Assembly (NCBI GenBank): GCA_018806915.1
Contig: JAGKQI010000087.1
Location: 992,001-1,056,000, forward strand
Source: Phytophthora colocasiae
Lineage: Eukaryota > Oomycota > Peronosporomycetes > Peronosporales > Peronosporaceae
Reading direction: 5' to 3'
DNA: 64,000 nt
Positions 1 through 64,000 of this stretch are shown in pieces. A model generated the notes under the pieces. That model did not search any database and was not told the DNA's origin. It was given only the letters and a program-made list of their open reading frames with translations. Made by a program: the position numbers and the translations under genes. Positions within the stretch are counted from its first letter, which is position 1. Every line of letters begins with the position of its first letter.

Positions 1-104
1 ATGTTCACAGTTTGTGATAGGGTTGAAGTGTATGTAACATGACACCTCCGAATTAGATGCTAATCGCTAGCAATTGTCCGATTATTTAGTGCGTAAAAAA
101 ATAT

Positions 105-176
105 GGACACGACGGAAATCGAACCCGTGTCCATCCGCATAAAACGCGGTGCTCTTGCCAATTGAGCTACGTGCCC
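105..176 (-). tRNA. tRNA-like gene, probably tRNA-Lys(TTT)
   Basis: Seen on the minus strand: a 7-bp acceptor stem GGGCACG/CGTGTCC with one G-T pair and an A discriminator, D-stem GCTC/GAGC, and a T-arm ACGGG-TTCGATT-TCCGT. The loop GTTTTAT would place anticodon TTT. The anticodon arm is irregular: only four clean pairs (CCGC/GCGG) and about one base fewer than a standard tRNA. It is either a diverged tRNA-Lys gene, a pseudogene, or the head of a tRNA-derived SINE. Total length is 72 nt. Confidence 0.6.
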
Positions 177-267
177 AAGCTCGCTTGGTTACCTTCGCAA
201 ATGAACCATATTTAAACAAAGAAAAAAATGCGTAAATTTTATTCAGTTATAATATGCATACTAGAAT

Positions 268-1915
268 CTAGTATTCTCCTTCCTCAGAACTGTCATCACT
301 GATGATTTCATCACTTGAATCGACCGCCTCACTTGATGCACCTAGATCTGCAAGATGATCCAGCAGATTGCTGATTATATCAACGTCTCCAGCTTCTTGG
401 ACAGCAATACCAACCACACGATTGTCCCCACAGAGTTCTGCCTTTGTAAACCCGCTAACAATTGTTGCCTGTGTAAGCTCTGACCAGGCTTCATTGATCC
501 ATGCCGTGATTTGAGGACGCTTGGGACCCACCATTCTGAATGCTTTAGGTTCAATATCTGTCTGAAGCTCTCTAATGGTTGAAGCTGCCACTTCTTGCGT
601 TTCAGTTCTGGCCGCCACAACAACTTCGTTTGTGATAGCCTTGTTTTGATGTGCACGTCTCCTTTCGGTAGTATGGTGTGTTGCAATCTGCGCTTGGAGA
701 AATTCCACCCATCGGCTTCGTAGCCGCGACTTAAACGGAAAGTTCCATGCAATGTCCGCAGGTTGGCAGACGTACGTGTATCGAGGAGGACTTTCATCAG
801 CATCACATTGATTGACTCAGCATAATCTTGAACCTCTTGCGTCCAATGACCTGAGAAGTCATCCCAGAGGAGGAGTACTCTGTCGTCCATATTCTCTCTC
901 TCACTAAAATGATACTTGAGAAACTTCAGCGATATATGCGAGTTCCACCAAGCAGAAGGATTTCCATATATCTGACAGTTGTGCTTCGCTTGCATGCGTG
1001 ATATCTCCTTCCACAGACGAGTGCTAAAGCCATGGCGCTCAGTAGTGTTTGCTTCTTGAACATGCCTCAAGCGAGATGTGCCGCACTTGAACACAAGGAA
1101 AGGTGGCATCTTGTTGCCCTTCCAATCCGCTAACAGCATAGCGGTTGCTCGCTCTTTTTCCTTCCCGCAACACTTAACCCAAACTGTCTTCTCACCGCGG
1201 GTTGATATCGTCTTGCGCGGGAGATATTCAAAAAACACCGCTGCGTCACAGAATCGTTTTGTTAGACAACAAAGCATTGGCATTAACTGGCACAAGAAAC
1301 ATCACCTGTCTGATCAGCGTTGAAGACGTTAGAGATATTGTGCTCAACTATAGCTGCCCTCACATCACCTCGAAACTTGGCCTTAGCAGCAGCCGCATCT
1401 TCTGGGGTAGTTTGGCCTTGACGTGTCCTGGCCCGTATAGAGAGCTTGTGACGACGCATGAAGCGCTTTCGCCACGAGTATGATGCCGTAAACTCGTGTT
1501 GAGAGATGCCGTCGTCTGCTGCTTCTTCTAGAGCTTTCAGCTCCAACATTTTAGCCGAAACCGGACAGCCTTCCTTCCTCATTGAGTTTAGCCAAAGGAC
1601 AATATTCTCCTCAGCTTCGCGCGAGAGAACTGTAGCATCACCATTCCGTCTAAAATTCTGCAGGTGGCCTTTGCCGTCAGCACACATCTCTTGAATAAAA
1701 CTGGCTTGTGTTTTCCATTTTGAAATCTGCTTCTGCTTGCGTTTCCGTTCGGGCTTTGAGAGAGACGGATAGAACTCGTCGATAACATCACTAACTGTGG
1801 CCCCAGCCGTGATGCGATCAAGGACCTGTCGCTTGTGAGAGTAATCTACAGCTATACGGACGTATCGCTTAGGACGTTTGCCATTTCCAGTGATGCGTGG
1901 TCTCGCCATTGCCAA
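268..1915 (-). pseudogene. pogo-like DDE transposase, intron plus one frameshift
   Basis: Cut-and-paste transposase of the pogo/Tc1-mariner type. From the start at 1915 it has a basic N-terminus, a CENP-B-like helix-turn-helix region including the segment RKRFMRRHKLSIRARTRQGQ, and a DDE core: first Asp in NADQT, second in LLLWDDFSGH, third in CQPAD. An acidic serine-rich tail ends at 268. Between NADQT and VFFEYLP lies a 65-bp GT-AG intron (1241-1305) with a CTAAC branch-like motif; splicing reads Q-T-A-V-F-F. A second break near 797-803 is not intron-like and looks like a one-base deletion before the third catalytic Asp, so this copy is probably inactive. No terminal inverted repeats were found. 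A related DNA-binding domain recurs at 20624-21142. Confidence 0.85.
1241..1305 (-). other. GT-AG intron in pogo-like transposase
   Basis: The minus strand reads GTGATG at the donor and GACGCAG at the acceptor, with TCTAAC about 20 bases before the acceptor. Removing it joins the NADQT motif to the conserved VFFEYLP stretch in frame. Without removal the ORF meets a stop a few codons on. Confidence 0.8.
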
Positions 1916-2015
1916 ACTTCTTATGTAGGTCGCTCAGACCGCTTTCTCAGCTATATTTAGCTCAATTGTCCTGCGATTTAGCTGCGTGATTTGCTGTGGC
2001 AGATGCTGTAAATAG

Positions 2016-5000
2016 GTGATGTTGATTGGCTACAATAAAAGTTCGCTTAGGAAACGCGTTCGCTTAGGACAGGAGCTATGCGGTATATCGCAGGGTGGAG
2101 ATGTTGGTTCAGCCACATCGCCAGGTGGCAGCCCTAGCGCCCCAGCCCATGCATCCAAACCTACCGACTCACAGGTCGATGGTCCGACTGAGGACCTCCC
2201 TGGTGAGGACATGAACTCGGCCGGTGTTGGTGATCTCTCGCCACCAGTGGCTTCACGTGGGGAATCTCACTCTGAATTCTCTGAGGGAACTCCTGGTGTC
2301 TTCAGACCGCGAGCCTTTGGTTCCCCACGGCTTTTGTCTACGGAAGAGGTCGATCGGCTGTTTCGTCAGGGTCTGGTGACATCCACAGGGGATCAAGTCA
2401 CTGCGTTGGGTGACTCTGATGTTCCCCAGAATTATGTCGCTCCCAGCGTGAAGCCAGAGGGACGTCTTTCTGGTGAGTACCCCCGCGCGAGCTAAAGACT
2501 TCAGAAGAGGGCGCTACATAGCGAATGCGTACGGTGGCCCCTGTGTACTCGTGGGTTACGAGGCACTTACTGATGAAGACCTCCGGGAGCTGGAGCGAGT
2601 GATTCCAAGCTTCGATCCTGACGAGGTTGTGTCTCCATGTGCCCAAACTCCGGATGTGCGCACTCTAGATGCTCTGACGTCATCTGTGGATGTTCGCCGG
2701 GAACTGGGATCTCTGGTTTCTCACGTCTCCCCCACCCGACTTGCCGAGAAGGTCTTTCGGACGGCTGGATGCTTGAAACTCATGGCTGCTGCTCACCGCC
2801 GCCTTCGAGAACGTGTTGGTTCTCAGAACGGCGTCGCTCTGATTGATGCGGCGCGCAGCGCGCTCCGAGTGTGAAGAAATCAAGCGCGAGTGGGTACTCC
2901 ACTGCCAATACTGGAAACACGAGCTCAAGTGTGCCCAACAAGACGCCGGTGTGGTAGAAGAACGCATGGCTTCGGAGATTCAGGACCTCAAGGCTCACTA
3001 TCAGGACCAAGTGGAAGCTCTAAAGTCGGACAAGGCAGCTCTGAAATCCCAAGTCGCCGATCTTCAAGCACAGGTCTCGATTCTGAAGTCGCGTCCTGAG
3101 GCCAAGTCCACAGATCCGTGGGGGTTCTCAGAGTTCTTACAAGAGAATTCTAAAATCTCTGGTAATTGGGATCGGCATCATGACCTTCTGGTGTCATACC
3201 AAGAGGACACCACCGTCCCTGATAACTGGACGACTATCATCAGTGTGACAGCCTTGGACGCGCGAAAGAAGCCCGTTCCTGACTTCAAGAAACGGCTTTC
3301 TGAAGAACAAGCTCGTCGGGCTGCTGAGAAGGCTGCGAAGACCACCAAAGTTCTGGATCTTACTCGTCCAAGTACTGAAACCTCAGAGTCCAAGAGCGAG
3401 AGCCCACGGTACCTGTCATATCCACCGAAGCCCCAGACTCTGAAATCATCTCCGAAGCGGCCGTTTAAGTGGGACCCCAAGAATTTGCAGCGTCGCCCGT
3501 CCGGACACAAGCCCGTTGAAGACTCGGCGCTTCCGGCGAATGCAAGTTCTAAGGTGGCAAAGTCTGAGGTCCACAAGAGGCTCCCTGGTGACGTGGTCTG
3601 GAAGGAAGTTCGACCCGACCTCCGCCAAGCCCTGCTAGCTGGGATCAAGTATGATAAAGCCATGGAGTGGTTAGCGTCGGACAAAGAGGCTCACAGTCTC
3701 TTTAGTAGTCCGGTTCTCATTCAGATGCTGGTGAGCTTGGTATTCTCTCGTCGCCTGGATTCCACTCTCTGGGCCAAGTACGTCCCCGAAGTGTATTACC
3801 AGATGGCTGATGAGGTGGTGGATCGTCACATCTCGGCTGGTACTGAGCCTGCGGCCTGGGGTGACCTGGATGGTCACGTGAATTACCCGGAGAGTGATGT
3901 TGAGTCCACCGCCGATGACCCCAACGACGACCCTGATTACAAAGATTCTGGTGCGGTCGAGTCTGGAGACGAAGATGACGACGGGAGCTCAGATGACGGT
4001 GCGTCTGACGACAGCGATGCCGAGAGCGACAAGTCTGAAGACAAGAAGTCAGTCTGAAGACAAGAAGTCTGGGAACAAGAACTCTGGGGGTAAGAAGTCC
4101 GGGAGCAAGAAGTCCGATGACCACCCGCGTCCTGGTTCCAAGCGTCCCCGGGACTCTGATAACGACTCAGACTCTGATGATGGACCTATCATCCCCACCA
4201 AGAAGTCCAAGAGGAGTATCGCATCCGTAAAGGCCCATACGAGTCCCAAGTCTCGCCCAAAATCCACCAGTGGAAGTGGATCGAAGTCCAAAAGTTCTTC
4301 TGGGAAAGCGCGTAGTCTGGTGTCCAAGCCCTACAACTCCCTGACGGTCAAGGAGCTCCAGGTGGTGGAAACACCAGACTGTGAGGCATCTTCCTGGTTG
4401 TACTATGGTATCAGGGTACAACGAGTGAGCTCTACCAAGACCACCACTGGCCAGAGATTGGGTTTCCCAGACTACGAGGTGCACAAACACTCATGTGCCA
4501 TCCTCAAGAAGCGCTGGGACTCTGAGCGGTACTGTGCAGTCCTCCGCAAGAAGCGCGCCCCTTGGAAAGTCATGTTCGACAACCGATTCTCAGAGTTTTA
4601 CTTCCACAAGCGGGAGGAACTGGGGCCCATGGTGTTGGCTGACGTGGAAGACATCGTGCGCAGCATGAAGAAGCATGCTCAAGTCTTCTGGGAGCGTACC
4701 CATTGGGTAACTATGGACGTTGAGGCTGACGACAAGTCTGCGGAGCTTCACAAGTACCGGTCCATGCGTCAAGCCGCCATGATTCGTCAGCACAACGCCC
4801 TCATCCGAAAAGTCCTGGGGCACAAAGATTTCCCGGAGTCGTTGCTTTCAGAGCCTGGCATCTGGGTTGTCCCAGACAAGTCCTGTCCCTGGATCTGGCA
4901 AGATCCCAGACTCGCAGAGCTCAGGGGTCCCAAGTGTCTGAGTCTGGAGACGCAACTGGGTGACTTGGACGCGATTGAGCCTGCTCGGATGCAATGGGCC

Positions 5001-5108
5001 ACGGTGAATGTGGACGAAGAGTGGCTCCAGTACGTCCCCGCCGACGTCAAGAAGGATCAGATGACACCTACGGAGCGTTCCGAGAACCCGATCTCCCTTC
5101 GCTACTGA
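2016..5108 (+). pseudogene. antisense accessory gene of element 1, unknown function
   Basis: A plus-strand reading frame opposite to gag-pol, downstream of integrase, in overlapping pieces (2016-2495, 2473-2874, 2843-4057, 3894-5108) that join by small indels. I do not recognise a family. Seen: a Pro/Ser-rich N-terminus; a coiled coil at about 2880-3100 (DQVEALKSDKAALKSQVADL); a Lys/Ser/Asp-rich acidic-basic stretch at about 3900-4320; and a C-terminal aromatic/basic region with several Trp. One break, near 4030-4070, is a 19-bp tandem duplication (AGTCTGAAGACAAGAAGTC twice). The tail-to-tail arrangement with pol and the shared SxSE-rich wording suggest it belongs to the element and is not a captured host gene. 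Confidence 0.65.
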
Positions 5109-5493
5109 GGCTCAGGTGTCCACTATGGTGCCCACGGGAAGGCTGCATTTTCGAGAAGCCAAATAGTTGTCTGCATTTGTGACGTAAACCCCTGGTCTCA
5201 GTGTAGCTTCCTAATCCCTTAATCTTTCAATATCATTCCATGTAATCACACTTCTTCTCATCATCTCATTGTTCATAACCTCGTATCCTCCAGTACTTAA
5301 TTCTCCACAAACTCACTTCCATATTCACATTCACGCAGTCGTTTTATATAAGCAGTAACATGGTCGATCACATATCCAAACGCACGAATTTCAGAAATAG
5401 GTCTCTGAAAACACGCACTCAGACTACCACACTCTAAAAGTCAATGTCTGAAAACCTTCAGATATCAGACTTCCAGATATGTTTTCAGAGTTA
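5109..5493. other. tail-to-tail spacer between antisense gene and pol
   Basis: Noncoding AT-rich sequence between the plus-strand antisense stop and the minus-strand pol stop. It would hold both 3' ends. The CTCTGAAAA-type motif of element 1 occurs several times in its last 110 bases. No ORF or hairpin stands out. Confidence 0.5.
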
Positions 5494-7893
5494 TTAGACT
5501 CTGGGGTGATCGTCTCCAGCCTGCATCGCCTGAAAACGGGCTCGTGCTCGTGCACTCTGGTTGAATTCGTAAAGTAATGCTCCACAGTTCAACTTCGATA
5601 ACGGTAACCACTCAGTTTCATCGTAACCTTTCCACTTAATCAGATATTCGCGCAGGCGTCTGGACGTCCTGGTACGCTTGTTCCAGCGGGTATCCAGAAT
5701 CTTCTCCACTTCATACTCGTCGTTTTCAGTATCAGGTTCCCAACTATCTTCTGGTAACAGGGTGGCGTCAAAATCATCATCTTCTGGAATCTGGAGTTCC
5801 CCCGTGGGTCGTCTGGGGAACAGAGCCCTTGGCTTCAGACGGCTCACATGCACCCAGGGGTTCACGCGGTAGCCGGTATCTTCAACCTTGAGTCGTACTC
5901 TGAAATCGTCCAGCATCTCCTCGATCCTGAAAGGTCCGTGCCACATGTGTGCTAGTTTTCTACCCAATCCCGTTTGTACCTTATGGATGTAGAGCCATAC
6001 GGCGTCGCCTATAGCGAAACCTGACTTCAGACGCTCTGATAACTCGTTCCACTTTCTGGTCTGTTCCTCAGACCGGTCACAATTTGCCTTCTTCTGGAGA
6101 TCTTCGGCACATGCCAGAGCATAGCTATAGTCTCGTTGCATCTTCCGTCTCCATTTGTACGCGGTTCGCTCCTGAGTCGCCGATGGCTTGGGTCCAAGCA
6201 TAGCGGACACCGTCCCGTGAGCATCCCAACCATGTACCAGGTAGAAAGGCGTTTCCAGACGGGTGGCATCGAATGACGTATTCAGGGCAAACATCAGACG
6301 TTCGGCGTGATCATCCCAGTCACTTTGATCAGCTTCAGAGATATATGCCTTAATCGCGCGCACCACAGTCTGTACTGATCTCTCTTGCTGGCCGTTGGCT
6401 TGAGGCCGGTACCCTAGAGTAGCTCGTTGTCTGCTACCCAAAAGTTCCCTGAAACACTTGAACACCTCACTCATAAAGCGAGGATCTTGATCATGACGAA
6501 TCAGAGAGCTAGTACCAAAGTTTCTGAAAACGCGTTCCTCATAAGCCTCTGCTACATCCTGAGCGGTGGTGACACTCATTGGCTTGCACATCACGTATCC
6601 TGAAAACATATCCTGGAACAGCAAGAGAAATGTGTTTCCACGTGCTGATTTCGGCATGTGGGTCACAAAATCCATAGACACCACTTCAAATGGCCGGCTG
6701 GGCTCAATATTTCCAGGGGACGGTCCAGGATTTGGGGGTCGTCCCTTGCCACTGGCACAGTCTACGCATTCCTTCACAAATCTCTCCACATCGGCATACA
6801 TACCCAACCAGTAAAACTCCGAACTCAGCTTCTCAAAGGTTCTCCTGGTTCCTTGATGTCCACCTTGGTAGTCTTCATGAGCATAGATAAACAGGTCTGG
6901 ATACAAGTCTCTGGGAACCACCAGTCTGAGTTCGTCAACATTGTTCCGGGGCCGCTCTCGAGTAGCGCGACTCAGGCGATATAGTACATCTCTAGAATCC
7001 AGAACGAAGTCCTCAGCGACTCTGGCAAGCTTCCTGACTCGGGGTCGTGGTAAACCTCCCACGTCACCTTTCAGAAACTTCACGAGTTCAACCAAGTACG
7101 GGTCCTGGCTCTGATGCGCCTTGATCCGTCGCCAGCGTTCTGCCTGGAACTTCAAAGGCCCCAAAGGTTCTCGTTCGTCATCATCCTCAGGCAGATTAGC
7201 GTCAGGCGGAGCTTGGGCACGGGTTACAGCAATCAACACTCTGACCGATCGAGGTAGGGGTGCGGATTCCGGATCAAAAACATTCTCAGACTCTGGTGAC
7301 GCATTATGATTTTCAGAGTCTGATATTTTTGACTCTTGAACTTCCATGTCCGGGGTTGAGCAGGGCTTCATCAGTTTCTCATGAACTTTGGATACCAGTC
7401 GCAGGTGCATAAGTTCATCCTCGTCTTGCACCTGCCAAGCTTCCCCAAGGGTCAAAGTCTTCGAGGTCAGGTAATCCGCTGCTTGGTTAAACTCGCGCTT
7501 CACATGCACCAACTTCAGAGTCCGAAACTTGGTTTTCAGAGACTCAAATTCGGCCAACCTCCGTTGCAAGTTAGGCTGATTGCAGTTGATTAGTCCCTGA
7601 GCCTGTTGTATCGCGATGCGCGAATCTCCCACAACCACCAACCCCTGTATTCCGCGGTCGAGTGCCATCTTCAGACCATAATTCAGGCCACAGTATTCCG
7701 AGTCATTCACCGTGACATCCGTCAGGGGAAACCCTCGGGCTTCCAGAACGCTCCACCCCGGGAGTTCCCAGAGTGTCCACCCTCAGCTTCCCAAACGAGT
7801 AGACGTCTTTGCGGCACCGTCGAAACTCAGAACATAGCCCTGATAATCTGCTTCCAGCATTTCCACACTGATAGGAACTGGCGGCTTGACTCG
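5494..7893 (-). pseudogene. element 1 pol C-half: second RNase H, integrase, chromodomain
   Basis: Minus-strand frame. At the N-terminal end is an extra RNase H of the RVT_3/archaeal-like type, with candidate catalytic acids in SFDGAAK, NDSEYCGL, VVGDSR and NQAADYL. An in-frame TGA at 7783-7785 interrupts it, so the uninterrupted frame runs 7710-5494 (738 aa). Then come the integrase HHCC zinc domain (HEDYQGGH, CVDC), the DDE core (Asp in VSMDFVTHMP, Asp in RHDQDPRF, Glu in NGQQERSV), and a C-terminal chromodomain (EYLIKWKGYDETEWLP) expected to guide integration to marked chromatin. The canonical RNase H precedes it in another frame, so the element has two RNase H domains, as known for plant Tat-type and some oomycete gypsy elements. 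Confidence 0.88.
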
Positions 7894-7984
7894 CCCCTTG
7901 ACTGGGATCAGATTTTCAGAGACTTCGTCCAGATGTTCCCTGGGGGTAATGCCTGCGCCGAGTATAGCTGGGAGTCCATCTTCA

Positions 7985-9309
7985 TCACGCTGAACTCGCC
8001 AAGTTCCACTGCGACAGCTTCAGACCCCACTTGACGTTTCTGCCGTCGGTGGAGCTCGATGTCAGCAACCATTTCAGGACAGAGTATCTAGTATAGACCA
8101 CAATCACCGGACTTGACTCCACCAGAGCTCTGAAGTTTTCCAAAACTCTGAGGATCGCAATCACCTCCTTCTCAGCGATATGATACCTGAGTTCGGCGTC
8201 GTTCAGGACACGACCCGTGAACCGGACCGGGTGTATTATTCCCTCATATTCTTGTCCCAAGACTGCTGAAGCAGCCCAAGGGTTCGCATGCGGAATGACA
8301 ACAAACGGTCTGGTTCGGTCTGGATGTCTGAGTAGTGGAGTAGAGACTATCTTGCGTTTCAGAATCTCGAACGCCTCTTTCGCACGAGTCAGGTCTCGTC
8401 CAGCACGAATCTGCTCGTCCGTCAGCTGATAGAGGGTAGCAGCAATCACTGGTAAATCCTCAATAAACTTGTTGTAATAATTGAGGCTTCCCATGAAACT
8501 CTGAACTCCCTTCAGCGTAGACGGAAAGGGCAGTCCTTCAACTCCTTTGACGATCTTGGGCGTTGCCCTCAGACCCTCGGCACTGATCTCGTGGGATAGG
8601 TACGGTATCGACAACTTCCCGAACTCGCTCTTGGGCAAACTCACAGATATGTTCCAATAGCGAAGTCTGAAAAGCAGGGCGTTCAAATCGTCACATAATT
8701 GGTCCCAAGTCGGTGCTCCATGTGCGATGTCGTCGATGTATGAACTCCTCCCCAGGACTGGACCCATGCATGTGGGGACGGGAATATTCCTCTGAAAAAC
8801 GGTCATTTTTGACTTGTGAGTGTTGGCATCTCTGAAATCGGAGTATGGTTCTCAGAGTCTGAAAGATGCTTCTCAGAGTCCTGAGGCTGGAGTTGCAGAA
8901 ATTCCAGAACCTCCGCATCAACTTCAGCTTCTTCTTCTTCTGGTGACAATCTCACGAATCCCCACAGGCAATTGTCCAACACAGCCTGATACACAAGAGG
9001 GGCATTCTTCAGACCAAACGGCATCCTTACCCACTGAAAATGCCCAAACGGGCAAATGAAAGCTGATATCAGTCGTGCACGCTCCGTCATCCTGATCGCC
9101 CAGAAACCGCTAGCCATATCCAGGCTCATGAACCACATGGCAGCCTCAAAACCAATTAGGAGGTCGTCAATAAGAGGTAGAGGGTAACGCGACAGTTGAA
9201 TGAAGCCATTCACAATGCGATAGTCGATGCACATTCGTATGTCAACACCATTCTTCTTGAGAACGATCACAATAGGAGATGCCCACGGTGAGTTGGAGTA
9301 CTCGATCAA
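7985..9309 (-). pseudogene. element 1 reverse transcriptase and RNase H
   Basis: Two overlapping minus-strand frames (9309-8803 and 8806-7985). RT motifs: SPWASPIV at the fingers, LDMASGFW (first catalytic Asp), MPFGLKNAP, and SYIDDIAHG (catalytic DD). The thumb/connection continues into a Ty3-type RNase H (RPFVVIPHANPWAASAVLGQ, LRYHIAEKEV) in which the usual TDAS catalytic motif is replaced by VIPHAN. Between MPFGLKNAP and YIDD sits an unusually long acidic insert (EEEEAEVDAEV and a Ser/Glu-rich part). The frames meet at AAAATGACC, stop overlapping start, next to an A5 run, most simply a one-base indel. A further break near 8010 separates this from the second RNase H. Confidence 0.88.
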
Positions 9310-9329
9310 ACCAGTTTCCAGGAGTTTCT

Positions 9330-10295
9330 TTAGAAGTCGTACACCTTCAGCATGAGATGAGGGGCGACAGATCTCGGACGTTGGGCTACCGGTTTGGCAT
9401 CTCCCACATCCAGATCACAGACCACGCCCCTTGCCGGTGCGGGCGCTGCATTGCCATCTCCCAGGAATATTTTCCTGTGGTGCCTCAGAATATCACGCAG
9501 TTTCTTCTCCATTTCTGGGGTCGTCTTTCCTGGTTCTCCAACATCAGCGTTGTCGATATCACACTCTGGTGTCAATTCTTCCAGCTCAGGCAACATGACC
9601 AGTTGGTCACGTAGTTGAGCGAGGAGTTCCGTGCCTTCTCGCATATACACACCTGGCTCCAGGTCCAACTCTTCATTCGAAACGTTCATGCACCGCTCGT
9701 ATTCCACTCGTAATTTTTCCACAGGTGTTCCAGGCATCCCTCGAATGGGGATATCCCAAGACTCATCCATTAAGTCGAAATCATCCGCGGGTAACTCAGG
9801 AGTCTGAGGATCACCTAAGAGACACTCAGGTTTTGAGTTAAAGACGTCGTCGTCGATAGCAACGGAGGTGTCACCAAAGTCTGTATGCGAAGTACTTTCA
9901 GAGAATGTCTTCAAATCTCTGGTATCTGTACCGATGTCCACTCTTCCTGTTGATTCGCCGTGGCAGCCATCTTCCGTCTGGGTAAATGCATCCAGGGCGA
10001 AGCGCACTCGTTTCACGGTCGGTGGTGACTCTGGTTTCACGAACTGCACTCGAGCATTATCAAACCTTGGACGTTGCAGTATTTCAGTCGGCCATGGGTA
10101 GTCTGGGTGGTCTACACACGGGGGTTGCGGCATCAAGGCCTCCAACTCCGCCTCTCTCTTCATACGTTTCTTAGTCTCTGGTGACGGGGTGCTTTCCAAA
10201 ATCAGAACTTCCCAATCACGATAAGCAGCGGAACCTGGACGCACGAAACGTGAAGAAACCATATTCCACGATCCTCGCGACATCAGAGAGTTCAT
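9330..10295 (-). pseudogene. element 1 protease-RT linker
   Basis: A 321-residue minus-strand frame between protease and RT. Mostly acidic and low in recognisable motifs; its C-terminal 40 residues (APARGVVCDLDVGDAKPVAQ) are the usual segment leading into gypsy RT. It is joined to the protease frame by a one-base shift near 10255 and to RT by another near 9330. The function is that of a polyprotein linker; no catalytic domain is seen. Confidence 0.7.
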
Positions 10296-11127
10296 TGACC
10301 CACGTGTTTTTATCAGAGATGTTTACCACGCGAACGGCCACAGGCCAAGATCGAGCCGCATAGACCAGCTGGGTAACCCAGCGGTCACCGCGTCCGGCCC
10401 ACACGACTTCCCTTTGGGGATTCGTTGGTCCATAGTCGATTCGGACAATAAATTCTTCACCTGGACTCAGAAGAACAGCCTCACATGGTCTAACCGACCT
10501 GTTACGACCAATATGATCACCAGGTTCCCAATTACACATCATCACCACTACCTCGTCTGGTAATGATACCAGACCTTCACGAGCGCTAATTCTCACTCCG
10601 GCGGCAAACATAAAACCCATTCCCAGAAGCACGTCAATTCCTTCACCGATATTCGCGACCCAAACATCCACAATATATACCACTCTTGGCCCAAGTGTCA
10701 ACTTGATCTCAGCGCTGGCACCGATATATGTCGGAACACCACCCATCCCCGACACTTTGGTCTGCTTGTGCGACTTGAGTCTGAGTCCGAGCTTACGCGC
10801 AAAGTCGTAACTCAGAATATTTATGGTCGCACCAGTGTCCAGAAGAATCTTGGTTCGATGGTCATTCAAAGCACCATACACCATCACCACATCCCTCTTT
10901 GAACGGTCAGGATAGTTGTCTTCCCACCAGCCATAACACTCGCCATCCTTCAACCTGAACGACACTGAGTCGTCTGGTGTCGGATCGGTGTCGTCGGCGA
11001 TCTCAGGTAACTCGTTCCCTGAGTTTCCAGAAGGTATGGTCGATTCTTGGGCAAAAGTAGTCATGCATTGTTGAGTGTTATCTTGAGTCTTTCTCAGCTC
11101 TGGTCCTACACACACTAGAACACACAA
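10216..11127 (-). CDS. element 1 aspartic protease
   Basis: Retropepsin-like protease that would process the Gag-Pol polyprotein. The active-site motif LLDTGATINIL lies about a third of the way in, followed by a conserved hydrophobic-Gly segment (IDVLLGMGFM) typical of the flap and substrate-binding end. The frame is open for 303 codons; its last residues run out of frame with the next ORF through a one-base shift. Confidence 0.8.
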   Translation of the reverse strand: MCVLVCVGPELRKTQDNTQQCMTTFAQESTIPSGNSGNELPEIADDTDPTPDDSVSFRLKDGECYGWWEDNYPDRSKRDVVMVYGALNDHRTKILLDTGATINILSYDFARKLGLRLKSHKQTKVSGMGGVPTYIGASAEIKLTLGPRVVYIVDVWVANIGEGIDVLLGMGFMFAAGVRISAREGLVSLPDEVVVMMCNWEPGDHIGRNRSVRPCEAVLLSPGEEFIVRIDYGPTNPQREVVWAGRGDRWVTQLVYAARSWPVAVRVVNISDKNTWVNELSDVARIVEYGFFTFRASRFRCLS

Positions 11128-11180
11128 CTCTGGGGTAACGCCATGCCCGGCGCGTTTCGGATCCCCATCCGACGGGCATA

Positions 11181-14100
11181 TTAGTTTAACGGCTTCCCAG
11201 AGTCTGCCTCATCACCCAGAAGTTTCTCCCGTAGGTGGTTCGGCATGTCCTTGAGTGCACCTTGTCGAGCGAGTTGCTTAAGTGCCTCCAGAGTTTTCAG
11301 ATCTTCACAGGGTTTTCCAGGGTGTACTCTTCCACATACTTCACAGGGTGGCATCCGCCACATTCGACTCGGGTGTCCTTTCTCCTGACAGCGGTCACAC
11401 GTGACGTCTCTCCAGCAATCTTCTTCTGAATGCCCTGAGCGTTGACATTTTTCACAGAACTTGTTCCAGTAGCCACTATTCTCATGACGCCTCTGGTGGA
11501 ATCCCTGACCGGGACTGGGGCGGCGGACGCCATCCCATGTTATCCATCACTCGATATACTTCATTCGTCAGAGTCTGCGTCCAATCTGCACTTGGTGGAG
11601 CCTTTGAATTGTTCGAAGATGCTTGCGCAGTACTTTCATCACGGGTAGACTCTAAAGTCGTACTTGGAGTTCTGGAATCACCAGTCTGATCTCTGGTATC
11701 CTGATTGGATTTCAGAGATTCCTTGTGATTTTCAGAGTTTTCAGAATCATAATCTTCAGAATCCACGTTTCTTGCGACATAAGTCCGATGCACACGCTTG
11801 GGCTTGAACTGCCCTCGCGGAATATTATCAGCTCGGAAATCTCGAGACTTGGCAGGGGTCATTTCATGGTCACCAGTTCGCCACACATCTTCATCTTGCT
11901 GCAACGCATATTCCAAGTCTGAAATTCGGCGAAATCTCTGACCTTGCAGCGACGTTTTCAGGCGTGCATCCTTAAGCTTCGTGATGAATCGCAGTACATG
12001 CTTCTCAAGACGCTTGGACGACTTCCGGAAATCAATGTCAGCTTTTCCAGCGGCAGAATTAAGTCGGTAGAAAAATTCAAGCGGAGTCTCAGAGTCTTTC
12101 ATAGCCATAGTGAAGTATCTCAGAATACGATGACCGAGCTTTGCAATAACGTTTCTTGAACTCTGAAGATAGCTCTTTCCAATCACGGGACACACTTTTG
12201 GGAAGCTGGCTAAACCAGTCTCGCGCAGACACGGGGAGCTTCAACTTGAGTTCCTGGATGCGCGTCTTAGTCGACCAACCTCCTTGAGAAGCCATATTCG
12301 TAAATCGCTCCCACCAGTGGACACGTTCCCTGAGGGTGGCTCTGGGGTCAAATTCTCCAAGGTTGTTCGAATTCATGAACGGCCTTAGCGTCAGGAGTGT
12401 GGTTCCAGCTTGCGCTTGAGTTGCTGCCGTCAAATTCACCACTTCACCTGGCTCCGAGTTCTCCGATGACGAGCTCGCAGAGTCTGAACTTGAATCGTCA
12501 GAGTCTCCACCAGAGTCTGGCGCTCTGTCATGACGCTTCGCTCTGCGAGACGCTCTCCGATCTCCATTAGGCCGTCCAGCTTCAGTTTTCTGCGGCGGAT
12601 CTCGTCTCGGAGTAGGCGCACGTCTAGTATCGCCTTTGGTCTCTGTCACCGAAGTCGCTTGAGTCACCTGGGTGGCCGTAGCAGTAGTAGCGCCGCCATT
12701 CCTCTCGGCCTTCACTCGCTTCGTCCCCGTGCTTCGTGCAGGGGTGCCTTGCTGGAAGGTTGCAAAATCTCGAGATTCCGTCTTGAGAGCCGGTGAATGT
12801 GACATGGGTTCAACCCCAACCCTTCTTGAGTCACTTCTGATTTCCGACCCGGATACTGGATACATAGTTGCAACTTCAGGGTTACCGGTATGTAACACTT
12901 GGCTTGAAGTTGCTGAATCGGGGTGACCGACCCTTCGCGCCTCTTCAACTTGGGATAATGTCGCTCGAAGGTTTCTCAACTAACCGGCTTGGAACCGTTG
13001 CATGTTCTGAGAACTTTCTTTCTCCCTGTCGCGCTCGGCTTCCATGACTTTCATTCGCTGCTGTAAGGCTTCCATTTGAGAAATTCAGTCCCGTTTCTTC
13101 TCGTCAGTCGCACGCACACGTTCGGCTTCGGTCTCGGCCTCTCTCTGTCGCCAGCGTTCAGCAAACTCTGATTCCAGACGTTGGTTTTCAGAGTTCTGGA
13201 GCTCCGTTTTCAGAGTTTCCAACTCCGCCACGCTGCGATTCCTGAGCTTGTTTTCAGATACTAGACTTCTGCGTTCTTCAGCGTCGTCGGCACGTCTCTC
13301 AGCCTCCAGCCTCGCGTTTTCCGACTTCAACAAGCGCTCGGTGAGCGTCTGAATTTCGCGCCTTGCCTCCAAGTCACGTTGCTCTCGACGACGATCGCGT
13401 TCCATGGACTCCAAGCGTTCTCGGGCCAAGAACTCCATCTGCGCTTGCTCCATCCGGCTTTGCCACTCCTGCTGTTGCCTCATGACGTTCAACTCGATCT
13501 GGGCAGGTCCTGATCTCTGAGAACTTCGGGTTTCAGACTTCGTACGACTCGACGCGATGGAACTCAAGCGTCGGGACGGTGGTCTTGGAAGGTCGTCACT
13601 CTTCACACTTTGGCGGTGGCTCTGGTGACTTTCGCTTCGGGTGGAGACAGATACAGGCGGAATCTCCGGAGTCAATTGCCTGAAATCCCGTGAAGAACTT
13701 CCGACAGACACATGGTATCCCGGCTTCGCGTCTGGCACCCCTGGTTTCTCTTCCGGCATGTCAACATCTTCGATCTCTGGTTTCACTGGTAACAGCGTTC
13801 GCGTCACCTGGATCCCCATGCCCTCAGAGATTGCTCCTCCCGTATCAACACCTTGAGCAATTAACGCCAGACCTCCTGTGGATAGCGACATGTGTGATGC
13901 CGCCCCTCGACTCATGGACATCAAGGACGAGTCTGTAGAGCTTCCGCGCGAAGTCTGGAATCCCGACGACTGATCATCCGAGGTCCCAACGACACTGGGA
14001 ATTAGTACATCCGACATCTGAGTCTGAGAGATGCTTTGATCTTCGGACATTGGATTTTCAGACTCTGGTCGCGTGTTATCAGAGCGACTCTCATATTGCG

Positions 14101-15412
14101 GCAGTGAAGACAGCGATGGCGTCGATAAAGCTGACGGTGTCGACGGGATTTGTGGGCGCGGCGGTCTCTGCTGTAAGCGCTTGGACTGCGGCGGCTCGTC
14201 ACTGCTGGAACCGTCAGAACTGTGCGTCACTCGGAGTCCGGTCACCCGGAGTCGCATGATCAGTCGTTGTCCTTGTAGGTCAGCATCTTTGTCAGGTAAT
14301 ACACTTTCTGCTTCGTTCTTGCCAGTTGTGTCTTCTTGCTTCATGCTTTCTGGGAGTCGGCAAACTTGTAACCTGGCGGTCACTGTGGCCCACTCAGCCA
14401 ATTCCACTGCGAGTCGACTCTGAAGTTCGGACGCCACACTGCGTACTTGAGACCCAACGACGGCTGACGCCTGCGTCTGAGACCAGGTTGGGAGGAGGTT
14501 CTGGAATTCGAAACCTGCCTCGTACAACATTGTCTGAAGAACAGCCACACACTCCGGTGCTGTCAACGTGCTCATCGGAATCTCAACATAAGATAGGTCT
14601 TGGATCCAACCAAAACCCTGACGCCTCACGTGAAACTCCGAGATCCACATATCCTCAGGGAAGACGGAGGAACATCGCCATTTGATGTAGTCGCCGGTCG
14701 CTGCAGCGGCTTTCTGGAAAGCATCAGCACTGGGCTTCGTCGTTGGCCACATATACTCGACGCTTGGCGGGACGACCTTGCCTGTGTCCATATCTCTCCA
14801 ACGGCGGAACTCACGACGCACATACTTCAGAGCACGTTCCCCATCAAGCGAGTCAGCCCTCCCAGACTCATCAGACGGTGTCTTCAGAGACTCTTCAGAC
14901 TTGATCGCCATGTCATCAGACATAGGTGCGTCTTCAGACTTTGGGGACCGTGGAACATGTTCTTCAGAGAATCCGGGTTCTGGTTTCACTTCATCCACAA
15001 ACTGGACGGAAGTTGCCGAATCTGAACACAGATCGATCACTTCCGGGGACTCAACCATATCGGCGCCTCCCTCAGACGCCTCATCACCACCCTCGCGGGC
15101 AATGGTCGCCTCGTCACCAGAAGCTTCGACTTCTGACGGGCCTTCAGAACCTTGTTCACCAGGGACAGCAGGTGTCTCTTGAACTTCTGGTTCCTCAGCA
15201 GGCTGGTCTTCGACCGCCGGTTCTGGGACGCTCACATTCTCAGCTGCCTTCTTCTCTCGCGCAGCTTTCCTCTTCTCGCGGGCCGCCTTCTGGATAGCAT
15301 CCAAGTCTGGTTGCTCCTCAGGCGGCAAACCTTGTAGACGCTTGGATTGACGTGTCGGAATACTCCGACCACGACCACGGCGTCCTCCTCTCGTAGATCC
15401 TGGCGTAGCCAT
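11181..15412 (-). pseudogene. element 1 Gag with zinc knuckles
   Basis: Minus-strand Gag. I take the start at 15412 (MATPGSTRGGRRGRG); an upstream in-frame ATG exists at 15475. Order: an Arg/Gly-rich N-terminus, long Ser/Glu/Pro-rich disordered stretches, a coiled coil around 13100-13500, then the retrotransposon Gag core (WWERFTNMASQGGW, ARDWFSQLPKSVSRDWKELS) and three zinc knuckles near 11300-11450: CEKCQRSGHSEEDC intact, the second with Trp in place of its last Cys, the third CEVCGRVHPGKPC. The frame is continuous from 15412 to about 12130 except for two in-frame stops (TGA at 13085-13087, TAG near 12980); one frameshift near 12130 precedes the rest. Confidence 0.8.
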
Positions 15413-15507
15413 CTTGAATATAGACGCTTGACAGGAAACTTTCTCTTCTTGTACTCTCAAATCCGGTGATATCACGATTCCAAAGATCCGGGCACGCGCA
15501 CCACGGT

Positions 15508-17180
15508 GAAACTTTGGCCGCGGAGCAGGGGGCGTATAGTGAACCCTAGTTATACGACTACTGAAAAGGGGTTTTCAGAGCCGTACAACGGTAGGTTGGC
15601 GTGTGGTACCTTGCGGTATCCTCGTGGGTTCGTTGTCTTCGGAAATATGACCCTCGCCGGAGTCTGAGAATGTATGGTGAAGAGAAGTTGGAGTTCCCTC
15701 GGAGTCTGGTGTCGGTATTCAGGAAATCCTTCCAGGAGCGTTCGGTAATCGGAATCTCTGGGAACCGGGATGGTTTCCAGGAAGTCGGCGGTCGAAAAGA
15801 GGTTAATATACCAGAGAAAGTCTGAAATCGGTGTCTGAATATCACAAATCCAGAACCGAGATACCTGACTTTCAGAGATAAACAACCAATATACAGAGTT
15901 CGAAAATATACAAATATATACAGCCGTTCTTATTCTTTCTAGGCCCTTGAACGGTGGGCTAATACTCCCAGGTCAACTAGGGGACTTGCTACCAGACACC
16001 TGGTCTGTCTGGTATCCCTTTACGTTCGCGCACCACCCTCTAGTATAGAGGGAAAATATAAACCAATACAATCGGCTATATATAACAGTCTACCTTGCAC
16101 TCTGAAAACGACTGTCTAGTTTCCAGAGCCTGTCCAAACGAGCAATATGAAATGGGCTACCGCTAGAGACAAAACAAACGACCCAACTAGGATATGGAAT
16201 AGGCGGGTCCTTTCAGGTCTCTACGTTACCTGATCTCCACCTAAGGGGATTGAATTTGGTGGAGATCACACGACGTACGTGATGACGCAGTGGCTTGAAT
16301 ACCTCTCAAGCGGACTTGTGCAGTAGCAAGCAAATTGAACTCTGTTTATCGTTTATCTTCCTCATAACTATCATATCTTTCTGGTATCTCTCTTCTTCTT
16401 GTCATCTTTTGCGTCCTTTCAGCAGTCAGTCTTCATATGTCAGGTACACTTGGCTCTTGTATATATAAGATATCTTGACTTGATCTTAGTATGCAGTCTG
16501 TGCAGCCGATCTCGATGGGTTGACAGGTAGAGACGTCATTACGGGGGATGTGCAGGTCAGTAATCACTTGAATACGTGACTTGAACTTGGGTTCACTTGG
16601 TTTCAGTATGGTCTTGAATCTTCGGTGGTTTCAGAGTCTGGTATCCTGGTTTTCAGAGTCTGATATCACTTGGTTTTCAGAGTCTTACTCGCTCAGAGTT
16701 AGAGATACCAGAGTTTCGAGTAGGAGACCAGAGTACGGAGCACTAATGCTTTAACGTACATGAAGATCTTGAGGGTTGCGCGGGTGCGCGGCGTCCGGCG
16801 CGCGATACTTGGTCTCTGCGGGTATATATTGTGAATCCTTGAACCATCCATCGTCGCGCTGGACGGTAACGGGATGAGGTCTCTCAGAGATACGTTCTTC
16901 TGAGAGACTTTCCGCCAGAACTTAGGCACTCATCGTCGGGGAAAGTCCGGTGACCAGACAGAGTGTAGTTGACCTTCAGAGTTGTGCACACTCTGAAGTA
17001 CACTTCTGGTCCTTTGGGCCCCTTTACAGTCAGGCGAAGGTTTATCCACAGTCTTCCACAGATGTCGCACGGGTGCGGCCGCGTCCCAAAGTCCCTTTCG
17101 CTTATAACCCATAGTATAACCAATCACATCGTAACGTAATATCCACCTGTCGCTCGAAAATCGGAATTAACATCATGTCA
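15508..17180 (-). repeat. LTR of element 1 (long form)
   Basis: On the minus strand it begins TGACATGATG and ends near GTTTCA, a TG...CA pair. The same sequence recurs as a solo copy at 40487-41318, which defines both ends. This copy is about 1.67 kb because it contains about 0.85 kb (roughly 15823-16668) absent from the solo copy. The conserved outer 500 bases include a GCGGCGTCCGGCGCGCG-type GC block and TCTCAGAGA motifs. It holds the promoter and polyadenylation signals by position; none is assigned. Confidence 0.75.
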
Positions 17181-17820
17181 GATTCCTTCCGCTGACTCGC
17201 ACTATCAAGCCCGGCTTGAGTGCCGCTCATCGCGTGCAGCGCTGCTGCACGTGAGCACGCAGGTTGTTCGGGTGCTGGGCGTTTGAAACCGCCAGCACCT
17301 CCTGCCGCGCAGTCGATTCCCTGAACCGCTGCGCCTCCATCCGCTCCCGGAGCGGATGAAGCAACCGCATCGTCGACTCCCGGAGTCGACGTTCTCTCGC
17401 TAGCTTTCAGCGCTAGCGAGTGTTGGCTTGTATACGTATCGTCAGCTCCCAAAGCTGACGCACGATCGCTAGTTCGTGGAACTAGCAGCGAATGTTCGCC
17501 AATACACGCATCATCAGCTCCCGGAGCTGATGCACGATCGCTAGTTCCCAGAACTAGCAGCGACGCGCCAGTGGCGTCAGCTCTCAGAGCTGACGCACGC
17601 CTTTTGGTTCCCCGAATTTTATTTTCTTCGTCAACTCCCAGAGTCGACGCGACGTCGTCGGAAGTACCTCCAAGGATACCGGTAATACCGGTATTTTACC
17701 TTCTCTCAGGTGATGCGATTCACCTGACCATCACTCATGTGACAAACATCATTCAGATGTTTATGCGTCAGGTGATTCACATTCACCTGGCCATCACTTA
17801 TGTGACCGCGACCCTTCGGC
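17181..17820 (-). other. hairpin-rich protease-RT spacer of element B
   Basis: Counterpart of 32362-33010 in element A. It holds a run of short palindromes with a shared form, for example GTCGACTCCGGGAGTCGAC and CATCAGCTCCCGGAGCTGATG-like units. No convincing domain is read through it. Confidence 0.6.
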
Positions 17821-18471
17821 TCAGATTTCTGAGTCGACACACATTTTCTCCCAACGACTCTCGGAGGCAGCGGCGGCCGCTGCTGCCTCAACTGGGGATC
17901 CACATGCACCGGCCGGTGCATGTGCAGCACTGACAGGGCCATCGCTCTCTGTCGCGCATGTGTTGTTGAAGCGTACGAGCGTACGCTTCTCCCAGTTGAC
18001 CACCGGGTCATGCCGTGCAAGCCACGGCATGCCTATTACCAAGTCGTACTTATCGTCTAGATCGAAGACGATAAGATCTCCCACAAACGTCCTTCGTTTG
18101 TAAGAGAAGCGCACACGGACTACGCGCTTCTCAGACCTCACGGTGGCACCTGTTGCCAACCGCACCTCCAACACGCCGCGAGGCGTGTCGGCCTCTTCGA
18201 AGTCAAGCCTTCGAAGACTTCCCTGTCGAACAAAGTTGTTCGACGCGCCCGAGTCCACTAGGGCACGAAGAGAGTTCGCTCCCTTCGACATCACGTTCAG
18301 GATGACAAGGTTTGACTTGTCATCTTGCAGCTTACAGCGAGAAACCTTCTCGCTGGGGGCAGCAGTCCTCATTGTCGCGTGACCAAGCTCGACACGCGAG
18401 ACTGCATCACCAGTAGGACGCCCCGCGCCTACTGGTCCTTGGCGTTTTTTGAACGCCCGCCCGCTGTGCAC
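17821..18471 (-). CDS. element B retropepsin-like protease
   Basis: A 216-residue frame overlapping the end of gag by 43 bases in another frame. Active-site motif LRALVDSGASNNFV, then RRTFVGDLIVFDLDDKYDLV and IGMPWLARHDP, the typical gypsy protease C-terminal signature. Differs from the element A copy at one residue in DDKSNL versus DDKPNL. Confidence 0.85.
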   Translation of the reverse strand: MHSGRAFKKRQGPVGAGRPTGDAVSRVELGHATMRTAAPSEKVSRCKLQDDKSNLVILNVMSKGANSLRALVDSGASNNFVRQGSLRRLDFEEADTPRGVLEVRLATGATVRSEKRVVRVRFSYKRRTFVGDLIVFDLDDKYDLVIGMPWLARHDPVVNWEKRTLVRFNNTCATESDGPVSAAHAPAGACGSPVEAAAAAAASESRWEKMCVDSEI

Positions 18472-19364
18472 TCGCGTGCATAGTGACCGATGTTACTACA
18501 CTTGTAACATCGAACCTTGCTGTTCCTACTAGTCGTAGCACTCGAGAGGTCCATAGGTTCCGGACCTCCCGTCTTCACAACAGGACGCGCCGGCTTCGGC
18601 GCGTTCGCATGGAGTTTAGCTTGACGCCGGCTAAACTCCTCTTGCATCGCAAGGCTAATCGCCTCCTCGAGAGTATTCGGATACTCTCGGAAGAGATATG
18701 TTTTGACGGGACCATCTCTTAGTCCCTTCATGAACGTGACGACCTTGGTCGCCTCGTCGATCGGGTTGGCCACTATGTTCGATACCAAGTATCGAGCACG
18801 CTGGGCAAATGTGTGAACACCATCCTTGCCCTTTTGCAGATCGAGAAACTCCGCTGTCGATCTGAACTCGTTCTTCGGTGGCTCAAACGCAAGCTTGAGC
18901 TCCTCTTTGAACACCTCGTACGTGCCGAAGCACGTAGGATCCGAGAGTCGGCGCCCATAGGCCCAACTCCTCGCACGTCCGCCAAGACATGACATGGCGA
19001 ACGCGACCTTCGACATCGGATCGACGATACGTCGAGCCGCAACGGCTGTGTCGAGTTCGACAAGCCATCGAAGGAGGGTCTCGTCCTCCTTCCCCGTGTA
19101 GGTACTCACGTGGAGTATTAACGACTCCACGCGTGGCTTAGGGGAAGCCACCGAGGCAGCAACATCTCGTTGCTCCTTAACAATGTACCCCAGAGCAACA
19201 CCGTGTTGCTCTGTCGGCGATAGCGTACGAAGCATCGTAGCTACCGCTGCCTCTCCAATGACTCGCGAGAGTCTTTGGAGAGTCTCCCACTCTGGATCAG
19301 ACAGGTGGGCGCAGTCCGTGCGCGTCACGGACATTTGAGGGGTCCCAGCAGATCCCTCATCCAT
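18429..19364 (-). CDS. element B Gag
   Basis: A 311-residue Gag starting MDEGSAGTPQ. Contains the capsid-like Gag core (about residues 80-220: LLRWLVELDTAVAARR, FAMSCLGGRARSWAYG) and one CCHC zinc knuckle near the C-terminus, CYKCSNIGHYAREC, for RNA binding. Almost identical to the element A Gag; at least one difference (SLILHV versus SLKLHV) maps to a hairpin loop. Confidence 0.9.
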   Translation of the reverse strand: MDEGSAGTPQMSVTRTDCAHLSDPEWETLQRLSRVIGEAAVATMLRTLSPTEQHGVALGYIVKEQRDVAASVASPKPRVESLILHVSTYTGKEDETLLRWLVELDTAVAARRIVDPMSKVAFAMSCLGGRARSWAYGRRLSDPTCFGTYEVFKEELKLAFEPPKNEFRSTAEFLDLQKGKDGVHTFAQRARYLVSNIVANPIDEATKVVTFMKGLRDGPVKTYLFREYPNTLEEAISLAMQEEFSRRQAKLHANAPKPARPVVKTGGPEPMDLSSATTSRNSKVRCYKCSNIGHYARECTAGGRSKNAKDQ

Positions 19365-19567
19365 TGGGGAGTTCTCTACCCGCGTTCGTATGACTCCATA
19401 CGAACGAACAGCAGTCGGTCGTGGGACGGACTACAAAGTGCTATCAGGTATAATGGGTCTACCTAGACCTATTAGATGGCGTACACGTGCGCTTACGTGT
19501 ATGAGGAAGCGTGTAATTAGAATAGACTTAATTTAAGTATTCTTATTTAAATAAGTATAATTAAATC

Positions 19568-20312
19568 ATGTATGGTATGGATTTACGTTTACGCGTAACA
19601 TTTTTACACTGGCTAGACTCTGAATCGCTAGCTGGAAGCGTAGGCCAGGTGAGGCAAACTGGTACTGTACCCACGAGTGGGTACGGTACCAGTGTACCTT
19701 TTTTCGCATACGTCAGGAAATGTGAGGCTCCCCTCGCCCCCCCTCCTCCGCGTTCTCGGTAATAAATGGCGCTCGCCGCGTCGCTCTTCTTCACAGGTCT
19801 CTTCGTCAACGTCGAGAAGTCGTCGGTCCTGCCGTCGATCGATGTCCTCCGCTTCTTGTGCCTTGATCTGTAGTATCTGTTCTGCTCCTTGCACGTCCGC
19901 TCATCGGTCTTCTGCATGTCCAGCGTAGCCTTGCGCCTTGATCTGTAGTATCTGTTCTTGTGCCTTGCGCTCCTCTTGCTGGTCCTTCGTCTGCCATCGT
20001 GTTGAGTACAAAGTCCCGTTCGGGAGTCCGCCCTACGCCTTGGTCTTGTCGCGCGTCCAGTTCATCTTCCTGGGCCATGCCGTTTGCAGCCCGCCCGCTA
20101 CGGCGAACCTGGTCATAGCGCGCAGCGAAGCCTTCTGCGCGGCGAGTCCTTGGCCACAGCTTGCCACCACCTCGTCACCTCGCCCGCAGAGACGACCTCA
20201 CATGTCCCGCAATGGACTAGGGGCTGCCCGAAGGCAGCACCCGCAGAGCGGCGTCGAGGCTCAGCTCGGCGCCGTCTACCGGGAGGACGTCACGCCAACC
20301 CGACCAAAAATA
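19568..20312. mobile_element. about 745-bp insertion in element B LTR, unclassified
   Basis: Interrupts the LTR between two copies of ATAATTAAATC, which may be the target duplication or partly chance. Inside: a near-perfect palindrome around 19660-19690 (GTACCCAC-GA-GTGGGTAC within longer arms), a repeated stretch GCCTTGATCTGTAGTATCTG at about 19860 and 19942, and a minus-strand frame reading a Gln/Glu/Arg-rich coiled-coil-like peptide (AEQILQIKAQEAEDIDRRQD). No transposase is encoded. Confidence 0.6.
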
Positions 20313-20464
20313 ATTAAATCAAATATAACTAAATTAAACTGCAAAATACCGTAAAATGAGAACTGTTATTGAATTTGGCATAAACCAATTATGGACCTCC
20401 TAAAACTGTTTATCTATTTCTAAAGGGTCTGCCAACGTGTGGTTGGCAGAAACTCTGCTCAGTA

Positions 20465-21263
20465 CCGACTTCCTCTGTTTATACCGGTCACCTGCATATA
20501 AAGGTCAGCCAATCACAATCAAGAAAGAGAATAGTGAATTTCCTCTGCTTATAACGGTCGTACAAAACCGAATCACAACGGTACCGCGTTTTTGACACTG
20601 AACGCTGTACCAGTCATTTCAAGTTGACAATGCGCGGCAAACGACGAGCGTCATTCACGGCAGGAGAAAAACTTGCCGTGATAAATGCGGTGGGGGAGCC
20701 TCCAGACATCCGCAAGGCTATACGGCTGTTCTATCCTGATCTGAGTCCTGCCGTCTACGACTCCCGGCGAAAGCTGGTGGAGTCGTGGATTAGAGAAAAA
20801 GATAAAATCAAAGAGCAGTGTCAAATGCCGCACGGGAAGAAAAATAAGAAAGCTCGTCCAAAAGGAGTAGGTACTGTACTATCACTAGAAGCTGAACAGG
20901 AACTTGTTAAATGGGTAAACGCCCTCCGAAAGGAGGGCGTACCTATTTCAAATCTGTTGTTAGCGTTAGAGGCCAAAGACGTAGCTACAAGCTATGGCGT
21001 TACTAAGTTTGACGCGTCATGGAGTTGGTCCCCGGCTTTTAAATCTCGGCATAAGCTTTCAATGCGTGCCAGAACAAGACAAGGGCAAAAAAACCCCGGA
21101 AGATCTCGCTGTAGGAGAAGTTGGGTCGATATGGATACATAACAGTATTTTTTATTTTATGTTTTTATTTAATTCTTTAATTCTGTAGCCATCTGAACAT
21201 GCATGATCATGGTGGTACCTTGTACCATGTACACGGGTGACCGTTATAAACAGAGGACGTCGG
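20465..21263 (+). mobile_element. short pogo-like element with 30-bp TIRs
   Basis: Left end CCGACTTCCTCTGTTTATA and the inverted right end CCGACGTCCTCTGTTTATA continue as matching terminal inverted repeats for about 30 bp with three mismatches. TA precedes the left end; the right flank reads AA, so the TA duplication is altered on one side. A third TIR-like copy (TTTCCTCTGCTTATAACGGT) lies just inside the left end near 20537. It sits in the element B LTR and encodes only a DNA-binding domain. Confidence 0.8.
20624..21142 (+). CDS. CENP-B-type DNA-binding domain of a truncated pogo transposase
   Basis: A 172-residue frame from MRGKRRASFTAGEKLAVI-like N-terminus. It has two helix-turn-helix halves as in CENP-B/pogo transposases (EAEQELVKWVNALRKEGVPI; SWSWSPAFKSRHKLSMRART) and is clearly related to the N-terminus of the gene at 268-1915. 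The frame then ends in unrelated residues with no DDE core, so this is an internal-deletion derivative that could bind TIRs but not cut. Confidence 0.8.
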   Translation: MTMRGKRRASFTAGEKLAVINAVGEPPDIRKAIRLFYPDLSPAVYDSRRKLVESWIREKDKIKEQCQMPHGKKNKKARPKGVGTVLSLEAEQELVKWVNALRKEGVPISNLLLALEAKDVATSYGVTKFDASWSWSPAFKSRHKLSMRARTRQGQKNPGRSRCRRSWVDMDT

Positions 21264-21529
21264 AAATTGGTAGAAATCCGTTACTTTCTACCAATAATAT
21301 GCACAAATGCACACGAACCACCCAATAATGTGGTTCGCTCATGTAGCTATTGGTGTGTACAGCACACCAAGGTCTGAGGCCAATTTCCAACCTCTAACAG
21401 TTATCCTAACTGTTAGAGTTACAAGTGGTACTACCACTTGTACGTGTAACCCCGTTACAATATCGCTTCAGAAGGTTCTATTCTATCCCGAACAACATCG
21501 TCCGAGGTCGGCCACTCAAAGCTTCGCTA

Positions 21530-22411
21530 CCACCACCAGATCCTAGGTCTGGTTTTGAGTTTTTACGTCCATGGAGCAAAGCACGCTGTGTCTGCTGTTC
21601 GGCGTCCCTCCAAGCACGCTTTCGCGTACGCTACGTCGGGCTGAGTTAGCCCTGTCCTCGGCTTTAACAGGCTACGCACCTGCCCGGATCTCATGGCCGT
21701 CACCTGACCACCAAGTCGAGCTGGCGAGGCTAATTGAAACACGAGAGTCTCTGTTAAAGTACACATTTGGGTTTATTGACGGAAAGAACTTTCGGGTACG
21801 CTCAATTTATTAGCAATGCTGTGAAACATGTCAACAGTCTAACAGCGTTGTCTAACGTTCCGTAGGTGCAGCAGCCGTCTAACAGTGACCACCAGAACGC
21901 AATGTACAACGGCTGGCTTCATACTGTACTCGTCACCGGGATAATTTGCTTCGCGGCTGACAGCTGCATTATTTGGTGTAAGCACAAATGCCCCGGGTCG
22001 TGGAATGACTCCGACACCTCACTCGTCTTCCGAAACAAACTGCTAGATCCAACGTGTTGCCCAGACTCTCGTATGAACGTCGTGTCGGACTCAGCGTTTC
22101 CATGTGGAGCTTTGATGACAGGACGCATCCTGACGCCTCTTAAGGACGGAGATTCGAGCGCCTGCGGCCTTCACTACGGAGCTCTGCCAGGACGATCCAT
22201 AATGCTATTACATCGATCGGGCAGGCGGCTGAGTGGGGGGGGGATGGGGAGTATTCAGAAGGTGTACAGCCTGAACCTTCCTTTGTCGTATGACCCCGAG
22301 ATTCGCGGAGTGAGGATCAACAATATGTTTCGCATGGCAAACTACCGCGTCCGAACTGTTGGCATATCCCAAATCCGTACTACTTTCATGGAAGGCACAG
22401 AAGACTACTGA
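21530..22411 (+). pseudogene. Harbinger-like DDE nuclease, spliced, 5' truncated
   Basis: DDE_4-type transposase nuclease. Exon 1 ends in TFGFIDGKNFR (first catalytic Asp); a 70-bp intron (21796-21865, GTACG...CGTAG with TCTAAC branch) follows; exon 2 begins VQQPSNSDHQNAMYNGWLHT and carries CPGSWNDSDTS (second Asp) and VVSDSAFPC (third). Downstream is the family's C-terminal region to a stop at 22411. Upstream reading shows LGLVLSFYV in another frame, so there is a one-base break near 21570, and the N-terminus is cut off by the element B LTR at 21459. It faces the Myb/SANT-like gene at 22538-23751. Confidence 0.82.
21796..21865 (+). other. GT-AG intron in Harbinger-like nuclease
   Basis: Donor GTACGC after CGG (Arg), acceptor TTCCGTAG before GTGCAGCAG. 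TCTAAC lies 14 bases before the acceptor. Splicing gives KNFRVQQPSNSDHQ, the expected conserved junction. Confidence 0.8.
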
Positions 22412-22537
22412 GTGAACAATCTACTGATGTGAAAAGGTTTGTTCATTTTCGAGGTTAAGTGGAGACAATTGTTAAGCGATAACGACGTTACTGCAAATGA
22501 AGGACCTCATTTTGGCTTCCAGCTCATCGGCTCCGTC

Positions 22538-23751
22538 TCAATCCTTCTTCGTCAACGCGCTGATCAACATAACCATCTCTTGAGTGCGAGCACGAGCTTC
22601 TTCTCGGTCACGACGAACGCGATCCTCCGCTTCCTGTTTTTCGATGCGGCGACGCTCCTCGGCCTCGGCTTTCTCGTCACGACGGCGTTGCTCCTCCTCA
22701 TCGCGGCGAGACTCTGCCTTGCGCTCGTTCTCTTCGCGCAAGAGCAGAATGGCTTCAAAGAAGCTACCGCGGTTGTTGCTAGCCGCGCTCTCAAGTCCTT
22801 CCAGTTTGGCATTCAGTGCGTTGGTAGCTTTCGTCGCACGGATACGTTTGACTTTGGCAAAGCTGGCTTCTTGAGTCTCTTGATCGTCTTCACCCCGGGC
22901 CCTCCTGGCCTCTAGACCGAGTCTCGGAGGGCAGTGAGATCAGCGCCTCCAAGTCGATTCGAGTGCGAGTTGAGCTCCGGATACTTCTCAGCTTCGATCT
23001 CGTCGTGACTGCGGACTAAACGACCTTTACCGGAACGGTGTTGGGTTTGAGGAAGATTGTTGCCGTTGTTTGATGCTGTATGCGGTGGTGGCAGACCTGT
23101 CGATCCAGGACGGCGTGTTGGTGGCGTTGTTCGTGGGGTGAGGGGGACATCTCCGAGTTCTTCAGTAAATAAAGGGGTCTCCAGCAGACTCTGAAATCCA
23201 CCACGAACTGGGGCATGATTGTCTTCTTCGTACGGCATCACGGTAGCAGCATCTTCACTACGGAGGGAGACTGCGGTGGCTTCGCTACGGAGGGAGCTGG
23301 TGGATCCGCCATCCGAGTGACCCCCGTTCAGTGCTGCATGGAGAATATCTATGGAGAATATCTGGGTCGTCGGCCTCGTAAAAACTGCGGTCTGGTTCCG
23401 CGTCAAAGGTGAAGTCCGGGTCCATGGCGCGTTGGTTCACATCCGCCTCATCATCGAGTTCGATGACATTGGCCTTTTCGTCTCAATGAACCTCTTCGCT
23501 TCTTTAGCTTTGAGGATGTGAGGTGGCATATCCGCGACACCGGTGGGCTTGCGAGTGATGTACAGCACCTTAAACTTACGTAGTAGACTGTCCACGTCTC
23601 GTTCAGGCGCTCCACGGGGGCGATTGGCGTTGAAGGTCATGGTGAGCCGTTCCCATTCGTCCTTGCCCAGCGGGCGAACCTTCAGGATGATATCCAGAAG
23701 ACGATCGATGTCGACGGCGGAGTAGTTAGTGGTACCAGCGTTTCGGACCAT
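22538..23751 (-). pseudogene. Myb/SANT-like (DUF6818-type) protein with C-terminal coiled coil
   Basis: Minus strand, start MVRNAGTTNYSAVDIDRLLD at 23751. The first 85 residues match from memory an oomycete-expanded Myb/SANT-like domain: LLDIILKVRPLGKDEWERLT, then FNANRPRGAPERDVDSLLRK and ITRKPTGVADMPPHILKAKE. A Ser/Thr/Pro-rich middle follows (22912-23406), and a very basic/acidic coiled coil ends the protein (RRRDEKAEAEERRRIEKQEA). Two frame breaks, near 23440 and 22915, split it. Placed tail to tail with the Harbinger-like nuclease; PIF/Harbinger elements typically pair a nuclease with a Myb-like protein, so the two probably form one element. Confidence 0.7.
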
Positions 23752-24460
23752 TGTAGTCGAAGTTGGAGAGCTTGCTGAAGGTGGAGCTGCTTGCTGTTAA
23801 GCAAATTGAAAAGTGAAAGACAGTGATGCCAGCCAGCCTGTGTTGCCTTAGCCAAGCTAATCAAGGAGAACAGCCCCCAAGATTCACCAGCGACTTAAAA
23901 TAATGCAGGAAAACTTCAACGTGGTTTGGCGCGAAACCTGCGCGCGGAAATACCATTCAGCACCCGGGCTGATACCTTGACGATCTCTGAGCACCACTCA
24001 AACTTCGCGCCAAAATCTCGAAGAGCACGTGCCTAAACCTCCTGCAGGATCTTTGCAGAGTCTAGTGCACTCGTCAAGCCACTGGAGGTCGCGCTGCATT
24101 TACGACACTTCCAGCGATGAAAACTCGCCACCCAATCCCGTCGTCAGGACGCCATGGTTCCTGCAGTACCTGCAGTGAAAATGGGGCACGGATCCATCCT
24201 TGGAGGTGGAGCAAGCCCCATCTGAAACCCCACCACTACCAGCAAGACCTTCCCAAGCGTCTCACAGTCCGACAACGTCGTCACCAGTTCTACTAACGCC
24301 GCCCCGATCTCCAGTCCGCTGAGCGTCGAAGACCCTGCCAACTCGTCATCGCGGTCGGAACTCTCGTCAACAGCGGAGACGTACGCGCGACCCCGACCTC
24401 GTCGCCCGCTAAGGCAACCAATTCGCCCGGATGGAAAGTCACGGGCGCCGGCGGGTACAA
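23752..24460. other. spacer, no supported gene
   Basis: Between the Myb/SANT-like gene and the SET fragment. Plus-strand Pro/Ser/Thr-rich readings from about 24160 (SPTTSSPVLLTPPRS and similar) look like the disordered N-terminal part of the SET gene, broken by frameshifts. Nothing else is supported. Confidence 0.4.
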
Positions 24461-24539
24461 TACAAGAGTGCACACAACCAGAAGCTACGACGTCTTCGTG
24501 CCAGCAAGAAGGCCGTGGAGGGTCGCTCACCTTCGGACG

Positions 24540-25075
24540 CAGTTTAATCCGTTGACAACTGTCTTCCCTGTTGTACCTCACTTTGGATGGTGCGATTGTT
24601 CCTCACCGTGTCGCGTGGACTCGTGCAGAAACTCATTGATGCATGTTTACTGCACCGCAAGCTGCTGCCCATACGAAGGTCGTTGTGGAAACGGGTTGCA
24701 AGAGTCCACGCGTGTCTACCTGGCAAAGAATCAGCGTACCGGATCGTTCGGCGTGGTTGCGGCGGAGGACATTGGCAAGGGTGAAGTGTTGGGGCAGTAC
24801 CTTGGTGAGATAGAGCACGTCAGCGCCTCGCGCGCTCAACGTCCCTGTAACCTGGGTTACCGACTCGTTCTTCACCAACGGCCCGAGAAACCAGGCTACC
24901 CCATTCGAGCTGCCATTAACGCAGAGACAATGGGCGGTTTGATGCGGTTTGTTAATCACTCCTGTCGGCCTGTAGCCAAGTTCATGGAAGTCGGTAACGG
25001 CCGTTGCACTACTGTGGTCGTGCAACTACACGCCCTATCAAGCGACAATCTTCGTGCTCCTCCTCGATGTCGGGT
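24540..25075 (+). pseudogene. SET-domain methyltransferase fragment
   Basis: AWS-like cysteine region (CDCSSPCRVDSCRNS, YCTASCCPYEGRCGNGLQES) then SET motifs: RTGSFGVVAAEDIGKGEVLG, YLGEIEHVSASRAQRP, GGLMRFVNHSCRPVAKF. The NHSC motif binds cofactor in active SET enzymes. After VGNGRCTTVVV the frame shifts (a TTRPI reading continues one frame over), and the expected final YG...WFxCxC part is absent. It was probably a histone lysine methyltransferase, perhaps mobile-element associated, now truncated. Confidence 0.75.
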
Positions 25076-25082
25076 GATGTGA

Positions 25083-25960
25083 AGGCCCTACTGTAGATAA
25101 CGGACAAAGACTTCAATGAATGTGTACTTCATGTCTTCATTTAAAACATTAAACCTTGTTCTTCTGTACGTTCTGGACTGTGGGTAGCTCTCCTACGGGT
25201 CTTCCTCCTCTTGGCGGTCTTGGGGACGGCAACCATTAAGCCCGCAGCGACAGACAAACCATAGAGTCGCCGTGTTCGCCGAGTTTCAAGGAGCTTGGGC
25301 CCAGACATCACCGGGTTATGCTTGACTGTGACGATGTCTTCTCCGACGATGTTTTTTCCCGGTTGTCCACAATGAAGACTGTTTGTCATCTCACCTGCCC
25401 GTAGAATTGAGTTCCTTCAAGAGGAATAACAAGTATGCGGTCTCCAAAACACAATCGCTATATCGCTATAGACTCCGTGATGTAACATATACTAAACTGC
25501 GTTGGAATGGCAACTACTGCTATAATTATTACCGAGTACAGTACTGCGTAGATTCCGAAGCGATATACACTAAGCGGTGCTAGGTTCCTTTCGCCGGCAT
25601 TGTCAATTTATCGTCTCTCGTGCAGTTGAGATTGGTGTTGATGAGGCCGTAGTCTTCGAAACCCTTGGACAACTAGGTTTCGATCCATCCACTGCTGAAT
25701 CCTGAAGATTGGGCATCTCAAGTTTTGATATCTTAAGTTTTAGTTAGCAAAACGAGTCAAATAAATGTAAATCAACAACTAACCTGTTTCATGTCATACT
25801 GGATACATGCATACCGTATCGGAATCGGAAATTTAAGCCGACGGGTTCTGGAGACTTCCCGGAGGAGAACTTTCGCCTGTGTCAGGGTCTGTCATGGTTG
25901 AGCGACACGAAGACAAGCTAAACAGATTCCAATTCGGCAATGTGCTGAAATAAAGATTAA
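25083..25960. other. intergenic, one doubtful minus-strand ORF
   Basis: A minus-strand frame at 25141-25389 (82 codons, basic C-terminus KTAKRRKTRRRATH) has no recognised domain and may be chance. The rest is AT-rich without repeats or motifs I can name. Confidence 0.3.
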
Positions 25961-25967
25961 AGTTGTG

Positions 25968-27310
25968 CCTAATTCGACATCACATCTCGCAACGTATGGC
26001 GATATGGTTTTCCTTCTTCGCGGAGTACAACTTCCGGGTGGAGTACAAACCCGGAAGACTCAACGTAGTGGCCGACGCGTTATCGCGTCGACCTGACTAT
26101 GCGGAGACGGTCGACGCCAACGCAATTGGCGTCGTTAGGACAAGTGTGCCGTCGTCAACGTTGATTGACGACGTGAAGAACGCGTATGCAAGGGATGCAG
26201 ACGCGAAGGGGGTTGGAGTTCCTTGCAGCATCTTCCGACGTGGCGTGTCGAAAGCTAACCCTCATATTTGAGCTCGTGTACACCGTTATCGTGTACACGA
26301 AGGCCTACTGTTGTACAGTGCGGTAGACGATAATGCGGATCGCATGGTCGTTCCGAATGAACATGACCTCAGAACAACCCGATGCATGCCTCGACACGGC
26401 ACCGTTCTATGTGAATGCCATGAGGCGTCAACGATTGCCGAGCATGCTCGGTGGGGTAGCTTCCTTCTTAAGTGGGGGAGGATCTACGGTTGCGTCCGAA
26501 CAACCGCTGGATACAGCTGATAGCAGCACACTATCAGCTGCGGCGACGCGTACGACGTCTCGTTCGAGCAAGAACGAGCGCGCGATGTCTGTGTCGGGCA
26601 CAGACATGAGAGATGATAGAGAGTTGGCACGGTCTGCTGCTGGCAATGGCGACAAGCTGAAAGGATTCAGCTCGGGTGCGCTAGACTTTGTCCAGCGAAG
26701 ACAAGCCGTCATACGGTTTGTCCAGGATGCTATCGCAGCTTCTGTCGATCGACAGAAGCTGAACGCTGACAATGTTGGTAGGGGGCAACATAAATGAATT
26801 CAAAGTGGGTTCATTAGTTTTGTTAGCTACACAAAATCTGCCTAGACATGCAGTGTCTGACTTTGGAGCAAGCAAGCTTGCTCCAAGATTCATTGGGCCG
26901 TTCAAGGTACTTGAACGGCATGGTAACGCGTACCGGCTGGACATACCGTCAAGCATGAGGCTCCACCCGACCTTCTACGTCGGGCGATTGAAGCTGTACG
27001 TGCAGCACGGACTACCTAGGGTTGGTAGTCCGACTGAGGAGTGCGAGAGGCCTGGAAGGCCTTCTCGAGATCGTCGACACGATCGACCAACTGGTTCACT
27101 CTCGTCCCGAGACCGGACGAGAGATTCGAGGCAGTCTGAGCTGCCTCGTAGACCTTAGCACGGAGGACACGAACCTCCAGCTTCAGAGCCGCTATCTCAG
27201 CGCTCTGTGTCTGCTCCAGCGCAGAAACGCGATCGTGCAGAGCACGATCGTCATGGTCATAGCGTTGACCATACGGAGGGAGTGTTCCCAACAAAACAAA
27301 CAATCCATTA
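25968..27310 (+). mobile_element. fragment of the element A/B family (RNase H end to integrase C-terminus)
   Basis: Matches element A from about 34750 to 36045. Reads LSFFAEYNFRVEYKPGRL-type RNase H end, the integrase remnant and the C-terminal SH3-like region (NEFKVGSLVLLATQNLPRHA, RLHPTFYVGRLK). It shares the same loss of the integrase catalytic core. The antisense coiled coil is also open here (27016-27303). Some hairpins perfect in element A are broken here, for example TACCGTCAAGC against TACCGTCCAGC, as expected for an older copy. Confidence 0.85.
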
Positions 27311-27339
27311 GAAAGATTTCATCGAGAGTTAAACGCTAA

Positions 27340-28679
27340 AATGACACAGCACCGGTGGTTTGTGCGCGTCATCGAGGGGATCGCTAGGGAATACGATGTC
27401 CATCGCAAAAGTATCATTTCTGAGTTTTAATGAGCTGTATGCCCTACAGCTTGTAGGCCATGTCCTGTAGTATTTACACCCTACTGAGTGTTTCCTTCTT
27501 GTTGTTGTGCAAGTACTTCTGGGACTCCTTGGTGCGTCGATTGTCCTTGGTCTCCAGCAAAAGGTAAGATAGGAAGAGACCTGTCACGTAGATGGTAAAT
27601 TCCAAAGTATTATTGATTGTTTATTAGGAGCACAAACCTCCTTTAGGCTGGACCCATCGATTAAGATGGTCACAAGCAAGGTCAGCCAACGCTGTTCGGC
27701 GATTGAGTTCATCTACAATTAAAAATTGAAACGTAAAACAGACGTATTAATAATGAGCAGACAATGGGTTGCTAGTAGGAAGTCCAAAACTAATGCCGCT
27801 ATGTCTGTTCCATTGAGTAGTTGAAACTCCGCGCGTGCTGATGCATTGTGCTCGGTATAGTTCTGAGGCCGATAGGGTGATTGGACTAACAAGTAGAAAA
27901 TAATACAGGTCATTACGATATTAGGTCACACTGTCAAAAACCTCTTTGGTCACGTGGTCAAGGCACTTGGTGAAGGACGTCGCATGCCGAATGGAGCTGC
28001 TTCCACGTGGATGAGTTGTGGTCTATTTTTGAAGATCACATTGAAGAAGCCGTTGAGATCAATGAGCACCCGTCTATTCGTGTACATAGTACCAACGGCT
28101 CTCAACGACAGACTGTATTGCCTGCCCGTTGGGTTCCCCAGGCATTGATAAAACTCATTTTCTGATAGAAACCGTTGGTATATTTTACAGCAACAATGCC
28201 TCGAAGGTCACGTAGAGGATGCCCCCCATATACACCATCGTCGAGGCCATCAACAAGGTCGAGCAGTGTACAACCCGACCCAGCAAAGCTTAAGAATAAT
28301 GTATTGACAGTGTATGCTTCTGGAGACACTCCACCGCCAAGCGCCGCTCCAACGCCAGCGCCACCGTCCGACGCCACCGTCCGACGCAACCTCTACGGAG
28401 CTTACGACCACCTCCTCTTCTTTTTCCCGGTGAGGTGCTGTTGCCACCACCACCATTACCTACTGCACAACCATCTCAACGCTTAGATGAAGTGACAATC
28501 GAAGGTAGCAGCAATGCTGGGCCAGGCAACAATGGAGATATCAATGGTAAAAGGTCAATTTCAATCGGTCAAACGAGCACAGGGTAAACAAAACGAGTTG
28601 GAAGCACGAAATTATATTACCTGGGGTATCAGTACACAAGGTACAACATCTCTTCAGTAAAAATTTCGTATCGCTGTAG
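27340..28679. other. no confidently identified gene
   Basis: Short plus-strand readings exist at 27954-28148 and at 28196-28483; the latter starts MPRRSRRGCPPYTPSS and is Pro/Ser-rich with a His-rich end. I do not recognise either. The remaining sequence is AT-rich with no repeats seen. Confidence 0.3.
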
Positions 28680-30037
28680 TGTAACGGGGTTACACGTACA
28701 AGTGGCTACACCACTTGTAACTCTAACAGCTGCGATAACTGTTAAAGGTTGGAAATGGGCCTCAGACCTTGGTGTGCTGTATACACCAACGGCTACATGA
28801 GTGAACGGGCCGAAGCCGGCGCGTCCTGTTGCGAAGACGGGAGGTCCGGAGCCTATGGACCTCTCATGTGCTACGACTGCTGGTCAACAGCAGCGTAGAT
28901 AACAGCAAGGTTCGATGTTAGAAGTGTGGTAACATCGGTCACTATGGACGCGAGTGCACAGCGGGCGGGCGTTCAAAAAACGCCAAGGACCAGTAGGCGC
29001 GGGGCGTCCTACTGGTGATGCAGTCTCGCGTGTTGATCTTGGACACGCGACGATGAGGATGTAATTCCCCAGTTGAGACAGCAGCGGTCGCCGCTGCCTC
29101 CGAACGCCGTCGGCGACCGTCAACGACTCCGGGAGTCGTTAAAAGAAAAAGTGTGTCGACTCTTTTTAAATCTGAGCCGAAGGGTCGTGAGTGATGGTCA
29201 GGTGAATGAGATTCACCTGAGTGATAATAGGATACCTATATTACCGGTATCCTTGAAGGTACTTCAAGCCGCGCCGACGACGTCGCGTCAACTCTGGGAA
29301 TTGACGAAGCAAATAAAATTCGGGGTCTGGGAGCTGACGCCACTGGCGCTTTGCTGCTAGTTCCGGAAACTAGCGATCCTGCATCAGCTCCGGGAGCTGA
29401 TGTTACGTGTACAAGCGAACACTCGCTAGCGCTGAAAGCTAGCGAGAGCACGTCGACTCCGGGAGTCAACTGCGCAGCAGAGGTTCTGGCGGTTGCAAAC
29501 GTCCAGCACCCGAACAACCTGTGTGCTCACGTGCAGCGGCGCTGCACGCGATGGGCGGCACTCAAGCCGGGCTTGATAGTGCGAGTCAGCGGAAAGAATC
29601 CGCTGACGATTGCGATAACGTCGCGTCCGAGGTGCGATGCCTTGGACGTGGAGCACCTGGAGCCGGGCTCCATGGTAGACCTTCGCGGCGCAAGCTCAGG
29701 GAGCTGCGCGAGTCTCAGTCCGGGACTGAGACGGGTGTATCTGCATTGCAGACACCGAATGTCGAGACGTTGAACGTCTTGACACGTACTGGTACTGGAT
29801 TGTAGTACCAGAGGATGCGGTTGGAGAATCCGCCGACGAGTGCGTCGGCGTTGACGGCACTTCCAACGATGAGTTGGAAGCGCTTCGCGCGGGACTTGTA
29901 CGATGGACGCTTCGAACAAATTTGCATTCTCTCGGATATCGAGAGAGTGGATCGCGAAGCCGAAGAGCTGAAGCAGCTCGTCGTCGATGGGATCACTGAG
30001 GGTGATGACTCCCTCAGTGCGAAGACTAAGAAGCCGT
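28680..30037 (+). mobile_element. internally deleted copy of the element A/B family
   Basis: Starts with the LTR head (TGTAACGGGGTTACACGTAC), jumps after about 120 bases to the end of gag (GAAGCCGGCGCGTCCTGTT, zinc knuckle region), skips most of protease, then follows the protease-RT spacer to AAGACTAAGAAG near 30037. Several palindromes differ from element A in both arms and loops, so it is an older, decayed copy. Confidence 0.8.
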
Positions 30038-30267
30038 GAGTTTGTGCCGTGGTCGGGTTGTGGGGTGTGTAGCAGATCCTTTACCTGACTTTTTGCGCCG
30101 AGATATGTTGGACGGTATCCAGTCAAACGTCCGCGGCTTTCTTGATGTGACTTTCGGAGGAAACTGTGCCGGGATTTTCGGTGAGACTAGGCGTCGAAGC
30201 GATGGCGAACGTTCCTGCTAATAGGTCGCCTTATCTGCTTCGTAAGCTACGAATACATACATACATA
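30038..30267. other. short unique spacer before element A
   Basis: Contains a CATA/CATAC microrepeat just before the CCTCA target site. No gene is seen. Confidence 0.4.
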
Positions 30268-30272
30268 CCTCA

Positions 30273-30732
30273 TGTAACGGGGTTACACGTATAAGTGGTA
30301 GTACCACTTGTAACTCTAACAGTTAGGATAACTTTTAGAGGTTGGAAATGGGCCTCAGACCTTGGTGTGCTGTACACACCAATGGATACATGGGCGAACC
30401 ACATTATTGGGTGGTTCGTGTGCATTTGTGCATATTATTGGTAGAAAGTAACGGATTTCTACCAATCACTGAGCAGAGTTTCTGCCAACCACACGTTGGC
30501 AGACCCTTTAGAAATAGATAACAAACAGTTTTAGGAGGTCCATAATTGGCTTATGCCGAATTCAATAACAGTTCTCATTTTACGGTATTTTGCAGTTTAA
30601 TTTAGTTATATTTGATTTAATTATACTTATTTAAATAAGTATACTTAAATTAAGTCTATTCTAATTACACGCTTCCTCATACACGTAAGCGCACGTGTAC
30701 GCCATCTAATAGGTCTAGGTAGACCCATTATA
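30273..30732 (+). repeat. 5' LTR of element A
   Basis: 460 bp, starting TGTAACGGGG and ending CCCATTATA. Contains hairpins such as TATACTTATTT/AAATAAGTATA (30622-30643) and CTGCCAAC/GTTGGCAG. Transcription signals are expected here; none is assigned. Confidence 0.9.
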
Positions 30733-30734
30733 CC

Positions 30735-30750
30735 TGGTAGCACTTTGTAG
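30735..30750 (+). other. primer binding site
   Basis: TGGTAGCACTTTG begins two bases after the LTR. A tRNA 3' end reading CAAAGTGCTACCA would prime minus-strand synthesis. Element B has TGA in place of TGG. Confidence 0.65.
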
Positions 30751-30781
30751 TCCGTCCCACGACCGACTGCTGTTCGTTCGT

Positions 30782-31753
30782 ATGGAGTCATACGAACGCG
30801 GGGTAGAGAACTCCCCAATGGATGAGGGATCTGCTGGGACCCCTCAAATGTCCGTGACGCGCACGGACTGCGCCCACCTGTCTGATCCAGAGTGGGAGAC
30901 TCTCCAAAGACTCTCGCGAGTCATTGGAGAGGCAGCGGTAGCTACGATGCTTCGTACGCTATCGCCGACAGAGCAACACGGTGTTGCTCTGGGGTACATT
31001 GTTAAGGAGCAACGAGATGTTGCTGCCTCGGTGGCTTCCCCTAAGCCACGCGTGGAGTCGTTGAAACTCCACGTGAGTACCTACACGGGGAAGGAGGACG
31101 AGACCCTCCTTCGATGGCTTGTCGAACTCGACACAGCCGTTGCGGCTCGACGTATCGTCGATCCGATGTCGAAGGTCGCGTTCGCCATGTCATGTCTTGG
31201 CGGACGTGCGAGGAGTTGGGCCTATGGGCGCCGACTCTCGGATCCTACGTGCTTCGGCACGTACGAGGTGTTCAAAGAGGAGCTCAAGCTTGCGTTTGAG
31301 CCCCCGAAGAACGAGTTCAGATCGACAGCGGAGTTTCTCGATCTGCAAAAGGGCAAGGATGGTGTTCACACATTTGCCCAGCGTGCTCGATACTTGGTAT
31401 CGAACATAGTGGCCAACCCGATCGACGAGGCGACCAAGGTCGTCACGTTCATGAAGGGACTAAGAGATGGTCCCGTCAAAACATATCTCTTCCGAGAGTA
31501 TCCGAATACTCTCGAGGAGGCGATTAGCCTTGCGATGCAAGAGGAGTTTAGCCGGCGTCAAGCTAAACTCCATGCGAACGCGCCGAAGCCGGCGCGTCCT
31601 GTTGTGAAGACGGGAGGTCCGGAACCTATGGACCTCTCGAGTGCTACGACTAGTAGGAACAGCAAGGTTCGATGTTACAAGTGTAGTAACATCGGTCACT
31701 ATGCACGCGAGTGCACAGCGGGCGGGCGTTCAAAAAACGCCAAGGACCAGTAG
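30782..31753 (+). CDS. element A Gag
   Basis: 323 residues from MESYERGVENS; MDEGSAG at residue 13 is the start used by element B and may be the real one. Gag core at about residues 95-235 and a CCHC knuckle CYKCSNIGHYAREC near the C-terminus. The coding sequence itself is built from hairpins, for example AGAGCAAC/GTTGCTCT, GAGAGTAT/ATACTCTC and GATGTTAC/GTAACATC. Confidence 0.9.
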   Translation: MESYERGVENSPMDEGSAGTPQMSVTRTDCAHLSDPEWETLQRLSRVIGEAAVATMLRTLSPTEQHGVALGYIVKEQRDVAASVASPKPRVESLKLHVSTYTGKEDETLLRWLVELDTAVAARRIVDPMSKVAFAMSCLGGRARSWAYGRRLSDPTCFGTYEVFKEELKLAFEPPKNEFRSTAEFLDLQKGKDGVHTFAQRARYLVSNIVANPIDEATKVVTFMKGLRDGPVKTYLFREYPNTLEEAISLAMQEEFSRRQAKLHANAPKPARPVVKTGGPEPMDLSSATTSRNSKVRCYKCSNIGHYARECTAGGRSKNAKDQ

Positions 31754-32361
31754 GCGCGGGGCGTCCTACTGGTGATGCAGTCTCGCGTGTCGAGCTTGGT
31801 CACGCGACAATGAGGACTGCTGCCCCCAGCGAGAAGGTTTCTCGCTGTAAGCTGCAAGATGACAAGCCAAACCTTGTCATCCTGAACGTGATGTCGAAGG
31901 GAGCGAACTCTCTTCGTGCCCTAGTGGACTCGGGCGCGTCGAACAACTTTGTTCGACAGGGAAGTCTTCGAAGGCTTGACTTCGAAGAGGCCGACACGCC
32001 TCGCGGCGTGTTGGAGGTGCGGTTGGCAACAGGTGCCACCGTGAGGTCTGAGAAGCGCGTAGTCCGTGTGCGCTTCTCTTACAAACGAAGGACGTTTGTG
32101 GGAGATCTTATCGTCTTCGATCTAGACGATAAGTACGACTTGGTAATAGGCATGCCGTGGCTTGCACGGCATGACCCGGTGGTCAACTGGGAGAAGCGTA
32201 CGCTCGTACGCTTCAACAACACATGCGCGACAGAGAGCGATGGCCCTGTCAGTGCTGCACATGCACCGGCCGGTGCATGTGGATCCCCAGTTGAGGCAGC
32301 AGCGGCCGCCGCTGCCTCCGAGAGTCGTTGGGAGAAAATGTGTGTCGACTCAGAAATCTGA
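31711..32361 (+). CDS. element A retropepsin-like protease
   Basis: 216 residues overlapping gag by 43 bases in another frame, so expression probably needs a frameshift or a separate start. Active site LVDSGASNNFV; C-terminal signature LVIGMPWLARHDP. The stretch 32193-32214 (arms GAAGCGTAC/GTACGCTTC, loop 4) lies inside the coding region. Confidence 0.88.
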   Translation: MHSGRAFKKRQGPVGAGRPTGDAVSRVELGHATMRTAAPSEKVSRCKLQDDKPNLVILNVMSKGANSLRALVDSGASNNFVRQGSLRRLDFEEADTPRGVLEVRLATGATVRSEKRVVRVRFSYKRRTFVGDLIVFDLDDKYDLVIGMPWLARHDPVVNWEKRTLVRFNNTCATESDGPVSAAHAPAGACGSPVEAAAAAAASESRWEKMCVDSEI

Positions 32362-33215
32362 GCCGAAGGGTCGCGGTCACATAAGTGATGGCCAGGTGAA
32401 TGTGAATCACCTGACGCATAAACATCTGAATGATGTTTGTCACATGAGTGATGGTCAGGTGAATCGCATCACCTGAGAGAAGGTAAAATACCGGTATTAC
32501 CGGTATCCTTGGAGGTACTTCCGACGACGTCGCGTCGACTCTGGGAGTTGACGAAGAAAATAAAATTCGGGGAACCAAAAGGCGTGCGTCAGCTCTGAGA
32601 GCTGACGCCACTGGCGCGTCGCTGCTAGTTCTGGGAACTAGCGATCGTGCATCAGCTCCGGGAGCTGATGATGCGTGTATTGGCGAACATTCGCTGCTAG
32701 TTCCACGAACTAGCGATCGTGCGTCAGCTTTGGGAGCTGACGATACGTATACAAGCCAACACTCGCTAGCGCTGAAAGCTAGCGAGAGAACGTCGACTCC
32801 GGGAGTCGACGATGCGGTTGCTTCATCCGCTCCGGGAGCGGATGGAGGCGCAGCGGTTCAGGGAATCGACTGCGCGGCAGGAGGTGCTGGCGGTTTCAAA
32901 CGCCCAGCACCCGAACAACCTGCGTGCTCACGTGCAGCAGCGCTGCACGCGATGAGCGGCACTCAAGCGGGGCTTGATAGTGCGAGTCAGCGGAAAGAAT
33001 CCGCTGACGATTGCGATAACGTCGCGTCCAAGGTGCTATGCCTTGGACGTGGAGCACCTGGAGCCGGGCTCCATGGTAGACCTTCGCGGCGCAAGCTCAG
33101 GGAGCTGCGCGAGTCTCAGTCCGGGACTGAGACGGGTGTATCTGCATTGCAGACACCGAATGTCGAGACGTTGAACGTCTTGACACGTACTGGTACTGGA
33201 TTGTAGTACCAGAGG
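32362..33215 (+). other. palindrome-array spacer between protease and RT
   Basis: After the protease stop there is no clear single reading frame to RT. The segment holds at least ten short palindromes, several of one form with a central CTCCGGGAG-like core: GTCGACTCCGGGAGTCGAC, CATCAGCTCCGGGAGCTGATG-type, CATCCGCTCCGGGAGCGGATG-type, and GCTAGTTCCACGAACTAGC. A linker peptide may be encoded across indels. Confidence 0.6.
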
Positions 33216-34170
33216 ATGCGGTTGGAGAATCCGCCGACGAGTGCGTCGGCGTTGACCGCACTTCCAATGATGAGTTGGAAGCGCTTCGCGCGAGACTTGT
33301 ACGATGGACGCATCGAACAAATTTGCATTCTCTCGGATATCGAGAGAGTGGATCGCGAAGCCGAAGAGCTGAAGCAGCTCGTCGTCGATGGGATCACTGA
33401 GGGTGATGACTCCCTCAGTGCGAAGACTAAGAAGCAGCGCTTCGAAGAGCAGAGTTGGGACTCGTTGAGGTCGAGTCCCTACTACGAAGTTCTGCGGGAG
33501 TACAAGGATGTACTCCCGGACGAGATTCCTTCGGAGCTCCCGAAGGACAAGGGCGTACAGCACGAGATTGATCTCGTGCCGGGGCACGAAGCACTGTGTT
33601 ACACGACAGTGGCCACTGGCGCGTGAACAAGTGCAAGCGATCGACGACTTCTTTGAAAGTCGTCGTCTTGCAGGTCAAGTGCGGGAGTCAAAGTCCCCGC
33701 ACAGTGCCCCAACGTTCTGTGTTAAGAAACCACAGGGCGGCTGGCGCATCGTTCATGCGTACAACAAGTTGAACGATGCGACGATACCGGCGCAGACGCC
33801 GATACCGCGAAAAGATGTTATCATCGATTCGATGGCCTTGAGCACTATCTTCAGTGCTCTAGATCTGCGTGATGGACTCTATCAGATCCTCATGCGTGAG
33901 AGGGACATCCCTCTCACAGCGGTAAGCACTCCAAGCGGTATGCTTTGGGAGTGGCTCGTCATGCCACAGGGGCTTAAGAACGCCCCTGCGACGTTCAATA
34001 GATGTGTGACACATCTATTGCGCTCGGTGCGCGACTTCGCACCGAGCTACTTCGACGACGTGTTCGTCCACAGCCGGGCTGTGAACGGGAAGACGGACAT
34101 TGAGATGCACAAGGTGCATCTCCGGAAGCTGCTAGAGCTTATGAGGAAACTTAGCTCTATGCGAACCTGA
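33216..34170 (+). pseudogene. element A reverse transcriptase
   Basis: Two frames joined near 33588. The first carries the approach to RT (EVLREYKDVLPDEIPSELPK); the second has GGWRIVHAYNKLND, FSALDLRDGLYQI (first catalytic Asp), MPQGLKNAPATFN, and PSYFDDVFVHS (catalytic DD). Relative to the copy at 38966-39809 there is one extra base near 33588 and one fewer near 34150, so element A's RT is inactive while its motifs are intact. Confidence 0.88.
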
Positions 34171-34202
34171 AGAAGTGTATCTTCGGGGCGAGCGAGATAC
34201 CC

Positions 34203-35040
34203 GTGCTGGGGTGTCTCGTGGGGAAAGACGGCGTGCGCCCTGACCCAGAGAAGGTCAGAGTGATCAATGAATGGCCCACGCCATCCAATGTGAAGGAACT
34301 GAGGCAGTTCCTTGGACTTGCCACGTACTTGTGCAAGTACGTGGACAACTATGCGGGCAAGATTCGCCCGTTGTCACAGCTTCTTAAGAAAGAAGCTGAG
34401 TGGATTTGGACGACCGAGTGCGAGGAGGCATTCGGTGCAGTCAAGCAGGGCTTGACTGAAGCGCCGATCTTGGCCGTGGCGGACCAAGATCGTCCATTTC
34501 ACGTAGTGTGCGATGCATCCGACTTTGCAATCGGATGTGCATTGATGCAACACGATCACGAAGGGCGTGATCGCGTGGTCTACTATCAAGCGCGTCAGGT
34601 GGAGCCAGCTGAGCGTAACTACCCCGTACATGACAAGGAGCTCCTTGCCATGAAGTATGCACTCGCAAAGTTCCGAGTGTATCTACTTGGTAGTAGACCG
34701 TTCGTGGTCTATACAGACCACGCATCATTGCGTACGGCGATTAAGTCGCCGCATATCTCGCAACGTATGGCGAGATGGTTGTCCTTCTTCGCGGAGTACA
34801 ACTTCCGGGTGGAGTACAAACCCGGAAGACTCAATGTAGTGGCCGACGCGTTATCGCGTCGACCTGACTATGCGGAGACGGTCGACGCCAACGCAATTGG
34901 CGTCGTTAGGACAAGTGTGCCGTCGTCAACGTTGATTGACGACGTGAAGAACGCGTATGCAAGGGATGCAGACGCGAAGGGGGTTGGAGTTCCTTGCAGC
35001 ATCTTCCGACGTGGCGCGTCGAAAGCTAACCCCTCATATT
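34203..35040 (+). CDS. element A RT thumb and RNase H
   Basis: Continues RT (PDPEKVRVINEWPTPSNVKE, LRQFLGLATYLCKYV) into Ty3-type RNase H with VVCDASDFAIGCAL (Asp), EKNYPVHDKELLA-like Glu motif (ERNYPVHDKELLAMKYALAK), and VYTDHASL (Asp). The family signature SFFAEYNFRVEYKPGR and ADALSRRPD follows. Dense hairpins: arms of 11 bp at 34321-34344. Confidence 0.9.
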
Positions 35041-35800
35041 TGAGCTCGTGTACACCGCTATCGTGTACACGAAGGCCTACTGTTGTACAGTGCGGTAGAC
35101 GATAATGCGGATCGCATGGTCGTTCCGAATGAACATGACCTCAGAACAACCCGATGCATGCCTCGACACGGCACCGTTCTATGTGAATGCCATGAGGCGT
35201 CAACGATTGCCGAGCATGCTCGGTGGGGTAGCTTCCTTCTTAAGTGGGGGAGGATCTACGGTTGCGTCCGAACAACCGCTGGATACAGCTGATAGCAGCA
35301 CACTATCAGCTGCGGCGACGCGTACGACGTCTCGTTCGAGCAAGAACGAGCGCGCGATGTCTGTGTCGGGCACAGACATGAGAGATGATAGAGAGTTGGC
35401 ACGGTCTGCTGCTGGCAATGGCGACAAGCTGAAAGGATTCAGCTCGGGTGCGCTAGACTTTGTCCAGCGAAGACAAGCCGTCATACGGTTTGTCCAGGAT
35501 GCTATCGCAGCTTCTGTCGATCGACAGAAGCTGAACGCTGACAATGTTGGTAGGGGGCAACATAAATGAATTCAAAGTGGGTTCATTAGTTTTGTTAGCT
35601 ACACAAAATCTGCCTAGACATGCAGTGTCTGACTTTGGAGCAAGCAAGCTTGCTCCAAGATTCATTGGGCCGTTCAAGGTACTTGAACGGCATGGTAACG
35701 CGTACCGGCTGGACATACCGTCCAGCATGAGGCTCCACCCGACCTTCTACGTCGGGCGGTTGAAGCCGTACGTGCAGCACGGACTACCTAGGGTTGGTAG
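35041..35800 (+). pseudogene. element A integrase remnant without catalytic core
   Basis: Reads the run-in LLYSAVDDNADRMVVPNEHD, then jumps directly to LDTAPFYVNAMRRQRLPSML, which in intact relatives lies after the DDE core; about 200 residues including the zinc domain and all three catalytic acids are missing. The C-terminal SH3-like domain is present (NEFKVGSLVLLATQNLPRHA, MRLHPTFYVGRLKPY). The same deletion is in the 25968-27310 copy, so it predates both. A 26-bp perfect palindrome lies at 35508-35533. Confidence 0.82.
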
Positions 35801-37368
35801 TCCGACTGAGGAGTGCGAGAGGCCTGGAAGGCCTTCTCGAGATCGTCGACACGATCGACCAACTGGTTCACTCTCGTCCCAAGACCGGACGAGAGGTTCG
35901 AGGCAGTCTGAGCTGCCTCACAGACCTCAGCACGGAGGACACGAACCTCCTGCTTCAGAGCCGCTATCTCAGCGCTCTGTGTCTGATCCAGCGCAGCAAC
36001 TCGATCGTGCAAGGCACGATCGTCATGGTCATAGCGGTGACCATACGGGAGGAGTGTTCCCGCCCCCTCCGCCGCCGTGCGCGACGCGCGTGGAGCGACC
36101 CGCTGGATTGTTGAGCGGATCGTGGCTCATAAGATAACGAACTCTCAAGGGGTTCGTTTTCGAATTCGTTGAAGAGGATTTCCTCCCCATCGAGATACAT
36201 GGGAGCCGCGGAACGTCCTGATGGAGGACGTTCCGGAAATGGTGAGGGCGTACGAAGCCCACCATAACTTGCAGGGGTAAGCCCTGCACGAGGAGTGCTG
36301 CGGTCAGCCACAGCACTCGGAGCTTTCGCGTGGCACAATACGACCACGGAGTTCCTTGATGTGATCGGGTACACGGACGACCGTGTACCCCAGGAGATCA
36401 CTTTCAGTGAGACGTGTTGCCAAGGGTTGGCAACACGGGCAGGGGGTGCTAAAGGGAACGGCACATGGGATCCCCGCTTCCATGGACTGATCATGGAGGC
36501 GTTCACACTTACCACGCGTAGTGTAAGTGTAGTAGCGATCGCGAGCCGCAGCAACGCGCTCGCGATATGCCTTCGGGTCTTTGTTGAAGTTTTCAACAAA
36601 GGCGTTCCACGACTGACAAAGTGCCTGCCATTCTGGCACTTTGCTCTTGCGCGAAGTCTTCTTCGCTGCATAGTATCGGAGCTCATGGAAGAGCCCGATA
36701 TAGTAGTCGCGTCTTCGAGTCTCGGACTCAAAGACAACCTTAGCGGCGACGTCGTCGTCGTTGATACTGTTGCATGAGTACAACAGTATCGGGTTCGGTG
36801 GTGAACTAGCACCGAACCGGTCATGGATTTCTGCCTCAGTAGGCATCCATGGTGTGCGCACTGGCGGATCAGTGCGCGGGGCAGTGAGCGCCCTCGACAT
36901 GGGGGACGCTTCATCATCACTGCGCGGACGCTTCGAGCTTGAAGCGTCCGAGGCCTCATAACGAGGTCGTCGAGATCCCACGGGTGGGTCTGACGTGTCT
37001 TCAGACGAAGACACGGGAGCGGGAGCCTTGACATCAACCTCCCCCTCCTCGACATCCTCCTCGTAGTCGAGGATGTCTTCGTAGTCCTCTCCAAAGAGTT
37101 CTTTGAGAGGGACAGCAGGATTCTTAATCTCTGCTAGAGAAGAAGACTTCTTCTCATGCTTCTCCTTATGGAGAGCATGGTACTTGGTGACAGAGAGCTT
37201 CTCTGTCGGACCGCTGGAAGCAGCAGTGCTAGTGGGCACTGCTGAGGTCGTTGTTCCTGCTGCAGAGGCAGCAGGTGAGGCGTTGCGCGTCCGCAGAAGC
37301 GGACGGAGACGTGGGCGTTGGCGAGTCCATTGCTCGGATTTCTCTCGGGAACTTGACGGTCTTGTCAA
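35788..37368 (-). pseudogene. antisense ORF of element A with C-terminal coiled coil
   Basis: Starts 55 bases inside the 3' LTR and runs opposite to pol. 36304-37368 is open (354 codons): a basic N-terminus, an acidic region (DYEDILDYEEDVEEGEVDVK), a Ser/Pro-rich part with RPRYEASDASSSKRPRS, then a helical Arg/Tyr-rich segment (YIGLFHELRYYAAKK). After two frame breaks (near 36300 and 36060) it ends in a heptad coiled coil at 35788-36012 (AEIAALKQEVRVLRAEV; LGTRVNQLVDRVDDLEK), with stop at 35788 near the end of pol. The coil is also open in the 27.1-kb copy. I do not recognise the family. Confidence 0.6.
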
Positions 37369-37422
37369 GTTCTGTTGATTGACGTATCGAGACCGATACG
37401 TCGAATCTTAATGGGGGGATGG

Positions 37423-38555
37423 TGTAACGGGGTTACACGTATAAGTGGTAGTACCACTTGTAACTCTAACAGTTAGGATAACTGTTAGAGGTTGGAAATG
37501 GGCCTCAGACCTTGGTGTGCTGTACACACCAATGGATACGGAAAATAATTAATATCTGTTGTTCTAGCACTACCCACCTGTTAAGTACTTCCAGGCCCCT
37601 ATCCACCTGTTGTTAGTACCGCCAACCTGTTATCCTGCCAAATGCATTAGCATTCTATTTCATAGGTTACCGCCTTGAAACGATAATCCATTGCGGTCCC
37701 GCATCATGAGGACTACTGCAATGAGAAGACTGGGGAGAGACTGCTTCGCCACTCTCCATGGTCGGGTCACACGCGCACTCACTGGGTAAAAAGGAAAATA
37801 TAGATGCTTTTGTTTTGCTCACAGCGTGCAGTTCACGCTCTTGAGTAGATAAGATGCTGAAGCATCCACCGTGGTGGACATATCCTTAAGAAATTTTCCT
37901 CGATTCTTGTGCTGTCGGTAGAACATAGATCAGGAACATGGACTTGATATAACCTTACAGGAGCTTCTATATGACTTAAGCGCCTCCATAGTTGAGTAAG
38001 GCCAGTCTTAGGAAGGAACGGTTTTCAATATCTGGTGAACGCTCGTCACCAACAGCTATTCATATTAACAGCAAAGCAGGGATGAATACCTGTTGAAACG
38101 CAACAGGTTTGCGGTACTAACAACAGGTGATCAGTGACCAGGAGTACTGAACAGGTGAGCAGTGCTAAAACAACAGATAATAAATAGCCGCCAATGGATA
38201 CATAGGCGAACCACATTATTGGGTGGTTCGTGTGCATTTGTGCATATTATTGGTAGAAAGTAACGGATTTCTACCAATCACTGAGCAGAGTTTCTGCCAA
38301 CCACACGTTGGCAGACCCTTTAGAAATAGATAACAAACAGTTCAAATAGTTTTAGGAGGTCCATAATTGGCTTATGCCAAATTCAATAACAGTTCTCATT
38401 TTACGGTATTTTGCAGTTTTTAATTTAGTTATATTTGATTTAATTATACTTATTTAAATAAGTATACTTAAATTAAGTCTATTCTAATTGCACGCTTCCT
38501 CATACACGTAAGCGCACGTGTACGCCATCTAATAGGTCTAGGTAGACCCATTACA
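37423..38555 (+). repeat. 3' LTR of element A, interrupted by a MITE
   Basis: Starts TGTAACGGGG right after the polypurine tract and ends CCCATTACA. Without the insert and its 9-bp duplication it is about 470 bp, matching the 5' LTR except for an 8-bp extra stretch near 38343 and a few substitutions. Confidence 0.9.
37540..38192. mobile_element. Mutator-like MITE, 653 bp
   Basis: Flanked by a 9-bp duplication AATGGATAC (37531-37539 and 38193-38201), typical of Mutator-like elements. Ends form terminal inverted repeats of roughly 95 bp (both containing ATCTGTTGTT, TAGCACT and several CACCTGTT units). No transposase is encoded. Confidence 0.82.
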
Positions 38556-38965
38556 CCTCAGCACTAGCAGCAGGTATCCAATGACTCTCGTCCAGCAGGC
38601 ACAAGTTTGTCTTCGAGTTCTGAGCTGTCATGTGGCTGCTGCGTGGTTGAGGCTGTCATACAGACACTATGCAGAAATCAAGCTGGCGAGCGCTTCAAGA
38701 GCAACAGCGTAACGATGGCTACGTTTTCGGATCTCGTTCTCGCGCTGAAATGCAGCGAGAGCGCGTTCCCCCCCCCCCCCCCACCTTGCTCTCGCTGCTC
38801 TGCGAGGAATCTCAATCGAACGAGCCGAAAGCAGCGACTGACGCGCGTCCATAAATGCCGCGCACAATGCGACGTAGAGACGCGTCTAGCCAGGGCTAAT
38901 AAGGCGCGGAAGAGCCTGCTCTTCATGTGTCTGTAACACTCCAACCGCTCCCGAAGCAGCGCCGC

Positions 38966-39809
38966 CGTACAGCACGAGATTGATCTCGTGCCGGACACGA
39001 AGTACTGTGTTACACGACAGTGGCCACTGGCGCGTGAACAAGTGCAAGCGATCGACGACTTCTTTGAAAGTCGTCGTCTTGCGGGTCAAGTGCGGGAGTC
39101 AAAGTCCCCGCACAGTGCCCCAACGTTCTGTGTTGCGCTCGGTACGCGACTTCGCACCGAGCTACTTCGACGACGTGTTCGTCCACAGCCGGACTGTGAA
39201 CGGGAAGACGGACATTGAGATGCACAAGGTGCATCTCCGGAAGCTGCTAGAGCTTATGAGGAAGCATAAGCTCTATGCGAACCTGAAGAAGTGCATCTTC
39301 GGGGCGAGCGAGATACCCGTGCTGGGGTGTCTCGTGGGGAAAGACGGCGCTCGCCCTGACCCTGAGAAGGTCAGAGTGATCAATGAATGACCCACGCCAT
39401 CCAATGTGAAGGAACTGAGGCAGTTCCTTGGGCGCAAGATTTGCCCGTTGTCACAGCTTCTTAAGAAAGAAGCTGGGTGGATTTGGACGACCGAGTGCGA
39501 GGAGGCATTCGGTGCAGTCAAGCAGGGCTTGACTGAAGCGCCGATCTTGGCCGTGGCGGACCAAGATCGTCCATTTCACGTAGTGTGCGATGCATCCGAC
39601 TTTGCAATCGGATGTGCATTGATGCAACACGATCACGAAGGGCGTGATCGCGTGGTCTACTATCAAGCGCGTCAGGTGAAGCCAGCTGAGCGTAACTACC
39701 CCGTACATGACAAGGGGCTCCTTGCCATGAAGTATGCACTCGCAAAGTTCCGAGTGTATCTACTTGGGAGTAGACCGTTCGTGGTCTATACAGACCACGC
39801 ATCATTGCG
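38966..39809 (+). mobile_element. rearranged RT/RNase H fragment of the element A/B family
   Basis: Reads the RT lead-in (CVTRQWPLAREQVQAIDDFF), skips the RT palm to SVRDFAPSYFDDVFVHSR, then the thumb and RNase H (FHVVCDASDFAIGCAL) to VYTDHASLR. A second deletion removes the segment around FLGLATYLCKYVDNY. It preserves a hairpin lost in element A: GCATA/TATGC near 39265. The flanking 38561-38965 is unassigned and contains a run of 15 C (38768-38782). Confidence 0.82.
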
Positions 39810-39848
39810 GAATGCGCTTTCCAAGAGCTGTCGTGATGCCTGACATAG

Positions 39849-40004
39849 ATGCTAATGAATATTCGGACCAGTGACGACGATACTAACGGGGGTTTGGATG
39901 ACTCGCAAGATGAGGAGGAAGAAGAGGAGTCTGACAGTGAGTTAGGGAAATACTATGACACTACCTTTGACTACGAGGGCGAGATGAATTCTGACGAGCA
40001 ATAA
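39849..40004 (+). CDS. 51-codon acidic ORF, unknown
   Basis: Small frame starting MLMNIRTSDDDTNGG, then DEEEEEESDSELGKYYD and ending FDYEGEMNSDEQ. The composition resembles the acidic tails of pogo-like transposases such as the one ending at 268, so it may be a transposase tail fragment. It starts at the break point that ends the RT fragment. Confidence 0.3.
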   Translation: MLMNIRTSDDDTNGGLDDSQDEEEEEESDSELGKYYDTTFDYEGEMNSDEQ

Positions 40005-40371
40005 ACATGATGTAAATCCCATTCTTACGTGCTTTATGTGATGCTTCTCTTCCAAGAAAGTTGTATGTGATCACATCGTACTTGGTCACGCGATCTAATC
40101 ATGCGACCAAACATCTATATGACCTGTACTATTGATTACCTGAGTAACTTGACGTTCTGGGTTTGCGTTTTGTGTTCCTTCTCTACCAAAGCACCTGCAA
40201 AAACAGAGCTAACCTCTCCACCCTAGTTCCGCATCACTACTATTCTGTCTATAGTAATTAGTCTGTGTGCGAAAATAGTCTAAGTTCGAAATTAGTCTTA
40301 GTCAGACTATTACTGTGTTTGTTGGAAATTTAAAGTAAGGACATAGTCTAACCAGCCAGCTTCAAAAATAG

Positions 40372-40430
40372 TCTTAGTGGTTAATGGTGCAGATCTCGGC
40401 TGGGTTCGAGTCACCCACCACACTTTTGCT
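40372..40430 (+). repeat. tRNA-derived SINE-like relic
   Basis: An A-box-like TAGTGGTTAATGG and a B-box-like GGTTCGAGTCACC at tRNA-like spacing, without a full cloverleaf. AGTCTTAGT/AGACTA repeats lie on its upstream side (40255-40375). Similar material occurs near 44760-45000. Confidence 0.4.
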
Positions 40431-40486
40431 TCCTAAGCAATTTGTTCGCTTTGCAGTGGTCTAAGAGGATACTGTCGCGAAGTCGG

Positions 40487-41318
40487 TGAAACTTTGGTCG
40501 CGGATCAGGTGGCGTATAGTGAACCCGGTTATACGACTACTGAAAAGTGGTTTTCAGAGTCGTACAACGTAGGTGGGTGGGTGGTACCTTGCGGTATCCT
40601 CGTGGGTTCGTTGTCATGGGAATTTGACCCTCACCGGAGTCTGGGCTTTACAGGTGAAGAGAAGTTGGGGGTTTCCTTGGTGTCTGGTGTCGGAATTCAG
40701 GAAATCCTTCCAGGAGCGTTCGGGAGTCGGAATTTCTGGAAACCGAAGTGTTTTCCAGGAAGTCGATAGTCGCAGTGAGATTTGTCACCAGAGAAAAGTC
40801 TGATATCTGAGATCACTTGGTTTTCAGAGTCTTGGTCACTCAGAGTGGGGGATACCAGAGTCTTGAGCAGGATATCATAGTACGGAGCATCAATGCTTCA
40901 ACGTACACGGAGTTCTTGAGGGGTTGCGCGGGTGCGCGGCGTCCGGCGCGCGATACTTGGTCTCTGCGGGTAAGTAATGTAGATCCTTGAACCATCATCG
41001 TCGCGCTGGACGGTAACGGGATGAGGTCTCTCAGAGATACATTCTTCTGAGAGACTTTCCGCCAGAAATTAGGCACTCATCGTCGGGGAAAGTCCGGTGA
41101 CCAGACAGAGTGTATTTGACCTTCAGAGTTGTGCACACTCTGAAGTACACTTCTGGTCCTTTGGGCCCCATTTACAGTCAGGCGAAGGTTTATTCACAAT
41201 CTTTCACAGATGTCACACGGTGCGGTCGCGTTCCAAACTCCCCCTCGCATAGAATCCATAATATAACCAATCACACAGTAACGCCTGTCGCTCGAAAATC
41301 GGAAATAGCATCATGTCA
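40487..41318 (-). repeat. solo LTR of element 1 family, short form
   Basis: 832 bp; minus strand starts TGACATGATG and ends near GTTTCA. Aligns to both ends of the element 1 LTR but lacks its internal 0.85 kb. No clear target duplication is seen, so it may be old or a remnant of recombination. Confidence 0.8.
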
Positions 41319-41643
41319 ATACAAAGTTTAGATGGCTATAAAGGCCGCAACTGTGCTTCCTATCCGCGTTAAACTGTTTTCTTCGCAGCAAATGTTTGTG
41401 GGGCGTTAGAGGTTTTGGAAGTGCCGACCAAGTGCAACCACTTCTAGAGACACAATTTGCTTAACACATATGTCTGATGGTACCTCTGCTTCGGTGGTAG
41501 GGGTGTCGGTAGAGCGCAGTGATTGCACTTCTTTCTTTTACTCTGCGCCATCACACTTCCTTTTGGAATAATTCCTACCATGAAGTCTACGGCGCCCTGT
41601 GGGGGCTGGTCCTGTCCATTGCTGACCGAAGTGTTCCCGTCAC

Positions 41644-43165
41644 GTGCATCCCTTCTGTGGACGACCCACCGGAAAAGAGGGATATGGGCAACCTGTGGTC
41701 TGTCCTGAGTGTGATAGTGCTGACGCGTCCACGTTGAACACCACCTCAGATGCGGTGACAATGTCGGACAGTGACAGCGACTCCGGTGTCGTGTGCGAGC
41801 TACCTACGCAGCTCTCATTTTTTTCCGCCAACGCTCCCGGAACCCGCAAGTCGTGACCAGTGTTGGCCATTGCCGAAAAGCTGTCCGCTGGATGATACAA
41901 TACGAGGCCGCGCATGGAGACAAAGGCATGTATGCTAAAGCTGTAGATAGATATCCTGTTATTTTCATCTCGGCTACGCGTGCTGCAAATTGGGCCAAGG
42001 TCTTAGACTGGTGAAAGAAACTCGAAAAGATACTCAATACAGAGCGTGGTGCAATCTCTGTTTCGGCGCGGCGCCGTGGTGGGAGGCAGCGTCTCGGAGC
42101 CAAGGTCATTGGTGGGCGTGGGAGACGTAGAAGCGCTTGGGTAGAGTGTCTATATGCACTGTTTCGAGACGAATTTGACCGCCTTCGGAAGCTTAGGGTA
42201 AAGTTTGAGCCAGCTTTGTTCCTACAACTCGCAAAGCACATCCTGCGCGACAGCACGGAGCACTTCAACAAGAGCGTGGATGCAGATGCACTTATCATTG
42301 ACATGATTACGGGTCCAATGCTTCACGGATAACCAGATCGTTATCAGGAGTCAGACAGGAAAGAAGCAGCTTAGTGAAGCGAAGATCTTGCACATCGAGA
42401 AGCAGGGTGCCTTCCACCGTGGCGAACTACAACGAGGATTTGCGGACGGATCGCTTGATGAGAATGTGATTGAAAACATTGATGAAACTTACTTTGTCGT
42501 TGACTTCGACAACGGCAAGACCCTTGGTTTTTGCGGGGATGAGACAGTCAAATATGCTGATGTCGTATCTGTGGGCGAAGGTATGATCATGGTGGTCTGG
42601 ATTTCCGGTGGTGCAAGTGCACAGATCTATCCCTCAATGATGATCTTCACAACTCTGACGGGAATTATCCTATACACGGAGTGCCGACAAAACCCCAGGT
42701 GTGTGCTATCGCTCGAGTAAAAAGGGTGGATGACTCAGAAATTGTTTCGAGAATATCTGAAGGAGAGACGGCCTATTCGTGCAGACGTGCGTGGGCGGAA
42801 GAAAATCGTGTATCTCGACAACTGCCCCGGTCATCTAGAGGCCAGCGAATGCCGAGCTGAACTAGATGCAATTTAACTCCGATCTAGAGCCCCCCCCCCC
42901 TCCCCCCTGATCTCTGCCAGCCAGCAGACTCATTCGTTATATCGAAGATAAAAGACGCGTGCAAAGCCAAGTGGAACGAGAAAAAGATGGCGCTCATCAA
43001 AGACGGATGCTGGCAAAACAAGATCAGGAAGGATGGCTCTTGGTCCGGTAAGTTGCAAAACCCTGGGAAGAATTTTCCCTGCAACTGGCTGCAGAGGCTG
43101 TCAGGGCCGTCAACCACCAAACAGACCGGGTATGCCATACGCACGCAAGGCGATGATACGGTGTA
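41644..43165 (+). pseudogene. pogo/Tc1-mariner-like DDE transposase relic
   Basis: Plus-strand transposase broken into several frames. N-terminal part: Cys pair and acidic stretch (MSDSDSDSG), then helical regions (CLYALFRDEFDRLRKLRVKF). DDE core: VIENIDETYFVVDFD (first Asp), KKIVYLDNCPGHLEA (second), and DLCQPADSFVISKIKDA (third), followed by the C-terminal KAKWNEKKMALIKDG. A C11-T-C6 run at 42890-42907 sits immediately before the third motif and shifts the frame. Related to but distinct from the gene at 268-1915. Confidence 0.78.
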
Positions 43166-43482
43166 GTTTATTCCTCGGGTTGATGGGACGTGATCAGTAG
43201 ATCTTCAAACCAGTTTGTGACAGAATTCTCTAACACTCAGCTGACAAGCAGATATCGAATGATTTCCTTGTGTACAAGGTCTTCATTTAGATATGTTGCA
43301 CTGAATCAGTGGGAGAATCAAATTAGAAAGTGCATTGACGTAAGGAAATGAGCCGCTGGTTTCGTAAACGATCCGGCATACAAGCAGTTATTTGGTCGCA
43401 GCAAAAGAGACGATCCGAAGTGCAAATTACGCGACCGCGGGGTTTCCAGGAAGAGATAGCACAGTGTCATCGTGACGAACTG

Positions 43483-43995
43483 TCAGGGTAGACCGGTGGT
43501 GAGCTCTGGTGAATGCCACGACGACGGCGGTGCGAAGAGCTGGAAGAAAGGTGAAAGTACGCACGTGTACTTAGTGATCATCTTCTGGAATGAAGCAGTT
43601 TGTACACGAAACACCGCGGCCACGACGTACCATTTGTCACAGTTCTTTAGTACAGTCAGCATCATGAACAGAACATCTTCGCTTTGATACGCGGTCTTTC
43701 GGCCACGCCCCGTGTTCCAATTCACCGCTAAGTGTACACGCACACGTGACCACAGCTGCTCAAACTCCGCTGGAGCAAAATTAGTCATAGTCATGATGCT
43801 ATCAGGATCCGATCTTAAGAAGGAGTGATACACTGGCGACGGGGAATCGAGTTCGTCATCAGAATCGTCCTGGGGAAGCAGGCGTACACGGGAGCGCACT
43901 TCTTCACGCGTGTTATTGATTTGCCGTAATGTAGCAACTCCACGGGCGACAACTTGCGGTTCAATAACTTGCGAGGGTGGCTGGGGGGCCGCCAC
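43483..43995 (-). pseudogene. N-terminal fragment of a Harbinger-like transposase
   Basis: A 170-codon frame with an acidic N-terminus and then MTMTNFAPAEFEQLWSRVRV, NTGRGRKTAYQSEDVLFMML, VLKNCDKWYVVAAVFRVQTA, the layout of the helical N-terminus of oomycete DDE_4 transposases. The frame ends before any catalytic motif; no DDE core follows in the downstream sequence. Judged truncated. Confidence 0.55.
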
Positions 43996-44039
43996 CTCTT
44001 GAGTTTCGGGCGGGTGCCATGTGACTTGCTAACAATGGA

Positions 44040-45360
44040 GCAGATTCCGAAATGACCCGATGTCTGTCTTACCCCGTACAAAACGGTTAGGAGTAATAAT
44101 TTGTAAACTACTTCAAATAAAAAAACAAGAAAAAAACAAATAGAATGCCTTGACAAATACAAGGACAGCTACCAACCATTTCTGACAAGATCTTCGACCA
44201 CAGGCTACCAACCATTTATACCAGTCGAGCCGTCAGCACAGAGAACGGAAATTGACTAACTACGCATTTATAGCTGTTTGTGGTACTGAACTTCTAAGAT
44301 TCTCGTTTTGTTCGTTGCATTGCGCCTATGTGGTCTAAACAAACAGTACGCACAGTATGCGCTCTATTTTATTAGTGCGCACGCGCGTAGGATGCGGGGT
44401 AAGACGGTAGGTGCGTGGGCATAGATCAGGCATTGAGTCGCGCGGCGGTGGTTGAGTAAATCGTTTATTCTAGATCTTTCGTAGAAGACCGGCTCTTCAA
44501 TAGTTTACTCAAACATAAAGCATGCTTTGCATCTAAATCTGTTGATGTAAACTGTTTTCAATTGCACCCACAACTCTGAAGGTATAATCAGAAACTGATC
44601 CAGAGTTCTAGTCAAGCAACTTTACCCTCATCTTCAAGAGATTATCAGCAAACACCACGCACACTTTGATGGTGACACCTCTCAATGCTTGAACAAATAG
44701 AATGTTGAAATGTTTCAAGTTTGTTGTTTTTCTATCAGTCAAATTTGGTTCACAAGGAATGTGGCGAGGGTTCGAGTACCCCCCCCTCGTTAAGACTATG
44801 AAAGCGCAAATAGTCTAATAGTTAGTCTCACTAAGACTATCAATGGTATAGGGTTTAGGGTCAATAGTTACCGGTAGTCTCACTAAGACTATCAATGGTA
44901 TACAAGCCGGAACACAGCTTACATGAAATAGTTAGACTAATTCAACAGTTTTGGCAGGGGTGATCTTGGCTGGTGCTGAGTGCAGACTTCAAATCTGTAG
45001 GCCATTCGTTTGGCACTCGCTTGCGCCTTTTTCCTAAAACATCTAAAATTTATCTCGACGACAAAAAAGAAAATGCCAACAAACTACTTTCTCCGATCTA
45101 CTCATATACAGTCACAGTGTAGCAGTGGGCTGGAGTGGTGTATAAAGCCCTTTAAATTTGGATTGTTGAGGTAAATAAAAAATGAACCAAGTAACATTGC
45201 AGTAGGTCCTACTAGTACTTCAGAAAGTATCTCGCGAGTAGAAATGAGCAGGAGTAAATTCAGCAAACGCACACGTGCACTGTTGAGAAACCTGGCACTG
45301 ACGCATTGTATGTCAATTGAGTAGCCAGCAAGCAAAGCCCAAATGGCATCCCCAATCTCG
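44040..45360. other. intergenic with AGTCT-rich repeats
   Basis: No gene is seen. At 44755-45000 there is a B-box-like GGTTCGAGTACCC, a run of C, then two direct copies of TAGTCTCACTAAGACTATCA (near 44836 and 44874) and other AGACTA/TAGTCT units. This resembles the 40255-40430 relic and may be a decayed tRNA-derived SINE family. Confidence 0.4.
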
Positions 45361-45477
45361 TGAGATGGTTTGTGCATCATCATTTTTTCACCCACGCAAA
45401 CTTCTTGCCAGCTCTTGAGATTTACTGCGGCACAATGTGTAACCGGAGGTCATTTCGCAACTTGCCCGACAGGAGTA

Positions 45478-47259
45478 ATGCATCTATTTTATCTAGCAGG
45501 TGTGGCTATCCTTGCCTTCCTGGTAGGTGGAGACGCCACAGGCGCACGAATACTCGTTTCTGATGTTTCCAACCGCCACCGAGCTCACGCTGCAATAACG
45601 AGCGTCGTATCAACCACAAGACTGTTGCGAACGACAAGCATCCTCGATGAAGAGAGAGCTGGAGGGGTTTCTGTATCTGCATCCGACAAGCTCGCAAAAC
45701 TCCTCAAGTCTTCGAAAGTGACCGACGAACAGCTTCAGACGTGGCTTGGAAAGGGAAAAGCTGCGGAGAGTGTCTTCTATCGCATGAATCTTGAGAACAC
45801 TCGATTCACGAGACTGTTTGAGAACCCCCAGTTCCTCAGGTGGCTTCAATACGCTGATGACTTGAGTGCTGCCGGGAAGGGGGCATCTCCCATTTCAGTA
45901 CTATCGACGAAGTATGGCGACGATACATTGTATCAGATGATTGAATGGGCCAAAAAGGAGTCGAGCACGCAGGCTCTCGGTGCCAGATTGCAAAAAGAGC
46001 AACTGGAATACTGGATAAAGGTTAGGAAAGATCCCGATGAGTTTTTCGCGTTGTACCGCCTCAACTACGCTGGAGGGCACATCCTTAGTAACTCCCAGTT
46101 CACTGCTTGGACCAAGTACGTCGATGATCTGAATGCAAAGAATGAAGGAGCGATGGTGTCGGTTACGGAAGTATACAATGTCAAGTACGCAGCGAAGAAA
46201 ACGACAGTGATTGAAACTCTCACTCGTACATTCGATGACGAAACGGTGGCTAGGATGCTCCTTGCAGGGAGGGAGAAATCTACGACGAAGAAGACCGCGA
46301 AACAGTTTCAGGCGGATCAGTTGGAGATGTGGATGAACAGTGGTCAATCTGTCGACGACGTGTACAAACTGCTGAATTTGCCTTTCAGAAGGGATTTACT
46401 GGCTGACTTTGGCAATCAAAAGCTTTTCAACACGTGGTTGACCTACATGAATGCTATCAGTGTCAAGAACCCTGAGAAAACGTCCGCTATGTTCTCAACG
46501 TTGGCGCCAACGTTCAGGGACAGATCTATGATGCAAATTCTCGAAGCTGCTAACAAGTTCCCCAGTATGGAAAAAGCCGCCACCAAGTTGCAGCTGAAGA
46601 AGGCTCAAAGCATTTTTTCCACTAAGGTATCTCCTGAAGAAGCATTTATGCTGGCGGCGCTTGATGAAGTTGGAGATTCCGTTCTCAGTAGTTCTCTGTT
46701 CAAGAAGTGGATGGTTTACGTAGAGGATTTCAACACAAAAAACCCCGGCAAGGAAAAATCCTGGTTCGTGATACTCCGTGGACACTATCAAGGTCATGGC
46801 CTCGACAGAATGATTGACAAGGGGATGAAAGACCCCAGGACAATGAAACTTGCCCAATTGGTGGAGAAGGAGCGTATGGAAGAGTGGCTTGTGAAGTGGA
46901 AATATTCCCCAAGTATTGCGTTTCGCGACCTGCATCTCAACGAAGTTGGGGAACAAGTATTTTCGAGTCCAAAATTCAAGTTGTGGGTTAAGTACTTGGA
47001 TGACTGGAACCGGGCGTATCCGAGCGAGAAGGCGACTATGATCGATGGGTTTCGAGCCAATTACCATGATTTGGATTTAATTCGGATGCTTACGGCGGTG
47101 GAGAAGGTCCCGAACACGAAGAAATTGGCGTCGCAGTTGAAGGATGCCCTGGCGGATAAATGGGTAGCGGAGAAGAAAACATTAGACTACGTCAAATCGT
47201 GGATTAGCCATGTACCATCCTCGGACGATATGTACAGCAAGAAGCTCAATAGTGCGTAA
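45478..47259 (+). CDS. RxLR-dEER effector with about five WY/LWY modules
   Basis: Predicted secreted oomycete effector of the RxLR class, expected to act inside plant cells. I place the start at 45478 (MHLFYLAGVAILAFL), giving a signal peptide of about 23 residues; an in-frame ATG at 45370 would hide it. RLLR is at residues 48-51 and DEER at 57-60. The remaining 530 residues are tandem WY-type helical modules of about 90-110 residues, with Trp/Tyr pairs at Trp122, 211, 320, 411 and 503 (FLRWLQYADDL, FTAWTKYVDDL, FNTWLTYM, FKKWMVYVEDF, FKLWVKYLDDW) alternating with L-type helices (LQTWLGKGKAAESVFYRMNL). 593 residues, intact, no intron. It lies at the border between the transposon block and host genes. 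Its target cannot be read from sequence. Confidence 0.93.
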   Translation: MHLFYLAGVAILAFLVGGDATGARILVSDVSNRHRAHAAITSVVSTTRLLRTTSILDEERAGGVSVSASDKLAKLLKSSKVTDEQLQTWLGKGKAAESVFYRMNLENTRFTRLFENPQFLRWLQYADDLSAAGKGASPISVLSTKYGDDTLYQMIEWAKKESSTQALGARLQKEQLEYWIKVRKDPDEFFALYRLNYAGGHILSNSQFTAWTKYVDDLNAKNEGAMVSVTEVYNVKYAAKKTTVIETLTRTFDDETVARMLLAGREKSTTKKTAKQFQADQLEMWMNSGQSVDDVYKLLNLPFRRDLLADFGNQKLFNTWLTYMNAISVKNPEKTSAMFSTLAPTFRDRSMMQILEAANKFPSMEKAATKLQLKKAQSIFSTKVSPEEAFMLAALDEVGDSVLSSSLFKKWMVYVEDFNTKNPGKEKSWFVILRGHYQGHGLDRMIDKGMKDPRTMKLAQLVEKERMEEWLVKWKYSPSIAFRDLHLNEVGEQVFSSPKFKLWVKYLDDWNRAYPSEKATMIDGFRANYHDLDLIRMLTAVEKVPNTKKLASQLKDALADKWVAEKKTLDYVKSWISHVPSSDDMYSKKLNSA

Positions 47260-47432
47260 GTTGTTGTTGATATTCCAGATGGACTTAAGTTGCTTGAAAC
47301 TTCTTCCGGGGGTCCGTTATTTCGCCCATACAAATTCCTAATGAAAATCCCATGTTGAAGTTGAAACGTGGAAGTCTTATCATTCTCCAATTTCCCTCCT
47401 CGTGATCAAGCGTCGCCTTCGAAGCCTCCACT

Positions 47433-47766
47433 ATGGTCGCCCGTGCTGCTGCTAAGAAAGGATCCGTGTGGCTCAGTGACCCCTCGGTACGTCTCCCTTC
47501 TCCTCCATTCCCCGCCACAGTAACATGTCGCTAACCACCGCTATCCTTTGTAGACGTATCCGCTGCTGGCTGCACTTGGTGTGGCCACTGTCATGTGTCT
47601 GTCCACTGGAGTTCGGCACCTAACGGCGAGTCCAGACGTCAAGTGGGACCGCGAAGTCCGCAAGAACCCTGAGATGGCACTCAAGGACCGCTCGGACTGG
47701 CGCTCACACCGCAAGTTCATCTCGAGCATACATTCGAACGCTGTCAACGCTTACCATGACAAGTAG
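47433..47766 (+). CDS. B12D-like small mitochondrial protein (NDUFA4/MLRQ type)
   Basis: Two exons: 47433-47486 and 47554-47766, with a 67-bp intron (GTACGT...CTTTGTAG, GCTAAC branch site). The spliced product is 88 residues: MVARAAAKKGSVWLSDPS, then a hydrophobic segment TYPLLAALGVATVMCLSTGV that should cross a membrane once, and PDVKWDREVRKNP, typical of the B12D/NADH-ubiquinone reductase MLRQ family, found in the mitochondrial inner membrane. Length matches the family. It starts 174 bp after the effector stop on the same strand. Good confidence in family, less in the exact respiratory complex. Confidence 0.82.
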
Positions 47767-48869
47767 GCGTCGTCATATGTGCCATAAGCCAGCAATCAGT
47801 TGCAAAGCTATCAAAAGGCACTAAATAATCAATGGAGCATATCTTTGTCATGCGTCTCCTAGCTTTCCGTTGTTTGTTGTCGGATCCGTTCATGTTGACT
47901 AGAAGCTTGATCTTTATGAACAAGTCAACAGACCGGCAGAATGTGCGTGGAATTCACATCTACAACTTGCAGACATCTGAACTTGTCAGATAGGAGCACG
48001 AAAAAATGTTCGGACCAAGCGCTCTAGGCAAGGCAGCCGTTGCTAAACAATTGTCGAACAAGCTGTTCTATTGAACTGATGCGCGTTTTGATGCATCGAT
48101 CGACTCAGCTGCTTCGTTAAAATATCTTGGTGAGAGTTCTGAAAGTTTCGTCGAGATACCCTCCTGAAATTTCGATCTGAACCTGGCAGCGTCACCAGTA
48201 GATGAAGCTCATACTGTAGTAGCTGAAAAGCAAGTAGGGATCCGTTATGACGGACAGACGCTCCGGGAAAAAACGCAGCAGTCCAGCGATCTTACCACAA
48301 GTGAGACTCCATAGCAAACAGAGAGCTACTAGTATAGCAGAGCTGGTCTGGCACGGTTGACAACTTTCAGCCTTTGACTCACAGCCAACGCAGCAAGCCA
48401 ACAAACTCGCACTTCAACATACCGCCTGTCCTTTTACTGGTTCACAGCCTGCGACAAGGTGCAATGCCCCTCTGCAATAGGGTCCGTCATTACAATCCCC
48501 ATGAACATGCACTGCAAATAGCTGTCTGTACAGTGCACCATGAACTAATCGCCAAAGTCTAGTTGAGCTCCACGTCGAACTGAACTCCAGCGCTTCGACC
48601 GTTTCGCTGTCTACCATCCTGCGCCCTTTCTGCTTGGTATCTTCTATCAATTTACCAATCTAGTCATTTATGTATCTTTTATTCACAGCAGGTAGCTTTA
48701 GCTATACTAAACCAACTTAGTGGATACACCCCCAAGGTATCTGCTTCTTGCGGCGCTAGTGGAGCCAGCGCGCGCTCTGGACAGCCATGCGCCGAGTGTC
48801 CGAGTGGCGCTCACTCCCACTCGCGCCCAGAAGAAGCGTCGAGTCCCCAGCGGTAGGAAGAAGCGGCCA
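47767..48869. other. intergenic region, no supported gene
   Basis: Probably holds the B12D-like 3' end and the promoter of the START/FYVE gene. An open frame reaches back to about 48706 ahead of the first ATG of the next gene, so an upstream exon joining at an acceptor such as CCAACTTAG (near 48720) is possible. Confidence 0.35.
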
Positions 48870-50915
48870 ATGAGCAATAAACGCCGAGAGGAACGTCTTG
48901 CGTCTGCTCATGAGCTGCAGAGGCTTCATGCGATTCATAAACGACAGGAACAGGAGCACGAGCAGGAGCAGGAGCAAGTACGAACTGCCAGGCAGAGATT
49001 TGTACCGGACAGTGAAGATGAAGACACAGCAGCGTCCTCTTTGAGGTTTGTGACGGTTCCACCAAAGTTGGTGACGAGTGTTTCAGAAGGAAGAACCAAT
49101 CATTTGCCCAGTAGGAGGAGACAATTGCCCCAACAACAGCTTCCAGGAGGGAATTCAGCCACATATTTAACGAGAGAGATGCTGGTTCGGAAATATTTGG
49201 ACGGGACGTCTCCAGGACAGAAGAGAGTGGATTCCGTGTCTTCTGCGTCGTCCAGTGAAGCTGCTGCACGTGCTGCAGCAGCCTTAGAACAAGGACTGAT
49301 GTCTTCGCAGACGTTTTCGACTTCTGCAGTGCTTACAGACGACGCGTTAGTGTCAATTGCAAGGAAAGCTAAGAAACAGTTGGAAGCAGTCTCCAAACGA
49401 CAAGTGATGGTGGGCAAGTGGAAGCGGATGGCTCGGTCCAAAGCGGACTGTCAGATGTTCGAGTCGGTCAGTAAGGCCAAAGATAAGTACAGCGTCGTGG
49501 CCAAGATGAACTTGCCTTGCAGTCTACGAGAGATCATGAGCGTCTTCTCGACAGATAACGACACAGAGTTCCACCGCAGCATGGAGGCAGTTTTCGGAGA
49601 TCAGTACGTCTATGGCGTGAATGTGCGCACAGTGGACTGTGCTCCTTACATTGGTGGGGCGGGCTCTATTCTGCGCTCGAGAGCTGGAGCTCGAAGAGTC
49701 TCGGAGCCTGCAGCTTGGAGAGCGAGTGAGGGATCATCCAATGCGACGATCCCACCGCTACGAACCGCCAAACTGAAGCTAAACGCTGTGTCTCTTATGC
49801 AGAAAGACCGTTTGGTGTGGAAGCAGCGCAATATGACGTTCCTGGATTACCTGGAGGAGAAGATCGAGACGAAATCGGTCTCTCGCGTGATGCAGACCAT
49901 GGATATGCAGGACGAAGAGCTGGAGTTCAGTTCCGTCACCATGTCATCACCTACAGCTGCATCCAGTAGTCAGGAATGCTACTATCAGCAGCACCATCAG
50001 CATGGAGTGGATCTACATCAGGAGTTGAAAGGGATTCTGGCGGGATATGTGATTCAGGAAGACTCGGAGGAGAAGTTCACGCGATTTTTCTTCTACGCGA
50101 CCCACCGCCATCGCCCCTCAGGTCTCCACGGACAGACGAGAATGCCTCGGTCTGCTGTTCACCTGTTGCGAGCCATGGTGAATAAGGTGTGTCTACTTGA
50201 GACTATTGTGCTCCGTCGCCGCTTGGGGTACTACCCCTTATCTCGACTACCGACTTCCGACGATGAGGTTACGATGGCTTCGTACTGTGCAACGTGTTAC
50301 ATTCCCTTCAGTATGTTGCGGAAGAAATATTTCTGCAGGCTGTGTGGCCACTACACCTGCCGGAAGTGCTCCGGTCTTCAGGATGTCGAGAAAACGGTAG
50401 GATTCGTGGAGAAACACCGCGTGTGTGTGTCTTGTGTGCGTCGGGTGAGCTACTCCGTGTTCAGCGTGTGTGCCTTCCCCCCGAAAGTATCGTCCAATGT
50501 CAACGGCAGCAGTTGGACGTCAGCACGATCTCCTGAACCACCAGAGATCAAAGTGGAAGACGACTTTGATCCACCCATTATGGACGACCTCGCGTCAGAG
50601 GACATTGAAGATGTTGAAGTTGTTCATCCGAACCAGTCCGGGGTGATTGTGGGTTTTATGTCAGATTTACTGCGTGGGAAAGACAAGAAACAAGAGATCA
50701 GGAGGCAAGAGCTCGCTACCCAGAGGAGGCAGCGACTACAGCTCACAATTGACGATCTCGGATCATGGTCTCCAAGCCCTCTTCTCGACGCCCAGAGCAC
50801 GCCAAAGGAGTCAATCTCTCTCCTTGATGATAGCTTCTGCACGTCACATTCATCTGCGAGTTCACGGTCACGTGATTTACCATTGTGGATATCTCCATCG
50901 CCGACGGGAGCGTAA
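48870..50915 (+). CDS. START-like and FYVE-domain protein
   Basis: 681 residues from the first ATG (MSNKRREERLASAHE); the frame is open 50 codons upstream without an ATG, so a spliced 5' exon cannot be excluded. N-terminal Gln/Glu-rich coil, then a START-like lipid-binding region at about residues 170-440 (NLPCSLREIMSVFSTDNDTE, LVWKQRNMTFLDYLEE), then a FYVE zinc finger at about 470-525 with four Cys pairs (CATC, CRLC, CRKC, CVSC) and the basic RKKYFCRLCGHYTCRKC core that binds phosphatidylinositol 3-phosphate on endosomes. This domain pair is greatly expanded in oomycetes. The tail is acidic and Ser-rich. Confidence 0.85.
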   Translation: MSNKRREERLASAHELQRLHAIHKRQEQEHEQEQEQVRTARQRFVPDSEDEDTAASSLRFVTVPPKLVTSVSEGRTNHLPSRRRQLPQQQLPGGNSATYLTREMLVRKYLDGTSPGQKRVDSVSSASSSEAAARAAAALEQGLMSSQTFSTSAVLTDDALVSIARKAKKQLEAVSKRQVMVGKWKRMARSKADCQMFESVSKAKDKYSVVAKMNLPCSLREIMSVFSTDNDTEFHRSMEAVFGDQYVYGVNVRTVDCAPYIGGAGSILRSRAGARRVSEPAAWRASEGSSNATIPPLRTAKLKLNAVSLMQKDRLVWKQRNMTFLDYLEEKIETKSVSRVMQTMDMQDEELEFSSVTMSSPTAASSSQECYYQQHHQHGVDLHQELKGILAGYVIQEDSEEKFTRFFFYATHRHRPSGLHGQTRMPRSAVHLLRAMVNKVCLLETIVLRRRLGYYPLSRLPTSDDEVTMASYCATCYIPFSMLRKKYFCRLCGHYTCRKCSGLQDVEKTVGFVEKHRVCVSCVRRVSYSVFSVCAFPPKVSSNVNGSSWTSARSPEPPEIKVEDDFDPPIMDDLASEDIEDVEVVHPNQSGVIVGFMSDLLRGKDKKQEIRRQELATQRRQRLQLTIDDLGSWSPSPLLDAQSTPKESISLLDDSFCTSHSSASSRSRDLPLWISPSPTGA

Positions 50916-51141
50916 GGACGACTTGAAGTGCCGACACCTATGTATTTTTCTTCCTCGAACGAAGAGGAAAGCACCTGTACAGTTACCAGCGTATTGTTAT
51001 GGTGTACAGCAATTCGTTGACCTGTTATGAATTTTGAAGCGAGCACCTAAAGTAATGTAAAAGTGCCGTGAGAGCAAAACGTTATACTCACCACATTGTT
51101 ACGTAAGCAGAACAATATGTTCTCGTATCACATGCACTTCA
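50916..51141. other. convergent spacer
   Basis: 3' ends of the FYVE gene and the minus-strand Tudor-knot gene meet here. No gene or repeat is seen. Confidence 0.4.
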
Positions 51142-51744
51142 TTAGTTAGTCCTCGTGCCGTATACAGGGAGAATGGCATCAATCTCATCCTGGGAAACCC
51201 CAGCATTTTGCAGTCGTTTCCTCGCCATCGCCGTCTCCTCAGCAACTCTGACCCTCTTCAAATCCTGCAGAACAGAAGCTTCCAGTGCCTCCTTCTGCCC
51301 GATCGCTTCTTTCTTTCTCCTCTCGAGCTCATTCAATTGAGCGGTGTGGCTCGCTTGATGCATTTCCAGATCCTTAACATCCCGTTCGATACGAACCAGT
51401 GCGTCGTCCACCGAATTCATCCAGGCAGCAATCGCATCAAGGCGTTTGGGTCCACAGAACGTTTCGAATGTAGCCGAAGGATCTGTTAGCTTATTCTTCT
51501 GCTGGTTAATTGCATTGATCTTCTGCTGTAGCTCTCGATTGGTTTGCGTGTCTTCCAACACTCGGTCGGGCGTCACCCACTCGTCCTGTCGTTCAGATTC
51601 CACCGGGTACTGCACCAGAACCCGAACCGGTTTCTCAATAGTTCCTTCTCCAGCCTTGATGTCGCTCTGTAGCTCTTTCACCTCCGCATCCAGCAGCACA
51701 GAGTCATGGGAGATGAGGACGGTGTCGCCGACCATGATGGTCAT
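51142..51744 (-). CDS. Tudor-knot/chromo-barrel protein with coiled coil, paralogue 1
   Basis: 200 residues. The N-terminal 65 residues (MVGDTVLISHDSVLLDAEVK, VLVQYPVESERQDEWVTPDR) have the beta-barrel pattern of MRG-type chromo barrels, including the W of DEWV. Then a conserved middle (WMNSVDDALVRIERDVKDLE), a charged coiled coil, and the C-terminal motif AEETAMARKRLQNAGVSQDE followed by IDAILP. It shares all three parts with the neighbour at 51964-52596. A chromatin or nuclear-complex role is inferred from the barrel only. Confidence 0.72.
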   Translation of the reverse strand: MTIMVGDTVLISHDSVLLDAEVKELQSDIKAGEGTIEKPVRVLVQYPVESERQDEWVTPDRVLEDTQTNRELQQKINAINQQKNKLTDPSATFETFCGPKRLDAIAAWMNSVDDALVRIERDVKDLEMHQASHTAQLNELERRKKEAIGQKEALEASVLQDLKRVRVAEETAMARKRLQNAGVSQDEIDAILPVYGTRTN

Positions 51745-51963
51745 CTTGTAGATTGGAAGCTACAGATAGATCTACATAGATTGTCACAATCAAAGACGCA
51801 GCTTATCGATGACGGCGAGGAAATGCATGCTGCTAGTTGCAAAGCTGTCGACAACGCGGTTCTTTTCTATTTATTATGATATGTCACTATTACAAGATGT
51901 ATGTTCCAGCCCTCTATCACTCTCGTCAACGGCATAGCGGTACACCTTAGCACCGCAATGGAG

Positions 51964-52596
51964 TCATCTAGCAGCGGCGGGTAGAATTTCGTCGATCTCT
52001 TTCTGTGAAATGCCTGCATCTTTGAGTCTCTTGCGTGCCATTGCCGTCTCTTCAGCAACCTTCACTCTCTTGAGATCCCTCGCAACCTCCACCTCGAACT
52101 CCGCCTTCTGCACCTCCGCTTCTGCCTTCCTCTTCTTGAGTTCCACGTTACCCACTTCTTGACTAATATGATCTCGTACGAGGTCCTTCACCTGTTTATC
52201 CAGCTTCGTAAGGGAATCGTCCAGTGTCTTCATCCATCCTATCATCGATACAAGCCGTTCCGACCCTGGAAGCGTACTAGGTCTCTTGCTGGACGCGTCC
52301 TGCTGCGGTGGCTGGACCCCATCTCGTTGCATCTGTCGATGCACCCCATTGTCCATAGCACTGTGCACCAATAACTCCTGCTTGGCTTTCTTCTGGCGCT
52401 CACGATTGTCAGGCGTGTCCTCCAGCACGTTCTCAGCCTCGATCCACTCGTCCCAGCTTTCAGACCAGTCCTTGAAGTGTACAAAGTACCGAATCACGCC
52501 GGTATTTCCGTCCGCTTCCTCGATCTTGAGCACCTCGGCGTCAAAGATGAGCAGGTCGTAGTACACGAGCACTGTGTCGCCGGCCTTAATCCCCAT
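51964..52596 (-). CDS. Tudor-knot/chromo-barrel protein with coiled coil, paralogue 2
   Basis: Start chosen at 52596 (MGIKAGDTVLVYYD), where the barrel begins as in the paralogue; an in-frame ATG at 52641 adds 15 unmatched residues. Barrel: VIRYFVHFKDWSESWDEWIE, a better match to the Tudor-knot consensus than paralogue 1. Middle WMKTLDDSLTKLDKQVKDLV, coiled coil, and the C-terminal AEETAMARKRLKDAGISQKE then IDEILP. 210 residues. Same strand as paralogue 1, 220 bp apart; a tandem duplication. Confidence 0.75.
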   Translation of the reverse strand: MGIKAGDTVLVYYDLLIFDAEVLKIEEADGNTGVIRYFVHFKDWSESWDEWIEAENVLEDTPDNRERQKKAKQELLVHSAMDNGVHRQMQRDGVQPPQQDASSKRPSTLPGSERLVSMIGWMKTLDDSLTKLDKQVKDLVRDHISQEVGNVELKKRKAEAEVQKAEFEVEVARDLKRVKVAEETAMARKRLKDAGISQKEIDEILPAAAR

Positions 52597-52742
52597 CCTC
52601 CAAATGCAAGTGGCTCTGTCTCTAAAAGAGTGATTGGACAAAAGACAAAACCCATTTTATCCAATCATCATATTTTGATTAAGCGACCAGTCAAAAATCC
52701 CCACTCAATTAGCGAGTACATACATACCCAGGTGTAGCGAGC

Positions 52743-54097
52743 ATGGCCACCAAGGGCGACCACGAGAAGCCGGAGACGGTGGACGACGAGCACCAGCCGG
52801 TCTGCAGTCGTCTTTGAGTGTATAATATCCTCCTTTTAGAAACGTATTGACTTGGTTCATGTGCAGATTGTCAAGAAGGTGCGGCTGGACGTGGACGCTA
52901 AAGTCGCGGAGGATGTGAAGAAGGTTAAAATCGACGAAAATGCAGCTCCACAGCCGGAAATCGGCGGTCATGAGGTCCGTTTTAATGGCTTTAGTTGACT
53001 TTTTTTTACCTGATATTGTGGCAGTATCTGATACGTTTGATGTATCATTTTAGGAAAATGTTGAGAAGAAAAACTCGACAGTGTCACCCGTGGAGGAACA
53101 GGAGACTGGGGATGACAAGGAGGACGAGGAGGACGAAGAGAAGGTGGTGAAGCCAAATATTGCAGGCAGCGCCTTTGGTGGCTTCACTGCCTTTACTGCC
53201 AAGAACTCTTTTGCGGCTTTTAAGGCCCCTGCGGATTCCAACGGCTTCGGCACCAAGGCTTCGTCCTCGACGGATACGGGATTTGGAGGATTTGCTAGCA
53301 CAACGCCCAGTGGAGTTGGAGATTCTACTCCTTCGGCTTCCTCGGATGCGCCTAGCTCGAGTGGATTCGCTTCGTTCCAGAGCACATCCTCAGTCACCTT
53401 TGCGTCGTTCGCAGCATCGCAGACGACGACTGATGGATTTGGTGCGAAGGCGTCCGCTGCTTCGGCAATAGACTTCTCAGATGAGGAGGTGGCAAAGAAA
53501 ATTGAACCCGTTGTGCCAGCGTTGAGGGAAGCGGAGGTAAGCGTGTGTTGAAGTGCTTTTGTTGATACAGAGGACAATATCTCACGTTGGTTTGTTGTTG
53601 CAGCTGGCGAACGGAGAAGAAGGTGAACGGATTTTGGTCGAGGTAAAGAGCTTTAAATCTTGTATTTGTGATGGAGTGCGTAATTTAATTCTTGTTGCTG
53701 CTACTTTACGTAGAAACGTGCTAAGCTGTTCAAGTTGGTGGAAAAGGACTACGCAGAAGTCGGCATCGGTCCCTTGCGAGTCCTGAACGCGAAGGACGCG
53801 AAGGCTGATGAAGACAAATCAACTGCGCGAATTGTGATGCGACGTGAGTCGTACCCGCACGGCCCCGGCACGAAGCTGTTGATGAACGCGAGCTTGAGTT
53901 CCTGTCTGCTGTGTGAGAAGAAGACAGAGAAGACGATGCTGCTGTCTGTGCTGGAGGCGAATGAAGACCCAGAAGCAGAGAAACAGTTCGTCCCAGCCAC
54001 ATATCTGATGCGGTTCGGAAGCCCAGAAGACCTGGACGTGGTGATGATGCGGATCCAGTCGCACACGAACACGACAGCAGTCGCGTCTTCCAGTTGA
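52743..54097 (+). CDS. Ran-binding (RanBD1) nucleoporin, Nup50-like
   Basis: Five exons in phase: 52743-52799, 52867-52974, 53054-53536, 53604-53642, 53714-54097, giving 356 residues. The first donor is GTCTGC, unusual but the only in-frame choice; the other donors are GTCCGT, GTAAGC and GTAAAG, all with AG acceptors. N-terminus is basic (VKKVRLDVDAKVAEDVKKVK), the middle has scattered FG motifs (SAFGGFTAF, GFGGFAS, DGFGAKAS), and the C-terminal 130 residues form a RanBP1-type domain (KRAKLFKLVEKDYAEVGIGP, STARIVMRRES). Expected at the nuclear pore, binding Ran-GTP during transport. Divergent from the Tudor-knot pair, whose 5' end is 147 bp away. Confidence 0.85.
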
Positions 54098-54493
54098 GGC
54101 TGAGGGTGAGCCGCTTGGGTTGTAGAGCTCAACTCAAGCTGTGTAGCGATATTGGTCCAGCTGACGATTGGGCAAGTCAAAAAGTGCTGGACGCATGCCG
54201 GTCGGGTCGGCAGTGCAAGAAGATGAAGTCATGCCGTGATGCTAGTGACATGCTACCTTCAGCGCGCAGTTATCCGTTAGATAAACAAGTTACAGGTGAA
54301 ATCCATACATCTACCTCAGCTTTTCAGTGTTGCGATTATCGAGATGGCTACATCTGCTGATATTTGACTACCGTGAAGTCACAATATTTTGTATCCATAT
54401 TGAAGAAGGCCACACTCTTCAGAACACATCCAACAAACCACAGGCAGAAGTACTGTAGAAGCTATCACGTCCCTCTCCTTAAACGCTGCAAGT

Positions 54494-56554
54494 ATGGACC
54501 CCCTCGTTGCTGCTGCTGGCCATGGAGATCTCAACACTGTAAAAAACATTATCGACTCTGGTTCCGACGTGAACGTTGTCGACGACGGTCTCACCCCGTT
54601 GATATATGCGATTCGGAACGGTCACAGCTCCATCGCCAAGTTTTTAGTGGAGAACGGAGCCGATATCAACCAAACGGACTCGGAAGGAGACCCTCCGTTA
54701 CTCATTGCAGCGGCTGAAGGTCATGTCGAAATTGTGCAATTCCTGTCGAAAATGGGAGACAGTGTCAAAAAAGCCGGCAAGGACGCGAATACGCCTCTCA
54801 TCTCTGCAGCGAAGTATGGTCGGCTGGAAGTGGTTCGGTGGTTGTTGGAACAAGGTGAAGATATCGACCAGACCAATGACTTTGGGTCAACTGCACTTTT
54901 GTGGGCTGCATGCGGCGGACACATGGATACTGCCAAGCTTCTTTTGGAGAAAGGAGCAGCTATCGACATGGCCACTAAGTACGGGTACACCCCGTTTCTT
55001 TATGCAGCTTTCTATGGCCACGTGGAGATGGTGAAGCTGCTGCAGGAGAATGGTGCGGATATTAAACATTCCACGTTGGAAGGGTACACCGCTCTGCATT
55101 TGGCTGCTCAAGAGGGTCAAGTGGATGTCGTGAAACTACTTCTTGAAGCAGGTGCTGTGAACGCTACCAATGAGAATGGATCAACATCTCTCACGTTCGC
55201 TGCTATGTATGGCCACACTGAAGTGGTTACTTTGCTGCTGGAGAATGGAGCTGATATCTCACTAGCGAATGACACCGGTACTACTGCACTCCATTACACC
55301 GCAGAATACGGCCACGCCCATGTGGTTTCTGCTCTACTGGAGAAGGGGGCTGAAATTGATGCAACGGATAATGAGGGAGCTACACCTTTGTTGTCTACTG
55401 CAAAGGCCGGGCACACTGAGGTAGTGCGTCAATTGTTGAGAAGAGGAGCTGCCATTGACAAAATGGACAAGGATGGATACACTGCTCTTAACGTTGCTGC
55501 CCAGAATGGGCATGTCAACACCGTCTTAGCTCTGCTGGAACACGGGGCAGATATCGACCATGTGACGCAAGATGGCTTCACTGCATTAGCAGGATGTTGC
55601 TCCAAAGGCAAACTCGATGTCGCTCGGTTGCTGATCAAGCATGGAGCAAGCATTGAACCAGTAACAGAGAAGAGTGTGAGTGTTCTCATAGCTGCTACTA
55701 GCAACTCCCACCCGGATCTTGTGCGACTTCTGCTGGAAAATGGAGCTGACACGGAAAGAGGCTATGAAGATGGCTACACTCCTCTGATTTGCGCTGCTCA
55801 GAATGGCTACCTTGAAGTTGTCGAGACTCTTGTGAAGAATGGAGCTGTCGTTAATGCCAAAGCCAATGATGGTTTTACGCCCCTGCTAATAGCATCGTTA
55901 TATGGCCATTTGGACATTGCTCATACGCTCTTAGAGCATGGAGCTATTGTTGAACTGACCGACTCGACTGGAATTACTCCGTTGATGATGGCAGCCTCGT
56001 ACAAGCACCCAGAAGTTGTGAAATTGCTATTGGAAGCTGGAGCTCATGTGAATGCTCAGGCTCACGACAGAGAGACTGCGTTGCGCTATGCCACCTCCGG
56101 AAGCATCGAATGTGTTCGTCTGCTGCTAGATGGTGGCGCTGACATCAATCTGGCTGGTGCCAACACTTGTTCACCGTTGCAAAGCGCAGTTGTTGCTGGT
56201 CTCATCGACGTGGTGACACTTTTACTATCGAGAGGTGCTAATTGCCAATCTGCGGATGATGATGGAGATACGGTTCTTCATGAAGCAGCGGATTACGGGT
56301 ATTTAGACATTGCTCGCCTGCTCTTGGAGTATGGAGCTACTTTATCAAGAAGACAGGAACTTGGGGGAGGGCGCGCTAAAGTAAAAGTGCCGCCCCCGCA
56401 GTTCGGGTGGATGGAAGCTTCTAGAAGCTTCCACAACCGCCCTACATCTGCTACTGTATTTTACTATGCTACATACAAATTTAAAGTACTACTAATCTCT
56501 GCTTCCTATAGGTTAGTAATTTCCACCAATCTGATACACTCACCCCTTCCCTGA
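54494..56554 (+). CDS. ankyrin-repeat protein, about 18 repeats
   Basis: 686 residues from MDPLVAAAGHGDLNTVK. Almost the whole length is 33-residue ankyrin repeats (for example TPLIYAIRNGHSSIAKFLVE, YTPFLYAAFYGHVEMVKLLQ), a scaffold for protein binding. The last about 70 residues, from RRQELGGGRAKVKVPPPQ, are not ankyrin and coincide with an odd sequence containing a 22-bp perfect palindrome at 56412-56433, so the native 3' end was probably displaced by an insertion. No catalytic domain is seen. Confidence 0.85.
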   Translation: MDPLVAAAGHGDLNTVKNIIDSGSDVNVVDDGLTPLIYAIRNGHSSIAKFLVENGADINQTDSEGDPPLLIAAAEGHVEIVQFLSKMGDSVKKAGKDANTPLISAAKYGRLEVVRWLLEQGEDIDQTNDFGSTALLWAACGGHMDTAKLLLEKGAAIDMATKYGYTPFLYAAFYGHVEMVKLLQENGADIKHSTLEGYTALHLAAQEGQVDVVKLLLEAGAVNATNENGSTSLTFAAMYGHTEVVTLLLENGADISLANDTGTTALHYTAEYGHAHVVSALLEKGAEIDATDNEGATPLLSTAKAGHTEVVRQLLRRGAAIDKMDKDGYTALNVAAQNGHVNTVLALLEHGADIDHVTQDGFTALAGCCSKGKLDVARLLIKHGASIEPVTEKSVSVLIAATSNSHPDLVRLLLENGADTERGYEDGYTPLICAAQNGYLEVVETLVKNGAVVNAKANDGFTPLLIASLYGHLDIAHTLLEHGAIVELTDSTGITPLMMAASYKHPEVVKLLLEAGAHVNAQAHDRETALRYATSGSIECVRLLLDGGADINLAGANTCSPLQSAVVAGLIDVVTLLLSRGANCQSADDDGDTVLHEAADYGYLDIARLLLEYGATLSRRQELGGGRAKVKVPPPQFGWMEASRSFHNRPTSATVFYYATYKFKVLLISASYRLVISTNLIHSPLP

Positions 56555-57077
56555 ATAGCCCATCGGTTCTTGTTGCTCAGTCGCAAATTCGCCGAGCTCT
56601 TGGAAACATCGCTGGTGGCCTGGGATTCGTCTCAACCGGTGGGGTTTTCAAAGAACGCCTCACATGGAAGAGATAGGTCCCTCTCCCGGCCTGCCGGCTT
56701 TGTCCGCTTTGCTCCAGGCTGCGACGATGGAAGAACCATCCCTAGTCGATGGAAGCGCTGCCCCTGATACGGGCCTTGGTCTTCTCGCTGATGTTGCGTC
56801 CCTGCCACTGCGCTCGCCCGCGCCTTCAAGTCCGACCGACCTCTTCTCGCTCGATGCCGGTCCCTCTCAGCTCGACGACTCGGCTTCTTCTGGCGTGCTG
56901 ATGGACGTCACCATGGACTCCTTGTATGAAGCTTTGGACGATGTACTGGAATCTTACATCGCTCACGCTCACGCTGCTCCACGTCTTACATCACCACTTC
57001 ATACCCCCACTGCATTCGACCAACTTCCACACACCGCCTCGAACTACACCCGCTCTCTCAAGGTGCTCAAGGTGTTC
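56555..57077 (+). CDS. hypothetical Ser/Pro-rich ORF truncated by inverted repeat
   Basis: A frame from 56664 (MEEIGPSPGLPALSALLQAA) is open to 57215, but its last 45 codons lie in the inverted repeat starting near 57078. Another frame (56555-56670, QSQIRRALGNIAGGLGF, ending FKERLTWKR) follows an AG and could be a last exon of something. I recognise neither. Confidence 0.35.
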
Positions 57078-57255
57078 AAGCTGCTCAAGCTGCTCAAGCT
57101 GCTCAAGGTGGGAGAGCGCACCTACACCATGTTCTCTCTTCTTCTGTCTACTTGCTGCGACGTATTCGCTCATGCGGTCGTCACACAGCTTGCACATCAA
57201 CGCAGCCACATATAGACGTCGAAAAACGTGGTTGTAGTCTCACTACAGCTAGCGC
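57078..57255. repeat. inverted repeat, left arm
   Basis: Matches 59504-59682 in opposite orientation. Begins with three copies of a 9-bp unit GCTCAAGCT, then the TATAGACGTCGAAAAACG segment and GTAGTCTCACTACAGC, itself a short hairpin. 57303-57427 and parts of 59298-59460 also match, so the repeat is mosaic. Confidence 0.8.
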
Positions 57256-57454
57256 CAAAGTGCAAAGATCCAGAGATAGGCCGCTGTCCGCTTCAGAGAG
57301 ACACACGCCCAGCCGATATACGGTCGCGTATGGACTCGAAGACTATAGGGCGAGCTCCAGACGTGCAGACGAGTGACGTGCATGCTACAAAGACTTACAA
57401 AGACTTACAAAGACTTTGGCAGAAACACATCAACGCAGCCACATATAGACGTCG

Positions 57455-57978
57455 AAAAACGGGTGGGGACGGCCTCACGTCGAGGCAATGGCAATGGAAC
57501 GTCCTTTGATCGCTACTTTTTGGAGTGGCACGACGGAATACATGACAGAGGAGAATTCGTACCCACTAGAGATTGATGGTCTTATTGAGGTAAGCAGGCG
57601 TTTTGAAAGCTTTCGTGATTTTGTAGCTAATGCAATGTATGCTGTATGAACAGATCAAGGAAGGGGCTTTCAGGGGCCACATGTGGGCTGATCCCTCCGT
57701 TAGACATTTGAAGGAGCTATTGATTCGGATTAAGGAGCATCCTGAGGTAAGCAACACCACGAAGCACATTTTAGGACGAAAAATCTCATTATCACTCCTT
57801 GATTTTATCTCCATCACAGGAAGCAATTGCCAAGGGCAAACGAGCTCGCAAAGACATGGCGGACAAGTATTCACCAGAAATCATTGGAGAGATCGTCCTT
57901 GGGCATATTACCAGGATCTTGGAGCATGTTGCTGCTCAGGAAAAGGCATCTGAAGCCGCAGAACATGAAGAGCTATAG
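57455..57978 (+). pseudogene. C-terminal fragment of a GT-B glycosyltransferase
   Basis: Begins abruptly with GWGRPHVEAMAMERPLIATF, the conserved acidic-site/nucleotide-sugar motif of family 4-like glycosyltransferases, directly after the repeat segment TCGAAAAACG. Exons to 57589, 57654-57746 and 57820-57978 (introns GTAAGC...AACAG and GTAAGC...CACAG) read TEYMTEENSYPLEIDGLIE, HMWADPSVRHLKELLIRIKE, KGKRARKDMADKYSPEIIGE and stop. The N-terminal domain is absent; the break point is the inverted repeat. Confidence 0.75.
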
Positions 57979-58033
57979 AGTGGTAGTTCAAAGGTCAAAC
58001 TCGGTAAGAGGCTTACCGGTCAAATCTTATAGT

Positions 58034-59132
58034 CTACTCGCTCGTGGCGCAATCCGCGTCGTACTCTTCTTGTGTGAGCCAGGTTCGATGCAACCAGAGA
58101 GCCTTTGTAGGCGCAGACGGACCGGGTTGGATTTCACCAGCGAGAACTTGCTGCATTCGGGAGAGCGGTTGAGTGCCTTCGGCAATGGGCCGCAGAGTTC
58201 CAATGATTCGCCGTACCATATGCCGAAGGAATCCGTTGGCAACCAGCTCGATGCAAACAAAATGCACCGGAGCGCCTCCTTTCGCTTGGTCAACCTTTCT
58301 CTTTTTGTGGTCACCTGTAGCCACAGCTTTACTGTCATCCGAGTTGTGCTTGTCAATGATGCTGTCCTCGTTATACATATCTGTCGCATCGATAACGTCG
58401 CCACTGCCACAGACTCGTGGATCCAGCGAGAAATTCACATTGCTAACGTTCACGTCGTCAAGGTAAGAACGTTGGTTGACACCTCTTGGGAACTCAAAGT
58501 GAGACGTACCGTCGAACAACCACCTTGGCTGAAATAACCGTACGTATCGTCTTCATCTCCTCGTACTTTTGCTTCAATAACCCTTGCGAGAACGGTCGGA
58601 AATCGTGCGTGCCTTCCAAGAACCTGCCACGTAACCTGTCAGCCTCTGTTCCTATGATCAACCACTCTCCTTTTACTCACTTTAGAGCGTCACGGATTCG
58701 CTGAATGTCGAGTCTTCGGCCTAAAAACCACGAGTATTTACCCAGCTCCAGATCCGGTCGATGTCCTTGCTGCAAGTAGTAAATGTATTTCTTGTAGCGC
58801 GATCGTATGCGCGATGGACCTGTAGTCGGCACCGTCACTCCAAGAACCACCACCCGCTTCCCCAGTCTGTCACAATGAAAACTCATCAGCTAATACTTTC
58901 GTTCACTTTCAATTTCCTCTTCACTTACTTCGCATTGACTCGATCCTTGAGCTCATCCATGGACATGTGCAGTTCCTTGTCCAGTCGGATAAAGCCGTAT
59001 TGCTACGACAGATACACGAATTAGTTCAAATCATAACGCGTTGCATTATTATAAACAACCTACATAGAGTGCGTGGGTGCCGGCATCTGTGCGACTGACT
59101 CCAGTGACGTTCACTCGCTGTGAAGTCCCCAA
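58034..59132 (-). pseudogene. TruA-type tRNA pseudouridine synthase, 5' end lost
   Basis: Converts uridine to pseudouridine in tRNA. Exons on the minus strand: 59132-59064 (VTGVSRTDAGTHALY, with the catalytic Asp of RTDAG), 59002-58929 (YGFIRLDKELHMSMDELKDR), 58866-58681 (LGKRVVVLGV, SRYKKYIYYLQQGHRPDLEL), then about 58620-58520 (FLEGTHDFRPFSQG) and 58519-58034 (FVCIELVANGFLRHMVRRII). Junctions are GT-AG. One junction near 58525 is out of phase, perhaps an indel. Sequence upstream of 59132 switches to an inverted copy of exon 3, so the true N-terminus is missing here. Confidence 0.78.
58719..58892. repeat. inverted duplication, arm 1 (TruA exon 3)
   Basis: 174 bp, apparently identical in opposite orientation to 59133-59306; spacer 240 bp. 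Covers most of the third TruA exon and its acceptor. Confidence 0.9.
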
Positions 59133-59306
59133 TAGCTGATGAGTTTTCATTGTGACAGACTGGGGAAGCGGGTGGTGGTTCTTGGAGTGACGGTGCCGAC
59201 TACAGGTCCATCGCGCATACGATCGCGCTACAAGAAATACATTTACTACTTGCAGCAAGGACATCGACCGGATCTGGAGCTGGGTAAATACTCGTGGTTT
59301 TTAGGC
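59133..59306. repeat. inverted duplication, arm 2
   Basis: Opposite-orientation copy of 58719-58892. It replaces the sequence that should lie upstream of the first preserved TruA exon. Confidence 0.9.
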
Positions 59307-59464
59307 GCTAGCTGTAGTGAGACTACAACCACGTTTTTCGACGTCTATATGTGGCTGCGTTGATGTGCAGTAAGTCTTTGTAAGTCTTTGTAGCATGCAC
59401 GTCACTCGTCTGCACGTCTGGAGCTCGCCCTATAGTCTTCGAGTCCATACGCGACCGTATATCT

Positions 59465-59536
59465 TTTAGGCGCTAGCTGTAGTGAGACTACAACCACGTT
59501 TTTAGGCGCTAGCTGTAGTGAGACTACAACCACGTT
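59465..59536. repeat. 36-bp tandem duplication
   Basis: Two copies of a unit starting TTTAGGCGCTAGCTGTAGTG; a third related copy lies at 59301-59336. Part of the mosaic repeat next to TruA. Confidence 0.75.
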
Positions 59537-59682
59537 TTTCGACGTCTATATGTGGCTGCGTTGATGTGCAAGCTGTGTGACGACCGCATGAGCGAATACG
59601 TCGCAGCAAGTAGACAGAAGAAGAGAGAACATGGTGTAGGTGCGCTCTCCCACCTTGAGCAGCTTGAGCAGCTTGAGCAGCT
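59504..59682. repeat. inverted repeat, right arm
   Basis: Opposite-orientation match to 57078-57255, including the CTTGAGCAG (AGCTTGAGC) 9-bp units at its end. Followed by a direct copy of the ACAAAGACTT triplication also seen at 57390-57420. Confidence 0.8.
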
Positions 59683-59791
59683 TGAACACGAGTGACGTGC
59701 ATGCTACAAAGACTTACAAAGACTTACAAAGACTTTGGCAGAAACACGCACGTTCAGAAGAGCGTAAGAGGAGAGACGGAGCAAAAGATGT

Positions 59792-59863
59792 TCCCACACC
59801 GGGACTCGAACCCGGGTCTGCTGGGTGAGAGCCAGCTATCCTAACCGCCTAGACTATATGGGA
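59792..59863 (-). tRNA. tRNA-Glu(CTC)
   Basis: 72 nt on the minus strand. Acceptor TCCCATA/TGTGGGA with one G-T pair, anticodon stem GCTGG/CCAGC with loop CTCTCAC (anticodon CTC), and T-arm CCGGG-TTCGAGT-CCCGG. All arms fold well and the sequence matches eukaryotic tRNA-Glu. No intron. Confidence 0.93.
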
Positions 59864-59937
59864 AGGCTGAACACTACCACCACACACAAAATCACAAACA
59901 CAACACACAACAACAACGCACAACACGCAAACTTTGC

Positions 59938-59939
<2 letters not shown>

Positions 59940-60019
<80 letters not shown>

Positions 60020-60042
60020 CAGACACACACACACACACACAC
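59940..60042. repeat. (CT)n then (AC)n microsatellites
   Basis: An uninterrupted CT run at 59940-60017, then TTGCAG and an AC run at 60023-60042. The CT-TTGCAG arrangement happens to look like a polypyrimidine tract plus acceptor ahead of the ORF at 60142. Confidence 0.95.
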
Positions 60043-60141
60043 TTCTACATCCACGCTGGACCGCTGCCGGAGATTCTCGACGTCGCGTGGGGTTCAAGTG
60101 AAGCAGCTGTACCTGAATCGGTAGCTTCAAGTGGTGCCCCG

Positions 60142-61236
60142 ATGTCGCCTGCCTCCTTCGTCGCTTCGTCAAGTGCACCGTCACCGCCTGCAGCCGAGAC
60201 GCCTCCTGTGGCTTCGCTTGCCGTAGAACCTCCTCCTGCAGCGATGCCTGCCGTCGTCTTGCCTCCTGCTGCTGTGTCGCCACCCCGTGACCCTGTGGTA
60301 GACCAAGAGGAAGACAATGCTGATCCGTACGATGCTGACGCATTGCTAGCTGCAGCCGATACCATCATGGAAAGGCCTGATCTGCCCGATCCCCCTGAGC
60401 GACATCCCTCGGCTCGTTGGTGGAACCACTTCAACCCTGATGCTTCTGTTGACCCGACGCGAGCATACCCGCTCAAGAAGCTGATCGACCGTTGGGGTAC
60501 GCCGCCTCACGTGGCTTACTTGGTTGAATGGGACGTCAAGCCGCGCCAGCTAAGTTGGGAGTGGCCCGAAAACCTTCGAGGTGTCGACTACCTAATGAAT
60601 CAGGTAAACCGGTGGAAGGCTTCTGGTGATCCGTGTTCCTTCAGTGCGTATTACCGGAAACGTTTCCGTGGAGCTACTGCTTCGGAGACTGGCAAGTGCT
60701 TCCTCGAGTCCGTTCAAGCGGTTTGTTTCGACCTCGGCTATCCGAATATCGTCGAGGATTGCCACTGGGAGGAATTCTGCACGGAATATGGTGAAGATTT
60801 GTCCAATGGAGTCGTCCGTGCTGACATCATCGCTTTCTTTGAGTTCTTGCGCCGCCAGCGGGTTGGTATCGACTATGGAGCTCTCTTCCAGAACCGTCTC
60901 GACGTGAGTGTCACTGATGTGAAGCTTCTTGGTCGTTTTGCTCAGTCACTTCAGCCAGGACACTACATTGTCCACGCTGCACATGATCTCGTGGAGCACT
61001 GTTTCGGCCTCGTTGTGAACGATCGTGAGCCGGGCAAGTTGTTGAAAACCATCGAAGTTCTGGACGGTTACAGCACTGATTACGACCCGCCGTGTTACCG
61101 CGAGAAGTTGTCGACGCTGGAATGGTTGTCCAAGGTTATCAGTCTCTACCGTTTGGTGATCAAGCCATTTCCGGCGAAGAAGAAGCGCAAGACGAAGACG
61201 GAGAAGAAACGTGAGGCACGTCGCCGCTTGAACTAG
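60142..61236 (+). CDS. antisense ORF of element C: chromodomain plus papain-like protease candidate
   Basis: 364 intact residues, opposite to pol and tail to tail with it (54 bp between stops). Pro/Ala-rich residues 1-60, an acidic linker, a chromodomain-like unit at about 105-165 (YPLKKLIDRWGTPPHVAYLV, then EWDVKPRQLSWEWPENL), and a C-terminal domain at about 180-345 with GKCFLESVQAVCFDLG (Cys186), HDLVEHCFGLVVN (His286) and EVLDGYSTDY (Asp308). That order and spacing fit a C-H-D papain-like cysteine protease. A basic tail (KKKRKTKTEKKREARRRLN) could be a nuclear signal. The protease call is inference; the chromodomain is more secure. It could cleave Gag, remove ubiquitin-like tags, or act in chromatin. 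Confidence 0.7.
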   Translation: MSPASFVASSSAPSPPAAETPPVASLAVEPPPAAMPAVVLPPAAVSPPRDPVVDQEEDNADPYDADALLAAADTIMERPDLPDPPERHPSARWWNHFNPDASVDPTRAYPLKKLIDRWGTPPHVAYLVEWDVKPRQLSWEWPENLRGVDYLMNQVNRWKASGDPCSFSAYYRKRFRGATASETGKCFLESVQAVCFDLGYPNIVEDCHWEEFCTEYGEDLSNGVVRADIIAFFEFLRRQRVGIDYGALFQNRLDVSVTDVKLLGRFAQSLQPGHYIVHAAHDLVEHCFGLVVNDREPGKLLKTIEVLDGYSTDYDPPCYREKLSTLEWLSKVISLYRLVIKPFPAKKKRKTKTEKKREARRRLN

Positions 61237-61289
61237 GACTGGCTCCTTCCATCAATATATGTTGGCCATGAGCCCCCTTTGAGTTGGGT

Positions 61290-62715
61290 TTACCGCCTCC
61301 GTCGCTTCTTTCTCCTGATCGCCTCAAATTCCGCGATAATGTCCGGTACTTGGGAAAGGTTCTCAATCGGCTCCCATGTGGGCTTCTCTTCACCCACCCA
61401 TTCCACAAGAAATTGCGTTCGTCGTTTTTTAGAGCGCTTACCGAGTATCCGCTGAACAAGTTGACCGATAGAACCGTCGGCCAATACAACATCCTGCGGT
61501 CTTGATAATCTAGTGGTCTCCTGGTACGGCTTCAGCGATCCTGTGTTGAAGACTGGATGAAGCTTGTTCCCTGTTTGGATGTTTAGCTCGTACGCGTGGT
61601 TGTGGATCTTCTTCACGACGGTGTATGGCCCTATCCACTTAGGGCCAAGCTTGGACGAATTTGGTAACCCCGTGTGCTTGGGATCCAAGTGTTTCGTACT
61701 CAAGTACACGCGGTCGCCAACGTTGAAAACTTGTTCCTCTCGGTTCCGGTCGTATACGTCGCGCATTCTCTCTTGTGCTTCGGCAAGTGCTTCCTGACAC
61801 CGCCGAAGAAGAGCTGCTTGGTGTTCGTGGAACTCAGCGCCGCGTCGACTCGTTGGGACCGTGCCAATATTCTTTGCTGCAAGATAGAGCGGATTGAGTG
61901 GGGTGAATCCTAGATCTGCTTCGAAAGGTGTCATCTTGATACTGCTGTTCACGGTTGAGTTCACTGCAAACTCCGCGTTGGCGAGATGGATGTCCCAGTC
62001 GTCTTGGACAGGTCCGACGTAGCAACGCAAGTATTCCTCAAGTGTTCTGTTCATCCGCTCCGTCTGTCCATCGCCTTGAGCTCGATGAGCTACAGTCATG
62101 TTGAGACTTGTACCAATTGACTTAAAGACGTGTTGCCAGAACGTCGAGACGAATTTCCTGTCTCTGTCAGACACGATGCTTGTTGGCATTCCATGAAGTT
62201 TCCAGATATGGTTGATGAAGAGACGGGCAACACCTTCGGCATCCACCTTCTTCGTAGTCGGCACAAAGTGACATCGCTTAGTCAGTCGGTCGACAACGAC
62301 CCAGATGGAATCTACCTCTCGCTTGGTTCGTGGCAAGTCGGTGATGAAGTCCATCGAGATCGATCTCCATCTCTCGTCGGGAACACGCAATGGCTCTAGC
62401 AGTCCTGGTGGCTTCGTTAACCGCGGTTTGTTCCTTCGACAAGGCTCACAGTCGGCAATGTATGATTGGATTGACTTCAACATCTTGGTCCAGTACCACT
62501 TTCGTGCAAGTGTCAAGTACGTCCGCTCCGCTCCTGGATGACCTCCGTAGTTGGAGTCGTGGCACTCACTAATGACCACCTGCCGCAACTTCACATCGTT
62601 GGGCACTACGATGCGTGGTTCATCGTCGGTTGGAGTCTGGTACCACAGCAAACCGTCGATTCCGAATAGCAGCGGTATTGTTTCTTCTGTTGTCGCTTGG
62701 CTTTCGGCTGTATGT
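61290..62715 (-). CDS. element C integrase with chromodomain
   Basis: Frame open from about 62715 (reading ATTEETIPLLFGIDGLLWYQ) to the stop at 61290. Zinc domain HDSNYGGH...CEPC, DDE core with Asp in ISMDFITDLP, Asp in VSDRDRKF, Glu in GDGQTERMN, the SH3-like GPKWIGPYTV region, and a C-terminal chromodomain (QFLVEWVGEEKPTWEPIENL). All catalytic residues are present. Confidence 0.92.
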
Positions 62716-64000
62716 TATCTGCACGCCTCTGGATTGCTGTGAAAATCGCTTTTGCTTCGCGATCTCTCGTGTACGCCTTTTTGATCTTGGTTATCAACTC
62801 GCTGCCTGTGGTCACTTCGGTAACTGCCAAGCTGAAGGACGCATCATTAAAGCTTGTCACCCTCAAGTCATGGAAGTACTTCGTCTCTGGTTGCAAGTCT
62901 GGTCTTCGGCTAAGCGCGTCTGCGATCCCGTTCTTCGCACCTGGAAGATATGAGAACGTAGACTGGTACTCCGCGAGGATATCATACCAGCGCGCAAGAC
63001 GACGATTCGCCATCTTCTGAGTGAAGAGACATTCAAGACTCTTGTGATCCGTCTCCACGATTGGTGGCTTGTCCAAGCAGTAAATCCGGAAAGCTGCAAG
63101 CGCGTGAACAATTGCCAAAAGTTCTTGCTGCTGCGTCGGGTAATTGAGCTCTGCAGATTTCATCTTCCTACTGGTGTAAGCAATGGGTAGCTCAGCACCA
63201 TCGACGACCTGGAACAGGACTCCTCCGACTGCAAACTTGCTAGCGTCCGTACGCAAATGCATAGGCTGATTGAAGTCGGGCAAATGCAACACTGGTGGAT
63301 TGCACAACCGCTTCTTCAGTTCTTTGAAGTTTTTCGACTGCTCTTCGTCGAAACAAATCTTTGCGTTGCGCTTGGACTTCTTCTTGAGCAAAGTAAACAT
63401 ACTTGCTGTCAGATCCGCGTAGTCTGGGCAGAATCGTTGGACGTATCCAGTTAAACCCAGGAAGCTGTGAAGCTCCTCTTGCGTTCTTGGAATTGGCCAG
63501 TCCTTGATGGTCTGCACCTTATCTGGATCCATTCGTACGCCGTTTCGTCCAACAAAATCTCCAAGGCATGGAATCTCGTCGGCACAGAAGACGCACTTGG
63601 ACAGCTTCACATATAACTTGTTGTCTCGCAAGATGTCCAATGTTTTGCGGAGATCTTCCAAGTGATCTTCAATTTTCTGCGACTTCGAGAAGATATAGAT
63701 GTCATCGTAGAATGACTTCGTGTTTTCCAGATCGCGGAAAAGTTTCGACGTCAACCGATGCATCGTCGCTGGCGCGTTGCAGACACCCATGGGTAGCACC
63801 AGATACTCCCAGAGTCCGTTTGGCGCCTGGAACGCTGTGAACTTGATATCTTCCGCGCGCATACGAACTTGATAATACGCAGACATCAAGTCCATCGTCG
63901 AAAACCAGTATCCTCCGGCCATGGAGTCCAATATGTCTTCTTTCCTCGTCATCGGTATACTCTGCCGTATCGTATTGGAGTTCAAATACCGATAATCGTG
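62716..64000 (-). CDS. element C reverse transcriptase and RNase H, partial
   Basis: Continues beyond the window edge (DYRYLNSNTIRQSIPM at the edge). RT motifs FSTMDLMSAYYQV (Asp), LPMGVCNAPATMH, and FYDDIYIFS, where FYDD replaces the usual YxDD. Thumb and RNase H follow: LRTDASKFAVGGVLF, YPTQQQELLAIVHA, VETDHKSLE, ADALSRRPDL. The frame is then one base out with integrase near 62715. Confidence 0.92.

What the first reader, a model, noticed from the sequence alone, without database searches (positions are those of the whole stretch)
30273..38555. A whole retrotransposon tiled with short perfect hairpins
Element A, from LTR to LTR, is almost a continuous string of small inverted repeats: arms usually 6-13 bp, loops 0-12 nt, one every 30-45 bp. 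Examples: GAAGCGTAC/GTACGCTTC (32193-32214), AATAGATGTG/CACATCTATT (33997-34019), CCACGTACTTG/CAAGTACGTGG (34321-34344), a 26-bp perfect palindrome (35508-35533), TATACTTATTT/AAATAAGTATA in the LTR (30622-30643), GGTTCGGTG/CACCGAACC in the antisense gene (36792-36818). In 34320-34920 I count about nine with arms of at least 8 bp; uniform base composition predicts about 0.1. The pattern ignores coding versus noncoding and frame. Host genes, element 1 and element C lack it by eye. Possible causes: RT template switching that perfects quasi-palindromes each cycle, selection for a globally folded RNA genome, or protection of cDNA or RNA from silencing. I know of no described element like this.
Basis: seen in the sequence. 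Interest (0 to 1): 0.95.

Follow-up and report, generated by a model that had tools for sequence, protein, structure and literature searches.

The report
Retrotransposon tiled with perfect small palindromes
A mobile element in a Phytophthora-like water mould, and its sister families, are built from many different short perfect mirror-image sequences that let each stretch fold on itself, which may be a way to shield the element or the mark of an unusual copying process.

Summary
Element A, a Ty3/gypsy retrotransposon (30273-38555), holds 101 perfect hairpins (arms >=8, loop <=12); dinucleotide shuffles give 1.35. The longest frame of copy L003 holds 44, codon-shuffled 1.2. A 601-nt stretch folds at z about -15 on both strands; a host gene +0.6. 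Sixty other retroelement loci in nine groups hold 4 in all.

New here. (1) Four sister families (61-76% aa) are enriched too, each with its own stem length, mostly at other positions. (2) In A, G.T is tolerated no better than other mismatches, against selection on sense-RNA folding alone. (3) Between A copies stems hardly vary at third codon positions (shared variants 6/230; loops 14/63; rest 28/253). (4) Loops flip: 7 and 16 of 100 listed copies carry the exact reverse complement at two hairpins.

Best reading (0.4): palindromes kept by selection because both strands fold on themselves; template switching flips loops and may supply stems. The benefit (small-RNA shielding?) is inferred. A pure template-switch drive is the main rival.

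The parts
30273..38555 (+). Element A, Ty3/gypsy LTR retrotransposon tiled with perfect hairpins; target-site duplication CCTCA on both sides
   Evidence: Pfam gag/PR/RT/RNaseH/SH3_Tf2-1; ends and TSD; hairpin counts
30273..30735 (+). 5' LTR, 463 bp, 6 hairpins with arms >=8
   Evidence: LTR-LTR alignment: 5 mismatches in 463 aligned sites, 22 gap columns
37423..38555 (+). 3' LTR, interrupted at 37540-38190 by an insertion
37540..38190 (.). 651-bp insertion with inverted ends inside the 3' LTR; 1 hairpin with arms >=8: internal negative control
   Evidence: inverted ends 37549-37631/38102-38183, 86%; density 1.5 per kb
30719..31753 (+). gag ORF with zinc knuckle
   Evidence: PF03732, PF19259, PF00098
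31690..32361 (+). protease ORF
   Evidence: PF08284, PF13650
33469..34170 (+). reverse transcriptase ORF
   Evidence: PF00078
34155..35105 (+). RNase H ORF; in another frame than RT in this copy, one open frame in copies such as L003
   Evidence: PF17917, PF17919; open frame
35535..36137 (+). Tf2-1-like SH3 domain ORF
   Evidence: PF24626
36304..37407 (-). Antisense ORF, 367 aa, no Pfam domain, relatives across Phytophthora; 19 hairpins with arms >=8
   Evidence: 83% to a P. citrophthora protein; 19 against 0.77 in codon shuffles
34553..34573 (+). Hairpin cgatcacg(AAGGG)cgtgatcg; loop exactly inverted (CCCTT) in 7 of 100 listed copies
34883..34905 (+). Hairpin cgacgccaa(CGCAA)ttggcgtcg; the common loops CGCTG and CGCAG both have inverted forms (CAGCG 11, CTGCG 5 of 100 listed)
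34102..34122 (+). Hairpin gagatgcac(AAG)gtgcatctc; loop CTT in one copy (L072)
34321..34344 (+). Hairpin with 11-bp arms; family B has a 6-bp-arm hairpin at about the same aligned place with the 2-nt loop inverted (TG/CA)
17181..19568 (-). A-family fragment (99.6% to 30613-33001), hairpin-rich
20310..21459 (-). A-family LTR pieces (20310-20463 and 21266-21459)
25981..27289 (+). A-family fragment (98% to 34752-36061), hairpin-rich
28679..30034 (+). Diverged A-family fragment (pieces 78-97%), hairpin-rich
38947..39809 (+). A-family fragment (pieces 95-99%), hairpin-rich

Best explanation
Element A belongs to a clade of Ty3/gypsy retrotransposons in a Phytophthora-like genome whose nucleic acid is tiled end to end with different short perfect palindromes. 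SHOWN: the tiling, its restriction to this clade among the elements examined, family-specific stem lengths, Watson-Crick pairing without G-U preference, low variation of stems against loops within family A, and inversion of loops between copies. INFERRED: the tiling is kept by purifying selection during the element's replicative life, because a palindrome makes both strands (transcript, antisense or small RNA, and both cDNA strands) fold on themselves. Template switching between the arms during DNA synthesis flips the loops and probably helps perfect new stems from chance near-palindromes. MOST LIKELY BENEFIT (inferred, weakest step): self-pairing hides the element from pairing with other molecules, above all from the 25-26-nt small RNAs that Phytophthora makes from transposons. 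Of 25-mers, 21-25% from A (two copies) and 14-28% from its sisters fold at -7 kcal/mol or better, against 2-7% in four other gypsy elements and one host gene.
For: Density far above the controls: dinucleotide shuffle; synonymous shuffle 44 against 1.2 in L003 (arms >=8), 58 against 11.8 (arms >=6) in family E, 138 against 50.7 (arms >=5) in family B. RNA fold z -15.4 sense and -15.7 antisense, host gene +0.6 (20 shuffles each). All 15 A loci held (the window's own copy included) have 10-13 per kb. Four sister families enriched with other stem lengths and mostly at other places: a property of the lineage and not one conserved structure. The antisense ORF is tiled too, the late insertion is not. 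Shared variants at third codon positions: stems 6/230, short arms 3/101, rest 28/253, loops 14/63 (Fisher p 0.0003 stem against rest, 2e-6 stem against loop). Exact loop inversions from two different source loops at one hairpin, and not always together in one copy. 25/26-nt small RNAs from Phytophthora transposons: abstract and passages of PMC3804510; self-folding 25-mers on both strands.
Against: The benefit was not tested: no small-RNA, expression or structure-probing data here. Selection on RNA pairing should favour G-U at least a little (and A-C, if the other strand counts); in A neither beats other mismatches clearly, which fits a copying process as well. Low stem variation could also come from arm homogenisation with protein selection, or from lower mutability of paired bases. 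Rare double-changed, still paired positions exist (one each in L004, L005, L074, L075 and the 28.7-kb fragment). Families C and D are only weakly tiled, and in C the stems vary almost like the rest (8.6-10.7% against 11.1%, L082 against L088); in B loops vary no more than the rest. Stem lengths differ strongly between families (5-6 in B, 7-11 in A), which a single benefit does not predict.
Confidence: 0.4

Rival explanations
1. Mutational drive without benefit: the element's reverse transcriptase (or host synthesis on its DNA) often switches template at hairpins, copying one arm onto the other. Palindromes are written, perfected and lengthened each cycle to a length set by the enzyme; loops flip as a by-product.
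For: Perfect stems with no G-U preference in A; frequent exact loop inversions, a published footprint of template switching between inverted-repeat arms (PMC8604942 and PMC8794818, passages); family-specific stem lengths; few shared positions between families; restricted to one clade among the loci held.
Against: Arms carry no clear excess of derived sites over the rest, and changes are not concentrated in one arm (asymmetry p 0.14-0.75 in five families). A right-arm excess in the RT-RH region (A 41/176 against 23/164; also B and E) was weak in a longer region (pooled one-sided P 0.04 at one threshold, 0.36 and 0.26 at two others). Nine shared stem variants are uncompensated; at 33996 a C.A mismatch is in the commonest form. 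Yeast genes show spacer inversions at scattered perfect repeats, so flips may follow from perfect hairpins and not cause them.
Confidence: 0.3
2. DNA-level function: palindromes act as hairpins in single-stranded cDNA or as cruciforms in integrated DNA (protection of cDNA, chromatin or recombination effect), so that both strands must pair perfectly.
For: Strand symmetry and Watson-Crick pairing; LTRs and stretches between ORFs tiled like coding parts.
Against: No shared motif (127 distinct arms of 130) and no regular spacing (gap CV 0.91; random placement 0.85-1.18) that a protein would read. The 5-6-bp stems of family B would be poor cruciforms (own knowledge, not tested).
Confidence: 0.15
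3. Selection on the sense genomic RNA: a genome-wide ordered RNA structure for packaging, stability or translation, as in some RNA viruses.
For: z -15.4 for the sense strand of one stretch; loops of A slightly purine-rich, 59% against 53% outside; in family E allowing G.T yields more stems than A.C (67 against 57 at >=7 pairs, 39 against 25 at >=8).
Against: In A, allowing G.T yields 104 stems of >=9 pairs, A.C 113, other mismatch classes 91-116; the antisense strand folds equally well; no purine bias in loops of families B-E.
Confidence: 0.08
4. Chance, composition, low complexity or an assembly artefact.
For: None found.
Against: Shuffles, codon shuffles, untiled neighbours, hundreds of copies at separate places (458 LTR matches with up to 3 mismatches; 223 and 220 copies of two hairpins).
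Confidence: 0.005

Closest known systems
Ty3/gypsy LTR retrotransposons
   Same: LTRs, 5-bp target duplication, gag-PR-RT-RH order, Tf2-1-like SH3 domain
   Different: The other gypsy families held from the same genome show no excess of hairpins, rather fewer than shuffles
Genome-scale ordered RNA structure (GORS) of RNA viruses
   Same: Pervasive excess folding through coding sequence
   Different: Here short, perfect and strand-symmetric, without G-U preference in A, with loop inversions and family-specific stem length. GORS is recalled plus a search listing; no GORS paper was read
Template-switch mutations at inverted repeats (Abraham & Hazkani-Covo 2021, PMC8604942; Monttinen & Loytynoja 2022, PMC8794818)
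   Same: Perfect arms and exact spacer inversions (abstracts and passages)
   Different: Those passages report scattered events in yeast genes and rRNA genes; here more than a hundred hairpins tile one element, with no one-arm clustering of changes
Dispersed palindromic elements (Rickettsia palindromic elements, mitochondrial double-hairpin elements; recalled, no call)
   Same: Many hairpins, also inside genes
   Different: Those are copies of one repeat; here 127 of 130 arms are distinct
Inverted-repeat precursors of microRNA or siRNA
   Same: Self-complementary RNA
   Different: Perfect stems of at most 13 bp with loops up to 12, too short for ordinary Dicer precursors (own knowledge)

Membership tests
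Ty3/gypsy LTR retrotransposon | LTRs with target-site duplication | tested here: met
   LTRs 5 mismatches in 463 aligned sites plus 22 gap columns, CCTCA duplication
Ty3/gypsy LTR retrotransposon | gag, PR, RT, RNase H in gypsy order | tested here: met
Ty3/gypsy LTR retrotransposon | Integrase after RNase H | tested here: inconclusive
   No integrase Pfam hit in the ten window ORF pieces scanned; some relatives carry PF00665 or PF17921
Genome-scale ordered RNA structure | Folding energy well below shuffled controls | tested here: met
   z -15.4 for one stretch of 601 nt
Genome-scale ordered RNA structure | Pairing as in functional RNA, G-U included, on the genomic strand | tested here: not met
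   A; family E shows a weak G.T excess
Template-switch-made inverted repeats | Exact spacer inversion with arms kept | tested here: met
Template-switch-made inverted repeats | Clustered changes in one arm that copy the other | tested here: not met
   asymmetry p 0.14-0.75 in five families, no clear excess of derived sites; polarity not robust
Dispersed palindromic repeat element | Hairpins are copies of one sequence | tested here: not met
   127 distinct arms of 130
RNAi-shielding sequence (hypothetical) | Self-folding of sRNA-sized windows on both strands | tested here: met
RNAi-shielding sequence (hypothetical) | Reduced small-RNA load or silencing | not testable with these tools
   no sRNA data at hand

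The most novel reading that the evidence does not exclude
A retrotransposon lineage has turned its whole genome, coding and non-coding, into self-complementary palindromes. Neither its RNA, nor small RNAs cut from it, nor its cDNA can easily pair with another molecule: a general sequence-level escape from homology-based silencing, tuned to a different stem length in each family and kept perfect and shuffled by template switching.
Probability: 0.2. Interest if true: 0.95.

Novelty: categorically new. Interest (0 to 1): 0.88.

Why it matters
More than two hundred copies of one element, with four sister families, carry an extra code over protein-coding frames that are open in several copies: perfect palindromes of a set length. 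It is either a new way for mobile DNA to escape homology-based silencing, or direct evidence of a polymerase that writes palindromes. Both would be new and both are testable with small-RNA data and a purified enzyme. It also gives a natural laboratory for template switching, since loop orientation can be scored in hundreds of copies.

Tried and rejected
Sense-RNA selection: tested by G.T against A.C and other mismatches; not supported in A, a weak G.T excess in family E. Directional foldback copying: a right-arm excess in families A, B and E in the RT-RH region did not hold across a longer region and other thresholds; dropped. Deep conservation of hairpins: of 23 A hairpins 0-1 are fully kept in each sister family. 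A shared hairpin stem at C11 and C21 turned out to lie in unrelated repeats (L076-L078). A viral-contig scan for relatives found none. LTR pattern with 3 mismatches: the 100 listed rows are all perfect matches, uninformative on variation. A first comparison of copies missed three reversed loci and was redone. Random genome sampling was not possible. DNA of relatives in other Phytophthora species was not at hand, so the range of the tiling across species is unknown; only proteins were seen.
Full report
OBSERVATION. The six quoted hairpins are present as written. Counting perfect inverted repeats with loop 0-12, the window holds 194 with arms >=8 against 10.2 in shuffles; 177 of them lie in element A or in fragments of its family (12.7 per kb), 17 elsewhere (0.34 per kb). 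Element A itself (30273-38555, TSD CCTCA) has 101 against 1.35 (counted to 38558). The stem-length distribution has its own peak at 9 bp (39 against 0.03), loops run from 0 to about 10, no stem exceeds 13 bp. Arms are almost all different (127 of 130), hairpins are spaced as at random (gap CV 0.91; random 0.85-1.18), and counting arms >=5, 56% of the sequence lies in a hairpin against 15% in shuffles.

CONTROLS. Sixty loci drawn by the RT_RNaseH and RVT_1 profiles (nine sequence groups) hold four such hairpins in all, fewer than the shuffle rate of 0.156 per kb predicts; many of these loci are close copies of each other. One search compared arm lengths with shuffles for five other gypsy groups, two groups of the RVT_1 set, one unrelated repeat (L076) and five ORFs of the window outside A. 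They sit near or below the shuffle level, with small exceptions: L076 has 4 against 1.3 at arm 7, and ORF 48711-50915 has 29 against 17.5 at arm 5 and two 9-bp stems. Shuffling synonymous codons in the longest frame of copy L003 gives 1.2 hairpins (arms >=8) against 44 observed. The 651-bp insertion in the 3' LTR has one. A 601-nt stretch of A folds at z -15.4 and -15.7 on the two strands, a host gene at +0.6.

WHAT THE ELEMENT IS. Pfam finds gag with zinc knuckle, protease, RT, RNase H and a Tf2-1-like SH3 domain; no integrase was found in the ORF pieces of this broken copy. An antisense ORF of 367 aa lies before the 3' LTR; it has relatives across Phytophthora, no Pfam domain, and is tiled as well (19 against 0.77 in codon shuffles). 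The genome holds 223 and 220 matches to two pol hairpins and 458 LTR matches. Protein relatives of the RNase H region are in P. cactorum, P. fragariae, P. idaei, P. rubi, P. megakarya, P. palmivora, P. cinnamomi, P. fragariaefolia and Peronospora effusa among the 120 listed of 3839. A host gene is 92% identical to P. capsici and 89% to P. oleae, so the host is probably a near relative of these.

SISTER FAMILIES. Using relatives found as queries I fetched ten copies of four other families of the clade (61-76% aa to A; 66-70% nt). All ten are enriched, each family in its own way: B has arms of 5-6 bp (100 against 30 and 30 against 8 in L079) with little excess from 7 on; E has arms of 6-8; C and D have arms of 7-9, fewer. 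Hairpins of one family are mostly not at the same places in another: of 23 A hairpins 0-1 are fully kept in each sister family, of 40 B hairpins 6 are fully kept in A and 6 in E. Double changes that keep the pair exceed all four shifted controls in 9 of 20 comparisons, by small margins (largest for B pairs read in A, 20 against 3-12); some excess is expected because the controls are not complementary to begin with. So the tiling is a property of the lineage and mostly turns over.

STRAND AND PAIRING. If the sense RNA were selected, G-U pairs should be favoured. Single-mismatch stems in A have 8 G.T, 9 A.C and 12 others; the pair outside each stem is G.T 26 and A.C 26 times. In single copies either class can lead (L070: 7 G.T, 2 A.C). 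Allowing G.T gives 104 stems of >=9 pairs in A, A.C 113, other classes 91-116; in L003 both G.T (49) and A.C (52) exceed the others (39-41), as decay by transitions would give; in family E G.T leads A.C (67 against 57, 39 against 25). In A the palindromes are thus Watson-Crick and strand-symmetric.

VARIATION WITHIN FAMILY A. In 15 copies over the RT-RH region (open frame of 646 codons in L003, L005 and L008), variants shared by at least two copies number 9 in 680 stem columns, 23 in 192 loop columns and 37 in 1068 others. At third codon positions: stems 6/230, arms of 5-6 bp 3/101, rest 28/253, loops 14/63 (Fisher p 0.0003 for stem against rest). None of the nine shared stem variants is compensated, but rare double-changed, still paired positions are seen in single copies. 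Stems were taken as pairs present in at least 4 of 15 copies. In other families stems also vary less than the rest in E (0.6-1.1% against 1.9-2.1%), B (1.0-1.1% against 3.1-3.3%) and D (3.7-5.6% against 10.5-10.8%), hardly in C.

LOOP INVERSION. Three hairpins of the region show the exact reverse complement of the loop in some copies while the stem is kept, apart from one stem change in L072. Genome-wide, at 34553 the 100 listed of 223 copies have AAGGG 88, CCCTT 7, AAGAG 4, AAGTG 1. At 34883 the 100 listed of 220 have CGCTG or CGCAG 77, their inversions CAGCG 11 and CTGCG 5, others 7. Some listed copies are neighbours on one contig and need not be independent, but two different source loops were inverted. 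Several copies are inverted at one hairpin only, for example C9:2248297 and C32:831472 at the first, C5:1458447, C25:196220 and C22:924469 at the second; three are inverted at both. Spacer inversion between perfect arms is a published footprint of template switching (PMC8604942, PMC8794818; abstracts and passages).

MECHANISM. Template switching, or some process with the same footprint, acts on these hairpins: the flips show it. Whether it makes them is open: arms carry no clear excess of derived sites, changes are not clustered in one arm, and a right-arm bias did not hold up. Low stem variation at synonymous sites favours selection, though homogenisation plus protein selection could imitate it. 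Perfect pairing favours either a copying process or a need for both strands to fold. Phytophthora makes 25/26-nt small RNAs from transposons (PMC3804510, abstract and passages). Windows of 25 nt from A fold at -7 kcal/mol or better in 22% (sense) and 21% (antisense), in L003 25% and 24%, in sister families 14-28%, in four other gypsy elements and a host gene 2-7%. That makes shielding from small RNAs a plausible benefit, not a shown one.

NOVELTY. Eight searches of open-access PubMed Central (one listed nothing) showed no retroelement of this kind among the titles and abstract openings listed. Subscription journals and preprints were not searched. The element is an ordinary Ty3/gypsy element by its genes; the tiling is what is new.

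Numbers were recounted (one search was added).

Noticed in passing
36304-37407 (-): Antisense ORF inside the retrotransposon, without Pfam domain, with relatives in many Phytophthora species (closest listed in P. citrophthora and P. oleae); perhaps a captured gene carried antisense.
   Followed up: partly
37540-38190: 651-bp insertion with inverted ends of about 83 bp inside the 3' LTR, probably a small DNA transposon.
   Followed up: partly
L009-L068: Other retroelement loci carry fewer short hairpins than dinucleotide shuffles (4 with arms >=8 in 60 loci), as if hairpins were avoided there; many loci are close copies.
   Followed up: no
G000:C9:2204698-2241163: LTR matches of family A mostly spaced about 3.9 kb apart, as in a tandem array.
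   Followed up: no
G000:C17:444894-478359: The inverted loop CTGCG at three places 16.7 kb apart, probably a tandem segmental duplication (LTR matches show the same spacing).
   Followed up: no
32619-32767: Direct repeat of about 72 bp (32619-32695 and 32691-32767, 82%) whose units carry hairpins with the same stems.
   Followed up: no
16879-16998 and 41026-41145: A different repeat pair (89% alike) has two hairpins with 9-10-bp arms in both copies.
   Followed up: no
L076-L078: An unrelated repeat carries an 11-bp-arm hairpin with the same core stem (cgatcacg) as the A hairpin at 34553.
   Followed up: partly
48711-50915 (+): FYVE-domain host gene, 92% identical to P. capsici, used to place the host.
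   Followed up: yes
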